Source of the DNA: Actinopolyspora lacussalsi subsp. righensis
Lineage (GTDB): Bacteria; Actinomycetota; Actinomycetes; Mycobacteriales; Pseudonocardiaceae
Reading direction: 5' to 3'
Assembly: GCF_900116555.1 (NCBI RefSeq)
Contig: NZ_FPAT01000001.1
Span: forward strand, 620,001-684,000
DNA length: 64,000 bases
Numbering within the stretch: the first letter of the stretch is position 1; the number at the start of each line of letters is the position of its first letter. This document shows positions 1 to 64,000 of the stretch, in pieces. The position numbers were made by a program, and so were the translations under genes. The notes below the pieces were generated by a model, which had not been told where the DNA came from, made no database searches, and worked only from the letters and a program-made list of their open reading frames with translations.

Positions 1-2
1 GG

Positions 3-3000
3 CGGATCGCGAACCGCTTCGACCTGCACGGCACCAACTTCACCGTCGACTCCGCCTGCGCGAGCTCGCTGGCCGCCCTGTCGGTCTCGGTCGACGACCT
101 GCTGCTCGGCCGCTCCGACATGGTGATCACCGGCGGGGTCGACACGCTCAACGACGCGATGACCTTCCAGTGCTTCAGCAAGACCCCGGCCCTGTCGCCC
201 ACCGGCGACTGCCGCCCGTTCGACGAGCACGCGGACGGCACCATGCTGGGCGAGGGCCTCGGTCTGTTCGCCCTGAAACGACTCGCCGACGCCGAACGCG
301 ACGGCGACCGGGTGCACGCCGTCATCCGCGGCATCGGCTCCTCCTCGGACGGCAGCGGCACCTCGGTGTACGCACCGCTGGACACCGGGCAGGCGCGGGC
401 GCTGCGCCGGGCGTACGAGACCGCCGGCTACGGACCGGACACGGTCGGTCTGGTCGAGGCGCACGGCACCGGCACCGCCCCCGGCGACGCCACCGAAACA
501 GCCGCCCTGCACTCGGTGTTCGAGGCGAGCGGGCGGGCGGACCGTCAGTGGTGCGCGCTCGGGTCCGTCAAATCCCAGATCGGACACACCAAGGCCGCCG
601 CCGGCGCCGCGGGCCTGCTCAAGGTCGCCCTGGCGCTGCGGCACAAGGTGCTACCGCCGACGATCAAGGTCGACCGTCCGAACCCCGCGCTGAACCTGGA
701 GAACAGCCCTCTCTACCTCAACACGCGGGCACGGCCGTGGATCAACACGACCGAGCACCCCAGGCGGGCCTCGGTCTCCAGCTTCGGCTTCGGCGGCTCG
801 AACTTCCACGTCACGCTGGAGGAGTACACCGACGAAACGGCGGGAGCCCGCCCAGCGGTGCGCTGCGAAGCACGGCCGGGAGAACTGGTGGTGCTGTCCG
901 CCGCGACGCCGCAGGAGCTGTTCTCACTCGACCTGTCGGGAAGCCTCACGGCGGTCGCGCGGCGCTCCCAGAACGCCTTCCAGCACACGCGGGAGCACCG
1001 GCTGGCGGTGGTCGCCTCGTCCACGGAGGACCTCGAGCAGAAGCTGGAGCAGGCCCGGGGACTGGTCGGCACGAAGCCGTTCTCGACGCCCTCCGGTCTG
1101 CACTACGGTGTCGGGCGCACTCCGGGTCGGATAGCGTTCCTCTTCCCCGGCCAGGGAGCCCAGTACGTCGGCATGGGGGCCGACCTGGCGATGCACTTCC
1201 CCCAGGCCCACGCGGTGTGGGACCGGCACGAGATCTCCCCGCTGGTCTTCCCGCCACCGGTGTTCACCGACGCCGAGCGGCAGGCGCAGCAGCACGCGCT
1301 CACCGACACCGGCGTCGCGCAACCCGCCATCGCCGCGCACAGCCTCGCGCTGCTGAACGTGCTGGAGACCGCGGGGGTGCGGCCGGACTGCGTGGCCGGG
1401 CACAGCTTCGGCGAGCTGGTGGGGCTGCACGCGGCACGCGCGTTCGACGAGGACACGTTGATGCGGCTCGCCGCCCGGCGGGGCGAGCTGATGCGGGAGG
1501 GCTCCGGCGTCATGATCGCCCTGGACGCGGGCGTGGACGAGGTGACCAACCTCCTCGAACAGCAGAACCTCGAGCAAGCCTGGATCGCCAACCACAACGG
1601 CCCGCGCCAGGTCGTGGTGGCCGCGACCGCCGAGGCGGGCGCGCTGGTGCGCAAGCACGCCACCGCGGCCGGAATGACCGCACGGACGCTCGACACCTCG
1701 GCTGCCTTCCACAGCCCCCTCGTCGCCCCCGCGACCGAACCGCTGCGGGACTTCCTGTCCGCGGAGACGGTGCGCGCACCGCTGCTGAACGTGTACGGCA
1801 ACGCCGCGGCAGCCGTGCACCCGGTGCGGCCGACCGAGATCCGGCAGGCGATCGCCGACCACGTCGCCTCACCGGTCCGGTTCGCGGACATGGTGCACGC
1901 GATGCACGCCGACGGGGTGCGCATCTTCCTGGAAGTGGGCCCGGGAGGCGCGTTGACCAGCCTGGTCAAGGAGAACCTCTCCGACGGCCACGCGATCGCC
2001 CTGGACCGCGCGAGCTCCAACGGGGTGACCGGGCTGCTCGACGCGCTCGGACAGCTCACCGCGCTCGGCGTCCCGCTCGACTTCGCCGGGCTGTGGCACG
2101 GCCCGGAGGAGCCCGAGCCCGCACGACCGGCGATGCCCATCATGATCAACGGAGGCAATCACGGCGGGTCCTACCCGCCGACCCCGGAATCCGCTCCGAC
2201 CACACCGGCCCCTGCGCTGTCCGGGACCGGATCCGGCAGCCAGGACGAAGAGACGCTGCGCGCGGTCGCCGAAGCCCAGCAGGAGGTCGCCCGCGCCCAC
2301 GCGGCGTACCTGAGCATGGCCGAGAAGTCGATCGACGCGCTCACCTCGCTGGACCCGGCCTCGGGCCACGGCCTCGGACAGCCCTCCGCTCCCTCGCCGA
2401 CCTTCCGGACCACCACCCCACCACCCGCACCGGCCGAGCCACCCGCGTCCCCCGGACCCCCTGCGACCTCCGAACCGCCCGCCGCCTCCGTCGCCCCGGT
2501 GACCGCCACGGCCCCGGAACCCGTGCCGTCACGCGGCATCGAGGAACTGGAACCCCAGGTGCTGGCCGCCGTGGCCGAGAAGACCGGCTACCCGGTGGAG
2601 ATCCTGGAACCGCACATGGAGCTGGAGGCCGACCTCGGCCTGGACTCGATCACCCGCGCCCAGGTTCTCTCGGCCCTGCGCCCGATGTTCCCGCAGCTGG
2701 AGGGAATGGAGCGGGAACGGCTCACCCCGCTGTTGACGCTGCGCACCCTCGGCGAGATCGCCGACCGCTTACGCGAGCTGCTGAACACACCCGCCCAACC
2801 CGGCACCACCGCCCCAGACCGTACGATTTACCGGCACGTGCCGACGCTGCGGCGCGCACCCGCACCGGGCAGCGCCATGCAAGGGCTCGGAACCGTCCTG
2901 CTCACCGACGACGGAACCGGAGTCGCCGAGGAGACCGCACGACTGCTCACCGAGCGCGGCGTCCACGCGCGGGTCGGCACCGCGGCCGACATCACCACAC

Positions 3001-4139
3001 TGGAGGCCGACGGCCTGGTATTGCTCGGCGGACTGGCCGAGACCGCGTCCGCGGACGAGGCCCTGGCCATCCAACGGGACGCCTTCCGAGCCGCACAGGC
3101 GATCGCGCCCCGGCTGCGCGCCGTGGGCGGTGTATTCGTCACCGTGCAGGACACCGGAGGCGGATTCGGTCACCGCGACGCGCAACGGCCCTGGATCGGC
3201 GGTCTGGCCGCACTCGCCCGCACCGTCCGCTGGGAATGGCCGCTCGCCGCGGTCAAGGCCATCGACTGCCAGCGTGCGAACCGCTCGGCGACCGAGACCG
3301 CCATCGCCCTCGTCGACGAACTGCTCACCGGAGGCCCGGACCTCGACGTCGCGCTCGCCGTGGACGGCACCCGGTGGACGCTCGACACCACCGAGGCCCC
3401 GGAACCGGCCGCGGCCGGTGACTGGGCCGGTGGCTGGGAAGCCGACCCGGTGATCGTCGTGTCCGGCGGGACCGGGGCCGTCACGGCGGCGGCCCTGCGA
3501 GAGCTCGGATCCCGGCACCGCGCACGCTTCGTCCTGCTCGGCCGCGGCTCCGACCGCGAGGTGGACGGGCTGGACCAGGCCCGCTACATGCGCGTCGACG
3601 TCCGGGACGGAAACGCCGTACGGACGGCGCTCGCCGACGTCCGGCAGCAGTGGGGACCGATCACCGGCATCGTCCACGCGGCCGGGGTGCTGAACGACCA
3701 GCGGGTGGAGGACAAGACCGCGGGCCAGTTCGAGGCCGTGTTCAGCACCAAGGTCGACGGGCTGCGAGCACTGCTGGACGCCACCCGCGAGGACCCGCTG
3801 CGACTGCTGTGCGTGTTCTCCTCGGTCGTCGCCGGGACCGGCAACGCCGGGCAGTGCGACTACGCGATGGCCAACGAAACCCTCAACCACGTGCTCGCCA
3901 CCGAACAGAACGCTCGGCCGGACGCGGTGGTTCGCTCGCTGCTGTGGGGACCGTGGGAAGGCGGCATGGTCACCCCCGAACTGGCCGAGGTGTTCCGCCT
4001 CGGCGGCGTCGATCTGATCCCCCTGCGAGACGGAGCGCGCGTCTTCGCCCGGGAACTGAGCGCCCCTGCCGACGACCCGCGCGTGCTGCTCACCGCCGGC
4101 CGCGCGCTGACGCGACTCGGGGAGGTCACCAATGGATGA
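3..4139 (+). CDS. Iterative type I PKS, KS-AT-ACP-KR (PfaA/HglE-like), 5' end outside window
   Basis: Subunit of an iterative polyketide/fatty-acid synthase. The reading frame is open from base 3, so the N-terminus lies upstream. Counting from base 3, the KS shows the active-site Cys at residue 19 (DSACASS) and its two His near 154 (HGTGT) and 195 (KSQIGHTK). The AT follows with FPGQGAQ near 383 and nucleophile Ser about 468 in GHSFGE. A Pro/Ala-rich linker leads to a single ACP (phosphopantetheine Ser about 882, LGLDSI). A C-terminal KR has a Rossmann motif (SGGTGAV) and a plausible Ser-Tyr-Asn set (FSSVV...DYAMAN). The KS-AT-ACP-KR order and the LGLDSI form of the ACP motif resemble PUFA synthase PfaA and heterocyst-glycolipid synthases rather than modular PKS. 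It overlaps the next gene by 8 bp, implying coupled translation. The product is unknown. Confidence 0.85.
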
Positions 4140-7100
4140 CCAGGACTTCGAGGTCATGCCCCGCCCTCCGCTGTCCCACCAGCCGACACCGGCCCCGAGG
4201 AGCGCCGCGGCGCTGATCTCCGAACAGTTGCGGCAGGCCACCGAGCTCCACGAGCGCTTCCTGGCCACGCAGGCGAGCTTTCACCCGCCCACCACCGGAA
4301 CGGCAACCGGAACGGCCGTCGAGCCCGCCACCGAACCGGCCCGCACGGCCCGGGCCACCGTCGAGCTCGACGGCTGGTACCTCGACCGGGCCGGCCGCAT
4401 GACGGCCGGAGCCGTACTGGACGAACTGCTGGCGCTGTGGCCACAGCGCGACGGCGCGCTCGACGGCGAACTCACCTTCCACCACGCCCTGCCCACACCG
4501 GGCGGTCAGCTGCTCAGCTCGCTGACCGTCACCGAAGCGGCGCTGCGGGGCGAGGTCGACGGCCACCTGTCGTTGCACGGCATCCTCTGGGACGGCTTGG
4601 ACGTGCCCCTGCCGACGGAGCACCCCGGTGCCGCGTTCGACACCGACGCGGTCACGGCGTTCGCCGAGGGCCGCCCGGCCGACTGCTTCACCGGCCCCGA
4701 GTGGGAGCTCACGCGCGCCCACGTCCGAAGCCCCGGAATCGGCTCACGACGCACCCTCCTGCTGCGCGAGGTCACCGCGTTCGATCCCGACCGCGGGCTC
4801 ACCGCGACCGGCCGCACCCCGCCGACCACGTGGCACTCGCCCGCCGCGCTGCTCGAAGGCGGCCTCCAAGCGATGGCGTTCCACCTCGTCGCGACCGGGA
4901 GCACGATCCACCGCGACGGCTGGCGCTTCGAACCACTGCCGGAGGCGTCCACCCGCCTGCGGGTCCTGCTCAACGCTCCGAGCGGAACACCCCGGTACCA
5001 CCTCACCCTGCGCTCGCTCACCGGCACGACCGCGCACGCGGACGTGGTCGTCACTATCGACGAGCAGGTGGTGCTGTGCGCCGAAGGGCTCGCCGTTCAC
5101 CTCGTCGCCGACACCCCCCTGCCGCACTGGAAGCTTCTAGGCCCACCCGCGGTCCAGCGCACCGGCGATCCGGTCCCGCTCAGCGCACTGGCAGGCCTGC
5201 GCGGCCACGAGGATCCGGCCGCAGCGAGCACGGACCGAATCCGCTACGACCACGCCACGATGCTCACCGCCGCCTGGGGGCCGCGCGCCGAGATCCTCCC
5301 CGACGCCAGCGACGACGCGTTACGGCTGCCCGGACCGCCGTACCTGTTCCTCACCCGGGTCACCGAGCTGTCCGTCACCCACGGAGACTTCCGCCCCGGC
5401 AGCAGCCTGGTCGCCGAGTACGACGTGCCCCGGCACGTGTGGTTCCGCGAGCAGAGCGGGACGGTGCCGGTCGCCGTGCTGATGGAGATCGCGCTACAGC
5501 CCTGCGGCCTCCTGACCGCCCTGATGAACGGCGGCACGGCCGACGAGCAGCTGCGGATCCGCAACCTCGACGGTCGACTCTCGACGGTCCGCGAGGTGCC
5601 CCCCGACGTCGGCTCGTTGCGCACCACGGTCGAGCTCACCGACATCGAGCACTGGGACGGCACGACGATCGAAACGTTCCGGGTCCACTGCGAAGCCGAC
5701 GGCGTCACCGCCCTGGAGGGCACCACGGTCTTCGCCCTGACCTCGGCGGAGCAGTTGACGGCCCAGACCGGTCTGCCGGTGACCGACCACGACCGCTCCC
5801 GCCTCACCCAGCCCTGCGAACACCCCGTTGTCGACCTGCGATCCCGCCCCGCCCGCTTCTTCGGGCACTCCGCCCGTCTGCCCGGTCAGATGCTGCTGAT
5901 GCTCGACCGGCTCACCGGCTACTGGCCCAACGGCGGCCCGGCCGGACTCGGACGGCTACGCGCCGAGTGCGACGTGCGGGCCGAGGCCTGGTACTTCAAA
6001 GCGCACTTCTTCAACGACCCGGTCCAACCCGGTTCCCTCGGTGTCGAGGCGATGTGCCAGCTCCTGTCCTGCTACCTGATCCAGCGTGGCGTCGACGACG
6101 GCTTCCGCCTCGAGCCCGTCGTGCCCGACTCGTGGAAGTACCGCGGCCAGGTCCTGCCCTCCGACGCGCTCGTCACCGTCGAACTGGACGTGCTGGACGT
6201 CGAACTGAGCCCCGACGGCGGGCACGCGGAGGCCGAGGCCTGGCTGTGGGTGGACGGTCGCAAGATCTACCACGTGCCCCGCCTGCGGGTACGCGTGGTG
6301 CCCGGCGCACCGGACTCGCCCTCCACGGTCGACACCGTACTCGACCCCAGGGCGGACACGTGGCTGGCGGACCACTGCCCCACCTGGACGGTCCCCGCCG
6401 TGCCGCTGATGTCGACCGCCGAGCTCCTCGCCCGGTCCGCCGGGGACCACGCCGGACGCCCGGTGCGGGTGCTGCGCGACCTGAGCATGCAGCGCTGGCT
6501 GCCCGTCGCCGACCCGGTCCGGCTTCGTGCCACCTGCACCGACGAGCAGACGCGGCTCGCGGTGTGGCACGAGGCCGGCTCACTCTCCAGATTCGTCCCG
6601 GTGGCCACCGCGACGATCGACTTCGAACCCCCACCCCGGCCGGCTCGCTTCACCCCGCTGAAGGACCTCGCGGACGCGCCGGACCCGTACGAGAACGCGA
6701 ACCTCTTCCACGGACCGAGCTTCCAGTACCTGACGAGGCTGCGGATGGGCTCCACCGGCGCCAGCGGCGTCCTCGACGCCGAACGCGGGTCGGTACCCCG
6801 CGGCGCGATGCACCAAGGGTTGCTGGACGCAGCGCTGCACACCATCCCGCACGACGCGCTGCACCGGTGGGACCCGGCGATCGGCTCCGACCGACTGGCG
6901 TTCCCGCACCGGCTCAGCCACCTCACCGTGTACGAGCCCCTGCCCGACCACGGCGAGATCGAGGTCGAGGCCCGTTTCGCCGGCACGCTGCCGGACGACC
7001 TCGTCGCGATCGACATCCAGATGTGCCGCGGGGAGCACGTGCTGGTCGCCTTCCGGACCGTGGTCATGCACATCCCGATCGGAGCCCTGACCGCGGTTTC

Positions 7101-7395
7101 CGGCCCGGAACGACGCGCCTACCTGCGCGACGCCACGCCCAACTCCCGCCTCCTGCTGACCGGCTCGGACGGAGTGCTGCGCAGGCGCGACGTGGAGCGG
7201 GCCGACACGGTGCCGGGCACCGTCAACGCCGTCTACGGCCTGCCCGCGGACACCCGCGCCGCGGAGTGGCTGCCCCACATCGCCGTCAAGGACCACGTCG
7301 CCCGAAACGCCGGCGTCCACCCGAGCACGGTCGAGGTGACCACCCTCGACGACGTCAGCTGGGACGAGGACTCCGCCACCGTGAGGACCCCATGA
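4132..7395 (+). CDS. Multi-hot-dog dehydratase subunit of the iterative PKS (PfaC/HglD-like)
   Basis: A 1087-residue protein that probably performs the dehydration steps for the upstream KS-AT-ACP-KR protein. Around residue 620-640 it carries HFFNDPVQPGSLGVEA, the hallmark of FabA-like dehydratase domains in PUFA synthases (PfaC). The C-terminal third resembles a PKS-type dehydratase: WLADH near 745 would hold the catalytic His and HQGLLDAALH near 894 the Asp. The N-terminal 330 residues look like a further, degenerate hot-dog repeat. No KS/CLF domain is seen, unlike full PfaC. ATG 4132 lies inside the end of the previous gene and the stop overlaps the next start (ATGA), so the three genes form one operon. 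DH assignment is from motifs; the number of active domains is inferred. Confidence 0.8.
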   Translation: MDDQDFEVMPRPPLSHQPTPAPRSAAALISEQLRQATELHERFLATQASFHPPTTGTATGTAVEPATEPARTARATVELDGWYLDRAGRMTAGAVLDELLALWPQRDGALDGELTFHHALPTPGGQLLSSLTVTEAALRGEVDGHLSLHGILWDGLDVPLPTEHPGAAFDTDAVTAFAEGRPADCFTGPEWELTRAHVRSPGIGSRRTLLLREVTAFDPDRGLTATGRTPPTTWHSPAALLEGGLQAMAFHLVATGSTIHRDGWRFEPLPEASTRLRVLLNAPSGTPRYHLTLRSLTGTTAHADVVVTIDEQVVLCAEGLAVHLVADTPLPHWKLLGPPAVQRTGDPVPLSALAGLRGHEDPAAASTDRIRYDHATMLTAAWGPRAEILPDASDDALRLPGPPYLFLTRVTELSVTHGDFRPGSSLVAEYDVPRHVWFREQSGTVPVAVLMEIALQPCGLLTALMNGGTADEQLRIRNLDGRLSTVREVPPDVGSLRTTVELTDIEHWDGTTIETFRVHCEADGVTALEGTTVFALTSAEQLTAQTGLPVTDHDRSRLTQPCEHPVVDLRSRPARFFGHSARLPGQMLLMLDRLTGYWPNGGPAGLGRLRAECDVRAEAWYFKAHFFNDPVQPGSLGVEAMCQLLSCYLIQRGVDDGFRLEPVVPDSWKYRGQVLPSDALVTVELDVLDVELSPDGGHAEAEAWLWVDGRKIYHVPRLRVRVVPGAPDSPSTVDTVLDPRADTWLADHCPTWTVPAVPLMSTAELLARSAGDHAGRPVRVLRDLSMQRWLPVADPVRLRATCTDEQTRLAVWHEAGSLSRFVPVATATIDFEPPPRPARFTPLKDLADAPDPYENANLFHGPSFQYLTRLRMGSTGASGVLDAERGSVPRGAMHQGLLDAALHTIPHDALHRWDPAIGSDRLAFPHRLSHLTVYEPLPDHGEIEVEARFAGTLPDDLVAIDIQMCRGEHVLVAFRTVVMHIPIGALTAVSGPERRAYLRDATPNSRLLLTGSDGVLRRRDVERADTVPGTVNAVYGLPADTRAAEWLPHIAVKDHVARNAGVHPSTVEVTTLDDVSWDEDSATVRTP

Positions 7396-8396
7396 TTCTG
7401 ATCACCGGAGCCTCCGGGGCCGTCGGCTCCGCCCTGCTGCGCGAGCTGGACGACACCGAGGAGGTCATCGCGCTCACCCACCACAAACCGGTCGATACCA
7501 CGTCCGTGCGCGGCGACGCGACCCGTCCCTGGCTCGGCCTCCACCCGGCCGAGTACCGCGAGCTCGCGGCCAAGGTCGACGTGGTCGTGCACTGCGCGGC
7601 GGCCGTGAACTTCTCGGCCTCGCACGAGCACCTGCACCGGGTCAACGTCGTCGGCACCGGCCACGTCCTGCGGTTCGTCGCGGACGCGGGCGCCCGCCTC
7701 GTGCACGGCTCCACGGCGTTCGTCGCCCGCGCGGGCGACGGCACTCCCTTCGACGCGTACGCCGCCACCAAGGCCACGGGCGAGACCCTGGTCCGCGAAT
7801 CCGGCCTGCCCGCCTGCATCGCCCGCATCTCCACCGTGATCGGCGACGTCCCGCGGCTCCAGGCGTTCCACTACCTGCTCGGCTTCGCGCTGTCCGGCCA
7901 GCTCCCCTTCCTGCCCTGCACGCCCGGCACCCGCGTCGACCTCGTTCCCCGGGACGCCGTCGCCGCCGCACTGGCCGCCCTCGCCCACGACCACGACGCG
8001 CGCGGTGACCACTGGCTCACCGCCGGCCCGGCCGCCCTTCCGATGGAACGCGTCATCGAGATCGCCATCGACGCCGCTGCCGCCCGCGCCCAGGACGACG
8101 AAGAACTGCGCGACATCGACCAGACGATCTTCCACACCCGGCTGATCGACCCCGCGGTGGCCTCCACGGTGCTCACCGCCGTCCTCTCCCGCTCCTCCAG
8201 CTCCGCGGCGCCCAGCGTCATCGAGCGTGCCGCCAACCTCATGGCCGCCTACGACAACGCCGAGCCGTTCCCCACCTCCCTGGGCCGGATTCCCTCCGGC
8301 CCACCCGCTCCCACCGTCGAATCGAGTGAAACAGCCCTGCGCCACCTGACCGACTACCTCACCGGACTGCCCCGGCAGACCTGGGAACTGTCCTAG
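7392..8396 (+). CDS. NAD(P)-dependent reductase, thioester-reductase-like extended SDR
   Basis: A 334-residue extended SDR. The N-terminal GASGAVGSALL is the nucleotide-binding loop. VVHCAAAVNF followed by VNVVGTGHVL, the YAATK catalytic pair and VDLVPRDAVA match the fatty-acyl/thioester reductase family (NAD_binding_4). It is the last gene of the PKS operon, starting in a 4-bp ATGA overlap with the dehydratase gene. A reductase at the end of such a cluster would release the acyl chain as an aldehyde or alcohol, as HglB-type proteins do for heterocyst glycolipids; that role is inferred. An alternative is a stand-alone ketoreductase acting on the chain. Confidence 0.75.
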   Translation: MILITGASGAVGSALLRELDDTEEVIALTHHKPVDTTSVRGDATRPWLGLHPAEYRELAAKVDVVVHCAAAVNFSASHEHLHRVNVVGTGHVLRFVADAGARLVHGSTAFVARAGDGTPFDAYAATKATGETLVRESGLPACIARISTVIGDVPRLQAFHYLLGFALSGQLPFLPCTPGTRVDLVPRDAVAAALAALAHDHDARGDHWLTAGPAALPMERVIEIAIDAAAARAQDDEELRDIDQTIFHTRLIDPAVASTVLTAVLSRSSSSAAPSVIERAANLMAAYDNAEPFPTSLGRIPSGPPAPTVESSETALRHLTDYLTGLPRQTWELS

Positions 8397-8690
8397 ACGG
8401 ACGTTATGCCGCAGACACGTCGGGAAGTCGCCACTTTCGTTCGAAGGCCACCGCGCGGGCGCTGCGAACGAATTCCACGCGGCCCGAGAACGGAAGTGCC
8501 CCCATTACCTTCTGGGTGGTCCCGCGATGGAGTTCCCGGCTTGTGAGTCCGGCCGGACTTATCCCCTTGTCATGCATGATCCGGGGGTGTCACCGGGTTC
8601 ACTAGTGCCGGTTGTGCTGGAACCAGGCCCGTGTCCTGCTCGACGGTCACGTCGCGCTATGCGGTCCTGGTACCGGTTGGAACCCTGCAC

Positions 8691-8866
8691 GAATTTCGCC
8701 ACTCCGCACTGCCCCGACTCGGTGAGCAGGGCGCTAGCCTGTGGTTGCTGATAGCAGAAATCCCGGCACGAGAAGCCGGAGAACGTCCGCCGCTACTTCA
8801 AGCCCTCCGAACGGGCGTTTGTCGAAGTCACCAGCTTGCTGGCACCCGATAACCGCCAGCGCCGAA
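8691..8866 (+). pseudogene. C-terminal scrap of a tyrosine recombinase (integrase)
   Basis: Two short stretches in different frames together read like the end of an actinobacterial phage/ICE integrase. The first is FRHSALPRLGEQGAS (8694-8738), which contains the conserved Arg-His box. The second is [14 protein letters not shown] followed by VTSLLAPDN (from about 8770), which contains the nucleophile Tyr. A frameshift near 8755-8770 separates them and nothing recognisable of the N-terminus remains. The rest of the 8397-8907 gap shows no gene. I place the family from memory of typical integrase C-termini, so the call is moderate. Confidence 0.45.
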
Positions 8867-8907
8867 GCTACGGCGACGAGTACATCAACGTATGGCTCAC
8901 TCTTCGA

Positions 8908-10167
8908 TCACTGCTTACCTTCGGCCGACGCCGACACGGGGGCACGCTCGACACCGGGGTGCGTTGAATGGTCGGGCACGACTCGGTCGATGAGCCAGAT
9001 CGCCAGCGCGGCACCGGCGAAGCAGGCACCGGCAACCGAAGCAGCCGTCCACCCCATGCTGTCGTAGAGACTCGACGCTGTGACGGCACCCAGGGCTGAT
9101 CCCAGGGAGTAGCAGATCATGTAGGCGCCGATGATCCTGCTGCTCGAGTCCGGATCCCGGGCGACGATGAGGTTCTGGTTGGTGACGTGCACGGCTTGGA
9201 CGGCGAAGTCGAGCAGCACCGCGCCCAGAACCACGAGCCACAACGACCATCCGGCCTGTCCGATGAACCACCACGAAGCGATCAGCACGATCAACGACAC
9301 CACTGTGACCACACCTGAATACCCGCGATCGGCCCAACGACCGGCCCGTGCCGCACCGAGAGTCCCGGCCAGCCCGGCGAACCCGAACAGACCGATCTGA
9401 GCCGGGGAAAGGTGCCAGGGCGCGTTGCTCAGCGGCAAGGCCAGTCCGCTCCAGAGCACACCGAAGGAGGCGAACAGGAAGAACGTGATGAGCGAGCGAG
9501 TCCGGAACACCCGGTCGGTGGCTCCGAGAACGAGGATCGAGGCGACCGCGGCCCCGTACGAGCGCGGTGCCCGGCCTGGTTGATCATCGGGCAGAGCCGT
9601 CCAGATCAGGACGGCCATGATCACGGCCATGACGGCCGCGGCCGCGTAGACGGCGCGCCAACCGGCAACGTCGGCGATGAAACCGGCGACGGTGCGGGCC
9701 AGGATGATCCCGACCACCACTCCGGAGGTAACGATCCCGATGTTGCGGCCGCGGTGTTCGGGAGGGGACTTCGCCGCGGTGTAGGCGACCGCGGTTTGAA
9801 CGACCACGGCGAAGAGACCGGCGATCGCCACTCCGACGTAGAGAACCGCGGCAGTCGTCGAGAGCGCCGCCACCGTGGCGCCCACCGCGATCAGCAGCAG
9901 ATGCGCCGGAATGAGCATCCGGCGGTTCAGCCAGTCCCCCAGCGGGACGAGCGCGGCGAGGCCGACCAGGTAACCGGCCTGTCCGAGGGCCACTACCCAG
10001 CCCACCTGTCCGGTCGAGATCGACAGATCGGAACCCATGCGTTCGAGCAGGGGCTGGGCGTAGTAGACGTTCGCCACCGACACCCCGCACAACACGGCCA
10101 GCAACAGCAGGCGTGCCCGAGTAAGGAGCACGGCGGGCGCGGTAGACGCCGAGGACGGCACCCTCAC
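8908..10167 (-). CDS. MFS transporter, 12-TM exporter type
   Basis: A 419-residue polytopic membrane protein with about 12 hydrophobic segments. The first transmembrane segment ends in NVYYAQPLL, common to a subgroup of drug/metabolite exporters of the major facilitator superfamily, and the loop between TM2 and TM3 reads GDWLNRR. It starts at GTG 10167 and is divergent from an HxlR-family regulator 81 bp away, which suggests control by that regulator. The substrate cannot be told from sequence. A drug or toxic-metabolite exporter is the usual role in this arrangement. Confidence 0.8.
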
Positions 10168-10168
10168 T

Positions 10169-10197
10169 CCAATCGGTAGTAGTATGAAACCAATCGG
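10169..10197. promoter_or_regulatory. Candidate HxlR operator: two direct repeats 21 bp apart
   Basis: The octamer CCAATCGG occurs at 10169-10176 and again at 10190-10197, exactly 21 bp (two helical turns) apart, in the divergent intergenic region between the MFS gene and the HxlR-type gene. A related fragment, CAACCGAT, occurs at 10224-10231. Same-face repeats beside a local repressor are a plausible binding site. The link is inference. Confidence 0.4.
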
Positions 10198-10248
10198 AAT
10201 GTAGCCGTAAAGGTAGCAATATGCAACCGATCTGTTTGGGGGTCTGCC

Positions 10249-10725
10249 GTGACCACACCACCCACCGGGTCAGGACACCCAGCCGCGCCCTCCGACGGGT
10301 GGTCCGACCCTCCCTGCGCTCTCGCGCGCGCCGTGGACCTCGTCGGGGACAGGTGGAGCCTGCTGATCCTCCGCGACGCCTTCGACGGGACCCGGGCGTT
10401 CACCGATTTCCAGCGCAACCTCGGTGTCGCCAAGAACATCCTGAGCGACCGGCTCCGCCGGCTCGTCGCCCACGGCGTCCTCGACCGACAGACCGCCGCG
10501 TCGGGCAAGCGGCAGGAATACGTCCTCACCAACTCCGGTGAACAACTGTTCACCGCCATGGTGGCCCTACGGCAATGGGGCGAGTCACACGCTTTCGACA
10601 CCGGCGAGCCCCACTCGGTACTGGTCGACGACGACACCGGCACACCGGTACCGACACTGCACCTACAACGCCCGGACGGCACCACCCTCACCGCCGGGAA
10701 CACCCACGTCCAAAAGCTCAGCTGA
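10249..10725 (+). CDS. HxlR-family winged-helix transcriptional regulator
   Basis: A 158-residue DNA-binding protein. Residues 20-110 match the HxlR/MarR-like fold. CALARAVDLVGDRWSLLILRD is the family signature (with the conserved Cys). FTDFQRNLGVAKNILSDRL is the recognition region, and the wing GKRQEYVLTNSG follows. Starts at GTG 10249. It is divergent from an MFS exporter gene and probably represses it, responding to a ligand or to thiol/aldehyde stress through the Cys, as in characterised HxlR/YodB proteins. About 50 residues beyond the core domain form an acidic tail. Confidence 0.85.
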   Translation: MTTPPTGSGHPAAPSDGWSDPPCALARAVDLVGDRWSLLILRDAFDGTRAFTDFQRNLGVAKNILSDRLRRLVAHGVLDRQTAASGKRQEYVLTNSGEQLFTAMVALRQWGESHAFDTGEPHSVLVDDDTGTPVPTLHLQRPDGTTLTAGNTHVQKLS

Positions 10726-11287
10726 CGACCGGATCTCCCACCGCAGGAGCGTTCAGGGGCACCGACGATGCCAACACCAAGCCGAGCACTGCCACTACCG
10801 ACAACGCGGCCGTCCTCTATAGATGCCGTTGCAGTATTAAACCACCACGACGATCAGAGGCTCCCAGGAAGTCCCCCGACACATCTCGCCACCTCAGCCG
10901 AGGACAGGACAGCTGACTGATTGTTTCTTACGCATCCGGCACGACCCCGAGCTACTGATGACCAACTTCCTGTCTCACGTCGGGCTTGATCATACACAAC
11001 CATCAACACGACAAGAAAATATAATTTAGTAAAATTTTACTAGCGCCCTGACAACTATTGGTTATGAATTTTAACACGATCGGTTTTACTCCGAACGAGT
11101 GCTTCCCCCGGTCCACACTACCGCTCCCATAGAGATGGACCATTTTGAAAAACACCACATTCAATCGGTTGAGCACTGAACGACTTGGGGTTCGCGAGAA
11201 TTGTCACCGAGTTATTGGCAGTACCAGCTTTTGAAAAGCCACCATAATATGAAATTAACAAAAACCACAACCCCCCAAAAACAACAT
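10726..11287. other. Gene-free AT-rich stretch
   Basis: Between the HxlR gene and the flavin reductase I see no credible coding frame on either strand. The part from about 10980 to 11290 is unusually AT-rich for this genome, with runs such as AATATAATTTAGTAAAATTTTAC at 11018-11040 that break the local codon bias. It may hold promoters or be a junction of acquired DNA. Confidence 0.6.
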
Positions 11288-11812
11288 TCATTGGTCGACA
11301 GCGAACGCAGCGATGAGGTCATCGATGGCGGGCTGACTGATGTCGAGTTCGGGATGGGCGCCGAACCTGCGGTTGCCATAAACGAGTGAGGCTGCCCCGG
11401 TACTCGCGGCGTGGGTCACCCGTCCCAGCAACAGGAGGTGATCTCCGCCGGAAACGACATCGTGGAGCTCGCACACGACCCAGCTCACCGCGCACGTCAG
11501 TTGCGGTACACAGTGGTCTGTCCGCCACTCCATGTCACAGAACTTGTCCGTTTGTGATGCCGCGAAAGTCAGCGCGATGTCCTCGTTTCCGGCACCGAGA
11601 ACGTTGACGCCGAACCGATGTGTCCGCAGAATTCGGCCCAGTAGCGTCGATCGACGATCCAGCGCGATGCTGACCAACGGCGGACGCAGCGAAAGCGACG
11701 CGAACGAGCTGACGGTCGCACCATGCGGTGTGCCGTCGACCATCGCCGTCACGACCGTGCCGGGAGCGCAGACACTTGCCATCAGGTCACGAAATGCTCG
11801 TTCGGAGACCAT
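11288..11812 (-). CDS. Flavin reductase-like protein (FMN-binding split barrel)
   Basis: A 174-residue protein of the DIM6/NTAB family. VTAMVDGTPHGATVSSFASLSLRPPLVSIALD is the typical flavin-site region (residues 20-52), followed by FGVNVLGAGNEDIA and the C-terminal GRVTHA...LVYGNRRFG. Such enzymes reduce FMN or FAD with NAD(P)H and pass the flavin to a partner monooxygenase. No monooxygenase component of this type is adjacent, so the partner is unknown. It is a single-gene unit facing left. Confidence 0.8.
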   Translation of the reverse strand: MVSERAFRDLMASVCAPGTVVTAMVDGTPHGATVSSFASLSLRPPLVSIALDRRSTLLGRILRTHRFGVNVLGAGNEDIALTFAASQTDKFCDMEWRTDHCVPQLTCAVSWVVCELHDVVSGGDHLLLLGRVTHAASTGAASLVYGNRRFGAHPELDISQPAIDDLIAAFAVDQ

Positions 11813-12010
11813 TTTCCCCGCTATCCAGTGCCGTCATGAAAAGTGGGGAATCCATCCGAAAAAACAATTTCCCGATACGGAAAGCAGACTCCCACTCATC
11901 GTCGGATCAACTTCGGTGTGACCGTAGCGCGCAGGACGAAGGGGAACCAGGGGATCGGTGCAGGACTACTTGAACACGGCGTCGGGCCTACCCAGAAACG
12001 TAGTGATGTT

Positions 12011-14908
12011 TCAGGAGACGAACTCCGTTTCGGTGAATTCGTGCGCGGGGGCGGGCCCACCGCGCTGTGCGTTGATCAGGTCGAGTTCGGCAAGCGCTTC
12101 GGTGATTCCGGCGGTGTAGGACAGCTGGTGACTGCGGGCGAGAGCCTGCCGCAGGTGGGACGCCGCTGAGTCCGGATCGTCATCGTGTCGCGCGATTCGC
12201 GCTAGTTCGGTCTTGGCGTGAATCTCTCCGCGGTGGTAGGAGCGCTCGGCGGAGAGATGCAGTGCACGTTCGTGGAATTGCTTGGCTTGGGCGGCATCGC
12301 CTTCGGCGAAAGTGGTTCGGCCCAGCCAGGACAGGGTTTCTACCACTTCTGTCCACAGTGATAGCTCTTCGGCGGTCCGCAGCGCTTCGCGGTGCATCCG
12401 GGTCGCTCGCACGCGGTCGCCGTCCAGTTCGGCCAAAAGGGCGAGCGAACGGGACGCTCGTAGCTGTCCCCAGCGATCGCCGATCTCGTGCAGCGCGGCT
12501 GCGCCCCATTCTGCGTTTGTTCTGGTTGGCGTCACACCGTCTTCGGCTGCGCGGTAGCTGGAACGCTCGACGAGGGCGAGAGCCTCAGTCCAATGGTCCT
12601 GGCACTTCCGGGAGGTGACCAGACTTTCTTCCACCAGCGGTCGTCCCCGGTCAGGGATGCCGTCTGCGAGCAGCGCGGACCCGACGAACCACTGAATCCG
12701 GGCTCGCAGAACGGGCTCTTCGATACCCACGTTCGGTACGTCGACAGTACGACCATTCCCGGGTGACGTGCGCACTTCGATCCCTGCCAGCCAGCCCTGC
12801 GCGGCTGCGCGCACAGCGGGTGACCCACCGTCAACTCCCAAGACCGACCGCAGGGAACGACGACCTTCGGTGAGGCGTCCGCGCAGGAACCAGTACCATG
12901 CCATCGCGTTCACCAGGCGAAGCGCTTCGTCGACGATCTTCTCTCCAAGGGCGGTGTCGAGTGCTCGGCGCAGGTTCACCGTCTCCACGTCAAGGATTTC
13001 GAGGTATCGGTGTTGTTCGAGACCGCGAAGATTCCGGTCCGCCTCCTCGGCGAGCTCGACGTAGTAGTGCACGAAGCGACTTCGCACGGTGGCCAGTTCT
13101 CCCGCTTCTGCCATGCGTTCGACGCAGTAGGCCGCGACCGACTCCAGCATGCGGAACCGGTTTCCATCCCGGACGACGAGAGAGCGATCCACTAGTCGGG
13201 ACAACACATCCACAACGCAGTGACGCGGGATGTTCTCGTCGGCACAGATCACTTCGGCGGCTCGTACTGTACACCCGTCGGCATGGACGGATAGCCTGCG
13301 AAGCACGGCTTTCTCCGTATCGCTGAGCAGGTCCCAGCTCCAGTCGATCATCGCCCTCAGGGTCTGCTGTCGCGCGGCGCGTCCTCGTCCCGCGCCGGTC
13401 TGCAATCTGAATCGGTCGTGCAAACACTCGGCGAGCTCACTGGGGCTCAGTGCCCGGAGTCGAGGAGCGACGAGTTCGAGCGCGAGGGGAATGCCGTCCA
13501 AGCGCTGGCAGATCGCCGAAACGGCCTGCACGTTCTCGGCATTGAGGGCGAAACCCGGGACTGCGGCGGTCCCCCGCTCCACGAACAGCGCGACCGCGCT
13601 GCACTGAGCCGCCGCCGGAACCCGCGCCGCGGTAGTGTTGTCGGGTAGCGCGAGCGGCGGCACCGGCAGAACCATTTCGCCGGGGAGATCGAGCGGCTCT
13701 CGGCTGGTCAGCAGCAGGCGCGCGCCCGGAACGGCAGTCAGTAGTGCTTCGGCCAGCGTCGCGACCGCCTCAAGGATGTGCTCGCAGTTGTCCAGCAACA
13801 CCAGCATCCGCTTGTCGGCCACCGTGTGGCAGAGCCAACTCAGCAGATCGTGCGAATCCGGTTCCACCGAGGCGGTTTCGCAGAGCCCCAGCGTCACCAC
13901 GATCCGTTCGGCGATATCGTCCGACGTCGCGTCACAGCTCAGCCCCGCCAACTCCACGAGCCACACCCCTTCCGGGAACTGCTCGGTCAGCCCGTCTCCG
14001 GCGGCCACGGCGAGCCGGGTTTTGCCTACCCCGCCGGGGCCCGTCAGGGTCACGAGCCGGGCATCCGGGTCAGCGCACAACGGTTCGTGCACCTGCTGAA
14101 GCACCTCGTCCCGACCGATCAGACTGGTCAACGGGGTCGGCAGGTTGGTGCGGCCACGGGGCTGAGGCTCGGGCGCGGCCAATTCCGGTTCCTGACGCAG
14201 CATCGCTTCGTGCAGCGCGGTGACCTCCGGCCCCGGGTCCACCCCGAGCTCGTCGGCCAACGTGCGCCGCAGCTCGTGAAAGCTGTTCAGCGCTTCGGTC
14301 TGTCGCCCAGCCTGATACAGCGCACGCATCTGCGCCATTCGCAGTCGTTCACGCAACGGATACCGGGCGACCAGCTCGACCAGTTCGGTAGCGAGAGCGG
14401 CATGTTCCCCCGTGTTCAGGCGTGCCTCAGCATGGTCCTCGACGGCCACCAGCCACAGGTCTTCCAACCGTGTGATCTCACCGCGAGCAAACGAGAGGTC
14501 AGCAACGTCGGCGTAGGGATTTCCCCGCCACAAGCCCAGAGCTTCAGAAAACAACCCAGCCCGGCTACACGGATCTCCGGCAGCGCGCGCCCGCTCGACC
14601 AAGTTTTCGAACAGCACCGCGTCAACCACCGCATCATCGAGCCGCAGCCGATAGCCCGCCGGCTCGTACACCACACGGTCGCTGCCCAGCGCCCGTCGAA
14701 GCTGCGACACCTTGCTCTGCAACGTGTTGAGCGCTCCTCGCGGTGGACAGTCGCCCCACAGGGCCTCGACGAGTCGGTCGGTCGACACCGGTTCACCCCG
14801 ATGCACCAGGAGCACGGCGAGCAGGGCACGCACCTTCGCTTCGGGGACTCTGGCTTTCTGCCCCTCGTCGTCCCAGACCACCAACGGGCCGAGCACCCCC
14901 AAACGCAT
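12011..14908 (-). CDS. AfsR/SARP-type regulator: wHTH-BTAD-NB-ARC-TPR
   Basis: A 965-residue transcriptional activator. The start at ATG 14908 (MRLGVLGPL) is the canonical SARP N-terminus; the open frame upstream is ignored. Residues 1-95 are an OmpR-like winged helix, and about 100-250 the bacterial transcriptional activation domain. An NB-ARC-type ATPase with a P-loop (GPGGVGKT near residue 288) and LVLLDNCEHI follows, then a long helical C-terminal part resembling TPR repeats. AfsR-like proteins integrate signals to switch on secondary metabolism or export genes. It is divergent from a drug exporter gene only 94 bp away, its most likely target, since no biosynthetic genes adjoin it. Confidence 0.85.
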   Translation of the reverse strand: MRLGVLGPLVVWDDEGQKARVPEAKVRALLAVLLVHRGEPVSTDRLVEALWGDCPPRGALNTLQSKVSQLRRALGSDRVVYEPAGYRLRLDDAVVDAVLFENLVERARAAGDPCSRAGLFSEALGLWRGNPYADVADLSFARGEITRLEDLWLVAVEDHAEARLNTGEHAALATELVELVARYPLRERLRMAQMRALYQAGRQTEALNSFHELRRTLADELGVDPGPEVTALHEAMLRQEPELAAPEPQPRGRTNLPTPLTSLIGRDEVLQQVHEPLCADPDARLVTLTGPGGVGKTRLAVAAGDGLTEQFPEGVWLVELAGLSCDATSDDIAERIVVTLGLCETASVEPDSHDLLSWLCHTVADKRMLVLLDNCEHILEAVATLAEALLTAVPGARLLLTSREPLDLPGEMVLPVPPLALPDNTTAARVPAAAQCSAVALFVERGTAAVPGFALNAENVQAVSAICQRLDGIPLALELVAPRLRALSPSELAECLHDRFRLQTGAGRGRAARQQTLRAMIDWSWDLLSDTEKAVLRRLSVHADGCTVRAAEVICADENIPRHCVVDVLSRLVDRSLVVRDGNRFRMLESVAAYCVERMAEAGELATVRSRFVHYYVELAEEADRNLRGLEQHRYLEILDVETVNLRRALDTALGEKIVDEALRLVNAMAWYWFLRGRLTEGRRSLRSVLGVDGGSPAVRAAAQGWLAGIEVRTSPGNGRTVDVPNVGIEEPVLRARIQWFVGSALLADGIPDRGRPLVEESLVTSRKCQDHWTEALALVERSSYRAAEDGVTPTRTNAEWGAAALHEIGDRWGQLRASRSLALLAELDGDRVRATRMHREALRTAEELSLWTEVVETLSWLGRTTFAEGDAAQAKQFHERALHLSAERSYHRGEIHAKTELARIARHDDDPDSAASHLRQALARSHQLSYTAGITEALAELDLINAQRGGPAPAHEFTETEFVS

Positions 14909-15002
14909 ACCCGCAGTGTATCGCCAGCGAACCGTCAGTGACTCGTGCGTGGAAAGTCGCAGGCTGGATACGGAGCCGAAAGAAGGAACGGAAACGGAAC
15001 CC

Positions 15003-16556
15003 ATGCCCACATCAGTCGCACACCGAGCCGGTCCGAAGGAATGGGCCGGTCTGGCGATCCTGGCGCTGCCTACGGTGCTGCTCGGTCTCGACGTCACCGT
15101 GCTGTACCTAGCCCTGCCCGCCCTCTCGCTCGATCTGCAACCCAGCAGCACCGAAGCTCTGTGGATCATGGACGCCTACGGGTTCCTCATAGCAGGATTC
15201 CTCATCACCATGGGCACCTTGGGCGATCGGATCGGCCGACGGAAGCTGCTCATGATCGGTGCCACGGCATTCGCCCTCTCCTCGGTCGTGGCCGCCTACT
15301 CCGTCAGCGCGGAGATGCTCATCGCTGCGCGGGCGGTCCTGGGCATCGCAGGCGCCACCCTGATGCCCTCCACACTGTCACTGATCAGCACCATGTTCAC
15401 CGACGCCAGTCAACGAGCGTTCGCAATCGGTGTCTGGGCGACCATGTTCGCGTTGGGCATGGCTGCGGGGCCCTTGGTAGGCGGAGTTCTGCTCGCCCAC
15501 TTCTGGTGGGGCTCGGCCTTCCTGGTCGCCGTCCCGCTGGTAGGCATCCTGCTCGTCGCTGCCCCATTCCTGCTACCCGAGTACCGCGCCCCCAGCAGCG
15601 GCCGGTTCGACCTAACCAGCGTGGTGTTATCCCTGGCCGCGATCCTGCCGGCGATCTACGCCGTGAAACACTCGGCCAAGGAAGGTATCGATCTCGTCGC
15701 TGCCGCCTCGCTGGTGGCCGGGATCGTGTTCGCGGTGGTGTTCGTTCGGCGGCAGCACAGACTGACTGATCCGCTGTTGGACATGACGTTGTTCCACAGT
15801 CGTACGTTCAGCGCCGCGCTGGGCGTATTGCTGGTCGGACTGGTCGGAGTCGGCGGCGCGATGTTCCTGGTCACTCAGTACCTGCAGCTCGTCGAGCGGC
15901 TCAACCCGTTCGCCGCTGGGCTGTGGATGGGGCCACCCGCCTTGATGATGTTCGCAGCAGGGCTCATAGCTCCCCTCGTCGCGCGCCGCATCCGTCCGGG
16001 AATCATCGTGGCGTTCACCCTGGCGCTGTCCACGGTCGGCTACTTCCTGCTCTTCTTGGCCGGCAGCGCCAACGGCATCGGGCTCGTGGTGACCGGTTTC
16101 GGCCTGGTGTATCTGGGACTGGGCACTATCGCGGCCCTGGGCACGGACCTGGTGGTCGGGGCGTCCCCGCCGACCAAGTCCGGTTCCGCCGCCGCGATGT
16201 CGGAAACCGTGCAGGAGCTCGGTCTGGCCGTGGGCGTCGCGGTACTGGGCAGCCTCACCACAGTCGTCTACCGCACCCAGATCGACAACCACGTTCCCGC
16301 GGACCTCGCGAAAGAGGCCGGCAAGGCCGTCAGTGACAGCATGGCGGGTGCCTCGTCGGTGGCGCACCACTTGCCAAAAACTCTACTGCAGCAGGCCGAG
16401 AACGCTTTCACCACGGGCATGAACATCGCTGCTCTGGTCGCAGGAATCGGCATCCTGGTACTGGCGCTGGTCTCGGCCACCGTGCTGCGCCACATCGGAA
16501 CAATCGGCAGTGACAACTACGAGGAGGACACCAAGGCCGAGCTCGATCGCGAGTGA
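15003..16556 (+). CDS. MFS transporter, DHA2 family (14-TM multidrug exporter)
   Basis: A 517-residue protein with about 14 hydrophobic segments. Family features are VLLGLDVTVLYLALP in TM1, WIMDAYG at the start of TM2, GDRIGRRK in the TM2-3 loop and an AARAVLGIAGA segment (antiporter motif C region). This is the QacA/LfrA/SmvA-like drug:H+ antiporter group. Starts at ATG 15003, divergent from the AfsR-like regulator. It probably exports a cationic drug or dye; the natural substrate is unknown. Confidence 0.85.
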   Translation: MPTSVAHRAGPKEWAGLAILALPTVLLGLDVTVLYLALPALSLDLQPSSTEALWIMDAYGFLIAGFLITMGTLGDRIGRRKLLMIGATAFALSSVVAAYSVSAEMLIAARAVLGIAGATLMPSTLSLISTMFTDASQRAFAIGVWATMFALGMAAGPLVGGVLLAHFWWGSAFLVAVPLVGILLVAAPFLLPEYRAPSSGRFDLTSVVLSLAAILPAIYAVKHSAKEGIDLVAAASLVAGIVFAVVFVRRQHRLTDPLLDMTLFHSRTFSAALGVLLVGLVGVGGAMFLVTQYLQLVERLNPFAAGLWMGPPALMMFAAGLIAPLVARRIRPGIIVAFTLALSTVGYFLLFLAGSANGIGLVVTGFGLVYLGLGTIAALGTDLVVGASPPTKSGSAAAMSETVQELGLAVGVAVLGSLTTVVYRTQIDNHVPADLAKEAGKAVSDSMAGASSVAHHLPKTLLQQAENAFTTGMNIAALVAGIGILVLALVSATVLRHIGTIGSDNYEEDTKAELDRE

Positions 16557-16579
16557 AGCCCCTGACCAGCTCCTTGGGT

Positions 16580-17869
16580 TCTAGGGGTCGTCGCAACGCC
16601 TTAATCGTCGAGGTGGAGCGACGGACTTCGAGCCCCGCGAGAGTCGGGCGCCGCAAGGGTGTAAGAAGCTGATCCGTGAACGGGAGGAATACTTCCGGCT
16701 CATGGATCAAGGAATGAGCAGCCGGGATGCGTGCCGGATCGTCGGGATCAACTGGCGGAGCGGCGATCGCTGGCGCAATGGGTGGCATTCACCCAGCAAG
16801 GGCCAGAGCCCAAGCCACCGATCCGTCGGGATGAGCGGGCTTCTGGCCCGTCGCGTTTCCTGACCGAGGACGAGCGTGTTCACATCGCCGATCGGCGGCG
16901 GGGGAAGGCCGGTATCCGCACCATCGCTGTCGAGTTGGACAGGAGCCCGTCGACGATCAGTCGTGAGCTGCGCCGTAATTGTCACCCCGGCTATGGCGGT
17001 TACCGCCCGTACGCGGCCCATTCCCGTGCCTAGGCCCGGAAGCTTCGTCCCAAGACCGGCAAGATCGCCGCCACCCCGCGGTTGGCCGAGGCGTTCCAGG
17101 GCAAGCTCCACCGCAAGTGGAGTCCTGAGTAGATCACACGCTGGCTGCGTCGAAGGTTTCCCACACGACCGGAGATGTGGGTGTGCTGGGAAGCGATCTA
17201 TCAGGCTCTCTACAGCCGCACACGGGGCGATCTGCACCGCAGCCTGGCCCGCAACCCTGCGCACGGGGCGGGCGATACGCAAACCCCATCGTCAGGCACA
17301 ACAGCGGCGGCCCCGTTTCATCGACCCGATGGTGATGCTCGACCAGCGTCCTGCCGAAGCCGATGAACGGGCCGTCGCCGGTCATTGGGAAGGCGATCTC
17401 GTGATCGGACGTGACCACAAGACCGCGATAGCCACCCTGGTCGAGCGCACCACCCGCTACCTGGTGATCGTGGCCCTGCCTCACGGACGGTGGCCCGAGC
17501 GCGTGCGCGAGGCTCTAGCCAACCACATGCAGGCTTTTCCGTCTTCGTTGACACGGTCGGCGACCTGGGTCCAAGGCAGCGAGATGAGCGCGCACGCCGC
17601 GTTCACCGCCACCACCGGCATCCCGGTCTACTTCTGCCCACCCGCCAGCCCCTGGCGGCGCGGTTCCAACGAGAACACCAACGGGCTGCTACGCCAATAC
17701 TTCCCCAAAGGCACCGACCTGCCCGTCCACGACCAGGACCGAGTCAACATGGTCGCGGCCGAACTCAACCATCGGCCACGCAAAACGCTCGGCTGGGACA
17801 GCCCAGCCGAGCGTTTCACTACACTCACGACCACCAACAACTAGCAGCCGTGTTGCGACAACCCCTCGA
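16580..17869 (+). mobile_element. IS30-family insertion sequence, inactivated
   Basis: An insertion sequence of about 1.29 kb with imperfect terminal inverted repeats. The left end at 16580-16600 (core AGGGGTCGTCGCAAC) matches the reverse complement of 17849-17869 (core AGGGGTTGTCGCAAC) at about 17 of 21 positions. It carries an IS30-type transposase gene that can no longer be read through. Target-site duplications were not resolved. It sits just upstream of the cas operon. Confidence 0.75.
16651..17844 (+). pseudogene. IS30-family transposase, frameshifted and mutated
   Basis: Fragments read in order as an IS30 transposase. An N-terminal segment in one frame (LIREREEYFRLMDQGMSSR, 16669 on) shifts into a HTH segment (LTEDERVHIADRR, TIAVELDRSPSTISREL). 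A catalytic segment follows (GHWEGDLVIGRDHK to NHRPRKTLGWDSPAE). Defects include frame changes near 16780 and 17260 and in-frame TAG stops at 17031 and 17130, where CAG would fit the family. The second catalytic Asp is also changed: TWVQG at about 17560 instead of the usual TWDQG. The element is dead by several independent lesions. Confidence 0.85.
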
Positions 17870-18116
17870 GTCCTCCAGTCCGGGCTGGGGCTTTAGAGGA
17901 CCACGGCGAATTCGATGATCAGCGACGCTCGCAGCACCACCGGCCAATTGGGCGTGCCTGTGACATATCGGCCGTTTCCGCTGCTCACAAACCATTTTGC
18001 GTTTTTCGCCCCAAACGATGGTGGTGGTCGTGGCAGGATCCAATGAGTTGATCAAGGATGAGCGCAGTGGTCCGCTTCGAGCGGCGGAACAGCCCACTGG
18101 TTCGGAGGGTGCTTGA
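17870..18116 (+). promoter_or_regulatory. Upstream region of the cas operon
   Basis: This 247-bp gap between the IS30 right end and cas3 holds no gene. It must contain the cas3 promoter unless transcription comes from the IS. No clear -10/-35 pair was assigned, and no CRISPR repeats or spacers are visible. Confidence 0.4.
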
Positions 18117-20612
18117 ATGGGTTCTGAAACGTCGTACCTTCCGGTTACGGCGGCGTGGGCGAAGGCGGGCAACGCGTCCGAACCCGTACCGCACCCATTG
18201 GTCTGCCATCTCATCGACACGGCAGCGGTCGCCCATGAGCTTTACGAGGTGTTGCTCGGCCCGAGTGTGCGTACCCAGTTGGAAGCGGGATTACGTCCGC
18301 TGGGACGGCCACGCTCGGTCGTGGCCGTGCTGTGTGGGTTGCACGACCTCGGCAAGTTATCCCCGGCGTTCCAGGCATTGCGGTACGACATCGCCGTGGC
18401 TCGCTTCCCCGAGACGAAGAATTTCCGAAACGCTCTGTTCTACGCGGAAAAGAGACACCGAGCCACCCCGGAACGCACGGACCTCCCCCACGGCGTGGCC
18501 ACCGCGGCGCACATGGCGAACCGTTTCCGCAGGATGGGTGTCGCGGGTGAGACAGCCGACGAGATCGCTTCGGTGGTCGGCGGACACCACGGGACATTGC
18601 CACAACGGGCGGAAATCCGCGCGGCCCAGCGCAAGGCAGGAGACTTGGGAACGGGGCCTTGGCAGGTGGCGCGGGACGAGTTGATGGATACCGTCGCGTC
18701 CCTGTGGGACTGTACGTTCCCGGCCACGGGCTGCACCGACGTCGCGTTACCGCATCCGGCGGGTGTCGGCTTGGCCGGCTTGACGACGATCAGCGACTGG
18801 ATCGCGTCGAACCAGCGGTGGTTCGAGGCGCACCCCGATGTGTCGGACCTCGCCGAGTACCAAGCGAAGGCAGTGGCAACCGCTCAGCAAGCCATCACCG
18901 AATTGGGATGGCAACCGTGGCGCCCCACTGACGTGAGCTGTGCGGGCATGTTCCCCGAACCCGCTCCGAACAGTCTGCAACGGACCGTTGAAGAGCTCGT
19001 CGCCGACTGCGACTCCCCCGGCATCCTCACGATCGAGGCTCCCACCGGTGAGGGCAAGACGCGGGCGGCTCTGCAGGCAGCCGCCACGCTGGTTCAACGG
19101 CTCGGCCTGTCCGGCATGTACATGGGTATGCCGACGAAAGCCACGAGTCGACAGACACGCGGCGAGATCGATGCGCTACTCACACGGCAGGGTTCATCGC
19201 TACGGTCGAATCCCGTGTACTCCGGGGCGACGGCCGAGCGGAGTCCCCACGGGCCACGTATCGAGGTGCGCGAGGTCGGTGTTGATGAGCCGTCGCGGGA
19301 ATCGGACAGCGTATCCGCCGACTCATCGGCAGAGCCCGACTCCGAGACCGGAAGCAACGAAGTCCACGAGTGGTTCGCCAAGAAACGTGGGTTGGCGGCA
19401 CCGATCGGAGTGGGCACAATCGACCAGGCGCTGCAGGCGGTGATCCGCTCGCGGCACAACTTCCTGCGCATGTCGTGCCTGAGCGGCAAGGTGCTCGTCG
19501 TCGACGAAGTGCACTCTTACGAGACGTACACCTCCACGTTGCTGGACCGATTGTTGTGGTGGTGTGGACGGTTGGGCATCACGGTCGTCCTCCTCTCCGC
19601 GACTCTGGCATCCACCCGGCGCGACGAACTGATCGGCCGATGGCAGTCCGGTCATAACAATCCCACCTCGGAGCCCGAGGAACTCACCGCGACACAACCT
19701 GGCGAATGGCAGGTAACGTGGGCGGACGGCGCCGGTCGCAGACCGCCGAGGGAGTTCGGGGTCAGCGAGCAGAACCCGCTCGTACTGAACTGGATCCACG
19801 AGCACTCCGAACCCTCTCGCGACGACTCCGACAACCTCGTGGACTGGTTGCGCGAAAACATCGAGTCGGAAGGCTGCGCCGCGATCATCCACAACACGGT
19901 GGCGCGTGCGAAACGGACTTTCGAAACGCTGCAGACCGAGTGCGCCGACTGGGAAGAACCGCCGGAGCTGTTCTTCCTGACAGGTCAGCTCGATGCCGGG
20001 GACCGGGCGGAACGCGAGCAGATCCTGCAGGACAGGTTCGGAGCCAAGGGCGAACGTCGCAGTGGCATCGTCGTCGGTACGCAGGTGCTGGAGCAGAGCC
20101 TGGATCTCGACTTCGACATCATGATCACCGATCCCTGCCCAATAGACCTGTTGCTGCAACGCGCCGGTCGACTTCATCGGCATTCGCGCTCCGCCCGCCC
20201 CGTTCCCGAGCGCATGCTGGGAGTCATCGATCCGCGACCACCGGCGAACGCGAGGCAGAAAGTGGAGCGGAAGTACCGGTTTCCGGAGTCCGCCGTGTAC
20301 CGGCAGTACCTCAAGATCTCCACCATAGAGGCCGTGAGCGCGAACATGACGCTGGACATGCCCACTGTGGTGCCGAAACTCGTGCAGGAGGTCTACGTCG
20401 AGGACGTTCGCCCGAACGAGGAAGCGCGATACGAGCAATGGGACGAGTCCCGGAAGCGCTATGAACGAGCCGACCGCGTCGACATCCACGAAGGAGAGGT
20501 CGCCGCGCTGCCGATGTCGATTCCCGGACAGAGCCTGAACGAGTTCACCCGCCACACGACCAACCCCAGCCGAACACGCAAAGAACGCGGCAGGAAAGAG
20601 CAGCAGCCATGA
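18117..20612 (+). CDS. cas3: CRISPR-associated nuclease/helicase Cas3 (type I-E), lacking its C-terminal domain
   Basis: The effector nuclease-helicase recruited by Cascade to degrade invading DNA. The N-terminal HD nuclease domain has an early His (CHLIDTAAVAHEL) and HDLGK near residue 75, with further metal His in GGHHG. The SF2 helicase follows: Walker A EAPTGEGKT near 307, DEVH box near 463 (VVDEVHSY), SATL, and motif VI QRAGRLHRH near 681. At 831 residues the protein stops soon after the helicase core. The missing C-terminal domain appears to be the next gene, whose ATG overlaps this stop (ATGA). ATG 18117 opens the operon. Confidence 0.92.
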   Translation: MGSETSYLPVTAAWAKAGNASEPVPHPLVCHLIDTAAVAHELYEVLLGPSVRTQLEAGLRPLGRPRSVVAVLCGLHDLGKLSPAFQALRYDIAVARFPETKNFRNALFYAEKRHRATPERTDLPHGVATAAHMANRFRRMGVAGETADEIASVVGGHHGTLPQRAEIRAAQRKAGDLGTGPWQVARDELMDTVASLWDCTFPATGCTDVALPHPAGVGLAGLTTISDWIASNQRWFEAHPDVSDLAEYQAKAVATAQQAITELGWQPWRPTDVSCAGMFPEPAPNSLQRTVEELVADCDSPGILTIEAPTGEGKTRAALQAAATLVQRLGLSGMYMGMPTKATSRQTRGEIDALLTRQGSSLRSNPVYSGATAERSPHGPRIEVREVGVDEPSRESDSVSADSSAEPDSETGSNEVHEWFAKKRGLAAPIGVGTIDQALQAVIRSRHNFLRMSCLSGKVLVVDEVHSYETYTSTLLDRLLWWCGRLGITVVLLSATLASTRRDELIGRWQSGHNNPTSEPEELTATQPGEWQVTWADGAGRRPPREFGVSEQNPLVLNWIHEHSEPSRDDSDNLVDWLRENIESEGCAAIIHNTVARAKRTFETLQTECADWEEPPELFFLTGQLDAGDRAEREQILQDRFGAKGERRSGIVVGTQVLEQSLDLDFDIMITDPCPIDLLLQRAGRLHRHSRSARPVPERMLGVIDPRPPANARQKVERKYRFPESAVYRQYLKISTIEAVSANMTLDMPTVVPKLVQEVYVEDVRPNEEARYEQWDESRKRYERADRVDIHEGEVAALPMSIPGQSLNEFTRHTTNPSRTRKERGRKEQQP

Positions 20613-21010
20613 GCCAAGCAGGCGCCCCCGAAGCCGACGAAGCCTTCGATCTCCCCGTCGAAGCGGCGATCAACGTCGTCCCCGTGTGGCGCGTCGATTC
20701 CGGAGGACTCCGCAGTCGACGAGGAGGAATCGTCGACCCGGAGGCCGAGACACTGGACGAAGAACTGGTGCTCGCACTGGCGGATTCCGTGGTCACCCTC
20801 TCGGCTCCGGTGGACCTGTCACCTCGTGCACTGACGGTGCTTCGGGAGCAACTGCCGCTACCGCCTGCGTTCGATCGTTCCGGCTCGCTGCGCGGCCACC
20901 AGCTCCTCGAACTCGACGCACAAGGTCGCGCGGTAGTGGACGAGGTGGCCATCCACCACCACACGACCTTCGGTCTGCTGGTCCGGGACCGTGGAGGGGC
21001 GCAGGAGTAG
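20609..21010 (+). CDS. Probable detached Cas3 C-terminal domain
   Basis: A 133-residue protein translated from an ATG overlapping the cas3 stop by 4 bp. It contains ALADSVVTLSAPVDLSP, then LPLPPAFDRSGSLRGHQLLELD and a final FGLLV. These resemble the C-terminal accessory domain that normally ends type I-E Cas3 and covers the helicase channel. With cas3 (831 aa) the total of 964 residues is close to a full-length Cas3. The stop between them could be an old frameshift now fixed as a split gene, or an intentional two-subunit arrangement. The call rests on position and short pattern similarity. Confidence 0.6.
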   Translation: MSQAGAPEADEAFDLPVEAAINVVPVWRVDSGGLRSRRGGIVDPEAETLDEELVLALADSVVTLSAPVDLSPRALTVLREQLPLPPAFDRSGSLRGHQLLELDAQGRAVVDEVAIHHHTTFGLLVRDRGGAQE

Positions 21011-21509
21011 CGACGCGGTTCCCGGTCCCACTCAGTGAACATGGCTACACGGCCGCACCCCCGGAGAGCACACCGATGACGAGCCAGACAACGACCACGA
21101 TGACCGTAGCTTGTGTCAGGGACAGCTTCAGCTGGACACATACTTCAGACCCTCCGTGGGGTCGGGCGCACTCCAGGTATTGCACGCTCACTCCTTCCGA
21201 TGCCACAGGGAGTCGGCCTTTACCTCGCTGCCGATCTTGGTGGACCAAGCTACCGAGGAATCACAGAGATGGTCAATCAGGTGCGCATAATGTCCCTAAA
21301 CACGAGCATGGAACGCCTTGGATAGGCTTGCGTCTGTTCCCAAGCAGCCTTGGGGTGACTCACAGGTACGCATCACGTGAGTTATTTCCTCGCTGTAGCG
21401 GGGGTGAGGGTGGCGTGCCGTGGCAGTGGTCGACTCGGAGCCACGGCACGCGGCACCCACTCGCGAGGCGCTACTCGCTGAGTCCTGTCGACTCCTTAAG
21501 GAACGACCT
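21011..21509 (+). promoter_or_regulatory. 500-bp gap between the cas3 genes and the Cascade genes
   Basis: No convincing gene in any frame. The gap suggests that cse1 to cas6e have their own promoter. At 21387-21410 a short sequence resembles part of a type I-E repeat (AGCGGGGGTGAG preceded by CCTCGC), but it is single and imperfect. The frame upstream of cse1 is open from 21420, but the conserved protein begins at 21510. Confidence 0.4.
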
Positions 21510-23159
21510 GTGAAGTTCGATCTGCTTACCGAACCGTGGCTGCCGGTGGTCACGCTCGATGGCACGCACATCGAGGTCAGCATCCGGGATGTACTCACCC
21601 GGGCGCACGAGCTGCGCTGGCTGGATGGGGAGACGCCGGTGGTGACCGCGGCGTTGCACCGGATGCTCCTCGCTGTCGCCCATCGCTGCTACGGCCCGGA
21701 GAACGCCTCGGTGTGGAAGCGACTGTGGACGGGGTCGTCGCTGCACGAGCACTCGGAGGACGAACAGGCCTTCGAGGATTACCTGGCCTCCGTCTCCGAC
21801 CGGTTCGACCTGTTCCACACGACGCGTCCGTTCCTGCAAACTCCGGCGCTGAGCGAGAAGGCTTGGGGAAACGTCACCCAGCTATTACCGCACAGGGCGA
21901 CGGGCAACAACGCGACGCTGTTCGACCATACGACCACCGCTGACCGCGTAACCCTGTCCCCGGCTCAGGCGGCACGGTGGCTGGTGACGCTGCAGGCGTT
22001 CGATGTCGGCGGGCTGAAAACCCCGTACCGCGCGGACAAGTCCTCCGAAGCCGGTCTCGCCAACCGGTTCGCCACGGCCCTGCTCGAGGGCTCCACCCTG
22101 CACGAGACCCTCCTGTTGAACATGCCGATCTACCATCCTCGTGCGGGTTACCCGCATCCGACTTCCGCTGCGGACTGCCCGGTGTGGGAGTACAAGCATC
22201 CGCCGGGACCGGAACCGGACAAACAAGGACGCGCCCCGAACGGCTGGACGGACACGCTCACGTGGCCGTCGCGCCGCGTGCTGCTGCACCCCGCGCACAC
22301 CGACCAAGAGGTGCGTGTGGACGGTGTGATCATCACGCCGGGCACCAGGCTGCGTACAGAGCTGACGGACTCCGAACTGATGTCCGCCTTCCGGTACAAG
22401 ACCAAGCGACAGCGCGGCAAGGTCGTCAAAACCGGCCAGGCACAGCCCGTCGTACTCGAGGAGCTGCGCGGCGTCTGGCGCCACGCACGTGAACTGCTCG
22501 TCGGCGACTGGGAAAACGCGCACCGCGAGCGCCCCCGCACCATCGAACACGTGGCAGAGATGGCCGCTTCGGACAACATCGCCGCCGATGCGGTGTACAC
22601 GCTGCGCGTGTTCGGACAACAGCTCAATCCCCAGGGCGGGGCGGTTCATGCTTGGCAGCAGGAGACGCTTCCCGCCCCCGTGGCGCTGCTGCGCGTTGAT
22701 CTCCGTCACGAGGCCGTGGGGGATCTGCTGGGCCTGTCGGTCGGATTGGCCGACGACGTCGGCGACGCGCTCAAGAGATTGGAACGCGATTTCGCCGCGG
22801 CACTGTCCGGAGAGACACCGGCTAAGCGCCAATTGCTGGCGCAGTGGTACTGGCCTCGGTTGTCCGAGCCGTTCGGTGATTTCCTCCGGAACTTGGGTCG
22901 GGCGTTGAACAACGATGATGCCGGTACCCAGCAACAGGAACTGCTGGATGCCGCAGGGCGGTGGCAGGAGTGCGTCCGGAGGACGGGAAAAAACGCCGCC
23001 GAGCAGTGGGCTGAGGACCTACCACGACGCGGAGCACGCCAGCTCCAGGCACTGGCGAAGCCTTTGAACGACTTCGAAGGCCTTCTCGACTGGCTCTGCC
23101 GAACGTTCGACGCGAACACCGCGCGGTACCACGATCCAGAGAAGGAGGAGGATGACTGA
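21510..23159 (+). CDS. cse1: Cascade large subunit Cse1/CasA (Cas8e)
   Basis: Large subunit of the type I-E surveillance complex, which recognises the PAM and recruits Cas3. 549 residues from GTG 21510; this start is chosen because the protein begins KFDLLTEPWLPVVTLDG, the typical Cse1 N-terminus, and has an AAGGA ribosome site 6-10 bp upstream. Family features include FDLFHTTRPFLQTP and DVGGLKTPYRADKSS. It ends in an overlap with cse2. Length is normal for the family. The open frame adds 30 residues upstream that look non-conserved. Confidence 0.9.
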   Translation: MKFDLLTEPWLPVVTLDGTHIEVSIRDVLTRAHELRWLDGETPVVTAALHRMLLAVAHRCYGPENASVWKRLWTGSSLHEHSEDEQAFEDYLASVSDRFDLFHTTRPFLQTPALSEKAWGNVTQLLPHRATGNNATLFDHTTTADRVTLSPAQAARWLVTLQAFDVGGLKTPYRADKSSEAGLANRFATALLEGSTLHETLLLNMPIYHPRAGYPHPTSAADCPVWEYKHPPGPEPDKQGRAPNGWTDTLTWPSRRVLLHPAHTDQEVRVDGVIITPGTRLRTELTDSELMSAFRYKTKRQRGKVVKTGQAQPVVLEELRGVWRHARELLVGDWENAHRERPRTIEHVAEMAASDNIAADAVYTLRVFGQQLNPQGGAVHAWQQETLPAPVALLRVDLRHEAVGDLLGLSVGLADDVGDALKRLERDFAAALSGETPAKRQLLAQWYWPRLSEPFGDFLRNLGRALNNDDAGTQQQELLDAAGRWQECVRRTGKNAAEQWAEDLPRRGARQLQALAKPLNDFEGLLDWLCRTFDANTARYHDPEKEEDD

Positions 23160-23715
23160 TCAGGAACTCCAGGAACGACAGGAGCGGTTCATCACCGAGC
23201 TGCTACGAGAGGCCGCGAACCTGTCCGCTGCGGAGAATCACCTGGTCCATCAGGCCAGAAAGCGCTTGGCGGAGCTGCGCCGAGGCGTTGGCAGGCCCTA
23301 CCCCGCGCCAGCCGCGTACGACCTCGTGCTGCAGTACGATCCGCCGGAGGCTCAGGAACAAGCGTGGTTGCTGACCGCAGGGCTTTTCGCGCTCCACCCG
23401 ATGAAGGAAGCGAGCGGCAGCCGTTCGCTCGGCAGCTCCCTGGGGCAGCTGCACGGTGTGGGGGCCACTGAGGCGCGGTTGCGGCAACTCGCCACAGTCG
23501 ACCAGGCTCGGCTCCCGCACTACTTGCGACAAGCCGTGCAGTTACTGCGGTCGCACGATGTCGGAATCGACTACCTGAGACTGCTGCGCGATCTCTGCGT
23601 GCTCACCAACCCGAAAGTGGACACGCACAAACTGCGGCTGCGTTGGGTGCGAGATTACTACCGCACCGTTCACGCCCGAACCGGTAACTCTTCGGCGAAA
23701 GGAAATACAGCGTGA
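23152..23715 (+). CDS. cse2: Cascade small subunit Cse2/CasB
   Basis: A 187-residue helical protein that forms the inner dimer of Cascade and stabilises the displaced strand. ATG 23152 lies within the end of cse1 behind a GGAGGAGG ribosome site. Features are ARKRLAELRRGVGRP, AGLFALHPM and the C-terminal YLRLLRDLCVLTNPK, typical of Cse2. It overlaps cas7 by 4 bp (GTGA). Confidence 0.88.
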   Translation: MTDQELQERQERFITELLREAANLSAAENHLVHQARKRLAELRRGVGRPYPAPAAYDLVLQYDPPEAQEQAWLLTAGLFALHPMKEASGSRSLGSSLGQLHGVGATEARLRQLATVDQARLPHYLRQAVQLLRSHDVGIDYLRLLRDLCVLTNPKVDTHKLRLRWVRDYYRTVHARTGNSSAKGNTA

Positions 23716-24833
23716 TTCTTGAACTGCACCTGTTGCAGTCGTTCCCGACGAGCAACCTCAACCGGGACGACATCGGACAACCTAAATCCGTGACGTTCGG
23801 TGGCGCGGTCCGCGGACGTGTCTCCAGCCAGTCGATGAAGCGCTCCGCACGAGGTTTGTTCCAGCGCTACGGCCTGGACAAGCAGGAAACCGGTCTGCGC
23901 ACCAAACGGCTCGTCGAGGGTGCCGGGAAGATCATCGACGATGCCGAAGAACCCAGCGCAGAAACCCAGACGATCGTCCGTGAAGGTATCCGCAAGCTCG
24001 GCTTCGAGGTCGATCAGAAGGACCTGACCGAGTACCTGCTGTTCGTCGGTCAAGGTGCTCGGCAAGAACTGGCCGACTACTGCCAGCGCAACTGGGACAC
24101 GTTGTCCAAGGCCGCTGCCGGCAGGACGGGTTCGGGCAAAACCGACAAGGTAAAACCGACGCAGTCCGACCTCGCGGAAGGTCGGCGCATCCTCAACGCC
24201 GAACGGGTCGCCGACGTCGCGCTGTTCGGCCGGATGGTCGCCGACAACAAGGACTTCAACGTCGACGCGGCCAGCCAGGTCGCGCACGCGATTTCCACAC
24301 ACGCCGTGGCCACCGAATTCGACTTCTACACCGCTGTCGACGATCTCAAGCCAGAGGAAGAGACCGGGGCGGACATGATCGGCACGGTCGACTTCAACGC
24401 CGCCTGCTACTACCGCTACGCCAACCTCGACACCGAACAACTCACGAAGAATCTCGGCGACGACACCGAACTCACCACGCGAGCAGCGCGCGCCTGGCTC
24501 CACTCGTTCATCGCCGCCCGCCCCGGCGGTAAACAGAACTCGATGGCCGCGCACACCATGCCGGAAACCCTGCTGACCGTGGTGCGCGACCACGGGAGTT
24601 GGAACCTCGCCAACGCGTTCCTCAAGCCCGTTCAAGGCACCGAGCTGATGGCGGACTCGACCAAGGCAATGCTCGAGCACTTCGCCAAACTCCGCCGCTT
24701 CTACGGGGACGAGGAGATCCGCCGCGTCACCGGCGCCGCGCTCTCCTGCGAACTGTCGACCCTGGACTCCGCTGATCAGGCCGCCTCCGTGGAGGAACTC
24801 GCCGAGCGGACCCTCACCGCAGCGACGACATGA
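23712..24833 (+). CDS. cas7e: Cascade backbone subunit Cas7e/CasC (Cse4)
   Basis: The crRNA-binding backbone subunit, six copies per Cascade. 373 residues from GTG 23712. The start LELHLLQSFPTSNLNRDD and GGAVRGRVSSQSMKRSAR are diagnostic of Cas7e, as are SHAISTHAVATEFDFYTAVDDL-like and GTVDFNAACYYRYA regions. No defect is seen. It overlaps cas5 (ATGA). Confidence 0.93.
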   Translation: MILELHLLQSFPTSNLNRDDIGQPKSVTFGGAVRGRVSSQSMKRSARGLFQRYGLDKQETGLRTKRLVEGAGKIIDDAEEPSAETQTIVREGIRKLGFEVDQKDLTEYLLFVGQGARQELADYCQRNWDTLSKAAAGRTGSGKTDKVKPTQSDLAEGRRILNAERVADVALFGRMVADNKDFNVDAASQVAHAISTHAVATEFDFYTAVDDLKPEEETGADMIGTVDFNAACYYRYANLDTEQLTKNLGDDTELTTRAARAWLHSFIAARPGGKQNSMAAHTMPETLLTVVRDHGSWNLANAFLKPVQGTELMADSTKAMLEHFAKLRRFYGDEEIRRVTGAALSCELSTLDSADQAASVEELAERTLTAATT

Positions 24834-25576
24834 CGGTTATGACGACAAGGACGCTCGCACTGCGGATCGACGCCCCCATGCAGTCCTGGGGAATCCGGTC
24901 CGAATTCATCATCCGCGACACCGAACGAGAACCCACCAAATCGGGCATCGTCGGCCTCCTGGCTGCCGCGCGGGGGAACGCGCGCCACGAAGAAACCGCC
25001 ATCGCTGAACTCGCAAGCCTGCGCATGGGAGTGCGCGCGGACCGGGAAGGACTGGTGGAGCGCGACTTCCACACCGCGCAGAACGTTCCCAACACCGACG
25101 GCAAGGGACACCGCACGGTGATCAGCAACCGGTACTACCTCGCCGACGCGCTGTTCCTCGTCGTGCTGGAGGGAGATCCGGCGCTGCTCACGGAACTCGA
25201 GCAGGCTGTTCGTAGACCGCACTGGCCGCTGTTCTTCGGCCGTAAAGCATTCGTACCGGCCAGCCCGCTCGTGGCCGCTCCCGAGGAGCAAGCCAACCGG
25301 GGGACGGGGCTCTTCAGCCACTCACTGCCGGACGTGCTGCGCAGCCATCCGTGGCTGGAAACGCGGCGTGGGGCGCGGCAGGAAGCAGCCGGTTCCGACG
25401 AACACCTGCGAACTGTGGTCGACACAGAGGTCACCGATCCGGCGGCGGAACCACGTCACGATCACCCCCTCTCGTTCGACAGAGATGATCGGCGATACGC
25501 CACGCGTGCCGTCCGCACCGGTGAGGTTCCCGTGCCTCCGGAATCAGCCGATGGAGCTTCCCATGTTTCTGAGTAA
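24830..25576 (+). CDS. cas5e: Cascade subunit Cas5e/CasD
   Basis: Binds the 5' handle of crRNA at the foot of Cascade. 248 residues. The opening TLALRIDAPMQSWG, then REPTKSGIVGLLAAA and the central LADALFLVVLEGD, identify Cas5e. There is a nearby in-frame ATG (24839) that could serve as an alternative start. Its stop overlaps cas6e by 14 bp. Confidence 0.92.
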   Translation: MTVMTTRTLALRIDAPMQSWGIRSEFIIRDTEREPTKSGIVGLLAAARGNARHEETAIAELASLRMGVRADREGLVERDFHTAQNVPNTDGKGHRTVISNRYYLADALFLVVLEGDPALLTELEQAVRRPHWPLFFGRKAFVPASPLVAAPEEQANRGTGLFSHSLPDVLRSHPWLETRRGARQEAAGSDEHLRTVVDTEVTDPAAEPRHDHPLSFDRDDRRYATRAVRTGEVPVPPESADGASHVSE

Positions 25577-26285
25577 GCTTCCCGTCAATGTCGTTTCCAG
25601 GAAGTTTCGCCGCGACATAGCGAACGTGCACGATATGCACCGGACCGTGATGGATGCTTTCCCGAGCACCGACCAGTCCGCGGCCCGTAGCGAACACGGC
25701 GTGCTGTGGCGCTTGGACCGCACGACCCAGGGGTACGTGCTGTACGTGCAGAGCCGAATCCAGCCGAATTGGGACAGGCTGCCCGAGAACTACCTCTCCG
25801 AACGTGGGAAGGTACGGTGTCTGCAGCCCGTGTTGCAAGCCATTCGCGCCGGGACAGCGTTCCGATTCCGCATCGTGGCAAACCCGACGCGGCGATTGAA
25901 ACCGCAAAACGACCACCGCAACGACGGGAACCGCAGACACAATCGTCGTGTCCCGTTACACCGGCCGGGCGAGCAGACTTCGTGGCTCGTACGGCAAGCA
26001 GAACAACGCGGATTCGTACTGCCAGCTGCTTCCACGGGCGAGCCGGATGTCACCGCCACACCGCTCCCGGATCTCAGCGGACGCCAAAAGGACACGCCCG
26101 AAGGCATGCAATCCCCACGTCATAACAAGATCACGATTGCCCCGGTCCGATTCGACGGGCGCCTCGTCGTGACCGACCCAGACCAGCTGGTACAAACGAT
26201 CAGCGACGGCATCGGCCCGGCCAAAGCCTACGGGTGCGGTCTCATGAGCCTCGCCCCTGTGGGCAACGGCGCAGGGAGCGCCTGA
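25563..26285 (+). CDS. cas6e: crRNA endonuclease Cas6e/CasE (Cse3)
   Basis: Cleaves the pre-crRNA at the repeat hairpin and stays bound to the 3' end. 240 residues from ATG 25563, chosen because MFLSKLPVN is the standard Cas6e N-terminus; HDMHRTVMDAFP contains the conserved His region. The end GPAKAYGCGLMSLAP is the Gly-rich loop of Cas6e. It is the last gene of the operon: no cas1 or cas2 follows. Its presence implies that the host has, or had, a type I-E array outside this window. Confidence 0.92.
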   Translation: MFLSKLPVNVVSRKFRRDIANVHDMHRTVMDAFPSTDQSAARSEHGVLWRLDRTTQGYVLYVQSRIQPNWDRLPENYLSERGKVRCLQPVLQAIRAGTAFRFRIVANPTRRLKPQNDHRNDGNRRHNRRVPLHRPGEQTSWLVRQAEQRGFVLPAASTGEPDVTATPLPDLSGRQKDTPEGMQSPRHNKITIAPVRFDGRLVVTDPDQLVQTISDGIGPAKAYGCGLMSLAPVGNGAGSA

Positions 26286-26293
26286 ACGAGAAC

Positions 26294-26323
26294 GGTTCCC
26301 CGCGCGACAAAGTGCGGGGAACC
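26294..26323. terminator. Terminator hairpin between convergent cas6e and whiB-like pseudogene
   Basis: A perfect 10-bp inverted repeat, GGTTCCCCGC at 26294-26303 and GCGGGGAACC at 26314-26323, with a 10-nt loop. It lies 8 bp after the cas6e stop and between convergent genes, so it can end both transcripts. The CCCCGC/GCGGGG stem is also what type I-E repeats contain, so a decayed CRISPR repeat is a weaker alternative. Confidence 0.6.
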
Positions 26324-26362
26324 TCGTGTCGGACATGTTAGGATAATTCTGGATTGTATTGA

Positions 26363-26732
26363 CTACGAGGCTGAAGTGGTAATTTCTCCCTGGGCGAGCA
26401 GGGTTCGCACGGTCTCGGAGCTGGCAGGTTTGTCGAGAGGGACGAGTCCTGCCTTCCGCCATGTTGCGAGTAGTCGTTCCCGTTCGGGGTGTCGTACCGC
26501 CGCGGATGCCGTGCTGGTCGGCGCGGGACTGGATGAGTTCATCGGCCAGGCATTCGGTGCGCACCGGACATCGGGCGCAGATGTTTTTCGCGTGTCGACG
26601 TCGCCAGTAGGCCTCGTGGCCGGATTCGGGGCGATCATCGGGGCCGTACCAGAGTTCGATCGGAGTTCCCGCGCACGCGGCGTGCTGTTCCCATCCTGAT
26701 GTCGAGGAGGAAATGCTGGTCATACGAGTCAT
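26363..26732 (-). pseudogene. WhiB-family regulator with a frameshift at a CCCC run
   Basis: Encodes a WhiB-like iron-sulphur regulator. HAACAG near residue 19, then ICARCPVRTECL, gives the cluster Cys, and GIRGGT is the WhiB turn motif. After GIRGGTTP the first frame loses sense, while the shifted frame continues naturally as ERERLLATWRKAGLVPLDKP and ends at 26363. One extra C in the CCCC run at about 26486-26490 explains the break. It could be a real mutation, a sequencing error or a +1 recoding site. ATG 26732 overlaps the GGDEF stop, so it is the last gene of the conjugation-module operon. Confidence 0.7.
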
Positions 26733-27427
26733 CGCCGTGCCGTATCGGTGGGCATGAGACCGGAGGGCTCACCTTCACACGGCGGCGGGCGCAGAACGGC
26801 TTTCTGGAACTCGGGCACCGTCTGTGGGGAATGCACACGCCATCCGACGCGGTGGGTTTTCGCCTCGTACATGGCGAGATCGGCACCGTCCAGAGCCTCG
26901 TTCAGGTCCGGGGCTGGAGTGGTCACCGTGGTGATGCCCAGTGAGACGCCGACGTGCAGCGGCCTGCCGAGGTCGGGCAGCGTGATCGGCGCGGTCAGCG
27001 CGCTCAGCAGTCGATCCAGCTGATCGAGGTCGGACAGTCGGGCAACGAAGGCCAGCTCGTCCCCGCCGAGCCGTCCGGTAACCGCCGCAGTGCCGAGTTC
27101 GGCGTCCAAACGCCTGGCGACGGTGCGCAGTACACGGTGGCCGTGGGTGTCGTTGATGGGTTTGAATCCGTCGAGGTCGAGCAGTCCGACAGCATTGGCC
27201 TTGGTCAGTGTTCTGACGGCGGCTGCTTCGAATCCTGTCCGCGTCAGCAGTCCGGTGACCGGGTCGCGGTGGGCACGTGCGAGCTGGCGGGTGCGCATTC
27301 GTAGGCGGTAGGCGGTAGCGGCCCATCCAGCGGCCGCGGCCACGGTCGCCGTGCCCAAGGTGGCCGCCGAGCGTGACGCTCGGCGGGGCAATGGGGTCGA
27401 GGTCGACATCCATTCGCAGAGGTGCAT
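26729..27427 (-). CDS. GGDEF-domain protein (diguanylate cyclase-like)
   Basis: A 232-residue protein with one N-terminal hydrophobic segment (about residues 20-40), a short basic helix, then a GGDEF domain. HRDPVTGLLTRTGFEAA, the metal/substrate segment LLDLDGFKPINDTHGH and the active-site loop GRLGGDELAF (GGDEL) are visible. It may make cyclic di-GMP at the membrane; GGDEL is a tolerated active-site variant, but activity is unproven. Alone among its operon neighbours it has no frameshift. It follows the DUF4913-like gene by 20 bp with a GAAAGG ribosome site. Confidence 0.8.
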   Translation of the reverse strand: MHLCEWMSTSTPLPRRASRSAATLGTATVAAAAGWAATAYRLRMRTRQLARAHRDPVTGLLTRTGFEAAAVRTLTKANAVGLLDLDGFKPINDTHGHRVLRTVARRLDAELGTAAVTGRLGGDELAFVARLSDLDQLDRLLSALTAPITLPDLGRPLHVGVSLGITTVTTPAPDLNEALDGADLAMYEAKTHRVGWRVHSPQTVPEFQKAVLRPPPCEGEPSGLMPTDTARR

Positions 27428-27447
27428 GACGGTTGCCTTTCGACGAG

Positions 27448-28084
27448 TTAGACGTTGTACTGCTGGGCCTCGTTGTCCCCGGTCGGGATCGTGTCCGTGT
27501 CCGTCGCGTCGAGAACCGGTCGGTGCGGGCTGGCGCTCCGCTGTCGCGGTGGCGGCCGTCCAGGCAGTGGGGATGGACCCAGTCGGTCAGTCGCGCGGCG
27601 AATCCGGGCCGCCATTGGTGGTGCCAGTACTGGGCGTCGCGGACGTTGGCGGTGGCGCCGATGTTGGCGCGGCGCCAGGTGTAGGCCAGCGTGGCGATCT
27701 CCAGCGCCAGGCCTGGATGGTGGCGCCAGCAGGGTGGTATCGGACGGGAGGGTCCGCCTGGGATGCCGACGTAGGTTGTGTTGTGCCAGGCCACGAAGTT
27801 CTCCACAGTCCATACAGGACTGTTCTCCTCGTCGCGGTGTTGGCTGTCTTCGGCGGCTGCGGGTGGGGTGTACAGCACCCAGGGGGGGCGGGCTGGTCTT
27901 CGACGGGGTCGTTGTCCTCGGTGTTTTCGAGGGCTTCGAGCCGGTTGTCGAGGGCGTTGAGGCATGTGGAGAGGCTGCTGACCACATCGGGGAGGGTGTT
28001 GACCTGGGCCTGCAGGTCTCGCAGTGTGCGGTCGGTGTCGGACTGGCGAAAGCGGGCGGGAGTGATGCCCTCGTCCTCGGTCAC
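27448..28084 (-). pseudogene. DUF4913-like protein of a conjugation module, frameshifted
   Basis: GTG 28084 overlaps the traG-like stop by 4 bp. The first frame gives an acidic helical N-terminus (MTEDEGITPARF, LQAQVNTLPDVVSSL). At a G7 run (27882-27888, plus strand) the sense passes to another frame, carrying VWTVENFVAWHNTTYVG, CWRHHPGLALEIATLAYTWR and QYWHHQWRPGFAARL. These resemble the Trp-rich DUF4913 family found beside actinobacterial TraG genes. The natural-looking end, DTIPTGDNEAQQYNV, lies in the third frame, so a second shift around 27500-27560 seems needed. The family call is from memory of its Trp/His pattern. Confidence 0.5.
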
Positions 28085-29969
28085 GGTTTTCCGTCCTCCT
28101 CGGCCACGGTGGGTGTGTTGCCGAGTTGTGGCGCGGTGGGCAGGGGGTAGCCACCGGGTGAGACGGGCGGCTGCCCGCGACGGATGGTTTCGATGTCGGC
28201 GCGTAGCTGGGTCCAGTCGCGGCGCCGGGTGACATCGAGGGTGTGGGCGAGGATGGGGTCGAGGTGGCGGTGGAACACCAAGACGCGGTCGCGGTCGAGG
28301 GTGCGCACGGCGCCGGGGCGGTAGGTGGGCACGGTTTCGGTGCCGATGGAGGTGCGGGAGGTGCCAGCAAGCCGTCGGACTGCTGCTGGTAGCGCCGTCG
28401 CTCGTGGTGGCCGGTCAGGGTGGAGGCCCACTCCAGGGTTTGGGGGTCTTTGATTCCTCCCCAGAGGGTGAGTGTGGTGGTGTTGTCGAGTAGTCGCCGC
28501 CGCCCGGTTTCCTCGTAGAGGATCTCCAGATGCGCCAGGGATTGGGCGGCCCAGTCGATGCGGACCCCGCGTCCGGCGGAGTCGGCCAGGATCTCGGGCA
28601 GTCGTGGGATCGGGGTAGCGTCGAAGAGTTCGTCGAGCACGTTGGTGGCCGGTGGGTCCAACCGCCGGTGCGGGTAGGACAGGGCCACGTCTTGTTCGGT
28701 GGTCAGGATGTCTTCGACCAGGGCGGTCAGGATCGGGCGGACCTGGGCGGCCTGGTGTTCGCCGGCGATGAGGAACAGGGAGCCGTGGTTGTCGATGAAG
28801 CTGCCGACATCGAATTCCTGACCCGGTTCGGGGGTGCACAGGTGTCGCAGCTGCGGGTCCAGCCAGGGTTCGATGACGCGGCGCACGCTCAACCACACCG
28901 CATCAGAGGTTTCGGCGACCATGCCGATCTCGGCTCGTAGGTTGTCGGCCAGTTCGGGGAATCCGTAGTGGCGCAGCAGTTCGACCGGTTCCTGGTCGGG
29001 CGGTTTGGTGATGGCCCAGGTGACCAGGTCCCCCACGCTGCGGCCGTCGTGGGCGGCGGCGATGAGATAGCTCTGCACCACGGTTTTGGCGCGTTCACGG
29101 AAGACCTTGTCGTTGCCACCGATGTTTTCCAGTCCCACGGCGACGGCGTCGACGAGGGTTTCGGCCCGTCGGCGGGCGACGGTGAACTCGGTGCAGCCGG
29201 TGATCGGGGAATAGCGCACCCTCGCGGGCCAGGACACCTCGCCGGTGGTGTCGAACACCAGCACCGGCCCGGCCTGCTCGCGGCGGGTGCGGGCCAGCGC
29301 GGCGAATTCGACCAGGTCCGGTTTGGTCGTCGAGCACAACAGTGCGCCCGGGGCGGACAAGGCTTTGTGCACCAGGTCGGTGCGGGATTTGCCCGACTGG
29401 GTGGGGGCGAACGCGCCGGTGGGGTTTTCCAGTGGGACGCACAAACGCTGGCGGTTCGGCCCGCGGTGCAGCGGGACGGCCAGCTCCTCCAGCGGGGCGC
29501 GGCGTCGCTCGCGGGGGCTGAGTCCGGGGCGGGTCCAGCGGGCGGTTCGGCGGGCGGCCTCCGGTGAGAGTTCGCGGCGGATGTCTTCCCGGGAGGCATG
29601 CCCCGGGGTGGAGGGTCCGAATCGGCGCCAAGCCACCACGATCCCTGTGGTTATCGCGGCAGTTCCTGTGGCGAGTATTGTCACGGTGACAATCCAGTAC
29701 AGGTCGGCCTGACCGGTCAGTGCCGTTTCCCACGGGGCACCGAGTCCGGCGGTCGGCTCGGTGGGGTGGGTGAGCACGCCGAGTGTTCCGTGGACCCACG
29801 TGTCGAAGCTAGGAACAGCCCAGGGGCCGCCGCCCAGCGTGGTGGCCACGGCAACACCGGTCATCAAGGCGGCGGCCAGGGCCAGCAGCGCACCGAGCAC
29901 CGCGACCAGCAATCCCATCAGCGCGAGGTCGCGATCGGTGGCCGGTGGCAGACGACGATGTGTGCTCAT
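28081..29969 (-). pseudogene. TraG/VirD4-like type IV coupling ATPase, single frameshift
   Basis: A conjugation coupling protein of about 628 residues. Two N-terminal membrane segments (about 17-45 and 92-115) are followed by the ATPase: Walker A region GAFAPTQSGKS near 185, KPDLVEF, and the Walker B region NVLDELFDATPIPRLPEILAD. Near 28370 the frame changes: YQQQSDGLL in the first frame continues as TSRTSIGTETVPTYRPG and DRDRVLVFHRHLDPI in the second, ending at 28081. The shift removes only the C-terminal 100 residues. Both ends overlap neighbours by 4 bp, showing the operon was once intact. Either a recent mutation or a sequencing error. Confidence 0.75.
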
Positions 29970-30745
29970 GTCCGATTCCCTTGTGGCGCAGTGGGTTCGG
30001 CGACGCGGCGGATGGCGACGATGTCGTCGTTCCAGGCGGAGAGTTTCTCGAGGATGACGCCGGTGTCTGTGTCGTAGGCGTTGACGATGAGTCCGTGCCC
30101 GGCGTACAGCCCCACGTGTCGGGGGTTGGCCGGAGAGCCGAGCGAGCCGGGGATGAACACGAGATCACCTGGGGCCAGTTGGGCGATGGAGCCGACCGCG
30201 CGTCCGTCGTGGACCTGGTTGGTGGTGCCTGCCGAGATGCCCACACCGGCATGTGCCCAGGCGGCCTGGGTGAGCCCGGAGCAGTCGTACGCGTTGGGTC
30301 CTTTCGCACCCCACACGTACGGCGCGCCGAGTTTGCTCAGTGCGTATTTCACGGCCGCGCGGCGGCGCGGATCGTCGGGCAGGGTGAAATCGTCCGGGAT
30401 CTTCTGCGGATCCAGCGGCAGGTCGGAGCCACCTCGGTTGGCGCAGCCCAGCGCGGCCCGGTGCGCCTCACCGGTGTCGCTACCGGTGTCAGGGGAGTCG
30501 TGCTGAGGGGTGGGTTGTTCGGCCCTGTCCAGAACCGCCGCATCAGCGCCCGAGCGGGTGGTTCCTGCGGGACGTAGCGGTCGGGGTAGGCGCTGTGCTG
30601 CACTGCCTGCTGGGCCCGGCCCCGCGGCATGGAATACCACCCGTCGAGGGCGAGGAGATGGTCGAGGAACTCGTTGGTGGCGTAGACGGGTTGAGGATCT
30701 GTTCCGGGCTGCCCCAGTTTTTGAGCTCTTCGTATTGATGTGCGG
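29966..30745 (-). pseudogene. Conjugation peptidoglycan hydrolase (NlpC/P60 domain), 5'-truncated and frameshifted
   Basis: The C-terminal part is an NlpC/P60 endopeptidase: GAPYVWGAKG, catalytic Cys in AYDCSGL, and His in PRHVGLYAG. Upstream, in other frames, are parts of a lysozyme-like segment: ELKNWGSPEQILNP, then TNEFLDHLLALDGWYSMP and AQQAVQHSAYPDRY. One frameshift falls near 30690 (a base missing after AACCCG) and a second around 30500-30560. The gene is cut at about 30745, next to the ISL3 remnant, so the N-terminus is lost. Such proteins open the cell wall for type IV transfer. Confidence 0.65.
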
Positions 30746-30838
30746 GTAAGTGGTGTCCCCAGATAGAAGGCACATCGTTGCGATGTCTAGGTTTCTTCAG
30801 CTGTTGAGGAACAGGAACCGTAGAGATGAGGCAACGAC

Positions 30839-31645
30839 GTGCCCGCTGCCAGGGTATGGGGTCGGCTGCTGGGCGTGACACCAGCGGTCGTGGAAGCGGT
30901 CGAGTTCGACGAGGACGAGCAGGTACTGGTCGCCTCGGTGTGGAGGCGGGATCGGCACCGGTGTGGGGTGTGCCGACGGCAGTGTCCGCGGTATGACGCC
31001 GGGCAGGGCCGACATCGATGCCGGACTCGATCGGCTGACTGGGCCGCGCAGGATCGGCATCGATGAATGAGATCAGCTACAAGAAAAACCACAAGTACCT
31101 GACCCTCGTCGCCGATCACGACACCGGACGACTCATCTGAGCCGCACCCGGCAACGACGAAGCCACCCTGGCGCGGTTCTTCGAGTTACTCGGGTCGGCG
31201 CGGTGCGCGGAGATCACTCATGTGTCCGCTGATGCCGCAGCGTGGATCCCCCGCGTGGTCACCCAGTTCTGCCCGCAGGCGGTGCGCTGTGCCGATCCGT
31301 TTCACGTGGTCAAGTGGGCCACCGAAGCCCTGGACCAAGTGCGGCGCCAGACCCGGAATGCCTTGCGTCGTCAGCCCGGTGGGACCGGTCGAGATCGACG
31401 CGGGCGCCGTGCCTCGACCGGACCCGCGCAAAGCCTCAAACGAGCACGGTGGGCACTGTGGAAAAACCCGGAGAACCTCACCGAGCTGCAACATCACAAG
31501 CTGACTTGGATCGCCAAGACCGAACCCCGCCTCCATAGTCCTACCTATTCAAAGAAGGACTCCGCCACGTCTTCGCCGTTTCCGGCAACGACGGCAAACA
31601 CGCTCTCGACCAGTTGCTCTCCTGGGCCGCTCGTTGCCGCATGCG
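30839..31645 (+). pseudogene. ISL3-family transposase remnant
   Basis: Starts at GTG 30839 with the ISL3 zinc-finger region (VWRRDRHRCGVCRRQCPRYDAG). It then jumps, with internal sequence missing, to RIGIDE and ISYKKNHKYLTLVADHD, where a 4-nt duplication breaks the frame near 31065. A TGA at 31138 stands where TGG (Trp) would be expected (GRLI*AAPG). It resumes with THVSADAAAWIPRVV and CADPFHVVKWATEAL and fades after LLSWAARCRMR. Its insertion probably cut the NlpC/P60 gene. Terminal repeats were not identified. Confidence 0.75.
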
Positions 31646-31673
31646 GTGAGTTCGTCAAGCTCGGCCGCTTCGA

Positions 31674-31922
31674 TCACCTGGTCATCGGCACCGGAGAGGG
31701 GCCGCAACGGCAGACACTGCGGAGCATCACCAGCTTGCCCGAAGTCACCAACAGGCTCAGCGGACGACCACGCCCCTCGCCGAGCAGGTGAATCCTGCTG
31801 TTCAATCCTCCTCGAGACCGCCCGAGCGCCTGCGGCCACCTTCTTAGCGGCGTGACCTGCGGCAATAACGATTGCAACAGGTCCCATTCCTGCTCCGACA
31901 ACTCCCCATATGACACACCCAA
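31674..31922 (-). pseudogene. IS5-family transposase remnant with internal deletion
   Basis: The frame GELSEQEWDLLQSLLPQ is the usual N-terminus of an IS5-group transposase. It is fused directly to GRSRGGLNSRIHLLGEGRGRPLSLLVTSG, which belongs to the catalytic core, so the middle is deleted. A continuation, GQAGDAPQCLPLRPL, is in another frame. It lies between the ISL3 remnant and the biosynthetic operon. Confidence 0.65.
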
Positions 31923-31952
31923 CCAACAAGTGCAAAATCCATCGGTAACTGC

Positions 31953-32660
31953 CTAGCCGAGATCAGCCCGAACTGCACGGAACCATGATGCATAGGCCGG
32001 TGATCGAAGAAAGTCGGAATGCCCACTAGAGAAGACGTGTCGGGAAAACTCTCCGTGGGTAGCGTGTTCCCACTCACCGACTCCGGTATCCGAGGTCAAC
32101 GGGTCCGAGTCCCCATGGATCGCCAAAATGGAGCAGTTTACCGGTCTGCACTGCAAGGTAGTGAACTGCCTGAGCAGACGCAGATCATGCATCGCGGTAT
32201 CGATAATGATCTCTCGCCACTCATCTGACGGCAGGTCGGCTAACATAGCGGGATCAACACTGTCGAGATACGCAGCCGTTCCGGATGGTGTACTCGAAAC
32301 TGTTTCCGACACCTCGAGCCGCATGGGCGCTGTGGCACCGACAACCACCAACGCGGAGATCTCCATGCCAAGCTCTTCCATCTTCGCTGCAGTCGCATAC
32401 GCAACGTAAGCACCAAAACTGTGTCCGAACAGCACTGAACGCGCCGATGCTCGACAGCTCGCCTGTGTGGTACATGATTGCACGATCTCCTCGAAGGACT
32501 CAGCGGCCGCACCGAAGTCCTTGCCGAAGCGGCCAGGGTACTTGACGAGCCATGCCATTGGTCCAAGCTCTCGAATTATTGGTCGAAGCTCACCACCGAA
32601 CGAGCCTGCACCTGGAAATAAAATAGTATCGCCAGAAATCTCACCCACTGTTTCCTCCAA
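31953..32660 (-). CDS. Type II thioesterase (alpha/beta hydrolase)
   Basis: A 235-residue editing thioesterase of NRPS/PKS pathways, which removes stalled or wrong acyl groups from carrier proteins. ILFPGAGSFGGEL at the N-terminus, YPGRFGKDF, and the nucleophile elbow GHSFGAYVAY (Ser near residue 93) are typical. DSDPLTSD and a late FSSGHSDF supply the probable Asp and His. It is the last gene of the 12-kb biosynthetic operon, 12 bp after the permease gene. Base composition is lower in GC than the flanks. Confidence 0.85.
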   Translation of the reverse strand: MEETVGEISGDTILFPGAGSFGGELRPIIRELGPMAWLVKYPGRFGKDFGAAAESFEEIVQSCTTQASCRASARSVLFGHSFGAYVAYATAAKMEELGMEISALVVVGATAPMRLEVSETVSSTPSGTAAYLDSVDPAMLADLPSDEWREIIIDTAMHDLRLLRQFTTLQCRPVNCSILAIHGDSDPLTSDTGVGEWEHATHGEFSRHVFSSGHSDFLRSPAYASWFRAVRADLG

Positions 32661-32672
32661 AAAACATAAAGT

Positions 32673-33950
32673 TCACACACGCACATCTTTCTTCTCAATA
32701 TTCGACGTCCAGCGATTAAGGACGCTAATTCCTATCCAGACCAGAAAGAACAATACCCAGGGAAACCACATAGACGGACCCGCAAGGATAGTCACCAGCA
32801 GAACCGTCACAGCACACATCAAGCTGACTACTCGCGCCATGCTCCCACGTGCGAGCTTGGCGAACGATGCAGCACCAACACCGTACAGCACGAAGTAGAT
32901 TCCGCCAGACAGAACGAACAACAGCTCGAACCGAAAGAGGCCACTGGATCCGAGAAGCGCGATTATTGCCAATATCGATCCGACCACCACTACCGACGTC
33001 ACTGGGTTAAGATCCCGATCACGCACCTTGCTCAGCAAAGCTGGAAGGTAGCCACTACGCGAAAGACCAAACACCAAACGAGACAATGCCAGCACCGAGG
33101 CGAACACATTCGCCGAAATACAAGCGATCACCAACAACAGAGTCGCGGGACGTGCCAAATCACCTAGCGATCTTTCTGCAATGATCAAAAGTGGTGCCGA
33201 GTTCAGCGTGCTGTCCGTGGAGTCCGCGGCGGCGAACAGGCTCAACAGCAGAAGAGAGTACAGAACAACCACGATCACATAAGAGGATACGAAAATACGC
33301 GGAATAAGATCGGAACGTTTATGCTCCTCGAATGTGAAAGACACCGTCTCCCAACCGGTGAATGCTACATAGACAGCGGTAAGCACACTTCCAAAGCTGC
33401 TCAATGAGAGGAGCTCCATGCTCGAATTCGGTGGTTCAATCCCGTGAACACTCAGTACGATCACTGCCGTACAAGCAACCATAACGAACAAACCGAGGAT
33501 CAAACCTACCTGCAGCTTTCCCGACACGTTCGCACCAGCAGACGCGGCCACAGTAGCACCGACCAGGACCATAATTGGGAACACCCATGCCAAGGCGCTT
33601 ATACCAGAGAACTCCGCTACGTAACGGCCTCCCGTTATGGCTGTTGCCGGAATTCCGGTGGTCAGCGCAAAAGTCGCGAGCAATCCTGAGGTGCGCCCAG
33701 TAGTCCCCCCAAGAGCTACTTCGGAATAATAAGCAACACCCGATGCCGATGGATAGCGCCGACCGAGCCATGCATAGCAATAAAGCAATGGAACAACAGA
33801 AACCGCAGCAGCAGCCCAGGGTATCCACGCTGACTTACCAAGCTGGTTATAACTCGTTCCAGGAAGGATCATCATCCCACTTCCCAGAATTGTAGACAAC
33901 GCTACGAATGTTCCTACGGTGCCACCCATAGTTTTTTGTAGCTTGTCCAC
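32673..33950 (-). CDS. APC-family amino-acid permease
   Basis: A 425-residue membrane protein with about 12 hydrophobic segments. STILGSGMMILPG in the first segment is the APC substrate-site signature, and YPSASGVAYYSEVALG follows. GTG 33950 is chosen because a GAGGAG ribosome site lies 6 bp upstream and the preceding gene ends 1 bp before it; the longer frame begins inside that gene. In this operon it probably exports the amino-acid-like product or imports a precursor; the direction cannot be read from sequence. It may also confer self-resistance. Confidence 0.8.
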   Translation of the reverse strand: MDKLQKTMGGTVGTFVALSTILGSGMMILPGTSYNQLGKSAWIPWAAAAVSVVPLLYCYAWLGRRYPSASGVAYYSEVALGGTTGRTSGLLATFALTTGIPATAITGGRYVAEFSGISALAWVFPIMVLVGATVAASAGANVSGKLQVGLILGLFVMVACTAVIVLSVHGIEPPNSSMELLSLSSFGSVLTAVYVAFTGWETVSFTFEEHKRSDLIPRIFVSSYVIVVVLYSLLLLSLFAAADSTDSTLNSAPLLIIAERSLGDLARPATLLLVIACISANVFASVLALSRLVFGLSRSGYLPALLSKVRDRDLNPVTSVVVVGSILAIIALLGSSGLFRFELLFVLSGGIYFVLYGVGAASFAKLARGSMARVVSLMCAVTVLLVTILAGPSMWFPWVLFFLVWIGISVLNRWTSNIEKKDVRV

Positions 33951-33951
33951 A

Positions 33952-34671
33952 CTACACTCCTCGTACAGACGCAATTACTGAACCGACAGTTCTTTCCAGA
34001 GTAGCAAACGGCGTCCCATTGAGCATATGACCTCCATGTTCCACTATCAGGTGAAATTCATGCGATGTCCAGTCTCTCCACATGGCGCACCGACTCGTCC
34101 CGATAAACCTATCATCGCGCGTCGCCAGGACGTGTAGATCTCCAATAGCGCTGATTGCGCTCACAGACATAGCAAGAAAATCAGCGACAATGGCGTCCGA
34201 TCGCAAACTAGCAGATACCTCAGAAAGCATTTCTTTGTCACTGATCAAATCTTCTGGAAATCCATCATCGGCGAGTATTTCCCCGATTTCGGAATCTGAA
34301 CATTCAGACATCGTCGGTATTCGTCCTTCAGCGTCGGGACACGGTGTGTTTATTAACAGCGTCCCGATTGGTCTAGCAAGCCGCGAACCGAGGTCACCGG
34401 ACAGACAAAGCGCCGACAGTCCCCCCATACTGTGCCCAACCAGGACTACATGCTCTGGGCGTGTTCGATCCACGACTTGCTGAATTTCGTCGAGAGTCCT
34501 TTCATACCAGTATCGTGATACGAGAGCGTCAACTGAATCCGCATTCGGCATGCTGACGTATACCGCACCGCGCCGAGCAGCACAGCTTTCCAGCCACTGG
34601 AACGTGGTGCTGCCAGCACCAGCGGCCGGGAAGGATACTATCAAGCTTTCGACTTCCCCAAATTCAGTCAC
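33952..34671 (-). CDS. Thioesterase-like alpha/beta hydrolase
   Basis: A 239-residue second hydrolase of the operon. SFPAAGAGSTTFQWLE resembles the start of type II thioesterases, VLVGHSMGGLSAL is the nucleophile elbow (Ser near residue 82), and VEHGGHMLNG gives the catalytic His. Only about 17% of its residues look shared with the first thioesterase by eye, so they are not duplicates. It begins in a GTGA overlap with the P450 gene. It could release the P450-modified aminoacyl group from the stand-alone PCP, as dedicated hydrolases do in beta-hydroxy-amino-acid pathways. Confidence 0.75.
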   Translation of the reverse strand: MTEFGEVESLIVSFPAAGAGSTTFQWLESCAARRGAVYVSMPNADSVDALVSRYWYERTLDEIQQVVDRTRPEHVVLVGHSMGGLSALCLSGDLGSRLARPIGTLLINTPCPDAEGRIPTMSECSDSEIGEILADDGFPEDLISDKEMLSEVSASLRSDAIVADFLAMSVSAISAIGDLHVLATRDDRFIGTSRCAMWRDWTSHEFHLIVEHGGHMLNGTPFATLERTVGSVIASVRGV

Positions 34672-35900
34672 GATTTCAGGTCCTCTGCTTTGGTCACCTC
34701 GACCTGCAGCTCTGTCAACCCGAGCATAAAATTGGAACGGAGCCGCTGCGGTGGCTCGACCACCACGAACGCCTTATCCCAAGAGGCCAATTCTTCAATG
34801 AACGTTTGAATCTCCAGTGTCGCTACAGGAGCACCAATACAACGGTGGATACCAGCACCGAACGCGATTTGTTTATTATTGGGTCGATCGATCAAGAATG
34901 ATGAGGGCCGCTCGAATGCTGAAGCATCACGGTTCGCTGACATGTTCCACAGAGTCACGAAACTCCCAGCAGGAATGACATGCTCGCCGACTGTAAAATC
35001 ATCCACCGCCAGACGCTGTACATAACTATTAGTTGAAGTCCACCTCAAGAATTCCTGTGTAGCAACTTCACAAGAAACCTTACCGTCGACAAGCTTTCGC
35101 CACTCTGCCCATTCATTGTTGATGGTGTCGACGGTCAGACTGGCCGTGTGGGGCGTGGTCTCGTTTCCACCGACCGCGACATTCAACCCGTTAAGAAGAG
35201 CGACATCGCGCGGCATCTCCCCTGTCGCGACACACTGAGCGAGGAAACCGATCATGTCGTCGGACGATTCCATCCTGATACGTTGATCTATTAGCTCGCT
35301 CATAAAGTCGAGAACGTCAAGTTGCGAATCCACCAGCGAGTCAAGCGGAGAATTGCCAGCATACACCTCGTCGCGGTAGCCGATCATCGTCCTCGTCGCT
35401 TCCAAAAGCCTCAACGCATCGTCCGTACCAATCCCGAAAAGTGCCTCCAGTACCCCCCTCGGCAACTCCGGGGCGACCACCTGACTGAAGTCAAGCTGAT
35501 CACCGACTGAAAGATCAGCCAGTACACTACGAATGTTCTTACGGACGATGTCACCGATCTTCATGAGCATCGCCCGGTTAAACCCGGCCGACTTGATCGG
35601 CTTCTTAATAGCGCTGTGCGCAGGAGGGTCCGCCACAATCAGCATCCGTCCAGAAGCCGAGTCCTTCTCTGGCCGGTACGAACCATCAATCATGGTCCCG
35701 TACGAGGAACTCAATCTGGCGTAGTCGACGTAAGCCGAGTACACGTCTTCGTAACGTGTCAGCGCGTAGAACTCATAGCCGTCAGATCGACGATGGATCG
35801 AGACAGGATGGTTCTCACGGAGATCCGCCAGGTACGTCCATGGATCGTCGTTTGCGAAAAACTCCGCCGAGTAAAGTGGACTATTCTCAACGATCAGCAT
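34668..35900 (-). CDS. Cytochrome P450
   Basis: A 410-residue bacterial P450. The I-helix motif GGNETT, the ExxR pair in EFLRW and the haem ligand loop FGAGIHRCIGAP (Cys near 350) are all present, so it should be active. Its start overlaps the PCP gene by 14 bp and its stop overlaps the next hydrolase. P450s placed directly after a PCP often oxidise a carrier-bound amino acid (NikQ, NovI, OxyD types), usually at the beta carbon. That role is inferred from context. Confidence 0.9.
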   Translation of the reverse strand: MLIVENSPLYSAEFFANDDPWTYLADLRENHPVSIHRRSDGYEFYALTRYEDVYSAYVDYARLSSSYGTMIDGSYRPEKDSASGRMLIVADPPAHSAIKKPIKSAGFNRAMLMKIGDIVRKNIRSVLADLSVGDQLDFSQVVAPELPRGVLEALFGIGTDDALRLLEATRTMIGYRDEVYAGNSPLDSLVDSQLDVLDFMSELIDQRIRMESSDDMIGFLAQCVATGEMPRDVALLNGLNVAVGGNETTPHTASLTVDTINNEWAEWRKLVDGKVSCEVATQEFLRWTSTNSYVQRLAVDDFTVGEHVIPAGSFVTLWNMSANRDASAFERPSSFLIDRPNNKQIAFGAGIHRCIGAPVATLEIQTFIEELASWDKAFVVVEPPQRLRSNFMLGLTELQVEVTKAEDLKS

Positions 35901-36120
35901 TTTCTTCTCCGATCAGATCGACTATACCTGCCGGGGTCCGCCCTCCAAAGAAGACATGACCAGGAACCTTTACACCTGTCCGCTCTTTTAGACGTGCTCG
36001 ACACCGCAAGATCGCCAAAGAGTCGACCCCCGCAGAGAAGATGTCAGTATCTTCTGCGATTTCTGTTTCCGAGAACTCCTGAACACACTCTATTATTTTT
36101 TCGGCTGTAATCTCAACCAC
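35887..36120 (-). CDS. Free-standing peptidyl carrier protein
   Basis: A 77-residue carrier protein. The phosphopantetheine Ser lies in FSAGVDSLAIL near residue 34, followed by ERTGVKVPGHVFF, the usual helix 3 region. GTG 36120 shares one base with the stop of the adenylation gene, so A domain, PCP and P450 are coupled. It is probably loaded by the adjacent adenylation protein and presents its amino acid to the P450. Confidence 0.85.
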   Translation of the reverse strand: MVEITAEKIIECVQEFSETEIAEDTDIFSAGVDSLAILRCRARLKERTGVKVPGHVFFGGRTPAGIVDLIGEENADR

Positions 36121-37538
36121 TATTCCTGCTCCTCATTTTTGGCGAAACGCGCGATCATCAGAGCAGTTGTGTCAATCTTTCCACTAGCTTTGACCGGAAA
36201 GTGATCCACCAGCTCTACCTTGACGGCATTAGAGTACTGTTTGACAACAGATTCGATCCGCGCTCGGGCAGAGAAATCAACTAGCTGCTCTTGGTCAACT
36301 CGCACGAAAGCGAAGGTGTGCTTCTCGTTTTGGACGACCCGGCAGTCGGAAACCTCCGGAAGAACCACCACATCGCGCTCCAAGGCAGCCGAGTTGACAC
36401 GCATCCCATTCACCTTGATCTGGCTGTCCAACCGGCCAGCGAACACGAGACTTCCGTCATTATCGACTTGTACAACATCGCCGGTTCGAAAAGATGCTTC
36501 TCCGTCGTCCGCGCTGAATCGGGTGCTGAGACTGCCGTGCTCGATGTATCCAAGACAGACCAACGGCCCGTCGATAAGGAGTTCGTGACAGCCATCCGCA
36601 CGATCTCCAGGGTCTACCAGTCTCTGCTTGCATCCTTCCAACGGCTTGCCGATCGGAACCGGACCGGTAGTAATTTCGTCGGACAACTCGTACTTGTGCG
36701 TGGCGAACGTGGCTTCGGCGGGGCCGTAGAGGTTAATGAACTGATTCGTCAGTTTGGCACGACGAGCCTGCTGATAGGTTGACACTCGGAATCGCTCACC
36801 GCCGCTGTACAACCAAGGAACATCCGAGATGCATCCAGGCAGAGACTCGACAACCGTAGCGAGCACGGCAGCGGGTAACAGCATACGATCGATACCATAC
36901 TTTTTCGACAGTTCTGGCCAGTCGAAGACGTCCTCGTTCACGTTCGGCATGCAGACGACGGCACCTTCCGCTGCCACTGCTTTCCACGTATCGAACCACC
37001 AGCCGTCGTAAGTGGGCGTCGCGAAGCTCCCGGAAACCAGTCTACCGCTCGTCGGTACTTCCAGATCACGGCATCTAAAGAGCGCCTGCAGGTTACCCCT
37101 GGTTACTCCGACAGCCTTCCGGCTACCCGTGCTTCCAGAAGTGAAGTTCACGGCCACAATTTCGTCTGGTAATCGGCTTGTGGGGAAACGTTCCGCTGCA
37201 TGCGTTTCGCGTTCAACCTCGGTCGGTCGGTCACCGTCAACAGACACAATGAGGTCTGGACGAACATGCTCGAGCTCGCTCTGTCCGAGATCGCCATCGT
37301 CTGCGACTGCAACACAATCCGCTCGCCAGGAGGCCAACTGTCCCGCAAAACATCCCAGTTTCGAGGGAGATCGGACCAGCACGACCCGGACCTCATCCTG
37401 ACTGCCAATGACTTCCTCGATCGACTGGGTCAGTTCGTCGACCTGCTTCCAGCTGTACTCGGTACCGTTCTCGATCCACAGTGTTTCCGAGGACTTCCAA
37501 CGGTCACCGTGAATCACGTCGCTCCAGTTATAATTCAT
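36120..37538 (-). CDS. Stand-alone NRPS adenylation domain
   Basis: A 472-residue adenylation enzyme with no fused carrier. Core motifs: A3 NFTSGSTGSRK, A5 NLYGPAEAT, A7 FRTGDVV, A8 GRLDSQIKVNG, and A10 KASGKID with the catalytic Lys. ATG 37538 is chosen because it overlaps the stop of the previous gene (ATGA). By alignment to GrsA the pocket reads D-G-F-M-Y-G-L-F-A-K. Asp at the first position indicates an alpha-amino acid; the code matches no specificity I know. It most likely loads the 77-residue PCP downstream. Confidence 0.88.
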   Translation of the reverse strand: MNYNWSDVIHGDRWKSSETLWIENGTEYSWKQVDELTQSIEEVIGSQDEVRVVLVRSPSKLGCFAGQLASWRADCVAVADDGDLGQSELEHVRPDLIVSVDGDRPTEVERETHAAERFPTSRLPDEIVAVNFTSGSTGSRKAVGVTRGNLQALFRCRDLEVPTSGRLVSGSFATPTYDGWWFDTWKAVAAEGAVVCMPNVNEDVFDWPELSKKYGIDRMLLPAAVLATVVESLPGCISDVPWLYSGGERFRVSTYQQARRAKLTNQFINLYGPAEATFATHKYELSDEITTGPVPIGKPLEGCKQRLVDPGDRADGCHELLIDGPLVCLGYIEHGSLSTRFSADDGEASFRTGDVVQVDNDGSLVFAGRLDSQIKVNGMRVNSAALERDVVVLPEVSDCRVVQNEKHTFAFVRVDQEQLVDFSARARIESVVKQYSNAVKVELVDHFPVKASGKIDTTALMIARFAKNEEQE

Positions 37539-39310
37539 ACCTTCAGCCCCAGTTCGTCCATCACCATACTGATACTGATCAGACTCAGTCGAGGGTCCCA
37601 CTTGTCCGGTGTACGGTTTGTATTCAGATCATCTAGACAATCCAGCGAAAAGATGCCACTGGTAGCGACGAGTTCTCGCCAACTTTTCCAGGTAGAGTCG
37701 TCGACGACCGTGGACAACTCGTATGCTGTGAATCCTTGCTTGGCACGTTGCAGAACCGATTGAGGAACAATATCTGCATAAGCTGCCTTCAAGCAGGCCT
37801 TTCCTTCAAAGTCGGACACCTTATCACTGTCTCTGACCTGCAGCGCCAGGGAAACCACAGAGTTCGCTAGGAACGGATAGCGTCCTTCAACTGAGTTGGC
37901 CATGAGCATTGCGTCGCCGTGGTCACCGAGAAGATGACCAGCCAGCTGGACATACACGTCAGCGATCGAACGGAGCTGCATGTGCGACAGCGACCTGGTT
38001 TCGTGCTCAGCGAAAGGAATTAGTCGATTCCGCCAAAACTCATTACCTGAAATAGCTTCCCTAGCGGTGGGAGTAAGGCAGCGGTCTCGTCGTAGCGCGA
38101 CCTTGTTCCAGTCTACCTCCCAGCTAAAATCTGCTCTCCCCCATGCCTGCTCGTTCTCAGCGCAGGCCTCCCGCGGCCTCTTGCGCGCACTATCGAACGC
38201 GTAAGAATCATAGCCAAAGAAGAGCTCATCAGCACCCTCTCCGGAAACGACCCCCTTGATCCCGGTCTGCTGAACCTCACGCGACAACATCATCGCCGCG
38301 ACATTGTACGTCTCGCGCTGCGGGTAACAGCAGTAGCGCACCATCTTCTCGAAATCCGAGGCGATATCAGCCGGGTTGCACTGGATCCGCCGGTGTTCAC
38401 TTCCGACAGCTTCCGACACCTCACGCTGAAAAGGCCCCTCATCCAACGCAGCATTGTCGAACGCCGCTGAGAATGTCTTGACTGGTTTCTCCAGGACGCG
38501 AGCCGCTTCTATGGCAAGAGCGGTGGAGTCGAACCCACCACTCAAGTAAGAACCGATCTCCACATCCGCACACAGGCGGTCACGGACAGACTGCTGTAAG
38601 CGGTCTCGTATGTCCTCTCCCGCGACAGCATCCTCCACCGCAGCGAATTCCCCGTATCGCCAATATCGAGTGGTTTCCTGACTGTTCTCACTGAATCGGA
38701 CCACACATCCTGGTGGGACAGCTTGCACTCCCTCGACCAGTGTCCGCGGCGCGACTATATTCCCCAACGCCAGATATTGGTCGACTGCACCGATATCCAA
38801 TCGCCACATTTGAGGAACACACTGCACCAACGACTTGAGCTCTGAACAGAAGTGAACACGGTGATCCAGCACCGTGTAGTACATCGGACAGATTCCGAAG
38901 CGGTCCCTGGCAAGATACAGCGAGTTCTCCGCACGGTCGTGGATCACAGTTGCGAACTGTCCGTCTATCAACTCGAGACCTTCGAGTCCGTGGCGCGCGA
39001 CGAGTTCCGGGATGACCGCTACGTCGACACCGTTGGCCCATCGGACGTCCCCGAACCTCCTGCGAAGATCCTCGAAGTTGAACACCTCACCGTTGGTCAT
39101 GGCTACGAACCGACCACTACGGTCCTCTACGGGTTGCCAGCCGTCCACCAACCCGGTCATACTGAGACGTCCAAGTTTCATCGACAGCGTCGATGTATCC
39201 AGAGAATAAGTCTCGTCAGGTCCACGGTGGAGCAGTCGGGAATTCATAGCCGCCGCGACCGTGCGGTCCAAGCGACCGTCCGGAGCGAAGGTCCCGCAAA
39301 TGCCGCACAT
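37535..39310 (-). CDS. Glutamine-dependent asparagine synthetase-like amidotransferase
   Basis: A 591-residue AsnB-type enzyme. It must start at ATG 39310 so that Cys2 (MCGICG) becomes the N-terminal nucleophile of the glutaminase domain; RLLHRGPDE and NGEVFNFEDL are glutaminase contacts. The synthetase half has the PP-loop SGGFDST near residue 255, GEGADELFFGY, and VEGRYPFL. Both halves look intact, unlike lasso cyclases and beta-lactam synthetases, which lose the Cys. It may simply make Asn (or an amidated Asp analogue) for the A-PCP gene next door, or amidate/condense a pathway intermediate. Confidence 0.88.
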   Translation of the reverse strand: MCGICGTFAPDGRLDRTVAAAMNSRLLHRGPDETYSLDTSTLSMKLGRLSMTGLVDGWQPVEDRSGRFVAMTNGEVFNFEDLRRRFGDVRWANGVDVAVIPELVARHGLEGLELIDGQFATVIHDRAENSLYLARDRFGICPMYYTVLDHRVHFCSELKSLVQCVPQMWRLDIGAVDQYLALGNIVAPRTLVEGVQAVPPGCVVRFSENSQETTRYWRYGEFAAVEDAVAGEDIRDRLQQSVRDRLCADVEIGSYLSGGFDSTALAIEAARVLEKPVKTFSAAFDNAALDEGPFQREVSEAVGSEHRRIQCNPADIASDFEKMVRYCCYPQRETYNVAAMMLSREVQQTGIKGVVSGEGADELFFGYDSYAFDSARKRPREACAENEQAWGRADFSWEVDWNKVALRRDRCLTPTAREAISGNEFWRNRLIPFAEHETRSLSHMQLRSIADVYVQLAGHLLGDHGDAMLMANSVEGRYPFLANSVVSLALQVRDSDKVSDFEGKACLKAAYADIVPQSVLQRAKQGFTAYELSTVVDDSTWKSWRELVATSGIFSLDCLDDLNTNRTPDKWDPRLSLISISMVMDELGLKV

Positions 39311-39314
39311 TAAG

Positions 39315-41030
39315 CTATACGCTCCGTTCTTGTAGTTGGTCGGCAAGGGCCTTCAGATTTTCAGCTCGAAGCACGTCTCGCACCCCAGCATCCACCCAAC
39401 CTAGTTCTTTTATCTTGTTAATCAAGATTACTGCTGATGCCGAGTCCCCACCAAGGTCGAAGAAATTGTCGTGTAGCATAGCGTCGTCTACTCCGGTAAG
39501 CTGACGTGCAAGATGCAAAATCTGTTGAGCAGATGACATTTTTTCATCAAAACAGTCGACTTCAAGGCGAATCGTTTGAAGAGCATCGCGGTCAACCTTC
39601 CCGTTTGACGTATAGGGAAAGGCGTCAATCTGCTTGATGACTGAGGGGATCTTGTACGAAGCAAGGACATCCTCGAGATGGCGCCGCACCGCGCGAGGTT
39701 CCACGTTACCTTGATAGTAACACACCAAAGCATCTGGCTCGAAATTTTTATCGCCCTCGTGAGACTCGACAGTCACCACTGTATCCATAACAGAGCTTAT
39801 CTCGCACACCGCGATCTCTATCTCACCCGGGTCGAGCCGATAGCCTCGCACTTTCACTTGCCGATCCAATCGCTCAACGAAGTAGAGCTGACCTCCTCGA
39901 CGTTCGACGATATCGCCGGTATGGTAAATTTTACGTCCTTCTATATCGGTAAACCGTTGCACGCCTTGCGCGGTGAAATAGCCGACTGCGACGCTCTCTC
40001 CTGTAATGACGAGTTCACCTCGACTCGCAATTCCCTCCGAGGAACATTGCTCGTCCGCTGGTGCCAATCCCTGGATATAGTAGTCGCAGTCGCCCACGAT
40101 GTCCCCGAGTGGTACAGATCGAGTGCACTCGCCAGGCATCAGTTCACCGCTTAGGAAATTGCATACTGTAGTCTCAGTTGTCCCGTAAGCGTTGTGGAAC
40201 TTCGCCACCTCGGACCATTTCTGCACCACGCTGGGCCGGCATGCTCCACCACCGTTGATCACATGGCTGAGGCTCATCGCACTGCTGGTTTCTGTCGCGG
40301 TCAGCGCGAAGGGCGTTGTCTTGAGGTGAGTGATCCGAAACTTTTCCAGCGTGTTCTGCAGTACGGTCCCCGGGACCAACTGAGCCTCGTCCAGCACTAC
40401 GAGACACGCTCCTGCAGTCAATGTCCAGAGAATTTCGGTGATACACCCGTCGAAGGTTAGGCGGGCAAACTGCAGCGTCCTGGATTGCGACCCCACGGAC
40501 AGGCGATCCATGTGGTATTGGATCACTGAAGTGAGTGGGTCCGTGCGAACCAGAACGCACTTGGGATCACCGGTGGAACCTGACGTATGGATCGCGTAGC
40601 CGATCTCGTCCTCGACAGAAGGGAGTCCGAGCGTCTGGTGGGACGCAGCTAGGTGCCATCCCGCCGGAATTTCGGTTAGATACGCCCTGTTTTCACTAGC
40701 ATGATGTCGGGCAATCACTTTAATACCCAGAGATGCAACTTTCTCTGCGTTTGACGATTCACTATCACGGGTATCGATAAAGACAAACGGACGTCTGATT
40801 TTCAACGCACCTATCATCGCAACAATCGCGCCGAATTTTCGATCGGCCTCGATTCCGACGAACTCGCCGGGCGAGGTGCATTTCTCGAGCTGGTGCACGA
40901 ACTCCCGGAGTTGCTCATCGAACTCTCGATAAGTAATGACGCCTCCGGGTGTATCCATCGCATCGTTGTCTGGATAATTCTTCACGGCATTTTCAATAAG
41001 TTCCATGATCGACATCTGTCGAATTCTCAC
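39315..41030 (-). CDS. NRPS didomain, adenylation-PCP, Asp/Asn-like pocket
   Basis: A 571-residue protein. Residues 1-480 form an A domain: A3 IHTSGSTGDPK, A4 FDGCITEI, A5 HNAYGTTETT, A7 YHTGDIV, A8 RLDRQVKVRGYRLDPGEIE, A10 NGKVD. Residues 495-571 are a PCP with DNFFDLGGDSASA. Aligned to GrsA the pocket is D-G-T-K-I-G-A-V-C-K. Asp, Thr and Lys at positions 235, 239 and 278 are shared with known Asp and Asn codes. GTG 41030 has an AGGAAGG site 7 bp upstream. There is no condensation or thioesterase domain, so the partner enzymes must act in trans. Confidence 0.9.
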   Translation of the reverse strand: MRIRQMSIMELIENAVKNYPDNDAMDTPGGVITYREFDEQLREFVHQLEKCTSPGEFVGIEADRKFGAIVAMIGALKIRRPFVFIDTRDSESSNAEKVASLGIKVIARHHASENRAYLTEIPAGWHLAASHQTLGLPSVEDEIGYAIHTSGSTGDPKCVLVRTDPLTSVIQYHMDRLSVGSQSRTLQFARLTFDGCITEILWTLTAGACLVVLDEAQLVPGTVLQNTLEKFRITHLKTTPFALTATETSSAMSLSHVINGGGACRPSVVQKWSEVAKFHNAYGTTETTVCNFLSGELMPGECTRSVPLGDIVGDCDYYIQGLAPADEQCSSEGIASRGELVITGESVAVGYFTAQGVQRFTDIEGRKIYHTGDIVERRGGQLYFVERLDRQVKVRGYRLDPGEIEIAVCEISSVMDTVVTVESHEGDKNFEPDALVCYYQGNVEPRAVRRHLEDVLASYKIPSVIKQIDAFPYTSNGKVDRDALQTIRLEVDCFDEKMSSAQQILHLARQLTGVDDAMLHDNFFDLGGDSASAVILINKIKELGWVDAGVRDVLRAENLKALADQLQERSV

Positions 41031-41105
41031 TTTCTCGCCTTCCTTTGAAGAAAAAGCGCCACATGAATAGCACTGCGGTTGTACATGGCGCTATCAACCT
41101 CTTGG

Positions 41106-41870
41106 TCAGATGGATTTCATATATCCTCCATCGCATCGAATTCCGGCGCCGGTGATGTACTCCGCTTTCTCACTCGCAAGAAAAGAAACCAATTCTCCTA
41201 CGTCTTCTGGATCCCCATAGCGCCTCAAAGGTATCTCTTCTATGGTTCTATTCTTTATCGATTCAACATTTTTACCGGATTTCTCGGCTGCAGCTATATC
41301 GATCGAACGTAGGCGATCAGTATCGACCTTTCCTGGAATCACATGATTAACTGTCACACCAAACTGACTCACACTGTTGGCCAGTAGTTTCAGATACGAT
41401 TGCACCGCTGATCTTGCGATCGTGGAACCAGCAAGACCGTCGGCAGGAGCAGACAAAGAACTAGATGTGATACCGATGAAGCGACCCCAGCGGTTTTTTT
41501 TCATCGCCGGCAAAGTTGCTTCGACAGTACGCTGAATCGAGAACAGCATGAGTTCCATCGCTTGCTGGATCTGCAAGCTGGAAAGTTCGTCGACCGTGCC
41601 AGGATCGAACCCCGGCGAGTTGAGCAGGACGATATCATATGGTCCCGTATCGGCGACTTTATCACCAACGCCGGCAGAGTTTCGGAAATCGCAAGCAAAA
41701 GACCTATTATCGGAGCCAGGAAGGCTCTGTGCGACTTCCTTGGCACGAGCTCGGTCATTGCCAGAAATGGTCACGACGCAGCCGTAACCCGCCAACGACC
41801 GCGCGACACCTAACCCAATTCCTCTGGTACCACACAACACGAGCGCTTGTTTTTTATCGAGACAGTACAT
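41106..41870 (-). CDS. SDR-family protein with non-canonical active site
   Basis: A 254-residue short-chain dehydrogenase fold. The nucleotide loop is CGTRGIGLG, ITSSSLSAP holds the catalytic Ser, and the C-terminal LASEKAEYITGAGIRCDGG is classical. Where YxxxK is expected the sequence reads GSTIARSAVQSYLK, with Ser/Thr and Arg in place of Tyr and Lys. VNHVIPGKVDTDRLRSID fits a known SDR subgroup that lacks the Tyr/Lys pair. It may have a changed reaction rather than simple keto reduction. 40 bp separate it from the preceding gene. Confidence 0.8.
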   Translation of the reverse strand: MYCLDKKQALVLCGTRGIGLGVARSLAGYGCVVTISGNDRARAKEVAQSLPGSDNRSFACDFRNSAGVGDKVADTGPYDIVLLNSPGFDPGTVDELSSLQIQQAMELMLFSIQRTVEATLPAMKKNRWGRFIGITSSSLSAPADGLAGSTIARSAVQSYLKLLANSVSQFGVTVNHVIPGKVDTDRLRSIDIAAAEKSGKNVESIKNRTIEEIPLRRYGDPEDVGELVSFLASEKAEYITGAGIRCDGGYMKSI

Positions 41871-41909
41871 CGATACCTTCAGTTTCTTGATCGTGTTTAT
41901 TCAATCTTG

Positions 41910-42755
41910 TTACCGCACTACATGCGTGAGAGTTCCGACCTGTTCGACAACTGAATTAATCGAGTCTCCGGGATTGATTACCGCAGCTCCTGGTGTTCCG
42001 GTACAAATCACCGTTCCCGGCTCAAGCGTCCTACCTGCAGTGAAATACTCAACGAGATAACTAAGATCATATTTCATCTCAGAAGGAGTCGCTGAAGCGA
42101 TGATCTCTCCGTTCTGAACGGTGGCTATGCAGAGAGAGTCGAGACTTTTCTCGTCGAACTCATCTAGAGTCACCAAGACAGGGCCTATACTACAGAATGT
42201 ATCAAAACCTTTCGCCCAAGGTATGTAACGCGGGTTCTCGCGTATGACGTCCTCGGCAGTCATGTCCAGGACCGCCGTGATACCCGCGATCACTGATCGC
42301 CAGCTTTCGCGTTTTACGTTCTTGCATACAGCGCCGATAACCAGCCCCAGCTCTGCTTCTGCAGTTACTCGACCGGACTGGCTCGGCAACTCGATACACT
42401 GGCCATTATCGATGAGACAGCTGGCAGGCCTCAAGTAAGAGCCCGGCCCCGAATCAGGCTGCTCGGATTCCAGGTCATCGGAGTGACGTTGGTAGTTGAG
42501 TCCGGCTCCCCAAATATTAGCGTCGCGGTCGGCGATCGTGGCGACCTGTTCCAGGCTGAGGTCTATCGTATCGAGCTCACTCCCGTGAGACTCAACGAGC
42601 TTCGTCAGCTCACGCAGCTGCTGATCGGCTACGACATCGCTGAGACGAGTGACGTTCTCATAGCCTGTGAAGTCGCCGAGCGGGAACCATCTGTTATGAT
42701 GTCCTATTACTAGCTGATTACCGCTGATATCTGATTTGATCCTTGCCAGCTTCAC
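41910..42755 (-). CDS. Fumarylacetoacetate hydrolase-fold protein (hydratase/decarboxylase/C-C hydrolase)
   Basis: A 281-residue enzyme of the FAH superfamily. The metal site is visible: TAEAELGLVIG (two Glu) and LDMTAEDV (Asp), followed by WAKGFDTFCSIGPVLV and ICTGTPGAAVINPGD, all family hallmarks. Members hydrate or decarboxylate 2-oxo-enoates, or cleave acylpyruvates. It lies 10 bp after the aldolase-like gene, which normally handles 4-hydroxy-2-oxo acids, so the two may share an intermediate. Confidence 0.85.
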   Translation of the reverse strand: MKLARIKSDISGNQLVIGHHNRWFPLGDFTGYENVTRLSDVVADQQLRELTKLVESHGSELDTIDLSLEQVATIADRDANIWGAGLNYQRHSDDLESEQPDSGPGSYLRPASCLIDNGQCIELPSQSGRVTAEAELGLVIGAVCKNVKRESWRSVIAGITAVLDMTAEDVIRENPRYIPWAKGFDTFCSIGPVLVTLDEFDEKSLDSLCIATVQNGEIIASATPSEMKYDLSYLVEYFTAGRTLEPGTVICTGTPGAAVINPGDSINSVVEQVGTLTHVVR

Positions 42756-42765
42756 CGCGTTCCTC

Positions 42766-43824
42766 CTAGAGTGTCGGCTGGCTAGAATGAGAGTTAGATT
42801 GCATCTCAGAGCAGTCGGCGATCTGCCGTGCTGCGGCCCGCATATCGGCCTTGCTTGGGCTTTGCGCTGCTAGACTGACCGCGACTTCCATGAGACGGGC
42901 AGGGTCGGTGTCGTACTCAGTAGAAAGCTCTTCGACCAGTGAGAAGTACCCCGAGTGGATCCCGATCACACTGCCGAGCACCTGCATTTCTCGATCCTCT
43001 GGGATAGCAGCCATGTTGACCCGGCAGAGTTCAGCAAGCTTGGCTAGCTTCTTGTAGTCGAATCTGTCAGTGTCCAGGACAGTCAGGAGACCAGCCAGTG
43101 ACTCGATCTCCGCGTTTCCAGCACCTCGGCCAATACCGTTAAGCGTGCCGTCGACAATTGTCGCGCCAGATTCAATAGCTGTAACGCTGTTTACGTTGGC
43201 CATACCAAGATTGTTGTGACCGTGGAACCCGATCATCGAGAAGTGCTTCCTGACTGCATTGACGTACTCGTGGACGTCTCTGGGAAGCATCGCACCATAA
43301 GAGTCTACAATGTACAACCCAGCAATGCTCGGACTGACCCCATCGAGCAAGCTAAGTAGCTCGTTTACTGGAGTAGCGCTTGACTTCATCAAGTTTAGGT
43401 AGACTTGTTCGCAGACGTCAGTTGCTTGCTGGATATACTCGAGGTTTTCAGGCACTCTGTCTGGTTCCATACCGACCCGAACAAATGACATGCCACGATC
43501 GCACAGTTTCGCCACAGTATCCAGTTGCGTGAATTCTGGCTGCGCGAACATCCCCCAAGATTTGCTAGTCAGAACCGAACAAGCTATTTCACACCACTTA
43601 TAGTGGTCGATATTGCATGGCTTAATTCCCGATTGTTCCGCCTCAACGCCGAAACCGTGACCAATCTCAACCTTGCATATAGGTGTTTCATTGATTCGCT
43701 CGAGAAGGTCTATGACGAAATCTTCTTCGAATTGAAAGTCGACAGAATACGAGCCATCTCGGAGCGTGCAGTCGAGCAACTCGATTTTATCTGTTTTTAT
43801 CAACTGGTCGGATACAGTGTACAT
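42766..43824 (-). CDS. DRE-TIM metallolyase, 4-hydroxy-2-oxovalerate aldolase-like
   Basis: A 352-residue enzyme of the HMG-CoA lyase/DmpG superfamily. LLDCTLRDGSY (residues 17-27) supplies the Asp-Arg-Glu-type opening of the TIM barrel; GFHGHNNLGMANVNS holds the metal-binding His pair, and GTLNGIGRGAGNAEIE the Asn-rich loop. Its closest recognisable relatives by motif are aldolases that make or cleave 4-hydroxy-2-oxo acids with pyruvate enolate; homocitrate-synthase-type chemistry is less likely because a C-terminal regulatory domain is absent. It is the first gene of the operon, with GAGGAG 9 bp before ATG 43824. Confidence 0.82.
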   Translation of the reverse strand: MYTVSDQLIKTDKIELLDCTLRDGSYSVDFQFEEDFVIDLLERINETPICKVEIGHGFGVEAEQSGIKPCNIDHYKWCEIACSVLTSKSWGMFAQPEFTQLDTVAKLCDRGMSFVRVGMEPDRVPENLEYIQQATDVCEQVYLNLMKSSATPVNELLSLLDGVSPSIAGLYIVDSYGAMLPRDVHEYVNAVRKHFSMIGFHGHNNLGMANVNSVTAIESGATIVDGTLNGIGRGAGNAEIESLAGLLTVLDTDRFDYKKLAKLAELCRVNMAAIPEDREMQVLGSVIGIHSGYFSLVEELSTEYDTDPARLMEVAVSLAAQSPSKADMRAAARQIADCSEMQSNSHSSQPTL

Positions 43825-44515
43825 GCTCCAGCACTCCTCGGTCCAAACCGAAAATCCTCACACAGGAAACATCGCTGCTTTTTACGTCGAACCCCAGGAT
43901 TCAACCCGTCTGTATAGCTTCACGGTGCCAAAATCTTTCCGCCTCAGTTCGACAAAGCAAATCTCTCCAACTTTGTGAATCTGATGCATATTTCTATCGA
44001 ACCGGAGAAGCTTGGTCAACTCAAGCGGAACAATGTTCACTCGGTTAGACTAGTAGTGCAGCCGTAGCTCTCGATGATCATGGTTCGTTTGTAGATTTTC
44101 GCCGGAAGTGAGCTCTGCTACTGCGATATTGGTGACATCGTCGCCAGGTGGACCAGGCCAGAATATGGGTGATCTGCTCGAGTGAGATGCCCAGTAGATC
44201 CTAGAACAGGCGGCTGATTTCGGACGGGGGCAAGTGGGTTAAGAGGGTGTCTTAACGGAGGTATTGACAGTAGACGCCCCCAGACTACCGACATTCATGT
44301 TCACCCAAGAGGTTTCTCTCGCGATATGACTCAGTCGACATTCGGCCCGCGTGTCCGGAGTGACGTCGGAAACGTGTCACCGCGACACACGCTGGACCAG
44401 CCTGCTCCGCTCAGCGGAGTTTGCGCACGATTTCGGCGAGCTACCCAATGTTCGACGACGTCAGCTTTAGAGCCCCTAACATGTTGGTGATGCCAGGATG
44501 GGATGATCTTGGTTG
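43825..44515. other. Promoter-side gap of the biosynthetic operon and IS debris
   Basis: No complete gene. The first 200 bp are AT-rich and must hold the promoter of the leftward operon; a TATACA at the complement of 43911-43916 is a possible -10. Around 44090-44180, minus strand, the fragment LEQITHILAWSTWRRCHQYR resembles the basic C-terminus of a transposase, which suggests another IS scrap. The rest is featureless. Confidence 0.4.
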
Positions 44516-45260
44516 ATGGCTGCGCCGTGGGTGGTCTCGGACGAGTTGTGGGAGCGGGTCGAGCCGTTGTTGCCGGTGCGGCCAGCGAGCCGGGCAGGTC
44601 CGAAACCGTTGCCGGATCGGCAGGTGGTGCAGGGCATCCTGCTCGTGTTGGTCACCGGCATCGGCTGAGAGGACCTGCCGCACCAGCTGGGATTCGGATC
44701 CGGGATGACGTGCTGGCGGCGCCTGCGGGACTGGCAGGAAACAGGGGTCGTCGGCCAGCTCCACGAGGTACTACTGGCCGAGCTCAACGCGGCCGGGCAG
44801 ATCGACTGGTCCCGGGCGTGTGCGGATGCCTCCCACATTCGCGCCAAAAAGAGGCCCCAAGACAGGGCCGAGCCCTCCTCGACCGGAGCAAGACCGGCTC
44901 GAAATACCACCTGATCTGCGATGGCGGCGGCATTCCGCTAGCCGTCACGCTCACCAGCGGCAACCGGCACGACATCACCCAACTGTTACCGCTGGTCGAG
45001 GCGATCCCGCCAGTACGCGGCCGTCGTGGCCGTCCCCGACACAAGCCCGAGGTCCTCGTCGCTGAACGCGGCTACGATCACGACACGTACCGACATCTGC
45101 TGCGGCAACTAGGGATCCGTCCGTTGATCAGCCGTCGTGGCACCCGGGACACCAACCAGCCCGTACGCTGGGTCGTCGAACAAACCCTGGCCCTACTCGC
45201 CCTCAGCGACTACCGGCCAGCCCTACCCAACCGCGCCCTCCGGAAAGACCGGAGACAGGA
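44516..45260 (+). pseudogene. IS5-family transposase remnant
   Basis: ATG 44516 opens VVSDELWERVEPLLPVR, the usual IS5-group N-terminus. A TGA at 44666-44668 replaces an expected Trp codon (GIG*EDLP). The frame continues through LRDWQETGVVGQLHEV and ADASHIRAKKR, then shifts near 44855 into DRSKTGSKYHLICDGGGIPLAVTLTSGN and VLVAERGYDHDTYRHLL. The second catalytic Asp is changed: AERGYD in place of ADRGYD. It fades after VRWVVEQTLALL, next to the integrase remnant. It belongs to a different IS5 subgroup from the remnant at 31.7-31.9 kb. Confidence 0.8.
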
Positions 45261-45284
45261 ACGTGACTATCTAGCCCGCCAGTA

Positions 45285-46010
45285 CCAGTGGGTGGTCCTC
45301 TCCAGTCAGGGCGCTCAACGCCGCGGCGATTTCGGGCAGCCCGGCACGTACGTAGGTGGCCGTCACTCCGCTCTCGCCCGCGCTGTCGGTGTGGCCGGCT
45401 TAGGCCCGTGCCACCGCGTAGCCGAAGTGGTGCTCCACCCACGTCAGGGTGGTGTACCGCAACCAATGAGTACTGACCTGCTGGGTGGCCACCCACGACA
45501 CGTGCTTCCCGAGCCCGGTGCCACAGGTGGTCATACCGGCGATGCGTCAACGCCGCTCCGCTACGGTAGCGCCGCGCCCGACCATCACCGGACACCTGCG
45601 CGCCCCGCTGGTCGGCGTGTTCGCGCAGGTGCAGCATCAACGTCGGTGAGACCGGCTGCCACCGCACCGTGTCGTTCTTCTCTCGCAGCAGCACCAGACA
45701 CTGATCCGGATCCAGATCAGTCACCCTCAGCGTGAGGGCCCCGCCCCGGCGGCAGGCGGTCTCGGTGTGCAGCCGCAGCAGCAGCGTGTCCAATGCGGGA
45801 TCGTTGCCCGTGGACGCGGCCACCCGGTTCAACTCCGGCACCTCGGCCAGCGGAAACGCACGCGGCGACACCCCACCAGCCACCGAACTCCGGGCGGACT
45901 CACCACGCCCGGCACCGGGAACCACCGCGGACACGACCGACTCAGCCATGCCGACCACCACCCCGGCGGCCACAGCACGGCCCACGCACAGCCAGCGCGT
46001 CACGACATGA
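45285..46010 (-). pseudogene. Tyrosine recombinase (integrase) remnant next to tRNA-Leu
   Basis: Catalytic part of a phage/ICE integrase. LLLRLHTETACRRGGALTLRVTDLD carries the first catalytic Arg, and LVLLREKNDTVRWQPVSP follows. After a frame change near 45515, STHWLRYTTLTWVEHHFG gives the His-x-x-Arg box and TATYVRAGLPEIAAAL the nucleophile Tyr. A TAA at 45402-45400 interrupts AVARA*AGHTD. The N-terminal arm-binding and core-binding parts are missing or unrecognisable. Its position directly 3' of tRNA-Leu is the classic site for such an integrase. Confidence 0.8.
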
Positions 46011-46085
46011 GAAAAAGCGGCACCCACGGTGCCGCGACAACAGACCTTCGAACCTCGCATATCGGGGAAATTTCCCCTGACAGTG

Positions 46086-46172
46086 TGTCGGAGGGGGGAC
46101 TTGAACCCCCACGACCATTAATAGGTCACTAGCACCTCAAGCTAGCGCGTCTACCGTTTCCGCCACTCCGAC
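46086..46172 (-). tRNA. tRNA-Leu(GAG)
   Basis: An 87-nt cloverleaf on the minus strand. The acceptor arm GTCGGAG pairs with CTCCGAC, the discriminator base is A, and the anticodon stem CTAGC/GCTAG closes a loop TTGAGGT with anticodon GAG. A long variable arm, typical of tRNA-Leu, precedes the T arm GGGGGTTCAAGTCCCCC. CCA is not encoded. The integrase remnant lies on its 3' side, so the 3' end is the likely attachment site. Confidence 0.95.
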
Positions 46173-46294
46173 GCGGCAACATCGACTCGGTTTCTTCCGA
46201 GCCCCTCATTGCGTTGTGATACTACGATAACCGATCGACACAGCGGCCCGCCAACCACCCCCCTCTTTTGATCCGGAAGTGGTAGAAAGGCCAG

Positions 46295-47656
46295 GTGAGC
46301 GCACATGTTGATCCCGAGAACGACGACCGGTCGAGCACGGATCCGGGACTACGCCGGGCCGAGGACGAGGTCGTCACGCTGGCGAGCGAGCTGATCCGGT
46401 TCGACACCACCAACACCGGTGATCCGGCGACCCTGAACCCGGAACGTCCGGCGGCCGAGTACGTGGCCGAGAAACTCGGCGAGGTCGGATTCGAGACCAC
46501 CTACGTGGAATCCGGGGACACCCCCGGACGTGGCAACGTCATCGCCCGTCTGCCCGGCGCCGACCGACAGCGCGGCGGCCTGCTGGTGCACGGCCACCTG
46601 GACGTGGTCCCCGCCGACCCGACCGAATGGTCGGTGCATCCGTTCTCCGGGGCGGTGCAGGACGACTACCTGTGGGGCCGCGGCGCGGTCGACATGAAGG
46701 ACATGGTCGCCATGACGCTGACCACGGCCCGCCGACTCGGCCGTGACGGCATCACGCCACCACGCGACATCGTGTTCGCCTTCCTCGCCGACGAGGAGGC
46801 CGGCGGCCTGCAGGGCGCGCAGTGGCTGGTGGACCACCGCCCGGAGCTGTTCGAGGGCTGCACAGAGGCGATCAGCGAGGTCGGCGGCTACTCGGTGACC
46901 TTCGGCGACGGCGTCCGGGCCTATCTGATCCAGACGGCGGAGAAGGGAATCCGCTGGCTCAAGCTGCGGGTCCGCGCCCGCGCGGGGCACGGCTCGATGG
47001 TGCACGAGGACAACGCGGTGACCCAGCTCGCCCAGGCCGTCGCGAGACTCGGGCAGCACCGCTTCCCGATCGTGCTCAACGACAGCGTGCGGGAGTTCCT
47101 CGACGGTGTCAGCGAGCTCACCGGCTGGAGCTTCCCCGAGGACGACCTCGACGGCGCCATCGCCAAGCTGGGCAATCTATCCCGCATCATCGGAGCCACC
47201 GTCCGCGACATCGCCAACCCGACGATGCTCAACGCCGGTTACAAGGCCAACGTGATCCCCTCGGTGGCGGAGGCCTCGGTCGACTGCCGCATTCTTCCCG
47301 GTCGCGAGGAGGAGTTCGACCGGGAGCTGGCCGAGGTACTCGGCCCGGACGTCGAACGCGAGTGGGTCGGTCTGCCCCCGGTGGAGACGCGGTTCGAGGG
47401 CAAGATCGTCGAGTCCATGAGCCGCTCCCTGCTCACCGAGGACCCGGCGGCCCGCACCCTGCCGTACATGATGTCGGGCGGCACCGACGCGAAGTCGTTC
47501 AGCAGGCTGGGCATGAACTGCTTCGGCTTCGCCCCGCTGCGCCTGCCCGCGGATCTGGACTTCTCCGCGCTGTTCCACGGGGTGGACGAACGTGTCCCGG
47601 TGGACTCGCTGCGGTTCGGCACCCGGGTACTGGACCACTTCCTGCGCACCTCCTGA
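46295..47656 (+). CDS. M20-family metallopeptidase/deacylase
   Basis: A 453-residue zinc-dependent hydrolase of the M20/M25/M40 family (ArgE/DapE/dipeptidase type). VHGHLDVVPADP and GRGAVDMKDMVA give the first metal ligands and catalytic Asp, AFLADEEAGG the catalytic Glu, and MSGGTDAKSF the late His/Asp region. The Gly-rich RARAGHGSM belongs to the lid domain. GTG 46295 follows a GAAAGG site. It is a single-gene unit with its own terminator and marks the return to core chromosome. The substrate is not predictable. Confidence 0.88.
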   Translation: MSAHVDPENDDRSSTDPGLRRAEDEVVTLASELIRFDTTNTGDPATLNPERPAAEYVAEKLGEVGFETTYVESGDTPGRGNVIARLPGADRQRGGLLVHGHLDVVPADPTEWSVHPFSGAVQDDYLWGRGAVDMKDMVAMTLTTARRLGRDGITPPRDIVFAFLADEEAGGLQGAQWLVDHRPELFEGCTEAISEVGGYSVTFGDGVRAYLIQTAEKGIRWLKLRVRARAGHGSMVHEDNAVTQLAQAVARLGQHRFPIVLNDSVREFLDGVSELTGWSFPEDDLDGAIAKLGNLSRIIGATVRDIANPTMLNAGYKANVIPSVAEASVDCRILPGREEEFDRELAEVLGPDVEREWVGLPPVETRFEGKIVESMSRSLLTEDPAARTLPYMMSGGTDAKSFSRLGMNCFGFAPLRLPADLDFSALFHGVDERVPVDSLRFGTRVLDHFLRTS

Positions 47657-47678
47657 TCCGGACGCATCTCCCGCCACA

Positions 47679-47710
47679 CGGTGACCGGCGCGAAGCGGTG
47701 CCGGTCACCG
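47679..47710 (+). terminator. Terminator after the M20 peptidase
   Basis: A perfect 11-bp inverted repeat, CGGTGACCGGC at 47679-47689 and GCCGGTCACCG at 47700-47710, with a 10-nt loop, 23 bp after the stop codon. Confidence 0.65.
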
Positions 47711-47815
47711 GGAGATCCGCACGGAACGCGCCGACCGTCGCGCGTTCTCGTATGATCGACTTCGGACGACGACGCCGGATCGTTCCGGCAACCAACCACG
47801 TCGGGAGGTGTCACG

Positions 47816-48826
47816 GTGCCAACGAGTACGCGGGACACGCCGGGCCGGCAGCCCCTCACCGACTGGGTCGAGGCCTATCTGGAGCACCTGCAGGCACGGA
47901 AACTGGCCGAGAACTCACTGCGCGCCTACCGGCGCGACCTCGAATCGATCACCGCTGAGCTGGCCGAGACGACGGGAACGGACGGCGAGCGGCTGCCCGT
48001 GGATTCCGTGACGGCCCAAACGCTGCGTTCGGCGTTCGCCCGGCACGCCGCCAGTCGTTCGGCTTCGTCGGTCACCCGCGCGTGGTCGAGCTGGAACGGG
48101 TTCTTCCGGTTCCTGGTCGTGGAGGGCGCGGCCTCGGGGAACCCGATGCCCGTGGTACCCAAGCCGCGGCTGGCAGCGGCCACCCCGAAACCGCTCAACG
48201 GCGAGGAAACCCCGGAGCGGTTGCTGCGGCTGATCGCCCAGGGTGCCCGCAAGGCACGGAACCCCTGGCCGGAGCGGGATCTGGCGATACTGTCCACTCT
48301 GCTGTGCACGGGACTGCGCTCGGCGGAACTGCTGGATCTGACCGTCTCGGCGTTGGCGGGCCGAAGCGGCGAACGTCGGCTGCACGTCCGCGGCAAGGGC
48401 GGTTCCAACCGGTCGATACCGATCGACGAGTCCCTGGAGGGAGTGCTGGAGGACTACCTGGAAAGCCGCAGGCTGCGGTTCGGGCGGCGACTTCCCGGTG
48501 GGGAGCCGTTGTTCGTCAACCATCGGGGTGAGCCGCTGCGGCGCGGCGGGCTGCAGTACCTGGTTCGGCAGTCGCTGCGTGCCGCGGGGGTTTCCGACCG
48601 GGTGCAGCGCGGTGCCATGGTGCACGCGCTGCGTCACACCTTCGCGACCCGGCTCGCCGAGGACGGTGCGAACGCCACCGAGATCGCGAAACTGCTGGGG
48701 CACGCCTCGATCAATTCGAGCCAGGCCTACATAGACGTGACGGCGCGCGAACAGCGGCTGTCCGTGCGAGCGAACCGAACGCACCGGGTGCTGGGCGAAC
48801 TGTCCAGGGGTTCCGAGTCCGAGTGA
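47816..48826 (+). CDS. XerC/XerD-like tyrosine recombinase
   Basis: A 336-residue complete recombinase. The N-terminal SAM-like core-binding domain includes KLAENSLRAYRRDL. The catalytic domain has TGLRSAELLDLTV (Arg), HALRHTFATRLAEDG (His-x-x-Arg) and the Tyr in SSQAYIDVTARE, with LLGHASINS providing the late His. GTG 47816 is preceded by GGAGGTG. The intact open reading frame and core-gene neighbours suggest a chromosomal Xer-type protein rather than the island integrase, although proximity to the island leaves room for doubt. Confidence 0.8.
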   Translation: MPTSTRDTPGRQPLTDWVEAYLEHLQARKLAENSLRAYRRDLESITAELAETTGTDGERLPVDSVTAQTLRSAFARHAASRSASSVTRAWSSWNGFFRFLVVEGAASGNPMPVVPKPRLAAATPKPLNGEETPERLLRLIAQGARKARNPWPERDLAILSTLLCTGLRSAELLDLTVSALAGRSGERRLHVRGKGGSNRSIPIDESLEGVLEDYLESRRLRFGRRLPGGEPLFVNHRGEPLRRGGLQYLVRQSLRAAGVSDRVQRGAMVHALRHTFATRLAEDGANATEIAKLLGHASINSSQAYIDVTAREQRLSVRANRTHRVLGELSRGSESE

Positions 48827-48847
48827 CCGCAGCCCGCGGCGAACGGT

Positions 48848-49510
48848 TCAGCCGCCCCAGCGGGTCGTCTCCCCCACCAGCGCGGAGACGACCCCGTCGG
48901 AGTCGGCGATCACGACGGACTCCCCCAGTACGTCGTGCGGCGCGCGTTCCAGTACCGATCCCCCGAGTTCCGTGACGCGTTCGGCTGCCTCGTCCAGTGC
49001 GCCCACCACGAAGTAGCACAGCCAACCGGTGCTCTCCGCCGCACCGCGCGGACCGCTCCGGGCCGCCACCGCGCGTTCCCCCACCGTGTAACTCGTCCTC
49101 GGCGAGTCCGTCCGCACCGTCCAGATCAACGACTCGCTCCAGAAGCTGTCGGCGGACTCCGCCTGTGCGGTGCGCAGTTCGACCCAGCACGGCTCGCCCT
49201 TGCGGGGCGGTGGCGCCCACGGGCCGTGCTGTGCGCGGCCTCTGACCATGCTCGCGCAGGTGTCCTCCGGGCCCGAGAGATCTCCGTCCGTGGTGGCACC
49301 CGCGAACACGAGTTGCCACTGCGGGGTTCGTCGGGAACGGCTCGTGCGGAGCGTGGCGCACTTGCGCTCACCGACCCAGCACTCGAAGCCTTCCTCGGAT
49401 CGCAACACCGTCCAGTCCAGCAGTTTCCGGTAGAAGCCTGCGGTGGCGGCGGGATCGGCAGTACGCAGCTCGGCGCGGCGCAGGCCGCAAACCGCTGAGT
49501 TTGGGGGCAA
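48848..49510 (-). CDS. VOC/glyoxalase-fold protein, two repeats
   Basis: A 220-residue protein built of two vicinal-oxygen-chelate modules. The first is LRRAELRTADPAATAGFYRKLLDW, the second PCWVELRTAQAESADSFWSES with ADSDGVVSALV at the end. Such proteins are often annotated as hydroxylases or bleomycin-resistance-like. The metal ligands of true glyoxalases are not evident. The frame opens with a TTG at 49510, so the start is uncertain by a few codons. Confidence 0.7.
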   Translation of the reverse strand: MPPNSAVCGLRRAELRTADPAATAGFYRKLLDWTVLRSEEGFECWVGERKCATLRTSRSRRTPQWQLVFAGATTDGDLSGPEDTCASMVRGRAQHGPWAPPPRKGEPCWVELRTAQAESADSFWSESLIWTVRTDSPRTSYTVGERAVAARSGPRGAAESTGWLCYFVVGALDEAAERVTELGGSVLERAPHDVLGESVVIADSDGVVSALVGETTRWGG

Positions 49511-49672
49511 CGTTGTAGCTTCCTAGCCGGTACCGGAGTGACCGTGCTGCGACGATCGCGGTGTCGTCGCGGCGATCACTCGCTTGGGGCAGCGTTCGGC
49601 GTATCATCTTGGCCAACCACGCCGCTGTTGGCAATGCTCCGTTCGGAGCAACGGAGAGGGCCGTTCATCGTG

Positions 49673-50035
49673 CTAGCGGATACGTTCCAAGTCACGCGCG
49701 CTGTCCAGCAGCTGCTGCGCCAGACTTCGTACCTCCGCCTGTTCCGCACCCTCACCCGCCGCCGTGGCGACGTCCTCGGCGGCGCACCGCAGCTGGAACA
49801 GTCTGTCCTGCAGATCGTCGAGTTCCGCCCCGGAAAGCACCACCGCGTCCTCCGGCAGTCCACCGCGCTGTACCGCCGCGCGACGCTCGTAGGCCCGCTG
49901 TCTGCAGGACTGCGCGCAGTACATGCGTGGGCGACCGACACTGCCTGCGCCCGGTATCCGACGACCGCACCACGAACAGTGCCGCGGTGTTCGGGTGCGT
50001 GGTTCGAGCGATTCGATATCGGATGTTGTCTCCAC
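49673..50035 (-). CDS. Small CxxC zinc-finger-like protein of unknown function
   Basis: A 120-residue protein. The N-terminal half has RHCSWCGRRIPGAG and RPRMYCAQSCRQRAYERR: two Cys pairs spaced like a small zinc knuckle, ending in a basic helix. The C-terminal half (DDLQDRLFQLRCAAEDVATAA) is an acidic helix, perhaps a coiled coil. It may bind nucleic acid; I do not recognise a named family. GTG start; faces left and stands alone. Confidence 0.6.
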   Translation of the reverse strand: METTSDIESLEPRTRTPRHCSWCGRRIPGAGSVGRPRMYCAQSCRQRAYERRAAVQRGGLPEDAVVLSGAELDDLQDRLFQLRCAAEDVATAAGEGAEQAEVRSLAQQLLDSARDLERIR

Positions 50036-50179
50036 GGTTGACCACGCTAGTCCGAATCAGGCTCATTTGCGGGTAGGCACGCCGAAAAATCCTTCCGTAC
50101 CGGCCGACGGGGGGACGACACCGACAGTCATCGGGTACCCCTCGCGGACTCGCCGCGGGACTCGTTGCACAGTGGTGCG

Positions 50180-51001
50180 ATGTACGGCTCGTTCCCGGCT
50201 GCCTCCCGGCAGCACCCGTTCCTGAGTCCTGAGCTCCGTCCCCGCGCGTTCGCGCACCGGGGTTGGCACATCGGCGAACTGGCGGGCCTGGAGAACTCGC
50301 TCAGTGCCTTCCGGCGTGCGGTTCGAGAGGGGTTTCACTACCTGGAGACGGACGTGCACGCCACTTCGGACGGTGTCGCGGTGGTGCACCACGACGCCGA
50401 CCTGCGCCGGACCACCGACAGCACCGGTGAGATCCATCGCCGGCGCTGGTCGAGCGTCTCCGAAGCGCGCGTCGGAGGACGTGAACTGGTGTGCTCGTTG
50501 GATCAGTTGCTGGAGGAACTGCCAGGGGCGCTGCTCAACATAGACGTCAAGGCGGACTCGGCGGTGGTGGCGACGCTGCGGACGATCCGGCGGCACAACG
50601 CCTGGCACCGGGTGTGTCTGGCGGGTTTCTCCGACCGGAGGCTGGGGGTGCTGCGGGCACACGGGGACGCCCGCCTGCTCACCTCCATGGGACCGATGGA
50701 GATCGGTGGGCTCTGGTTGGGCTCGCGGGCATCCGCTCTCGCGGGGGCGGTGGGCCGCGCCTCGCTACCCGTCGGAGTCGCGGCCCAGGTGCCGCGCAGG
50801 CATCGTGGGTTGCACGTCGTGGACCGGCGGTTCGTCGAACGAGCACACGCCCGAAGCACCGAGGTGCACGTGTGGACCGTGGACGATCCGGGGGAAATGG
50901 CCGAGCTGCTGGACGTGGGTGTCGACGGGGTGTTGACCGACCGTCCGGATCTGCTGCGGGACGTCCTGCGCGGGCGGGAGCAGTGGCACGCGGCCCGGTA
51001 G
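50180..51001 (+). CDS. Glycerophosphodiester phosphodiesterase
   Basis: A 273-residue GDPD-family enzyme that cleaves glycerophosphodiesters to glycerol-3-phosphate and an alcohol. AFAHRGWHIG holds the first catalytic His. ENSLSAFRRAV and LETDVHATSDGVAVVHHD give the metal-binding Glu/Asp and second His, and LLNIDVKAD a further Glu-equivalent position. The C-terminus VHVWTVDDPGEM...GVDGVLTDRPD is standard. ATG 50180 is preferred; a TTG 15 bp upstream keeps the frame open. No signal peptide, so cytoplasmic. Confidence 0.87.
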   Translation: MYGSFPAASRQHPFLSPELRPRAFAHRGWHIGELAGLENSLSAFRRAVREGFHYLETDVHATSDGVAVVHHDADLRRTTDSTGEIHRRRWSSVSEARVGGRELVCSLDQLLEELPGALLNIDVKADSAVVATLRTIRRHNAWHRVCLAGFSDRRLGVLRAHGDARLLTSMGPMEIGGLWLGSRASALAGAVGRASLPVGVAAQVPRRHRGLHVVDRRFVERAHARSTEVHVWTVDDPGEMAELLDVGVDGVLTDRPDLLRDVLRGREQWHAAR

Positions 51002-51132
51002 CGCATCGTTCTCCGCCGGACGAACCAGGGGGTTCACCACTTCTGAGTGGAACTACGCATTGCCACACCCGGTTCGGACGAGAAAGGTCCTCGAAGTAGT
51101 CGACGCGATGACCGATCTCGAGGACGGAGCGC

Positions 51133-52530
51133 ATGGCCGCCACAGACGCGGAGTTCACGCCGGAAACGGCCCGGCGGCGCGAGCACAGCGGTTGGTGCTG
51201 GTACGACTGGGCCAACTCGGTGTTTCCTACCTCGATCACGACGGTGTTCCTGTCGCTGTACCTGACCACGGTGGCGACCCGGGCAGCGGAGTCCGACACG
51301 GCACGCAACGGCGCGGCGGCCTGCCCGGGAGGTGACGCGCTGCAGCGCTGTGACATCGCCGTGCTGGGTTGGTCGTTCCCGGCCGGTTCGCTGTGGGGTT
51401 ATCTGCTCGCGTTGGCCGCGGTGATTCAGGTGCTGGTCCTGCCGATCGCGGGAGCTGTCGCCGACCGGACCCGCGACAAGCGGAAAATGCTGGGGATCTT
51501 CGCCTTCTGCGGGGCGGGAACCACCGCGTTGCTGGCTTTGGTGGGCGGGCAGAACTGGCTGTTGGGCGCCGTGCTCTTCCTGTTGGCGAACCTGTGTTTC
51601 GGGGCGGCCGTGGTGGTCTACTACTCACTGCTGCCGGAGATCGCGCACGCCGACGAACGCGACGGACTGTCGGCGCGTGGCTGGGCGTTCGGCTACCTGG
51701 GTGGCGGGGTGGCTCTCGCGCTGCACCTGATGCTCTATGTCGGACACGACGCGCTAGGGATCGGTGAGGACACGGCGGTACGGCTGGTATTCGTCTCCGC
51801 CGGGGTGTGGTGGGCCGTGTTCACCGTACTGCCACTGCGGCTACTGCCGGGCAGGCGACCGGGCGCGAGTTCCGAGGGACCGGTGCTGCGTGCCGGTTTC
51901 CGGCAGCTGGGTGCCACGCTGCGGCAGGCACGGCGGCTCCCGTTGACCCTGGCCTTTCTCGGCGCGTACATGGTCTTCACCGACGGCATCAGCACGGTGT
52001 TCAAGGTGTCGGCGCAGTACGGTGAGCTGGAGCTCGGTCTCGACCGACAGGTTCTGATCACGACGATCCTGATCGTGCAGTTCATAGCGTTTCTCGGTGG
52101 GATGCTGCACGGCTGGGTGGCCCGCAGGCTGGGAGCCAAGCGCACGATCATGCTCAGCCTGACGGTTTGGATCGTGGTGCTGTCCGGGGCGTTCTTCACC
52201 CAGCAGGGGGAGCCGTTGCAGTTCTACGGGGTCGCGGCCGGGATCGGCCTGGTGCTCGGCGGAACGAACGCGTTGTCGCGTTCGTTGTTCAGCCAGATGA
52301 TCCCGGCCGGGAAGGAGGCCGAGTACTTCTCGCTGTACCAGATCGGTGAGCGCTCCACTTCGTGGGTGGGACCGCTGCTGTTCGCGGCGGTGGGACAGGC
52401 GACCGGTTCGTTCCGACTGGCGATCCTGTCGTTGCTCGGTTTCTTCGTGCTGGGCCTGCTGTTGGTCTCGATGGTGCCGGTACGCCGAGCGATCCGGCAG
52501 GCGGGCAACCCCGCTCCCAAAGTGCTCTGA
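51133..52530 (+). CDS. MFS transporter, UMF1/Atg22-like
   Basis: A 465-residue membrane protein with about 12 hydrophobic segments. WCWYDWANSVFPTSI at the N-terminus is the UMF1 (Atg22-like) signature, and a short DUF-like loop with a Cys pair (ACPGGDALQRCD) lies between TM1 and TM2. Proteins of this group are thought to export amino acids or small metabolites. It stands alone between the GDPD gene and rbpA. Confidence 0.82.
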   Translation: MAATDAEFTPETARRREHSGWCWYDWANSVFPTSITTVFLSLYLTTVATRAAESDTARNGAAACPGGDALQRCDIAVLGWSFPAGSLWGYLLALAAVIQVLVLPIAGAVADRTRDKRKMLGIFAFCGAGTTALLALVGGQNWLLGAVLFLLANLCFGAAVVVYYSLLPEIAHADERDGLSARGWAFGYLGGGVALALHLMLYVGHDALGIGEDTAVRLVFVSAGVWWAVFTVLPLRLLPGRRPGASSEGPVLRAGFRQLGATLRQARRLPLTLAFLGAYMVFTDGISTVFKVSAQYGELELGLDRQVLITTILIVQFIAFLGGMLHGWVARRLGAKRTIMLSLTVWIVVLSGAFFTQQGEPLQFYGVAAGIGLVLGGTNALSRSLFSQMIPAGKEAEYFSLYQIGERSTSWVGPLLFAAVGQATGSFRLAILSLLGFFVLGLLLVSMVPVRRAIRQAGNPAPKVL

Positions 52531-52571
52531 TCGAAGTTTTCCGGCCGGGTCGACCGGATGCTCGCACGGAG

Positions 52572-52645
52572 GGAACCTCCCGCTGGCTCTCGCGCCGGAC
52601 CTCGCGCCGGGAGACCCGACATCGGGCAACGATGTCGAGTGGCTC
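52572..52645. repeat. Dispersed hairpin repeat, copy A
   Basis: Shares the blocks GGAACCTCCCG, GGCTCTCGC and GGGAGACCCGACATCGGG, in the same order, with the reverse complement of 60938-61032. It contains short inverted repeats and sits 42 bp after the UMF1-type gene, so it may double as its terminator. The remaining part of the 52531-53052 gap shows no gene. Confidence 0.55.
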
Positions 52646-53052
52646 CGACGTGGGTCGACGATCGCCCGGAAAGGTATTCGTACGGGTTCCCGGCACGTCG
52701 CTGCCGGCAACACTGCTCCAAATCGGTGACACTGTCCCCCCGCTCATCCGTGTGTTGGCATATTCCAGTACCTTGCGTCACTATCGGATTGAGGGCAGCA
52801 TTAATTACGAAGAGTAACGATACGCTTGCTCATCAACACGAAAGAGGAAGTGAGATCGGTCGCATTCCGAAACATGTCCGGGTTGGTATTTGGTCCGAGT
52901 GACGGGTGTTCTGGCACTATCACCCGTTCAGACGCACCTGTGGGTTACGAGAGGGAAAACGCGTCACGAACGCCGCAACCGTGCATCTCACGGGTAGTCG
53001 ACCTAGTTGACGAGTGAATGTCGTCACCGACGGCAACCAGGAACCTCATACC

Positions 53053-53080
53053 GGGAACAGACGACGAGGCCCACGTCGTT
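53053..53080 (+). promoter_or_regulatory. SigR-like promoter for rbpA
   Basis: GGGAAC at 53053-53058 and CGTT at 53077-53080, 18 bp apart, fit the Streptomyces SigR (oxidative/thiol stress ECF sigma) pattern GGAAT-N18-GTT. It lies 56 bp before the rbpA start. rbpA is a SigR target in Streptomyces coelicolor (established); control here is inferred. Confidence 0.5.
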
Positions 53081-53135
53081 GCACTCGGTGAGCACAGCCG
53101 CCCGGACCCCGGGCCCCGAAGCGAAAGGAACCGTC

Positions 53136-53492
53136 ATGGCCGACCGCGTTCTGCGTGGCAGCCGGCTCGGAGCGGTGAGCTACGAGACGGATCGTAACCA
53201 CGACCTCGCACCGCGCCGGACGGTGCGCTACGCCTGCTCCAAGGACCACGAGTTCGAGGTGCCCTTCTCCGACGACGCCGAGATCCCGTCGACCTGGGAA
53301 TGTCGCCTGCACGGCACCGAGTCGAAGATCATCGACGGCAGCCAGCCGGAGCAGAAGAAGGCCAAGCCGCCGCGCACCCACTGGGACATGCTGCTGGAGC
53401 GCCGCAGCGTCCCCGAGCTCGAGGAACTGCTCAACGAGCGGCTGGAGGAGTTGCGCGCACGCCGTAACCGGCCCACCGAGAGCACGAACTGA
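53136..53492 (+). CDS. rbpA: RNA polymerase-binding protein RbpA
   Basis: A 118-residue actinobacterial transcription factor that binds RNA polymerase and the principal sigma factor and stabilises the open complex. ATG 53136 follows an AAAGGA site. The order is: N-terminal tail RVLRGSRLGAVSYE, zinc-ribbon-like core RYACSKDHEF...WECRLHG, basic linker EQKKAKPPRTHW, and sigma-interaction helix DMLLERRSVPELEELL. The frame is open 43 codons upstream but only this start gives the conserved N-terminus. Confidence 0.95.
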   Translation: MADRVLRGSRLGAVSYETDRNHDLAPRRTVRYACSKDHEFEVPFSDDAEIPSTWECRLHGTESKIIDGSQPEQKKAKPPRTHWDMLLERRSVPELEELLNERLEELRARRNRPTESTN

Positions 53493-53509
53493 CCGTGCGA
53501 CCGCACACG

Positions 53510-53541
53510 GGCGCCCGTTCCACCGGGTGAACGGGCGCCCG
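53510..53541 (+). terminator. rbpA terminator
   Basis: A perfect 12-bp inverted repeat, GGGCGCCCGTTC at 53510-53521 and GAACGGGCGCCC at 53530-53541, with an 8-nt loop and a following GTTCGGTTT. It can also stop the convergent ppm1 transcript. Confidence 0.8.
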
Positions 53542-53597
53542 TTCGGTTTGGGCCCGGGCTCTCCTCGACAGCCCGAACGTGCCCCCGCACGCCGATG

Positions 53598-54392
53598 TCA
53601 CCGACCGCGTCGCAGCGGTGCCCTCCCGCCGCTCAACCAGGCAAGCAGCCGACGCCCCCTGCGACGCAGTCCCCACTTGGTCACCCGCAGCAGTGCCTCC
53701 CGCACGATCGAGCCGTTCATCTTCGACTCGCCGCTCTCCCGCTCCACGAAGGTGATGGGCACCTCAGCCACGGTGCTGCCCGTCTCCACGACGCGCATCG
53801 CCAGATCCACCTGGAAGCAGTAACCCTGCGAAGCCACGGTGTGCAGCTCCAGCTCGCGCAGCACCTCGCCCCGGTAAACCCGGAAGCCACCGGTGAGATC
53901 GTTGATCGCCACCCCGAGTGCCCACTTGGAGTAGACGTTGCCGCCCCGCGACAACAGGGATCGGTACCAGGGCCAGTTCAGCACGGTCCCACCCGGGACG
54001 TATCGCGACCCCAGCACCATGCCCGCCCGGGGAAGCACTTCGAGCATGGTGGTCAGCTGCTCCGGGGCGTGCGAACCGTCGGCGTCCATCTCCACGATCG
54101 CCTCGTAACCGCGCCGGAGCGCCCAGTCGAAGCCCGCGACGTAAGCGGCACCGAGCCCGGCCTTGGCGGCACGGTGCAGCACGTGGATCCGCTCGTCGAC
54201 CGCGGCGATCTCGTCCGCCAGCGCACCGGTCCCGTCCGGGCTGTTGTCGTCGACGATCAGGACGTGCGTGGTGGGCACGGCCGTGGTCAGCCGCCGCACG
54301 ATGGTTCGCAGATTCTCCCGCTCGTTGAAGGTCGGAATCACCACGAGCACCGAGGACGCGGTGGAGTTCGCCGACTGCCGCGGATTCGTCAT
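53598..54392 (-). CDS. ppm1: Polyprenol monophosphomannose synthase
   Basis: A GT2 glycosyltransferase of 264 residues that moves mannose from GDP-Man to polyprenyl phosphate for lipoglycan and glycoprotein mannosylation. VVIPTFNERENL, LIVDDNSPDGTG and IVEMDADGSH are the donor-site motifs, and VPITFVERESGESKMN lies near the C-terminus. ATG 54392 (MTNPRQS) is chosen over an upstream GTG. There is no membrane domain. lnt lies directly upstream in the same direction. Confidence 0.92.
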   Translation of the reverse strand: MTNPRQSANSTASSVLVVIPTFNERENLRTIVRRLTTAVPTTHVLIVDDNSPDGTGALADEIAAVDERIHVLHRAAKAGLGAAYVAGFDWALRRGYEAIVEMDADGSHAPEQLTTMLEVLPRAGMVLGSRYVPGGTVLNWPWYRSLLSRGGNVYSKWALGVAINDLTGGFRVYRGEVLRELELHTVASQGYCFQVDLAMRVVETGSTVAEVPITFVERESGESKMNGSIVREALLRVTKWGLRRRGRRLLAWLSGGRAPLRRGR

Positions 54393-54489
54393 CGCTTTCC
54401 CCTCGCACACTCACCGCCGTCGACATCCGGCCGGCCGGCGGCACGTCCTCCGGCCGAAGCGATCGAACGGCCCGCAACGGTAGGTCGTA

Positions 54490-56112
54490 TCACCGGGCCC
54501 GCCTCGGCGCACGGTCGCGGTAGCGCCGCAGTGAGGTCGACAGCACAGCCCCCGCGCCGAGGGCGGTCACCAACCAGGTGACGTAGCGGCCCAGGAAGGT
54601 GGCCACCGTGTTCGACGAACGCAGCGGCACGTCGGCCACGACCGTCTCGGCGGTGAACTGCTCCGTGCTCCGCCGCACGCTCCCGTCCGGCCGCACCACG
54701 GCACTGACCCCGGAGGTGGCTGCCACGAGCGCCGCACGATCGTGTTCGACCGCACGCAACCGGGCCATGGCCAGCTGCTGATAACTCATCTCCGAACGGC
54801 CGTACCACGCGTTGTTGGTGGGTAACGCGAACAGATCGGCCCCGGCACGCGCCGCTTCCCGGAACACGTCGTCGTAGGCCACGTCGTAACAAATCCCCAC
54901 TCCCAGCCGTGCGGGTCCGGCGGCCAGCACCCCCGGATCCTCCCCCGCGGTCATGTCCTGCTGGAACCTCTGAACGAAAGGACTCACCGCACCCGCCACC
55001 GAGCGCAGCGGAATCTTCTCGGCGAACGGAACCAGGTGCTGCTTGACGTATTCCCCGGTGGCCCCGTTGTCCGGTCCCCAACGCACGATGCGATTGCTGA
55101 ACCCACCGTCCGGACCGTAAGCGAGACCACCGACGATCACCGGCGCATCGATCCGCTCGGCGACACGCCGCAACGCCGGATCCCGCCGCTGTGCTCCCCA
55201 GGAGCCGACCTGTTCGGGCAGCAGCACGAAGTCGGGGCGTCGAACCCGTCCGGCGGCCACGTCCGCCGCCAACCGGCGAGCGGCCCGGATGTGGTTCGCC
55301 TGCAGCTGCTCGTCCCGATACAGCAGATCCAGACCGACGTTGGGGGCATTGCCCTGCACGACGGCCACCGTGACGGTCCCGGATCGACTTCCCGCACCGA
55401 CGGTGGGAAGCACCGCCAGTCCCGCCATGACGGGCACCAGGACCGCGCAGACCGGCACGACGAACAGCCGAACCGTGCCACGGATCCCCCCTCGGCCGCG
55501 CTCGACACCGCCTAGTGGCCACGGCGACCGGCTCACCGACTCGGCCAGTCCCGCCCCGATCAGTGCCACGGCGAAGCCGACCAGCGCGGTGCCCCCGAGC
55601 GACGCGAGCGGCAGCAGCACACCATCGGTCTGGGTGAACGCCAGCCGCCCCCACGGGAAGCCGCCGAAAGGCAGCGCGGAACGCAGCACCTCGGCCGCCA
55701 GGAAAACAGCCGCCTGCCAGACGGGGGCGGCGGGCAGGCGGGTGACCCGGGCCGCACCCGCTCCGGCGAGGCCGAAGAACAGCGCTTGGACCAGACACAC
55801 CCCGAGCCACGGCCACGGACCGAACTGCGCACCGAGGAAATCCAGCAGCCAGCCGAGCAGCGGGAGGGTGTAGGCCAGCCCGAACAGCAGCCCGTACCAG
55901 AAGCCGGCCCGGGCACGGCCTCCGCGCACGGCGAGCACGAGACCGGCCACCGCTATCGGGGAGAGCCACCACAGCTCACGCGGTGGGCACGACCAGTAAA
56001 GCAGGAGCCCGGCGAGCACGGCCGACACGAGCCGCACCGGTATCGAGAAGCGAGCGCGTTTCGAACGGATTCCGGCCCGGAGGCCGGTATACCGTTCGCC
56101 TCCCGAACTCAC
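54490..56112 (-). CDS. lnt: Apolipoprotein N-acyltransferase
   Basis: Membrane enzyme that adds the third acyl chain to lipoproteins. About six N-terminal membrane segments (residues 10-230) precede a nitrilase-fold domain. Its triad is visible as Glu in VLLPEQVGSW, Lys in VKQHLVPFAEKIPLR and Cys in GVGICYDVAYDD. In Mycobacterium tuberculosis this enzyme and Ppm1 are one fused protein; here they are neighbouring genes. The start is unsure: GTG 56112 is used, but the frame is open to 56181. Confidence 0.88.
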   Translation of the reverse strand: MSSGGERYTGLRAGIRSKRARFSIPVRLVSAVLAGLLLYWSCPPRELWWLSPIAVAGLVLAVRGGRARAGFWYGLLFGLAYTLPLLGWLLDFLGAQFGPWPWLGVCLVQALFFGLAGAGAARVTRLPAAPVWQAAVFLAAEVLRSALPFGGFPWGRLAFTQTDGVLLPLASLGGTALVGFAVALIGAGLAESVSRSPWPLGGVERGRGGIRGTVRLFVVPVCAVLVPVMAGLAVLPTVGAGSRSGTVTVAVVQGNAPNVGLDLLYRDEQLQANHIRAARRLAADVAAGRVRRPDFVLLPEQVGSWGAQRRDPALRRVAERIDAPVIVGGLAYGPDGGFSNRIVRWGPDNGATGEYVKQHLVPFAEKIPLRSVAGAVSPFVQRFQQDMTAGEDPGVLAAGPARLGVGICYDVAYDDVFREAARAGADLFALPTNNAWYGRSEMSYQQLAMARLRAVEHDRAALVAATSGVSAVVRPDGSVRRSTEQFTAETVVADVPLRSSNTVATFLGRYVTWLVTALGAGAVLSTSLRRYRDRAPRRAR

Positions 56113-56298
56113 CCTGGGGACAACCAACCGATCAACCTTCGCCGCCAACGAGCAACTCGGCCACCGCCATCGGCGGCACACGGGGCGAATCTACTCCGCC
56201 GGTACGCTCCCCCGAACACGCGTGGTGGTGGCGACGCTCACGGCAACAGGGCGGCGGGCTCCCGGCTCCGGTACCGCCCGGTCAGTGATCCCGACGGC

Positions 56299-57915
56299 TC
56301 ACTGGTCCTCGTCCCCGGGGTCGCGCTGGTGAATGGTTTCACCGCGCAGCACGGTGCGCAGACAACGCGGCAGTCTCGCCTCGGGGGACACGTCCGGCAG
56401 GTCGGGAACGCCGGAACGGGAATCGGTCGACCAGCGACGTACGCGCGAGTCCTGCACCGGTGAGACGAACTCGTCGACGTTCCACACCGCGTAGGTGGCC
56501 GTGGCTCCCGGAACAAGGGTTCCGGTCACGCCGTCGTCGACTCCCGCTGCTCGCCAACCGCCCCTGGTGTGCGCGTTGAACGCGGCCCGCGGGGAGATGC
56601 CGAAGCCCTCGGTCCGGTGGTGCACGGCGGCTCGGATCGCCTCCCAGGGGCCGAGGGGGGTGACCGGAGCGTCGGAACCGAACGCGAGCACCAGACCACT
56701 GGAGGCCAGCTCGGAGAACGGGTTCAACCTCGCACCCCGCCGCGGGCCGAGCCTGCTGGCGTACATCCGCGAGGTGCCACCCCACGAGGAGTCGAAGCAG
56801 GGCTGCACCGAGGCCACCACTCCGTAGCCCGCCAATTCGCCGGCGAGCTCACCGTCGATCATCTCCAGGTGTTCCAGTCGATGCCGGCTGCCCGCCAGTT
56901 CCGGGGTGCCGACCACTCGGGCGGCACGTCGGAACCCCTCACCCACCTCGGCGACCCCGGCATCGCCTATGACGTGGAAACCGGCCTGCACACCGTTGCG
57001 AGTGCAGTCCACGAGGTGCTCGGCGATGGCGTCGGCATCGAGGTAGAGCACTCCCGAGGTGGTGGGCGAGTCGGTGTAGGGCTCCCGCAGCGCCGCGGTG
57101 CGCGACCCCAGCGCACCGTCCACGAACAGATCGCCCCCGAGCCCTTTGGCCCCGAGCTCTCGCCCGGTCTCCAGTGCCCCCAGTTCCCCCCAGTAGCCGA
57201 CGACCTCGGGAACCCCGCCCTGCCTGGAGAGCATCATCAGATCCGCGAGATCGTCGGCACCCGAGATGTCCGGTCCCGCGCATTCGTGAACACTGGCTAT
57301 GCCCTGCGAGGCCGCGTGACGCAGGAAAGCGGCCTGGGCCTCCCTGCGCTGCAGCGGGCTGAGCGATTCCCGCGCGGCGCTGCGGGCGTGATGGTGCGCG
57401 ACGCGTGTGAGTGGCCCCTGCTCGTCCCAGCCCTCGGCCCCCTTCGCCAACGGCGCCCGGTCGAGCAGCGCGCTGGAGACGAGCGCCGAGTGCACGTCGA
57501 TGCGGGACAGGTAGACCGGAGCCCCGCGGGCGGCCTCGTCCACCTCGGCCCTGGTGGGAGGACGTTGTTCGGGCCACCAGCTCTCGTCCCAGCCGTGCCC
57601 CCAGACGAGCCTGCCGGGGTGCTCGGCCACGTAGTCCCGCAGCGCGTGCAGGAACTCGGTCAGCGAGGCGCACCCCGTGAGGTCGAGTCCGTTGAGCAAC
57701 AGACCGCTCGAGGTCGCGTGCACGTGCGAATCCACGAAGGCAGGCGCCACGAACGCGCCGTCCAGCTCGACGATGTCGGCGTCCGGATGCAACGCACGGC
57801 CAACCGTGTCGGTGCCAACCCAGGCGATGGTGCCGTCCTTGACGGCCATCGCGGTGGCGTCCGGATTGCCCGGCGAATGGATTCGCCCGCCGAGCAAGAG
57901 CGTGGTGTCGGACAT
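56299..57915 (-). CDS. Amidohydrolase, YtcJ-like
   Basis: A 538-residue metal-dependent hydrolase. The N-terminal composite barrel starts TLLLGGRIHSPG. FVDSHVHATSSG is the metal-binding HxH, HVIGDAG and HRLEHLEMID give further His ligands, and LAFGSDAPVTPLGP the catalytic Asp. ATG 57915 (MSDTTLL) is chosen from the N-terminal homology of the family. Substrate unknown; relatives hydrolyse amides or cyclic amides. It keeps the lnt-amidohydrolase-fxsA order of related genomes. Confidence 0.87.
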   Translation of the reverse strand: MSDTTLLLGGRIHSPGNPDATAMAVKDGTIAWVGTDTVGRALHPDADIVELDGAFVAPAFVDSHVHATSSGLLLNGLDLTGCASLTEFLHALRDYVAEHPGRLVWGHGWDESWWPEQRPPTRAEVDEAARGAPVYLSRIDVHSALVSSALLDRAPLAKGAEGWDEQGPLTRVAHHHARSAARESLSPLQRREAQAAFLRHAASQGIASVHECAGPDISGADDLADLMMLSRQGGVPEVVGYWGELGALETGRELGAKGLGGDLFVDGALGSRTAALREPYTDSPTTSGVLYLDADAIAEHLVDCTRNGVQAGFHVIGDAGVAEVGEGFRRAARVVGTPELAGSRHRLEHLEMIDGELAGELAGYGVVASVQPCFDSSWGGTSRMYASRLGPRRGARLNPFSELASSGLVLAFGSDAPVTPLGPWEAIRAAVHHRTEGFGISPRAAFNAHTRGGWRAAGVDDGVTGTLVPGATATYAVWNVDEFVSPVQDSRVRRWSTDSRSGVPDLPDVSPEARLPRCLRTVLRGETIHQRDPGDEDQ

Positions 57916-58114
57916 GTATCGGACCTGGCCCCTGTAGTTCACCCTCGCGTGTGCAACCTGCGCGAACCGCCCGACCGTCACTCGGCGTGTTCCGAGTCGC
58001 GTATCCGGCCGTACCGCCGTGCGGCACTACCGTCACGGCTCGTGGCCGTCGGTCGCGGTCGCCCCCGAGTAGCTTAACCCGCTGCTTGTACTCGCCCGAC
58101 CACAGCCGACCCAC

Positions 58115-58726
58115 TCAGGACTGTCGCCGGTCCTGGTCGTCTTCCTCGTCGGTTCCACCCCGGCGGAGCGGATTGGAACCGTGATCGTACCGCTCGTGAT
58201 CGTCGTCCTCCGAGACGGATATGACCTCGCCGTCGATCACGTCCTCGTCACCGCTACCGGTCGACTGCCCACGACCGGCTCCGAAACCGGGGGCGGTGAA
58301 CGCGTCCGGACCGAACGCCGCGGAGTCGAAACCGGCAGGACCGAAACCGGCCATGCGTTCCCGCATCAACCGCTGCCTGCGTTCGGCGCTGCGCCGCATC
58401 CGGGTTCGCAGTACCGCACGGACCGGAGGCAACAGCAACAGCAGACCGAACAGATCGCTGATCAGGCCGGGGATCATGATCAGGAATCCGCTGCCACTCA
58501 CGAGCACGCCGTCCGAGATCTCACGCTCGGGGGGCCGGCGCGACCGGGCCGCCTCGGAGAACTCGCGCAGCGTCCTGCGCCCCTCACGGCGCAGCAACCA
58601 GGATCCGATCAGCGCACCGGCGAGCAGTAACCCGATAGTGGGAAAAACCCCGATGAGCTGACCGACCAGAACAAGTACGCTGACCTCGACGGCGAACCCG
58701 ACGAGCAGCAGGATCAGTATCGGCAC
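58115..58726 (-). CDS. fxsA: FxsA-family membrane protein
   Basis: A 203-residue protein. Residues 1-45 form two membrane segments (ILLLVGFAVEVSVLVLVGQ, TIGLLLAGALIGSWLL). ISDGVLVSGSGFLIMIPGLISDLFGLLLL is the FxsA signature and a third/fourth segment. The C-terminal 100 residues are a charged, Gly/Phe-rich cytoplasmic tail. In Escherichia coli FxsA relieves F-plasmid exclusion of phage T7; the general role is unknown. Confidence 0.88.
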   Translation of the reverse strand: MPILILLLVGFAVEVSVLVLVGQLIGVFPTIGLLLAGALIGSWLLRREGRRTLREFSEAARSRRPPEREISDGVLVSGSGFLIMIPGLISDLFGLLLLLPPVRAVLRTRMRRSAERRQRLMRERMAGFGPAGFDSAAFGPDAFTAPGFGAGRGQSTGSGDEDVIDGEVISVSEDDDHERYDHGSNPLRRGGTDEEDDQDRRQS

Positions 58727-58931
58727 GTCGCGCTGGCACCTCCGCTAACAGAACCTTCTGCAGACAACAACGCGCGAGTAAACCGAATTACTCCCGAGGC
58801 CCGGTTCGTCCCACGCCGCCCCACCTCCGGAACCGGCCGGCGGCGAGTCGGGACGGTGGTGTCCGAAACGTTACCCGAACTCGGATCGGGCACCGTGCCA
58901 CCCACCACCCACGGGGCCATAGACTTCGGGG

Positions 58932-60044
58932 GTGATGCGAACACGCACAGCCAAACTGATCACCCTGTTCCTGGTCGGAAGCGTGTTCGCACTGGTGCTG
59001 CTCGTCAGCGACAGACCGGTGCAGGTACCACAACCACCGGAGCCGGAACTGCCCCGCGCGGTGGTCACCCTGGGCGACAGCACGATCTCCGGCGAGGGTG
59101 CGGGCGATTACCTCCCCGGTACCGACGGGCGCGACGGCAACTGGTGTCACCGCTCCTCCGAGGCCATGGTGCACCAACTGCGGCTGCCTACCGATGTGAA
59201 ACGCTTCAACCTCGCCTGTTCCGGTGCGAAAGCGGGTACCGTCGGCCTCGACTCCGGTTCGGACGACGGCAGGCCCTCGCAGGCGGGCCAGCTCGCACGG
59301 CTCGCCGAGCGATACCGCATCACCGACATCGTGGTGGCTGTCGGTGCGAACAACGAACCCGATTTCGTGGGTGTGCTGAACGCCTGCGTCCGCGCGTGGT
59401 TCACCAAGAGTTCGGGCGGCTGCTCGCGGCGGCTGCGGGACGAGTGGCCCGACCGCGTGGCGGAGATGCGGCCCAAGGTCGCCGACGCGCTGGCCGACAT
59501 CAAGAACGTCATGCGCCGCGCCGGCTACTCGCGGGACAGCTACTCGCTGGTGCTGCAGTCCTACGCCTCCCCGGTCGCGCCGGGCATTCGCCCGGATCTG
59601 CGAGGACTGTCCGGCTGTCCGTTACGCACCGTCGACGTGCGTTGGGTCCGCGACACTGCCGTCCCGCAACTCTCGGAGGGACTGCGCGAGGTGGCCGAGC
59701 AACAGGACGTGCGGTTCCTCGACCTCGCACGCGCCGGGTACGGGCACGAGGCCTGTACCACACCGAGCGAATCGGCGGACACGGAATGGTTCCGCCGCCT
59801 CGCAGTCGACTGGCAGGATCTGGAGCACGACGAACGCGCCCCGCACGCGATGCAGGAGTCGTTTCACCCCAACGCGGCCGGATACGAGCGCATAGCGGGT
59901 TGCCTCGAGGACTTCCTGCCGTCCGGTAGACAACAGGCGGAGTGCGTCACCACCGGCGACGGAGCCCTGCGCGTGGCTCCGCTCGACGGAAACACCGCCG
60001 AACCGCTCCCGGGGGAGAGCTCGGACACCGTCACCCCACCTTGA
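58932..60044 (+). CDS. Secreted SGNH/GDSL-type hydrolase
   Basis: A 370-residue exported esterase-like protein. A single N-terminal hydrophobic helix (residues 8-26) acts as signal or anchor. TLGDSTISGEGAGDY holds the nucleophile Ser (block I), ACSGAKAGT, VVAVGANNEPDF (block III Asn) and FHPNAAGYERIAG (Asp/His block V variant with His). Cys pairs suggest extracellular disulphides. It is convergent with the methyltransferase gene, the two 3' ends overlapping by 14 bp. Confidence 0.85.
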   Translation: MMRTRTAKLITLFLVGSVFALVLLVSDRPVQVPQPPEPELPRAVVTLGDSTISGEGAGDYLPGTDGRDGNWCHRSSEAMVHQLRLPTDVKRFNLACSGAKAGTVGLDSGSDDGRPSQAGQLARLAERYRITDIVVAVGANNEPDFVGVLNACVRAWFTKSSGGCSRRLRDEWPDRVAEMRPKVADALADIKNVMRRAGYSRDSYSLVLQSYASPVAPGIRPDLRGLSGCPLRTVDVRWVRDTAVPQLSEGLREVAEQQDVRFLDLARAGYGHEACTTPSESADTEWFRRLAVDWQDLEHDERAPHAMQESFHPNAAGYERIAGCLEDFLPSGRQQAECVTTGDGALRVAPLDGNTAEPLPGESSDTVTPP

Positions 60045-60735
60045 ATGCCTTGACGAACAGGAACACGGGTTTGCTGCTCAGTTCCACGTACGCGTCGGGG
60101 GAGAGCTCGTTGAGCTCGGGCAGCGGACGCGGTTCACCGATGGTGTCGACCACGAAGCCGGAGCGGTGCAGTTGCTCGAACACCGCCGAGAGGGGTCTGC
60201 GGTAGAAGGACACCGAAACCTCCTGCCCGCCCACCGGCCACGTCTCGGTGACCAGTTCGGTACGCAGGTAGTCGGGACGTCCGAACCACTGCCAGTCGGC
60301 GGCGGGGTGATGTACCGAGAACACCAGCTCGCCATCGGCCACCAGGCACCTGTTGAGTTCGGTCAACAACGGTTCCCAGTCCGCCAGGTAGTGCAGCACC
60401 AGGGAGGCCACCACCAGGTCGGTGCTGGAATCGGTGACGAGATCGAGCGGTTCGGACAGATCCGCCACGTCGAACTCGGCGCGACCGTCGAGTCTGCGAC
60501 GGGCGAGTTCGACCATCCTGGGCTCGCGGTCCACTCCGAACACCGCGGCGCCACGTTCGACGAGCTGCTCGGACAGCACACCGGCGGCACATCCGAGTTC
60601 GAGCACTCGCTTGCCGGCTACGTCGCCGGCGAGGTCCAGTACGGCCGGACGGTCGTAGTAGGCATTGGCCGGGCTGTGTTCGGAGTGCAGGGCGTAGGCT
60701 TCCGCGAACTGATCGTAGATCGTATTGCGTGCCAC
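60031..60735 (-). CDS. Class I SAM-dependent methyltransferase
   Basis: A 234-residue methyltransferase. VLELGCAAGVLSEQL is the SAM-binding motif I, VFGVDREPRM the acidic loop, and DLVVASLVLHYLADW motif IV. It resembles UbiE/small-molecule methyltransferases. The substrate is not predictable. The 3' end overlaps the end of the convergent SGNH gene. Confidence 0.85.
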   Translation of the reverse strand: MARNTIYDQFAEAYALHSEHSPANAYYDRPAVLDLAGDVAGKRVLELGCAAGVLSEQLVERGAAVFGVDREPRMVELARRRLDGRAEFDVADLSEPLDLVTDSSTDLVVASLVLHYLADWEPLLTELNRCLVADGELVFSVHHPAADWQWFGRPDYLRTELVTETWPVGGQEVSVSFYRRPLSAVFEQLHRSGFVVDTIGEPRPLPELNELSPDAYVELSSKPVFLFVKAFKVG

Positions 60736-60773
60736 CCGATTACGGTAGTGGAATTTCCGGCGATCTTCCTACC

Positions 60774-60804
60774 GTGCGACACGCCGTTCTCCGGCGTGTC
60801 GCAC
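60774..60804 (-). terminator. Terminator hairpin downstream of the lrp-type gene
   Basis: A perfect 13-bp stem, GTGCGACACGCCG at 60774-60786 and CGGCGTGTCGCAC at 60792-60804, with a 5-nt loop. It lies between the Lrp-type gene and the methyltransferase gene on the leftward strand. Confidence 0.65.
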
Positions 60805-60937
60805 TTGTACTCACCCGAACTCGAATTCCGTTAGCTCTTCGCCACCACCAGCGCCGACCCCCAACGCCCCCGCAGGCAGCGTTCCGACCACCCTCGCAGG
60901 CCGAACTCCTACCACCCGCGCCACCGGCACCGCCGCG

Positions 60938-61032
60938 GGTTCTCCCGTGCGGCTCTCGCGAGGAAGGCCCGACGTTGTGTAGTAACTACCCGATGTCGGG
61001 TCTCCCGAAGCGAGAGCCGCACGGGAGGTTCC
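60938..61032. repeat. Dispersed hairpin repeat, copy B
   Basis: A long palindromic structure. A perfect 16-bp stem, CCCGTGCGGCTCTCGC at 60944-60959 and GCGAGAGCCGCACGGG at 61010-61025, encloses a second nested stem (CCCGAC at 60968 and GTCGGG at 60995, with GTAG/CTAC inside). Its complement shares three sequence blocks with 52572-52645. It lies just past the 3' end of the Lrp-type gene. Confidence 0.7.
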
Positions 61033-61072
61033 GCCAAGCGCCCATCCCGGCAGACCGGGACGCGAATCCCCC

Positions 61073-61546
61073 CTAAAGTTCCGGGGCGCGATTCTCGAAG
61101 GGGGTGGACAGGACCACGGTGGTCCGGGTGGAAACCTTCGCCGACTCGCGGATCTGCCGCAGCAGATCCTCCAACGCCAGCGGCGAGGCCACCCGAACCT
61201 GCAGGATGTAGGATTCGTCACCGGCCACCGAGAAGCAGGACTCGATCTCCGGCAGATGCTCCAACCGCTGTGGATAGTCGTCCGGAGCCGCCGGGTCGAT
61301 CGGGGTGAGCGAGATGAACGCCGTCAGCGGCAGCCCGATCTGCTCTCCGTCCACCCTGGCCGTGTAACCGCGCAGCGCTCCGCGTTGTTCCAGCCTCCGG
61401 ACACGTTGGTGCACCGCCGAGACGCTGAGCCCGACCCGCTCGCCGAGATCGGTGAAACTGCACCGCCCGTCCCGGAGCAGTTCGCGGAGAATGGCCCGAT
61501 CGGTCGCCTCGAGTTCGGAACTCTGCGCGGCATTCCGGTCTGTCAC
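61073..61546 (-). CDS. Lrp/AsnC-family transcriptional regulator
   Basis: A 157-residue regulator. The winged helix at residues 13-60 (LEATDRAILRELLRDGRCSFTDLGERVGLS) is followed by a RAM ligand-binding domain (LPEIESCFSVAGDESYILQV). It overlaps the peptidase gene (ATGA) and so is co-transcribed with it. It may sense an amino acid or peptide and control peptidase or transport genes. Confidence 0.9.
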   Translation of the reverse strand: MTDRNAAQSSELEATDRAILRELLRDGRCSFTDLGERVGLSVSAVHQRVRRLEQRGALRGYTARVDGEQIGLPLTAFISLTPIDPAAPDDYPQRLEHLPEIESCFSVAGDESYILQVRVASPLALEDLLRQIRESAKVSTRTTVVLSTPFENRAPEL

Positions 61547-62697
61547 GTCGGCAGCACCACCAACTCGTGCGGCTGGTTGTTCACACTCTCGACACCGTGC
61601 TCGGTGACCACGACGATGTCCTCGATCCTGGCACCCCAGTGTCCCTGTTGGTAGATGCCCGGCTCGATGCTGAACGCCATTCCCGGTTCGAGCGCGATCT
61701 CGTTGCCCCCCATGATGTAGGGCTCCTCGTGCACGTCCAGACCGATGCCGTGCCCGGTGCGGTGCACGAAGTAGTCACCGAAGCCGGCAGCGGCGATCGG
61801 TTCCCTGGCGGCGGCGTCAACCTCGGCGGGCGTGGCTCCGGGGCGCACCCGTTCCACGGCGGCCCGCTGGGCGGCGTGCAGCACCTCGTAGGTGTCACGC
61901 ACGTCGGAGTCCCGCGGCTCGCCCAGCGAATAGGTGCGGGTGCAGTCCGAGTTGTAGCCGCTGGGCATGGGGCCGCCGATGTCCACCACGACCACGTCGC
62001 CCTCCCGGATCACCCGGTCGGAAAGCGCGTGGTGCGGGCTGGCCCCGTTCGGGCCGGAACCGACGATCACGAACTCGGCCTCGGCGTGCCCCTCCTCGAG
62101 GATCGCCCTGCTGATGTCGGCGCCCACCTCGGCCTCGGTGCGACCGACTCGCAGGAACTCGCCCATCCGGGCATGTACCCGGTCGATGGCGGCGCCGGCC
62201 TCGCGCAGGGCGTCGATCTCGGCGGGGTCCTTGCGCATCCGCAGGGCGCGCAGCACCGGGTTGGCCAGCACCTGCTCGGTCTCCGGCAGGGCGGTGCGCA
62301 GCGGCAGGGTGTGCAGGGCGGGCATCACGTCCGCCACACCCACCCGGGAAGGGGTGGCACCGTCACGACGCAGCAGATCCGCCACGATGCCGTGTGGATC
62401 CTGCCCGTCCACCCAGGTGACGATCTCCAGCCCGAGTTCCCGCGCGGGCACCTCGGAGTAACCGAGTTCCTCGAGTTTGGGAACGACCAGCACGGGCGAA
62501 GCCGTGCTGCCCGCCGCGGGCAGCACCAGGCAGCTGAGGCGTTCGAAGGACTCACCGTCCACCCCGATGAGGTAACCGAGGTCGGAGCCGGGCGAGATCA
62601 GCAGCGCGTCGATGTCCGCGCCTGCGGCCTTCTCGGCCGCGTGCTGTAGCCGCGCCGAGAGCACTGTGGGGTCCTGCTTCGTTGCAACGGTGGACAT
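61543..62697 (-). CDS. M24-family metallopeptidase (Xaa-Pro aminopeptidase-like)
   Basis: A 384-residue pita-bread-fold aminopeptidase. An N-terminal creatinase-like domain (residues 1-150) precedes the catalytic part: VVDIGGPMPSGYNSDCTRTY (metal Asp pair), FVHRTGHGIGLDVHEEPYI (His and Glu), MAFSIEPGIY (Glu) and RIEDIVVVTEHG (Glu). All metal ligands look intact. It probably removes residues ahead of proline from short peptides, and heads a two-gene unit with the Lrp-type regulator. Confidence 0.9.
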   Translation of the reverse strand: MSTVATKQDPTVLSARLQHAAEKAAGADIDALLISPGSDLGYLIGVDGESFERLSCLVLPAAGSTASPVLVVPKLEELGYSEVPARELGLEIVTWVDGQDPHGIVADLLRRDGATPSRVGVADVMPALHTLPLRTALPETEQVLANPVLRALRMRKDPAEIDALREAGAAIDRVHARMGEFLRVGRTEAEVGADISRAILEEGHAEAEFVIVGSGPNGASPHHALSDRVIREGDVVVVDIGGPMPSGYNSDCTRTYSLGEPRDSDVRDTYEVLHAAQRAAVERVRPGATPAEVDAAAREPIAAAGFGDYFVHRTGHGIGLDVHEEPYIMGGNEIALEPGMAFSIEPGIYQQGHWGARIEDIVVVTEHGVESVNNQPHELVVLPT

Positions 62698-62828
62698 GGC
62701 CCAACTCTAAGTGTCCCGGTTACGGGGAGGTCGGCTGGCCGGGGTGCCGAGAAAACCGCACCGGGGCGGAGGCTTCCGGCGACTCGTACCACGGGCGCCA
62801 CGTCTCCGACGGTACGAGAGCGACGTGA

Positions 62829-62874
62829 CGGTTCCGGAGCGCACAACGGGAGGGAGAGAAGCGCTCCGGAACCG
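62829..62874 (-). terminator. Terminator of the right-edge MFS gene
   Basis: A perfect 14-bp inverted repeat, CGGTTCCGGAGCGC at 62829-62842 and GCGCTCCGGAACCG at 62861-62874, with an 18-nt loop, 7 bp beyond the MFS stop on the minus strand. Confidence 0.7.
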
Positions 62875-62880
62875 ACACGC

Positions 62881-64000
62881 TCACCATCCCCGGTCCTCGG
62901 TCTGCCGACCACAACCCGGAGATGACGAATCCACCAACTCCTGCCCGCCGTGCGGTGTACTTCCCACGACCACCTCCTCGGCCGTCGGCCGAGTTCGAGG
63001 ACGGTCCATCTCCCGCCAACCACCACCGAGGACCGGTATCGCCAACGCGACCAGATAGAGCAGGGCCGTGCAGGTCAGGGTGGTACGCAGCCCGAGCCCC
63101 TCCACCGCCAGTCCGCCGAACAACACCCCGAGCGGTGTACCGCCCTGTGCCACGAGGGTCGTCAGGCTCAGCACGCGTCCGCGCAGCTCGGCCGGGATTC
63201 GCTCGTAGCTCACGGCGGCCAGGATCGGGTTGATCATTCCGGCGACCAGTCCGCACCCGACCACCACGCAGAAAAGCACCGCGAATCCGGACCCCGCGGC
63301 CATCGCGAGGTGGGGCGGGATCGGTCCCAGCGCGAACGCGAACGTGAACAGCATCCTCCGACGTCGCACCCGCGCGCCGAGCCAGGTGAACAGCAGGTTC
63401 CCCGTGAGCGCGGCGCCGCCCAACGCGCCGACCAGCACCCCGAGTGCCAGCGAGTCGTGCAGTATCCGCGCCGAGTAGGTCGGGAGCAGTACTCCCGTCA
63501 ACGCCAGGTCGAGGGTGTTCGTCAGCAACAGCAGTACCATGATCCAGGTGATCAGCCGGTCGCGACGGAGATAACCGATCCCGGCGGCGAATCGGCGCGC
63601 GAACCCCTCGGATGTGTCCTGCCCCGCTGATTCCGATGTGGTCACGCCGCGCGCGGCGTAGGCGACCAGCAGCGCGGAGAGCGTCATCACGGCGGTGGCG
63701 ATCCACAGCACACCCGGCGGATCGAACAGCGCGAGCGCTCCGCCCGCCAACGGCGCCCCCGACAGGTGTCCCGCCCGCAGTGCGGCGTCCATCCCTCCCG
63801 CACCGCGTTCCATCGCCACCCCGGCGTTGCCGACCAGTTCCGGGACAGCGACCCGGCGAGCGGTCTGGCCGGGTTCGCGGAACGCTCCGAACGCACCTGC
63901 CAGCGACATCAGCGACCAGAGCGTGAGACCTGTGGTGGTTTCCGCCAGCGGAATCGCGCCGATGCAAAGCGCGGCGGCCAGATCGGCCAGCGGCGCGGTC
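62881..64000 (-). CDS. MFS transporter, N-terminus outside window
   Basis: The frame stays open to the right edge, so the start lies beyond 64000; 373 residues are visible. About nine hydrophobic segments can be seen, and AELRGRVLSLTTLVAQGGTPLGVLFGG is typical of enterobactin-exporter-like (EntS-type) members. The visible N-terminal part (LIGAIPLAETTTGLTLWSL-like, from the edge) is already a membrane segment. Substrate unknown. Confidence 0.8.
   Translation of the reverse strand, partial: TAPLADLAAALCIGAIPLAETTTGLTLWSLMSLAGAFGAFREPGQTARRVAVPELVGNAGVAMERGAGGMDAALRAGHLSGAPLAGGALALFDPPGVLWIATAVMTLSALLVAYAARGVTTSESAGQDTSEGFARRFAAGIGYLRRDRLITWIMVLLLLTNTLDLALTGVLLPTYSARILHDSLALGVLVGALGGAALTGNLLFTWLGARVRRRRMLFTFAFALGPIPPHLAMAAGSGFAVLFCVVVGCGLVAGMINPILAAVSYERIPAELRGRVLSLTTLVAQGGTPLGVLFGGLAVEGLGLRTTLTCTALLYLVALAIPVLGGGWREMDRPRTRPTAEEVVVGSTPHGGQELVDSSSPGCGRQTEDRGW

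Follow-up and report, generated by a model that had tools for sequence, protein, structure and literature searches.

The window analysed here, 64,000 nucleotides of Actinopolyspora lacussalsi subsp. righensis (contig NZ_FPAT01000001.1, positions 620,001 to 684,000), contains at its positions 31953-43824 an operon of eleven genes, all read leftward on the minus strand. Every open reading frame was recovered at the position given in the first-pass annotation, intergenic gaps range from -23 to 75 bp with overlap at five of the ten joins, and Pfam assigned ten of the eleven proteins (two thioesterases, a P450, a PP-binding protein, an AMP-binding protein, an Asn_synthase + GATase protein, an AMP-binding + PP-binding protein, an SDR, an FAA_hydrolase and an HMGL-like protein), in agreement with the tightly packed gene set first described. 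The G+C content of 2-kb bins is 0.517-0.551 in the operon, as against 0.595-0.730 in the remaining bins of the window. A tRNA-Leu(gag) gene at 46085-46172, on the same strand, is the landmark of a variable region, and the DNA adjacent to it is partly duplicated in genomes G003 and G140. Window positions 10755-45284 have no alignment to the stretch read in G140, a genome of the same species, in which no AsnB orthologue was found. Variable DNA beside a tRNA gene, its absence from a close relative and the duplications on the tRNA side together mark the region as a tRNA-linked island, as had been proposed.

Two other Actinopolyspora genomes contain orthologues of all eleven genes, free of stops, and comparison with these congeners (three species in all) gave dN/dS values of 0.06-0.30 for every gene. 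The operon is therefore not a chance assembly, and its eleven genes are under purifying selection. All eleven are present in Actinopolyspora xinjiangensis at 90-97% identity.

Related clusters were found, with a patchy distribution, at 18 actinobacterial loci. All 18, which span several families, share a core of four genes that encode an aldolase homologue (ALD), an FAH-fold enzyme, a stand-alone adenylation-carrier didomain (A1-PCP) and an asparagine synthetase homologue (AsnB). In ten loci the core occurs without a second arm, present in eight, which comprises a free-standing adenylation domain (A2), a free PCP, a P450, a thioesterase (TE2) and a permease. Within the portion of the open-licence literature covered by our search, no paper describing this gene set was found, and the product is as unmatched as the first-pass annotation had it.

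The ALD gene (42766-43824) encodes a DRE-TIM (HMGL-like) homologue of pyruvate-type aldolases, as judged by Pfam and by PDB alignment. The protein resembles 4-hydroxy-2-oxovalerate aldolase (PDB 1nvm and 4lrs) in its DRE-TIM family and in its Arg, acid and HxH metal residues, but Tyr26 and His290 occupy the places of His21 and Tyr291 in 1nvm. These two residues of DmpG, which we take to be catalytic, served as a test for ALD; the first place is Tyr in all 17 sequences in which the region was read and the second is His in 18 of 18. Because of this replacement, and because ALD scores below both curated cut-offs (134.2 of 286 bits for TIGR03217 and 169.1 of 229 bits for PRK08195), we rejected its assignment as a 4-hydroxy-2-oxovalerate aldolase. 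The FAH-fold enzyme (41910-42755; Pfam FAA_hydrolase), of the hydrolase/hydratase/decarboxylase type, retains its HxxD, ExE, D and K residues in all 18 loci. A 2-oxo-dicarboxylate route for ALD and the FAH-fold enzyme, while plausible, was considered and dropped for want of evidence. The SDR oxidoreductase (41106-41870; Pfam) is of the window type in eight loci and a diverged version (35-39%) in eight others, and was not found in the stretches read of G067 and G620.

A1-PCP (39315-41030; Pfam) has the pocket DGTTIGAVCK, a single pattern common to all 18 loci, in each of which the PCP serine is also present. The pocket resembles aromatic-type codes; as the columns were placed by motif, we dropped any more specific substrate name. 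An aromatic-type pocket leaves the roles of the aldolase and AsnB unexplained, which counts against the pathway favoured below. TE1 (31953-32660; Pfam Thioesterase), a type II thioesterase, occurs in 16 of the 18 loci with a Ser nucleophile in each.

AsnB lies at 37535-39310, with a probable start at the ATG preceding Cys2 (39310) instead of the upstream TTG/GTG start of the listed frame, which runs to 39346. The glutaminase residues (Cys2, Arg, Asn-Gly-Glu and Asp) and synthetase residues (SGGxDS, Glu and Lys), to which we assign their presumed roles, are conserved in 18 of 18 loci, as in a glutamine-dependent AsnB amidotransferase. In beta-lactam synthetase the glutaminase Cys is lost; with that Cys kept throughout the family and lasso and macrolactam models below cut-off, we rejected a beta-lactam synthetase or lasso-type cyclisation. 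The score of 334.3 bits against a TIGR01536 cut-off of 267.1 amounts to a call of ordinary asparagine synthase, which also counts against the pathway that we favour. AsnB proteins are 64-97% identical within the family loci and about 37% or less identical to other homologues. Six records in a plasmid collection hold AsnB homologues at no more than 37.3% identity, and the three plasmid neighbourhoods read list NRPS genes and no aldolase or FAH gene. A near full-length PDB match from secondary metabolism is the AsnB-family trichostatin hydroxyamidotransferase 7ylz, but the match is remote (100.7 bits), and this enzyme, which we take to be TsnB9, presumably differs from the window AsnB in its nitrogen donor.

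Of the second arm, A2 (36120-37538; Pfam) has the pocket DGFLYGLFAK, conserved in all eight arm-bearing loci; orthologues indicate an ATG at 37538 as its probable start, instead of the upstream TTG/GTG start of the frame listed to 37601. The free PCP (35887-36120; Pfam PP-binding) keeps its Ser in the same eight loci. The P450 (34668-35900; Pfam) is 73-98% identical to seven relatives, and its best PDB match and closest solved relative is 4l0e (E 3.7e-55), which we take to be P450sky of skyllamycin. The skyllamycin enzyme serves modules of a long assembly line, whereas here a stand-alone A/PCP pair is found. P450sky beta-hydroxylates PCP-bound amino acids (PMC5683658). An APC-family permease (32673-33974), which resembles amino-acid transporters of that kind, is encoded in the eight arm-bearing loci. 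With Asp first in the A2 pocket, the PCP serine, a P450 nearest to 4l0e and a thioesterase, the arm has the composition of an A, PCP, P450 and TE tailoring cassette.

TE2 (33952-34671; Pfam), of the thioesterase/acyltransferase fold, has a Ser nucleophile (GHSMGG). This residue is Ser in all five arm-bearing loci without a linked condensation (C) domain and Cys in all three with one. As the latter three form one clade (support 95), the contrast represents a single event, which counts against our preferred reading. Moreover, LgnA, a Ser-bearing type II thioesterase, is able to work as an aminoacyltransferase (PMC8748450), so that Ser in TE2 is no proof of hydrolysis.

The first-pass annotation saw no condensation domain in the operon. 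This was borne out for the whole window, since none of its six frames contains HHxxxDG and tblastn with three C-domain queries gave no match at E<=1e-3; a looser condensation pattern has a single window match, HHxxxDA at 59336, outside the operon. Whether a C domain encoded elsewhere might act with the operon has a divided answer. A search of the A. xinjiangensis genome with PF00668 gave nothing at E<=10. In the genome to which the window belongs, ten C domains score over cut-off: nine fall within a single region of a different contig, and the tenth is free-standing on the contig of the operon, at a distance of about 105 kb and next to an A-PCP gene of its own. With no C domain in the window and none in A. 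xinjiangensis, the operon does not qualify as a modular NRPS making a peptide, although the window's genome has those ten elsewhere.

Being condensation-less is not a trait of the family, however, as eight of the 18 loci carry a C domain in the stretches read. Three of the eight arm-bearing loci encode a C-PCP protein beside the operon. The one from G067, tested against Pfam, matched Condensation and PP-binding and lacked an AMP-binding match, and the other two resemble it in sequence; in all three modules only a stub stands in place of the A domain. These relatives run counter to the earlier statement that AsnB or spontaneous chemistry must account for any amide bond. Furthermore, where amino acids are tailored on carriers, a layout of two A domains and two PCPs with no C domain is ordinary, and such tailoring needs no amide bond.

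Our leading interpretation, advanced with considerable reservation, is that the operon is a functional representative of its family and makes two carrier-bound units that are most likely released without a peptide bond. In the pathway that we infer from sequence, product, substrates, enzyme roles, individual reactions and mode of release included, ALD would condense pyruvate with an aldehyde, and the FAH-fold enzyme and the SDR, in an order that we can only suggest, would convert the aldol product to a portion of an unusual amino acid, here called unit 1. AsnB would add glutamine-derived nitrogen to unit 1 as an amide, and the unit would be held as a thioester on A1-PCP. No aminotransferase that could convert the aldol product to an amino acid was recognised in the core, which counts against this scheme. 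Another amino acid would be loaded by A2 onto the free PCP and hydroxylated there by the P450, probably at the beta carbon, to give unit 2. Relatives that have a linked C domain could couple the two units; in the three of them that bear the arm, with their A-stub C-PCP module, the TE2 Cys is what would be expected of a shuttle from the free PCP. As Actinopolyspora lacks this module and has Ser in TE2, TE1 and TE2 would there most likely free the units as modified amino acids, which the permease may then move.

Parts of this logic are known. The operon resembles the coronamic acid system CmaA/CmaD/CmaE (PMC8748450) in that an A domain and a PCP serve to tailor a single amino acid and the thioesterase/acyltransferase is a separate protein. 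The nikkomycin (NikP1/NikQ/NikP2) and novobiocin (NovH/NovI) pathways share this arrangement. None of the three systems is known to have a further A-PCP accompanied by AsnB and an aldolase/FAH pair. In the cystobactamid system (CysH/CysJ/CysB/CysK), according to the available portion of PMC7966384, a separate A-T unit is tailored on its carrier, and a shuttle protein brings it to a module whose A domain is inactive, much as G067-type relatives have a C-PCP with an A stub. That portion does not mention an aldolase/FAH pair or AsnB, however, and a large NRPS follows there, whereas the window lacks a target module. The tailoring logic is thus known, while the core gene set was found without a description.

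Alternatively, a coupling module encoded at another site of the genome could act in trans. The ten C domains of the window's genome, the free-standing one among them, would permit this, as would G030, in which a C-A-PCP/TE/MFS set lies about 540 kb from the core operon and has a C domain 54% identical to that of G067. We nevertheless consider it unlikely, as A. xinjiangensis has the whole operon and no C domain, the best match to the family C protein in G000 and G003 is only 38% identical, and the free-standing C gene (30% identical) adjoins its own A-PCP gene. The A. xinjiangensis genome, where selection maintains the operon although C domains are absent altogether, would suit a scheme in which AsnB activates a carboxylate by adenylation and, in place of ammonia, uses the amino group of an amino acid on a carrier as its partner, giving a joined product. 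AsnB is indeed part of all 18 cores, including those of G270, G620, G303 and G309, where tblastn of 60-69 kb stretches found no A2 arm and no C domain. Such coupling is rather improbable, since the fully kept glutaminase residues fit the use of ammonia, relatives have an ordinary C domain that would join the units, and additional A-domain genes lie near two of these four loci (G303 and G270).

It is about equally doubtful that the Actinopolyspora operon is a remnant, left after the C-PCP, TE and MFS genes disappeared in an ancestor, and that its other genes are decaying or make shunt products. Homologues of these three cluster together in most C-containing loci, and the G067 versions left no trace in the window at E<=1e-3. 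The eleven genes are intact, however, with the low dN/dS values already given across three species, and the G030 and G052 lineages, which have the same arm, likewise lack a C domain across the stretch that was read. Finally, the TIGR01536 score would suit an AsnB that merely supplies asparagine, with ALD and the FAH-fold enzyme as catabolic passengers and one hydroxylated amino acid as the product; the linkage of the four core genes at every locus, across several families, the divergence of the family AsnB from other homologues and the ten loci with a core and no A2/P450 arm make this highly improbable.

More tentatively than the release of two units, we suggest that the family represents an antimetabolite-type pathway, patchily widespread and undescribed in the literature searched, in which the aldolase with swapped Tyr/His, the FAH-fold enzyme and AsnB produce a new amino acid on a carrier; this is released here, and in other bacteria exchangeable C-PCP or C-A-PCP modules may join it to second residues that vary. 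ALD, FAH-fold enzyme, A-PCP and AsnB make up a conserved recipe, occurring both with a linked C domain and without one, for a building block whose chemistry does not follow from the pathways known to us or found in the search. The A-stub C-PCP proteins point to a way in which a module might be taken over by a tailoring arm together with a shuttle, and A. xinjiangensis offers a test case for the output of an NRPS-like operon where no condensation domain is recognisable in the cell.

The eleven-gene set described in the first-pass annotation is real and under selection. Its members (31953-43824, leftward), spaced at -23 to 75 bp, encode in transcribed order an HMGL-like aldolase homologue (ALD), an FAH-fold enzyme (FAH), an SDR, an adenylation-carrier didomain (A1-PCP), AsnB, a free-standing adenylation domain (A2), a PCP, a P450, a thioesterase (TE2), an APC permease and another thioesterase (TE1). 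Across these genes dN/dS was 0.06-0.30 against the G003 genome and 0.07-0.28 against Actinopolyspora xinjiangensis (G008, of the window's genus; operon in record NZ_FNJR01000018.1), with no stop codons, indicating that the form without a condensation (C) domain is maintained in at least three species. The block G+C of the eleven genes is 0.535; operon G+C was 0.535-0.540 at the three Actinopolyspora loci versus 0.655-0.746 at the other 15.

We sought relatives by AsnB, taking as strong those matches with 64-97% identity, all remaining matches lying at about 37% or less. Searches of overlapping genome sets gave seven strong matches among 100 genomes (G000, the window's own, G003, G008, G067, G030, G052 and G073), nine positives in all among 390 (adding G168, G270, G303 and G309), four among 394 (adding G620), five among 300 (adding G1087, G1046, G1047 and G986) and three among 345 (adding G1407 and G1291), for a total of 18 loci including the window. 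Gene neighbourhoods were read for all 17 others. ALD, FAH, A1-PCP and AsnB are adjacent in 18/18, with an SDR in between at some, and TE1 was found at 16. The A2-PCP-P450-TE2-APC arm is present at eight loci (the window, G003, G008, G067, G030, G052, G1087 and G1047), and seven further, arm-less loci (G073, G986, G1046, G1407, G1291, G270 and G620) carry a PP-loop-like protein of ~490 aa that possibly catalyses a further ATP-dependent step, transferring nitrogen or sulfur. Pfam gave no match for the G620 copy; the PP-loop-like protein at L035:4046-5527 (L-numbers denote the DNA stretches read), without a Pfam match, contains by eye GGGKDS and CNACN motifs. At G168 (L032:6504-8944), where the arm is missing, AsnB is followed by another A domain and, by eye, a phytanoyl-CoA dioxygenase look-alike, as if a non-haem oxygenase stood in for the P450.

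As claimed, the window lacks a C domain: tblastn with three C-domain queries found none there or at G003, G008, G030, G052, G270, G620, G303 and G309 (40-69 kb each). The DNA read at G309, G270, G620 and G030 does contain HHxxxDG strings, none with a tblastn match to these queries. C domains were present in the stretches read at 8/18 loci: alongside the arm at G067, G1087 and G1047, and without it at G073, G986, G1046, G1407 and G168, the last with a multi-module NRPS. G1291 is probably a ninth, since its stretch begins inside a homologue of a C-A-PCP protein. In the G067 C protein, Pfam identified C (319 bits) and PCP domains and no AMP-binding match; only a short segment resembling, by eye, the end of an A domain separates the two, so the amino acid must arrive in trans, and the simplest reading is that A2 would supply it.

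The A. xinjiangensis genome (99% complete) returned zero matches to the C-domain profile PF00668, even at E<=10, and was the sole genome among 12 without a match at E<=1e-15. Of the ten matches above the cut-off in the window's genome, nine lie on contig C4. The tenth is free-standing at C22:545981-547309, on the contig that also holds the window (C22:620001-684000), and its neighbours include a P450-like gene and another A-PCP gene; this free-standing domain is 30% identical to the G067 C protein, whose best match in G000 and in G003 is at 38%. G030 holds a C-A-PCP, TE and MFS set (L089:3689-14413), beside a carbamoyltransferase, ~540 kb from its core operon. This set also adjoins two genes that by eye look like cysteine-synthase and ornithine-cyclodeaminase types.

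The A1 pocket, with columns assigned by motif, reads DGTT[IVL]GA[VI]CK in 18/18, which we take to be like codes for aromatic amino acids, e.g. beta-hydroxytyrosine. The A2 pocket is DGFL[YF]GLFAK in 8/8, and we know of no code that resembles it. The top PDB relative of the P450 is 4l0e (E 3.7e-55) and the fourth is 3mgx, presumably P450sky and OxyD, respectively, both acting on PCP-bound amino acids. For P450sky, action on PCP-bound amino acids has been described (PMC5683658). Both the glutaminase residues of AsnB (Cys2, Arg, Asn-Gly-Glu, Asp) and its synthetase residues (SGGFDS, Glu, Lys) are kept in 18/18, which favours ammonia as the nucleophile. Counting only sequences in which the places were read, ALD has Tyr at the His21 place of 1nvm in 17/17 and His at the Tyr291 place in 18/18; in four family f15 loci its metal-binding Asp is replaced by Glu. 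The HxxD, ExE, D and K residues of FAH are present in 18/18.

Where the arm is present but no C domain is in reach (five loci), the TE2 nucleophile is Ser; at the three arm-bearing loci that do have one, it is Cys. This sequence contrast fits a releasing enzyme versus a shuttle. Because the Cys loci form a single clade, and because LgnA is a type II thioesterase with Ser that is able to shuttle (PMC8748450), we regard this as a lead and not proof.

The proposal of a tRNA-linked island is supported by alignment differences and by repeats of DNA flanking tRNA-Leu. In G140, from the same species (46 kb read), identity to the window is 97-98% over 7610-10755 and 45832-50902 and 89% over 45284-45842; 10755-45284 is without alignment there, and an AsnB orthologue is absent at E<=1e-100. 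The tRNA-Leu-side DNA (45832-46096) is repeated ~6 kb from the G003 operon (97%) and partially in G140 (87%). The G003 operon, matching window 31705-44258 at 95.8% identity, has the polyketide genes of window 1-8498 at a distance of 1.4 kb; ~23 kb of window sequence, cas genes included, is therefore missing at that place. Those polyketide genes (120-8396) encode a ketosynthase-acyltransferase-carrier-KR protein and a FabA-like dehydratase protein, and 1-8498 is common to G003 at 96%. The cas genes (18321-24833) belong to a type I-E-like CRISPR system and specify Cas3, Cse1 and a CT1975/Cas7 protein; no array-like repeats were seen in 16400-18400 or 25000-27300, where one two-copy 30-nt pair was noted. 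A large BTAD/NB-ARC regulator gene (12011-14908) lies ~17 kb from the operon. Scans of 20 loci found no tRNA except at G052, where tRNA-Gly and tRNA-Pro lie ~1 kb from the operon; a tRNA neighbour is thus not a family trait.

The first-pass annotation was right to describe a condensation-less gene set and to match no product; no pathway with this set appeared among the papers searched. Its further inference, that any amide must come from AsnB or spontaneous chemistry, is not needed, because C-less tailoring of carrier-bound amino acids is known and, at loci where members of the family appear to link units, there is an ordinary C domain. The unit made by ALD, FAH and AsnB appears to be new, and so does the exchangeable second half.
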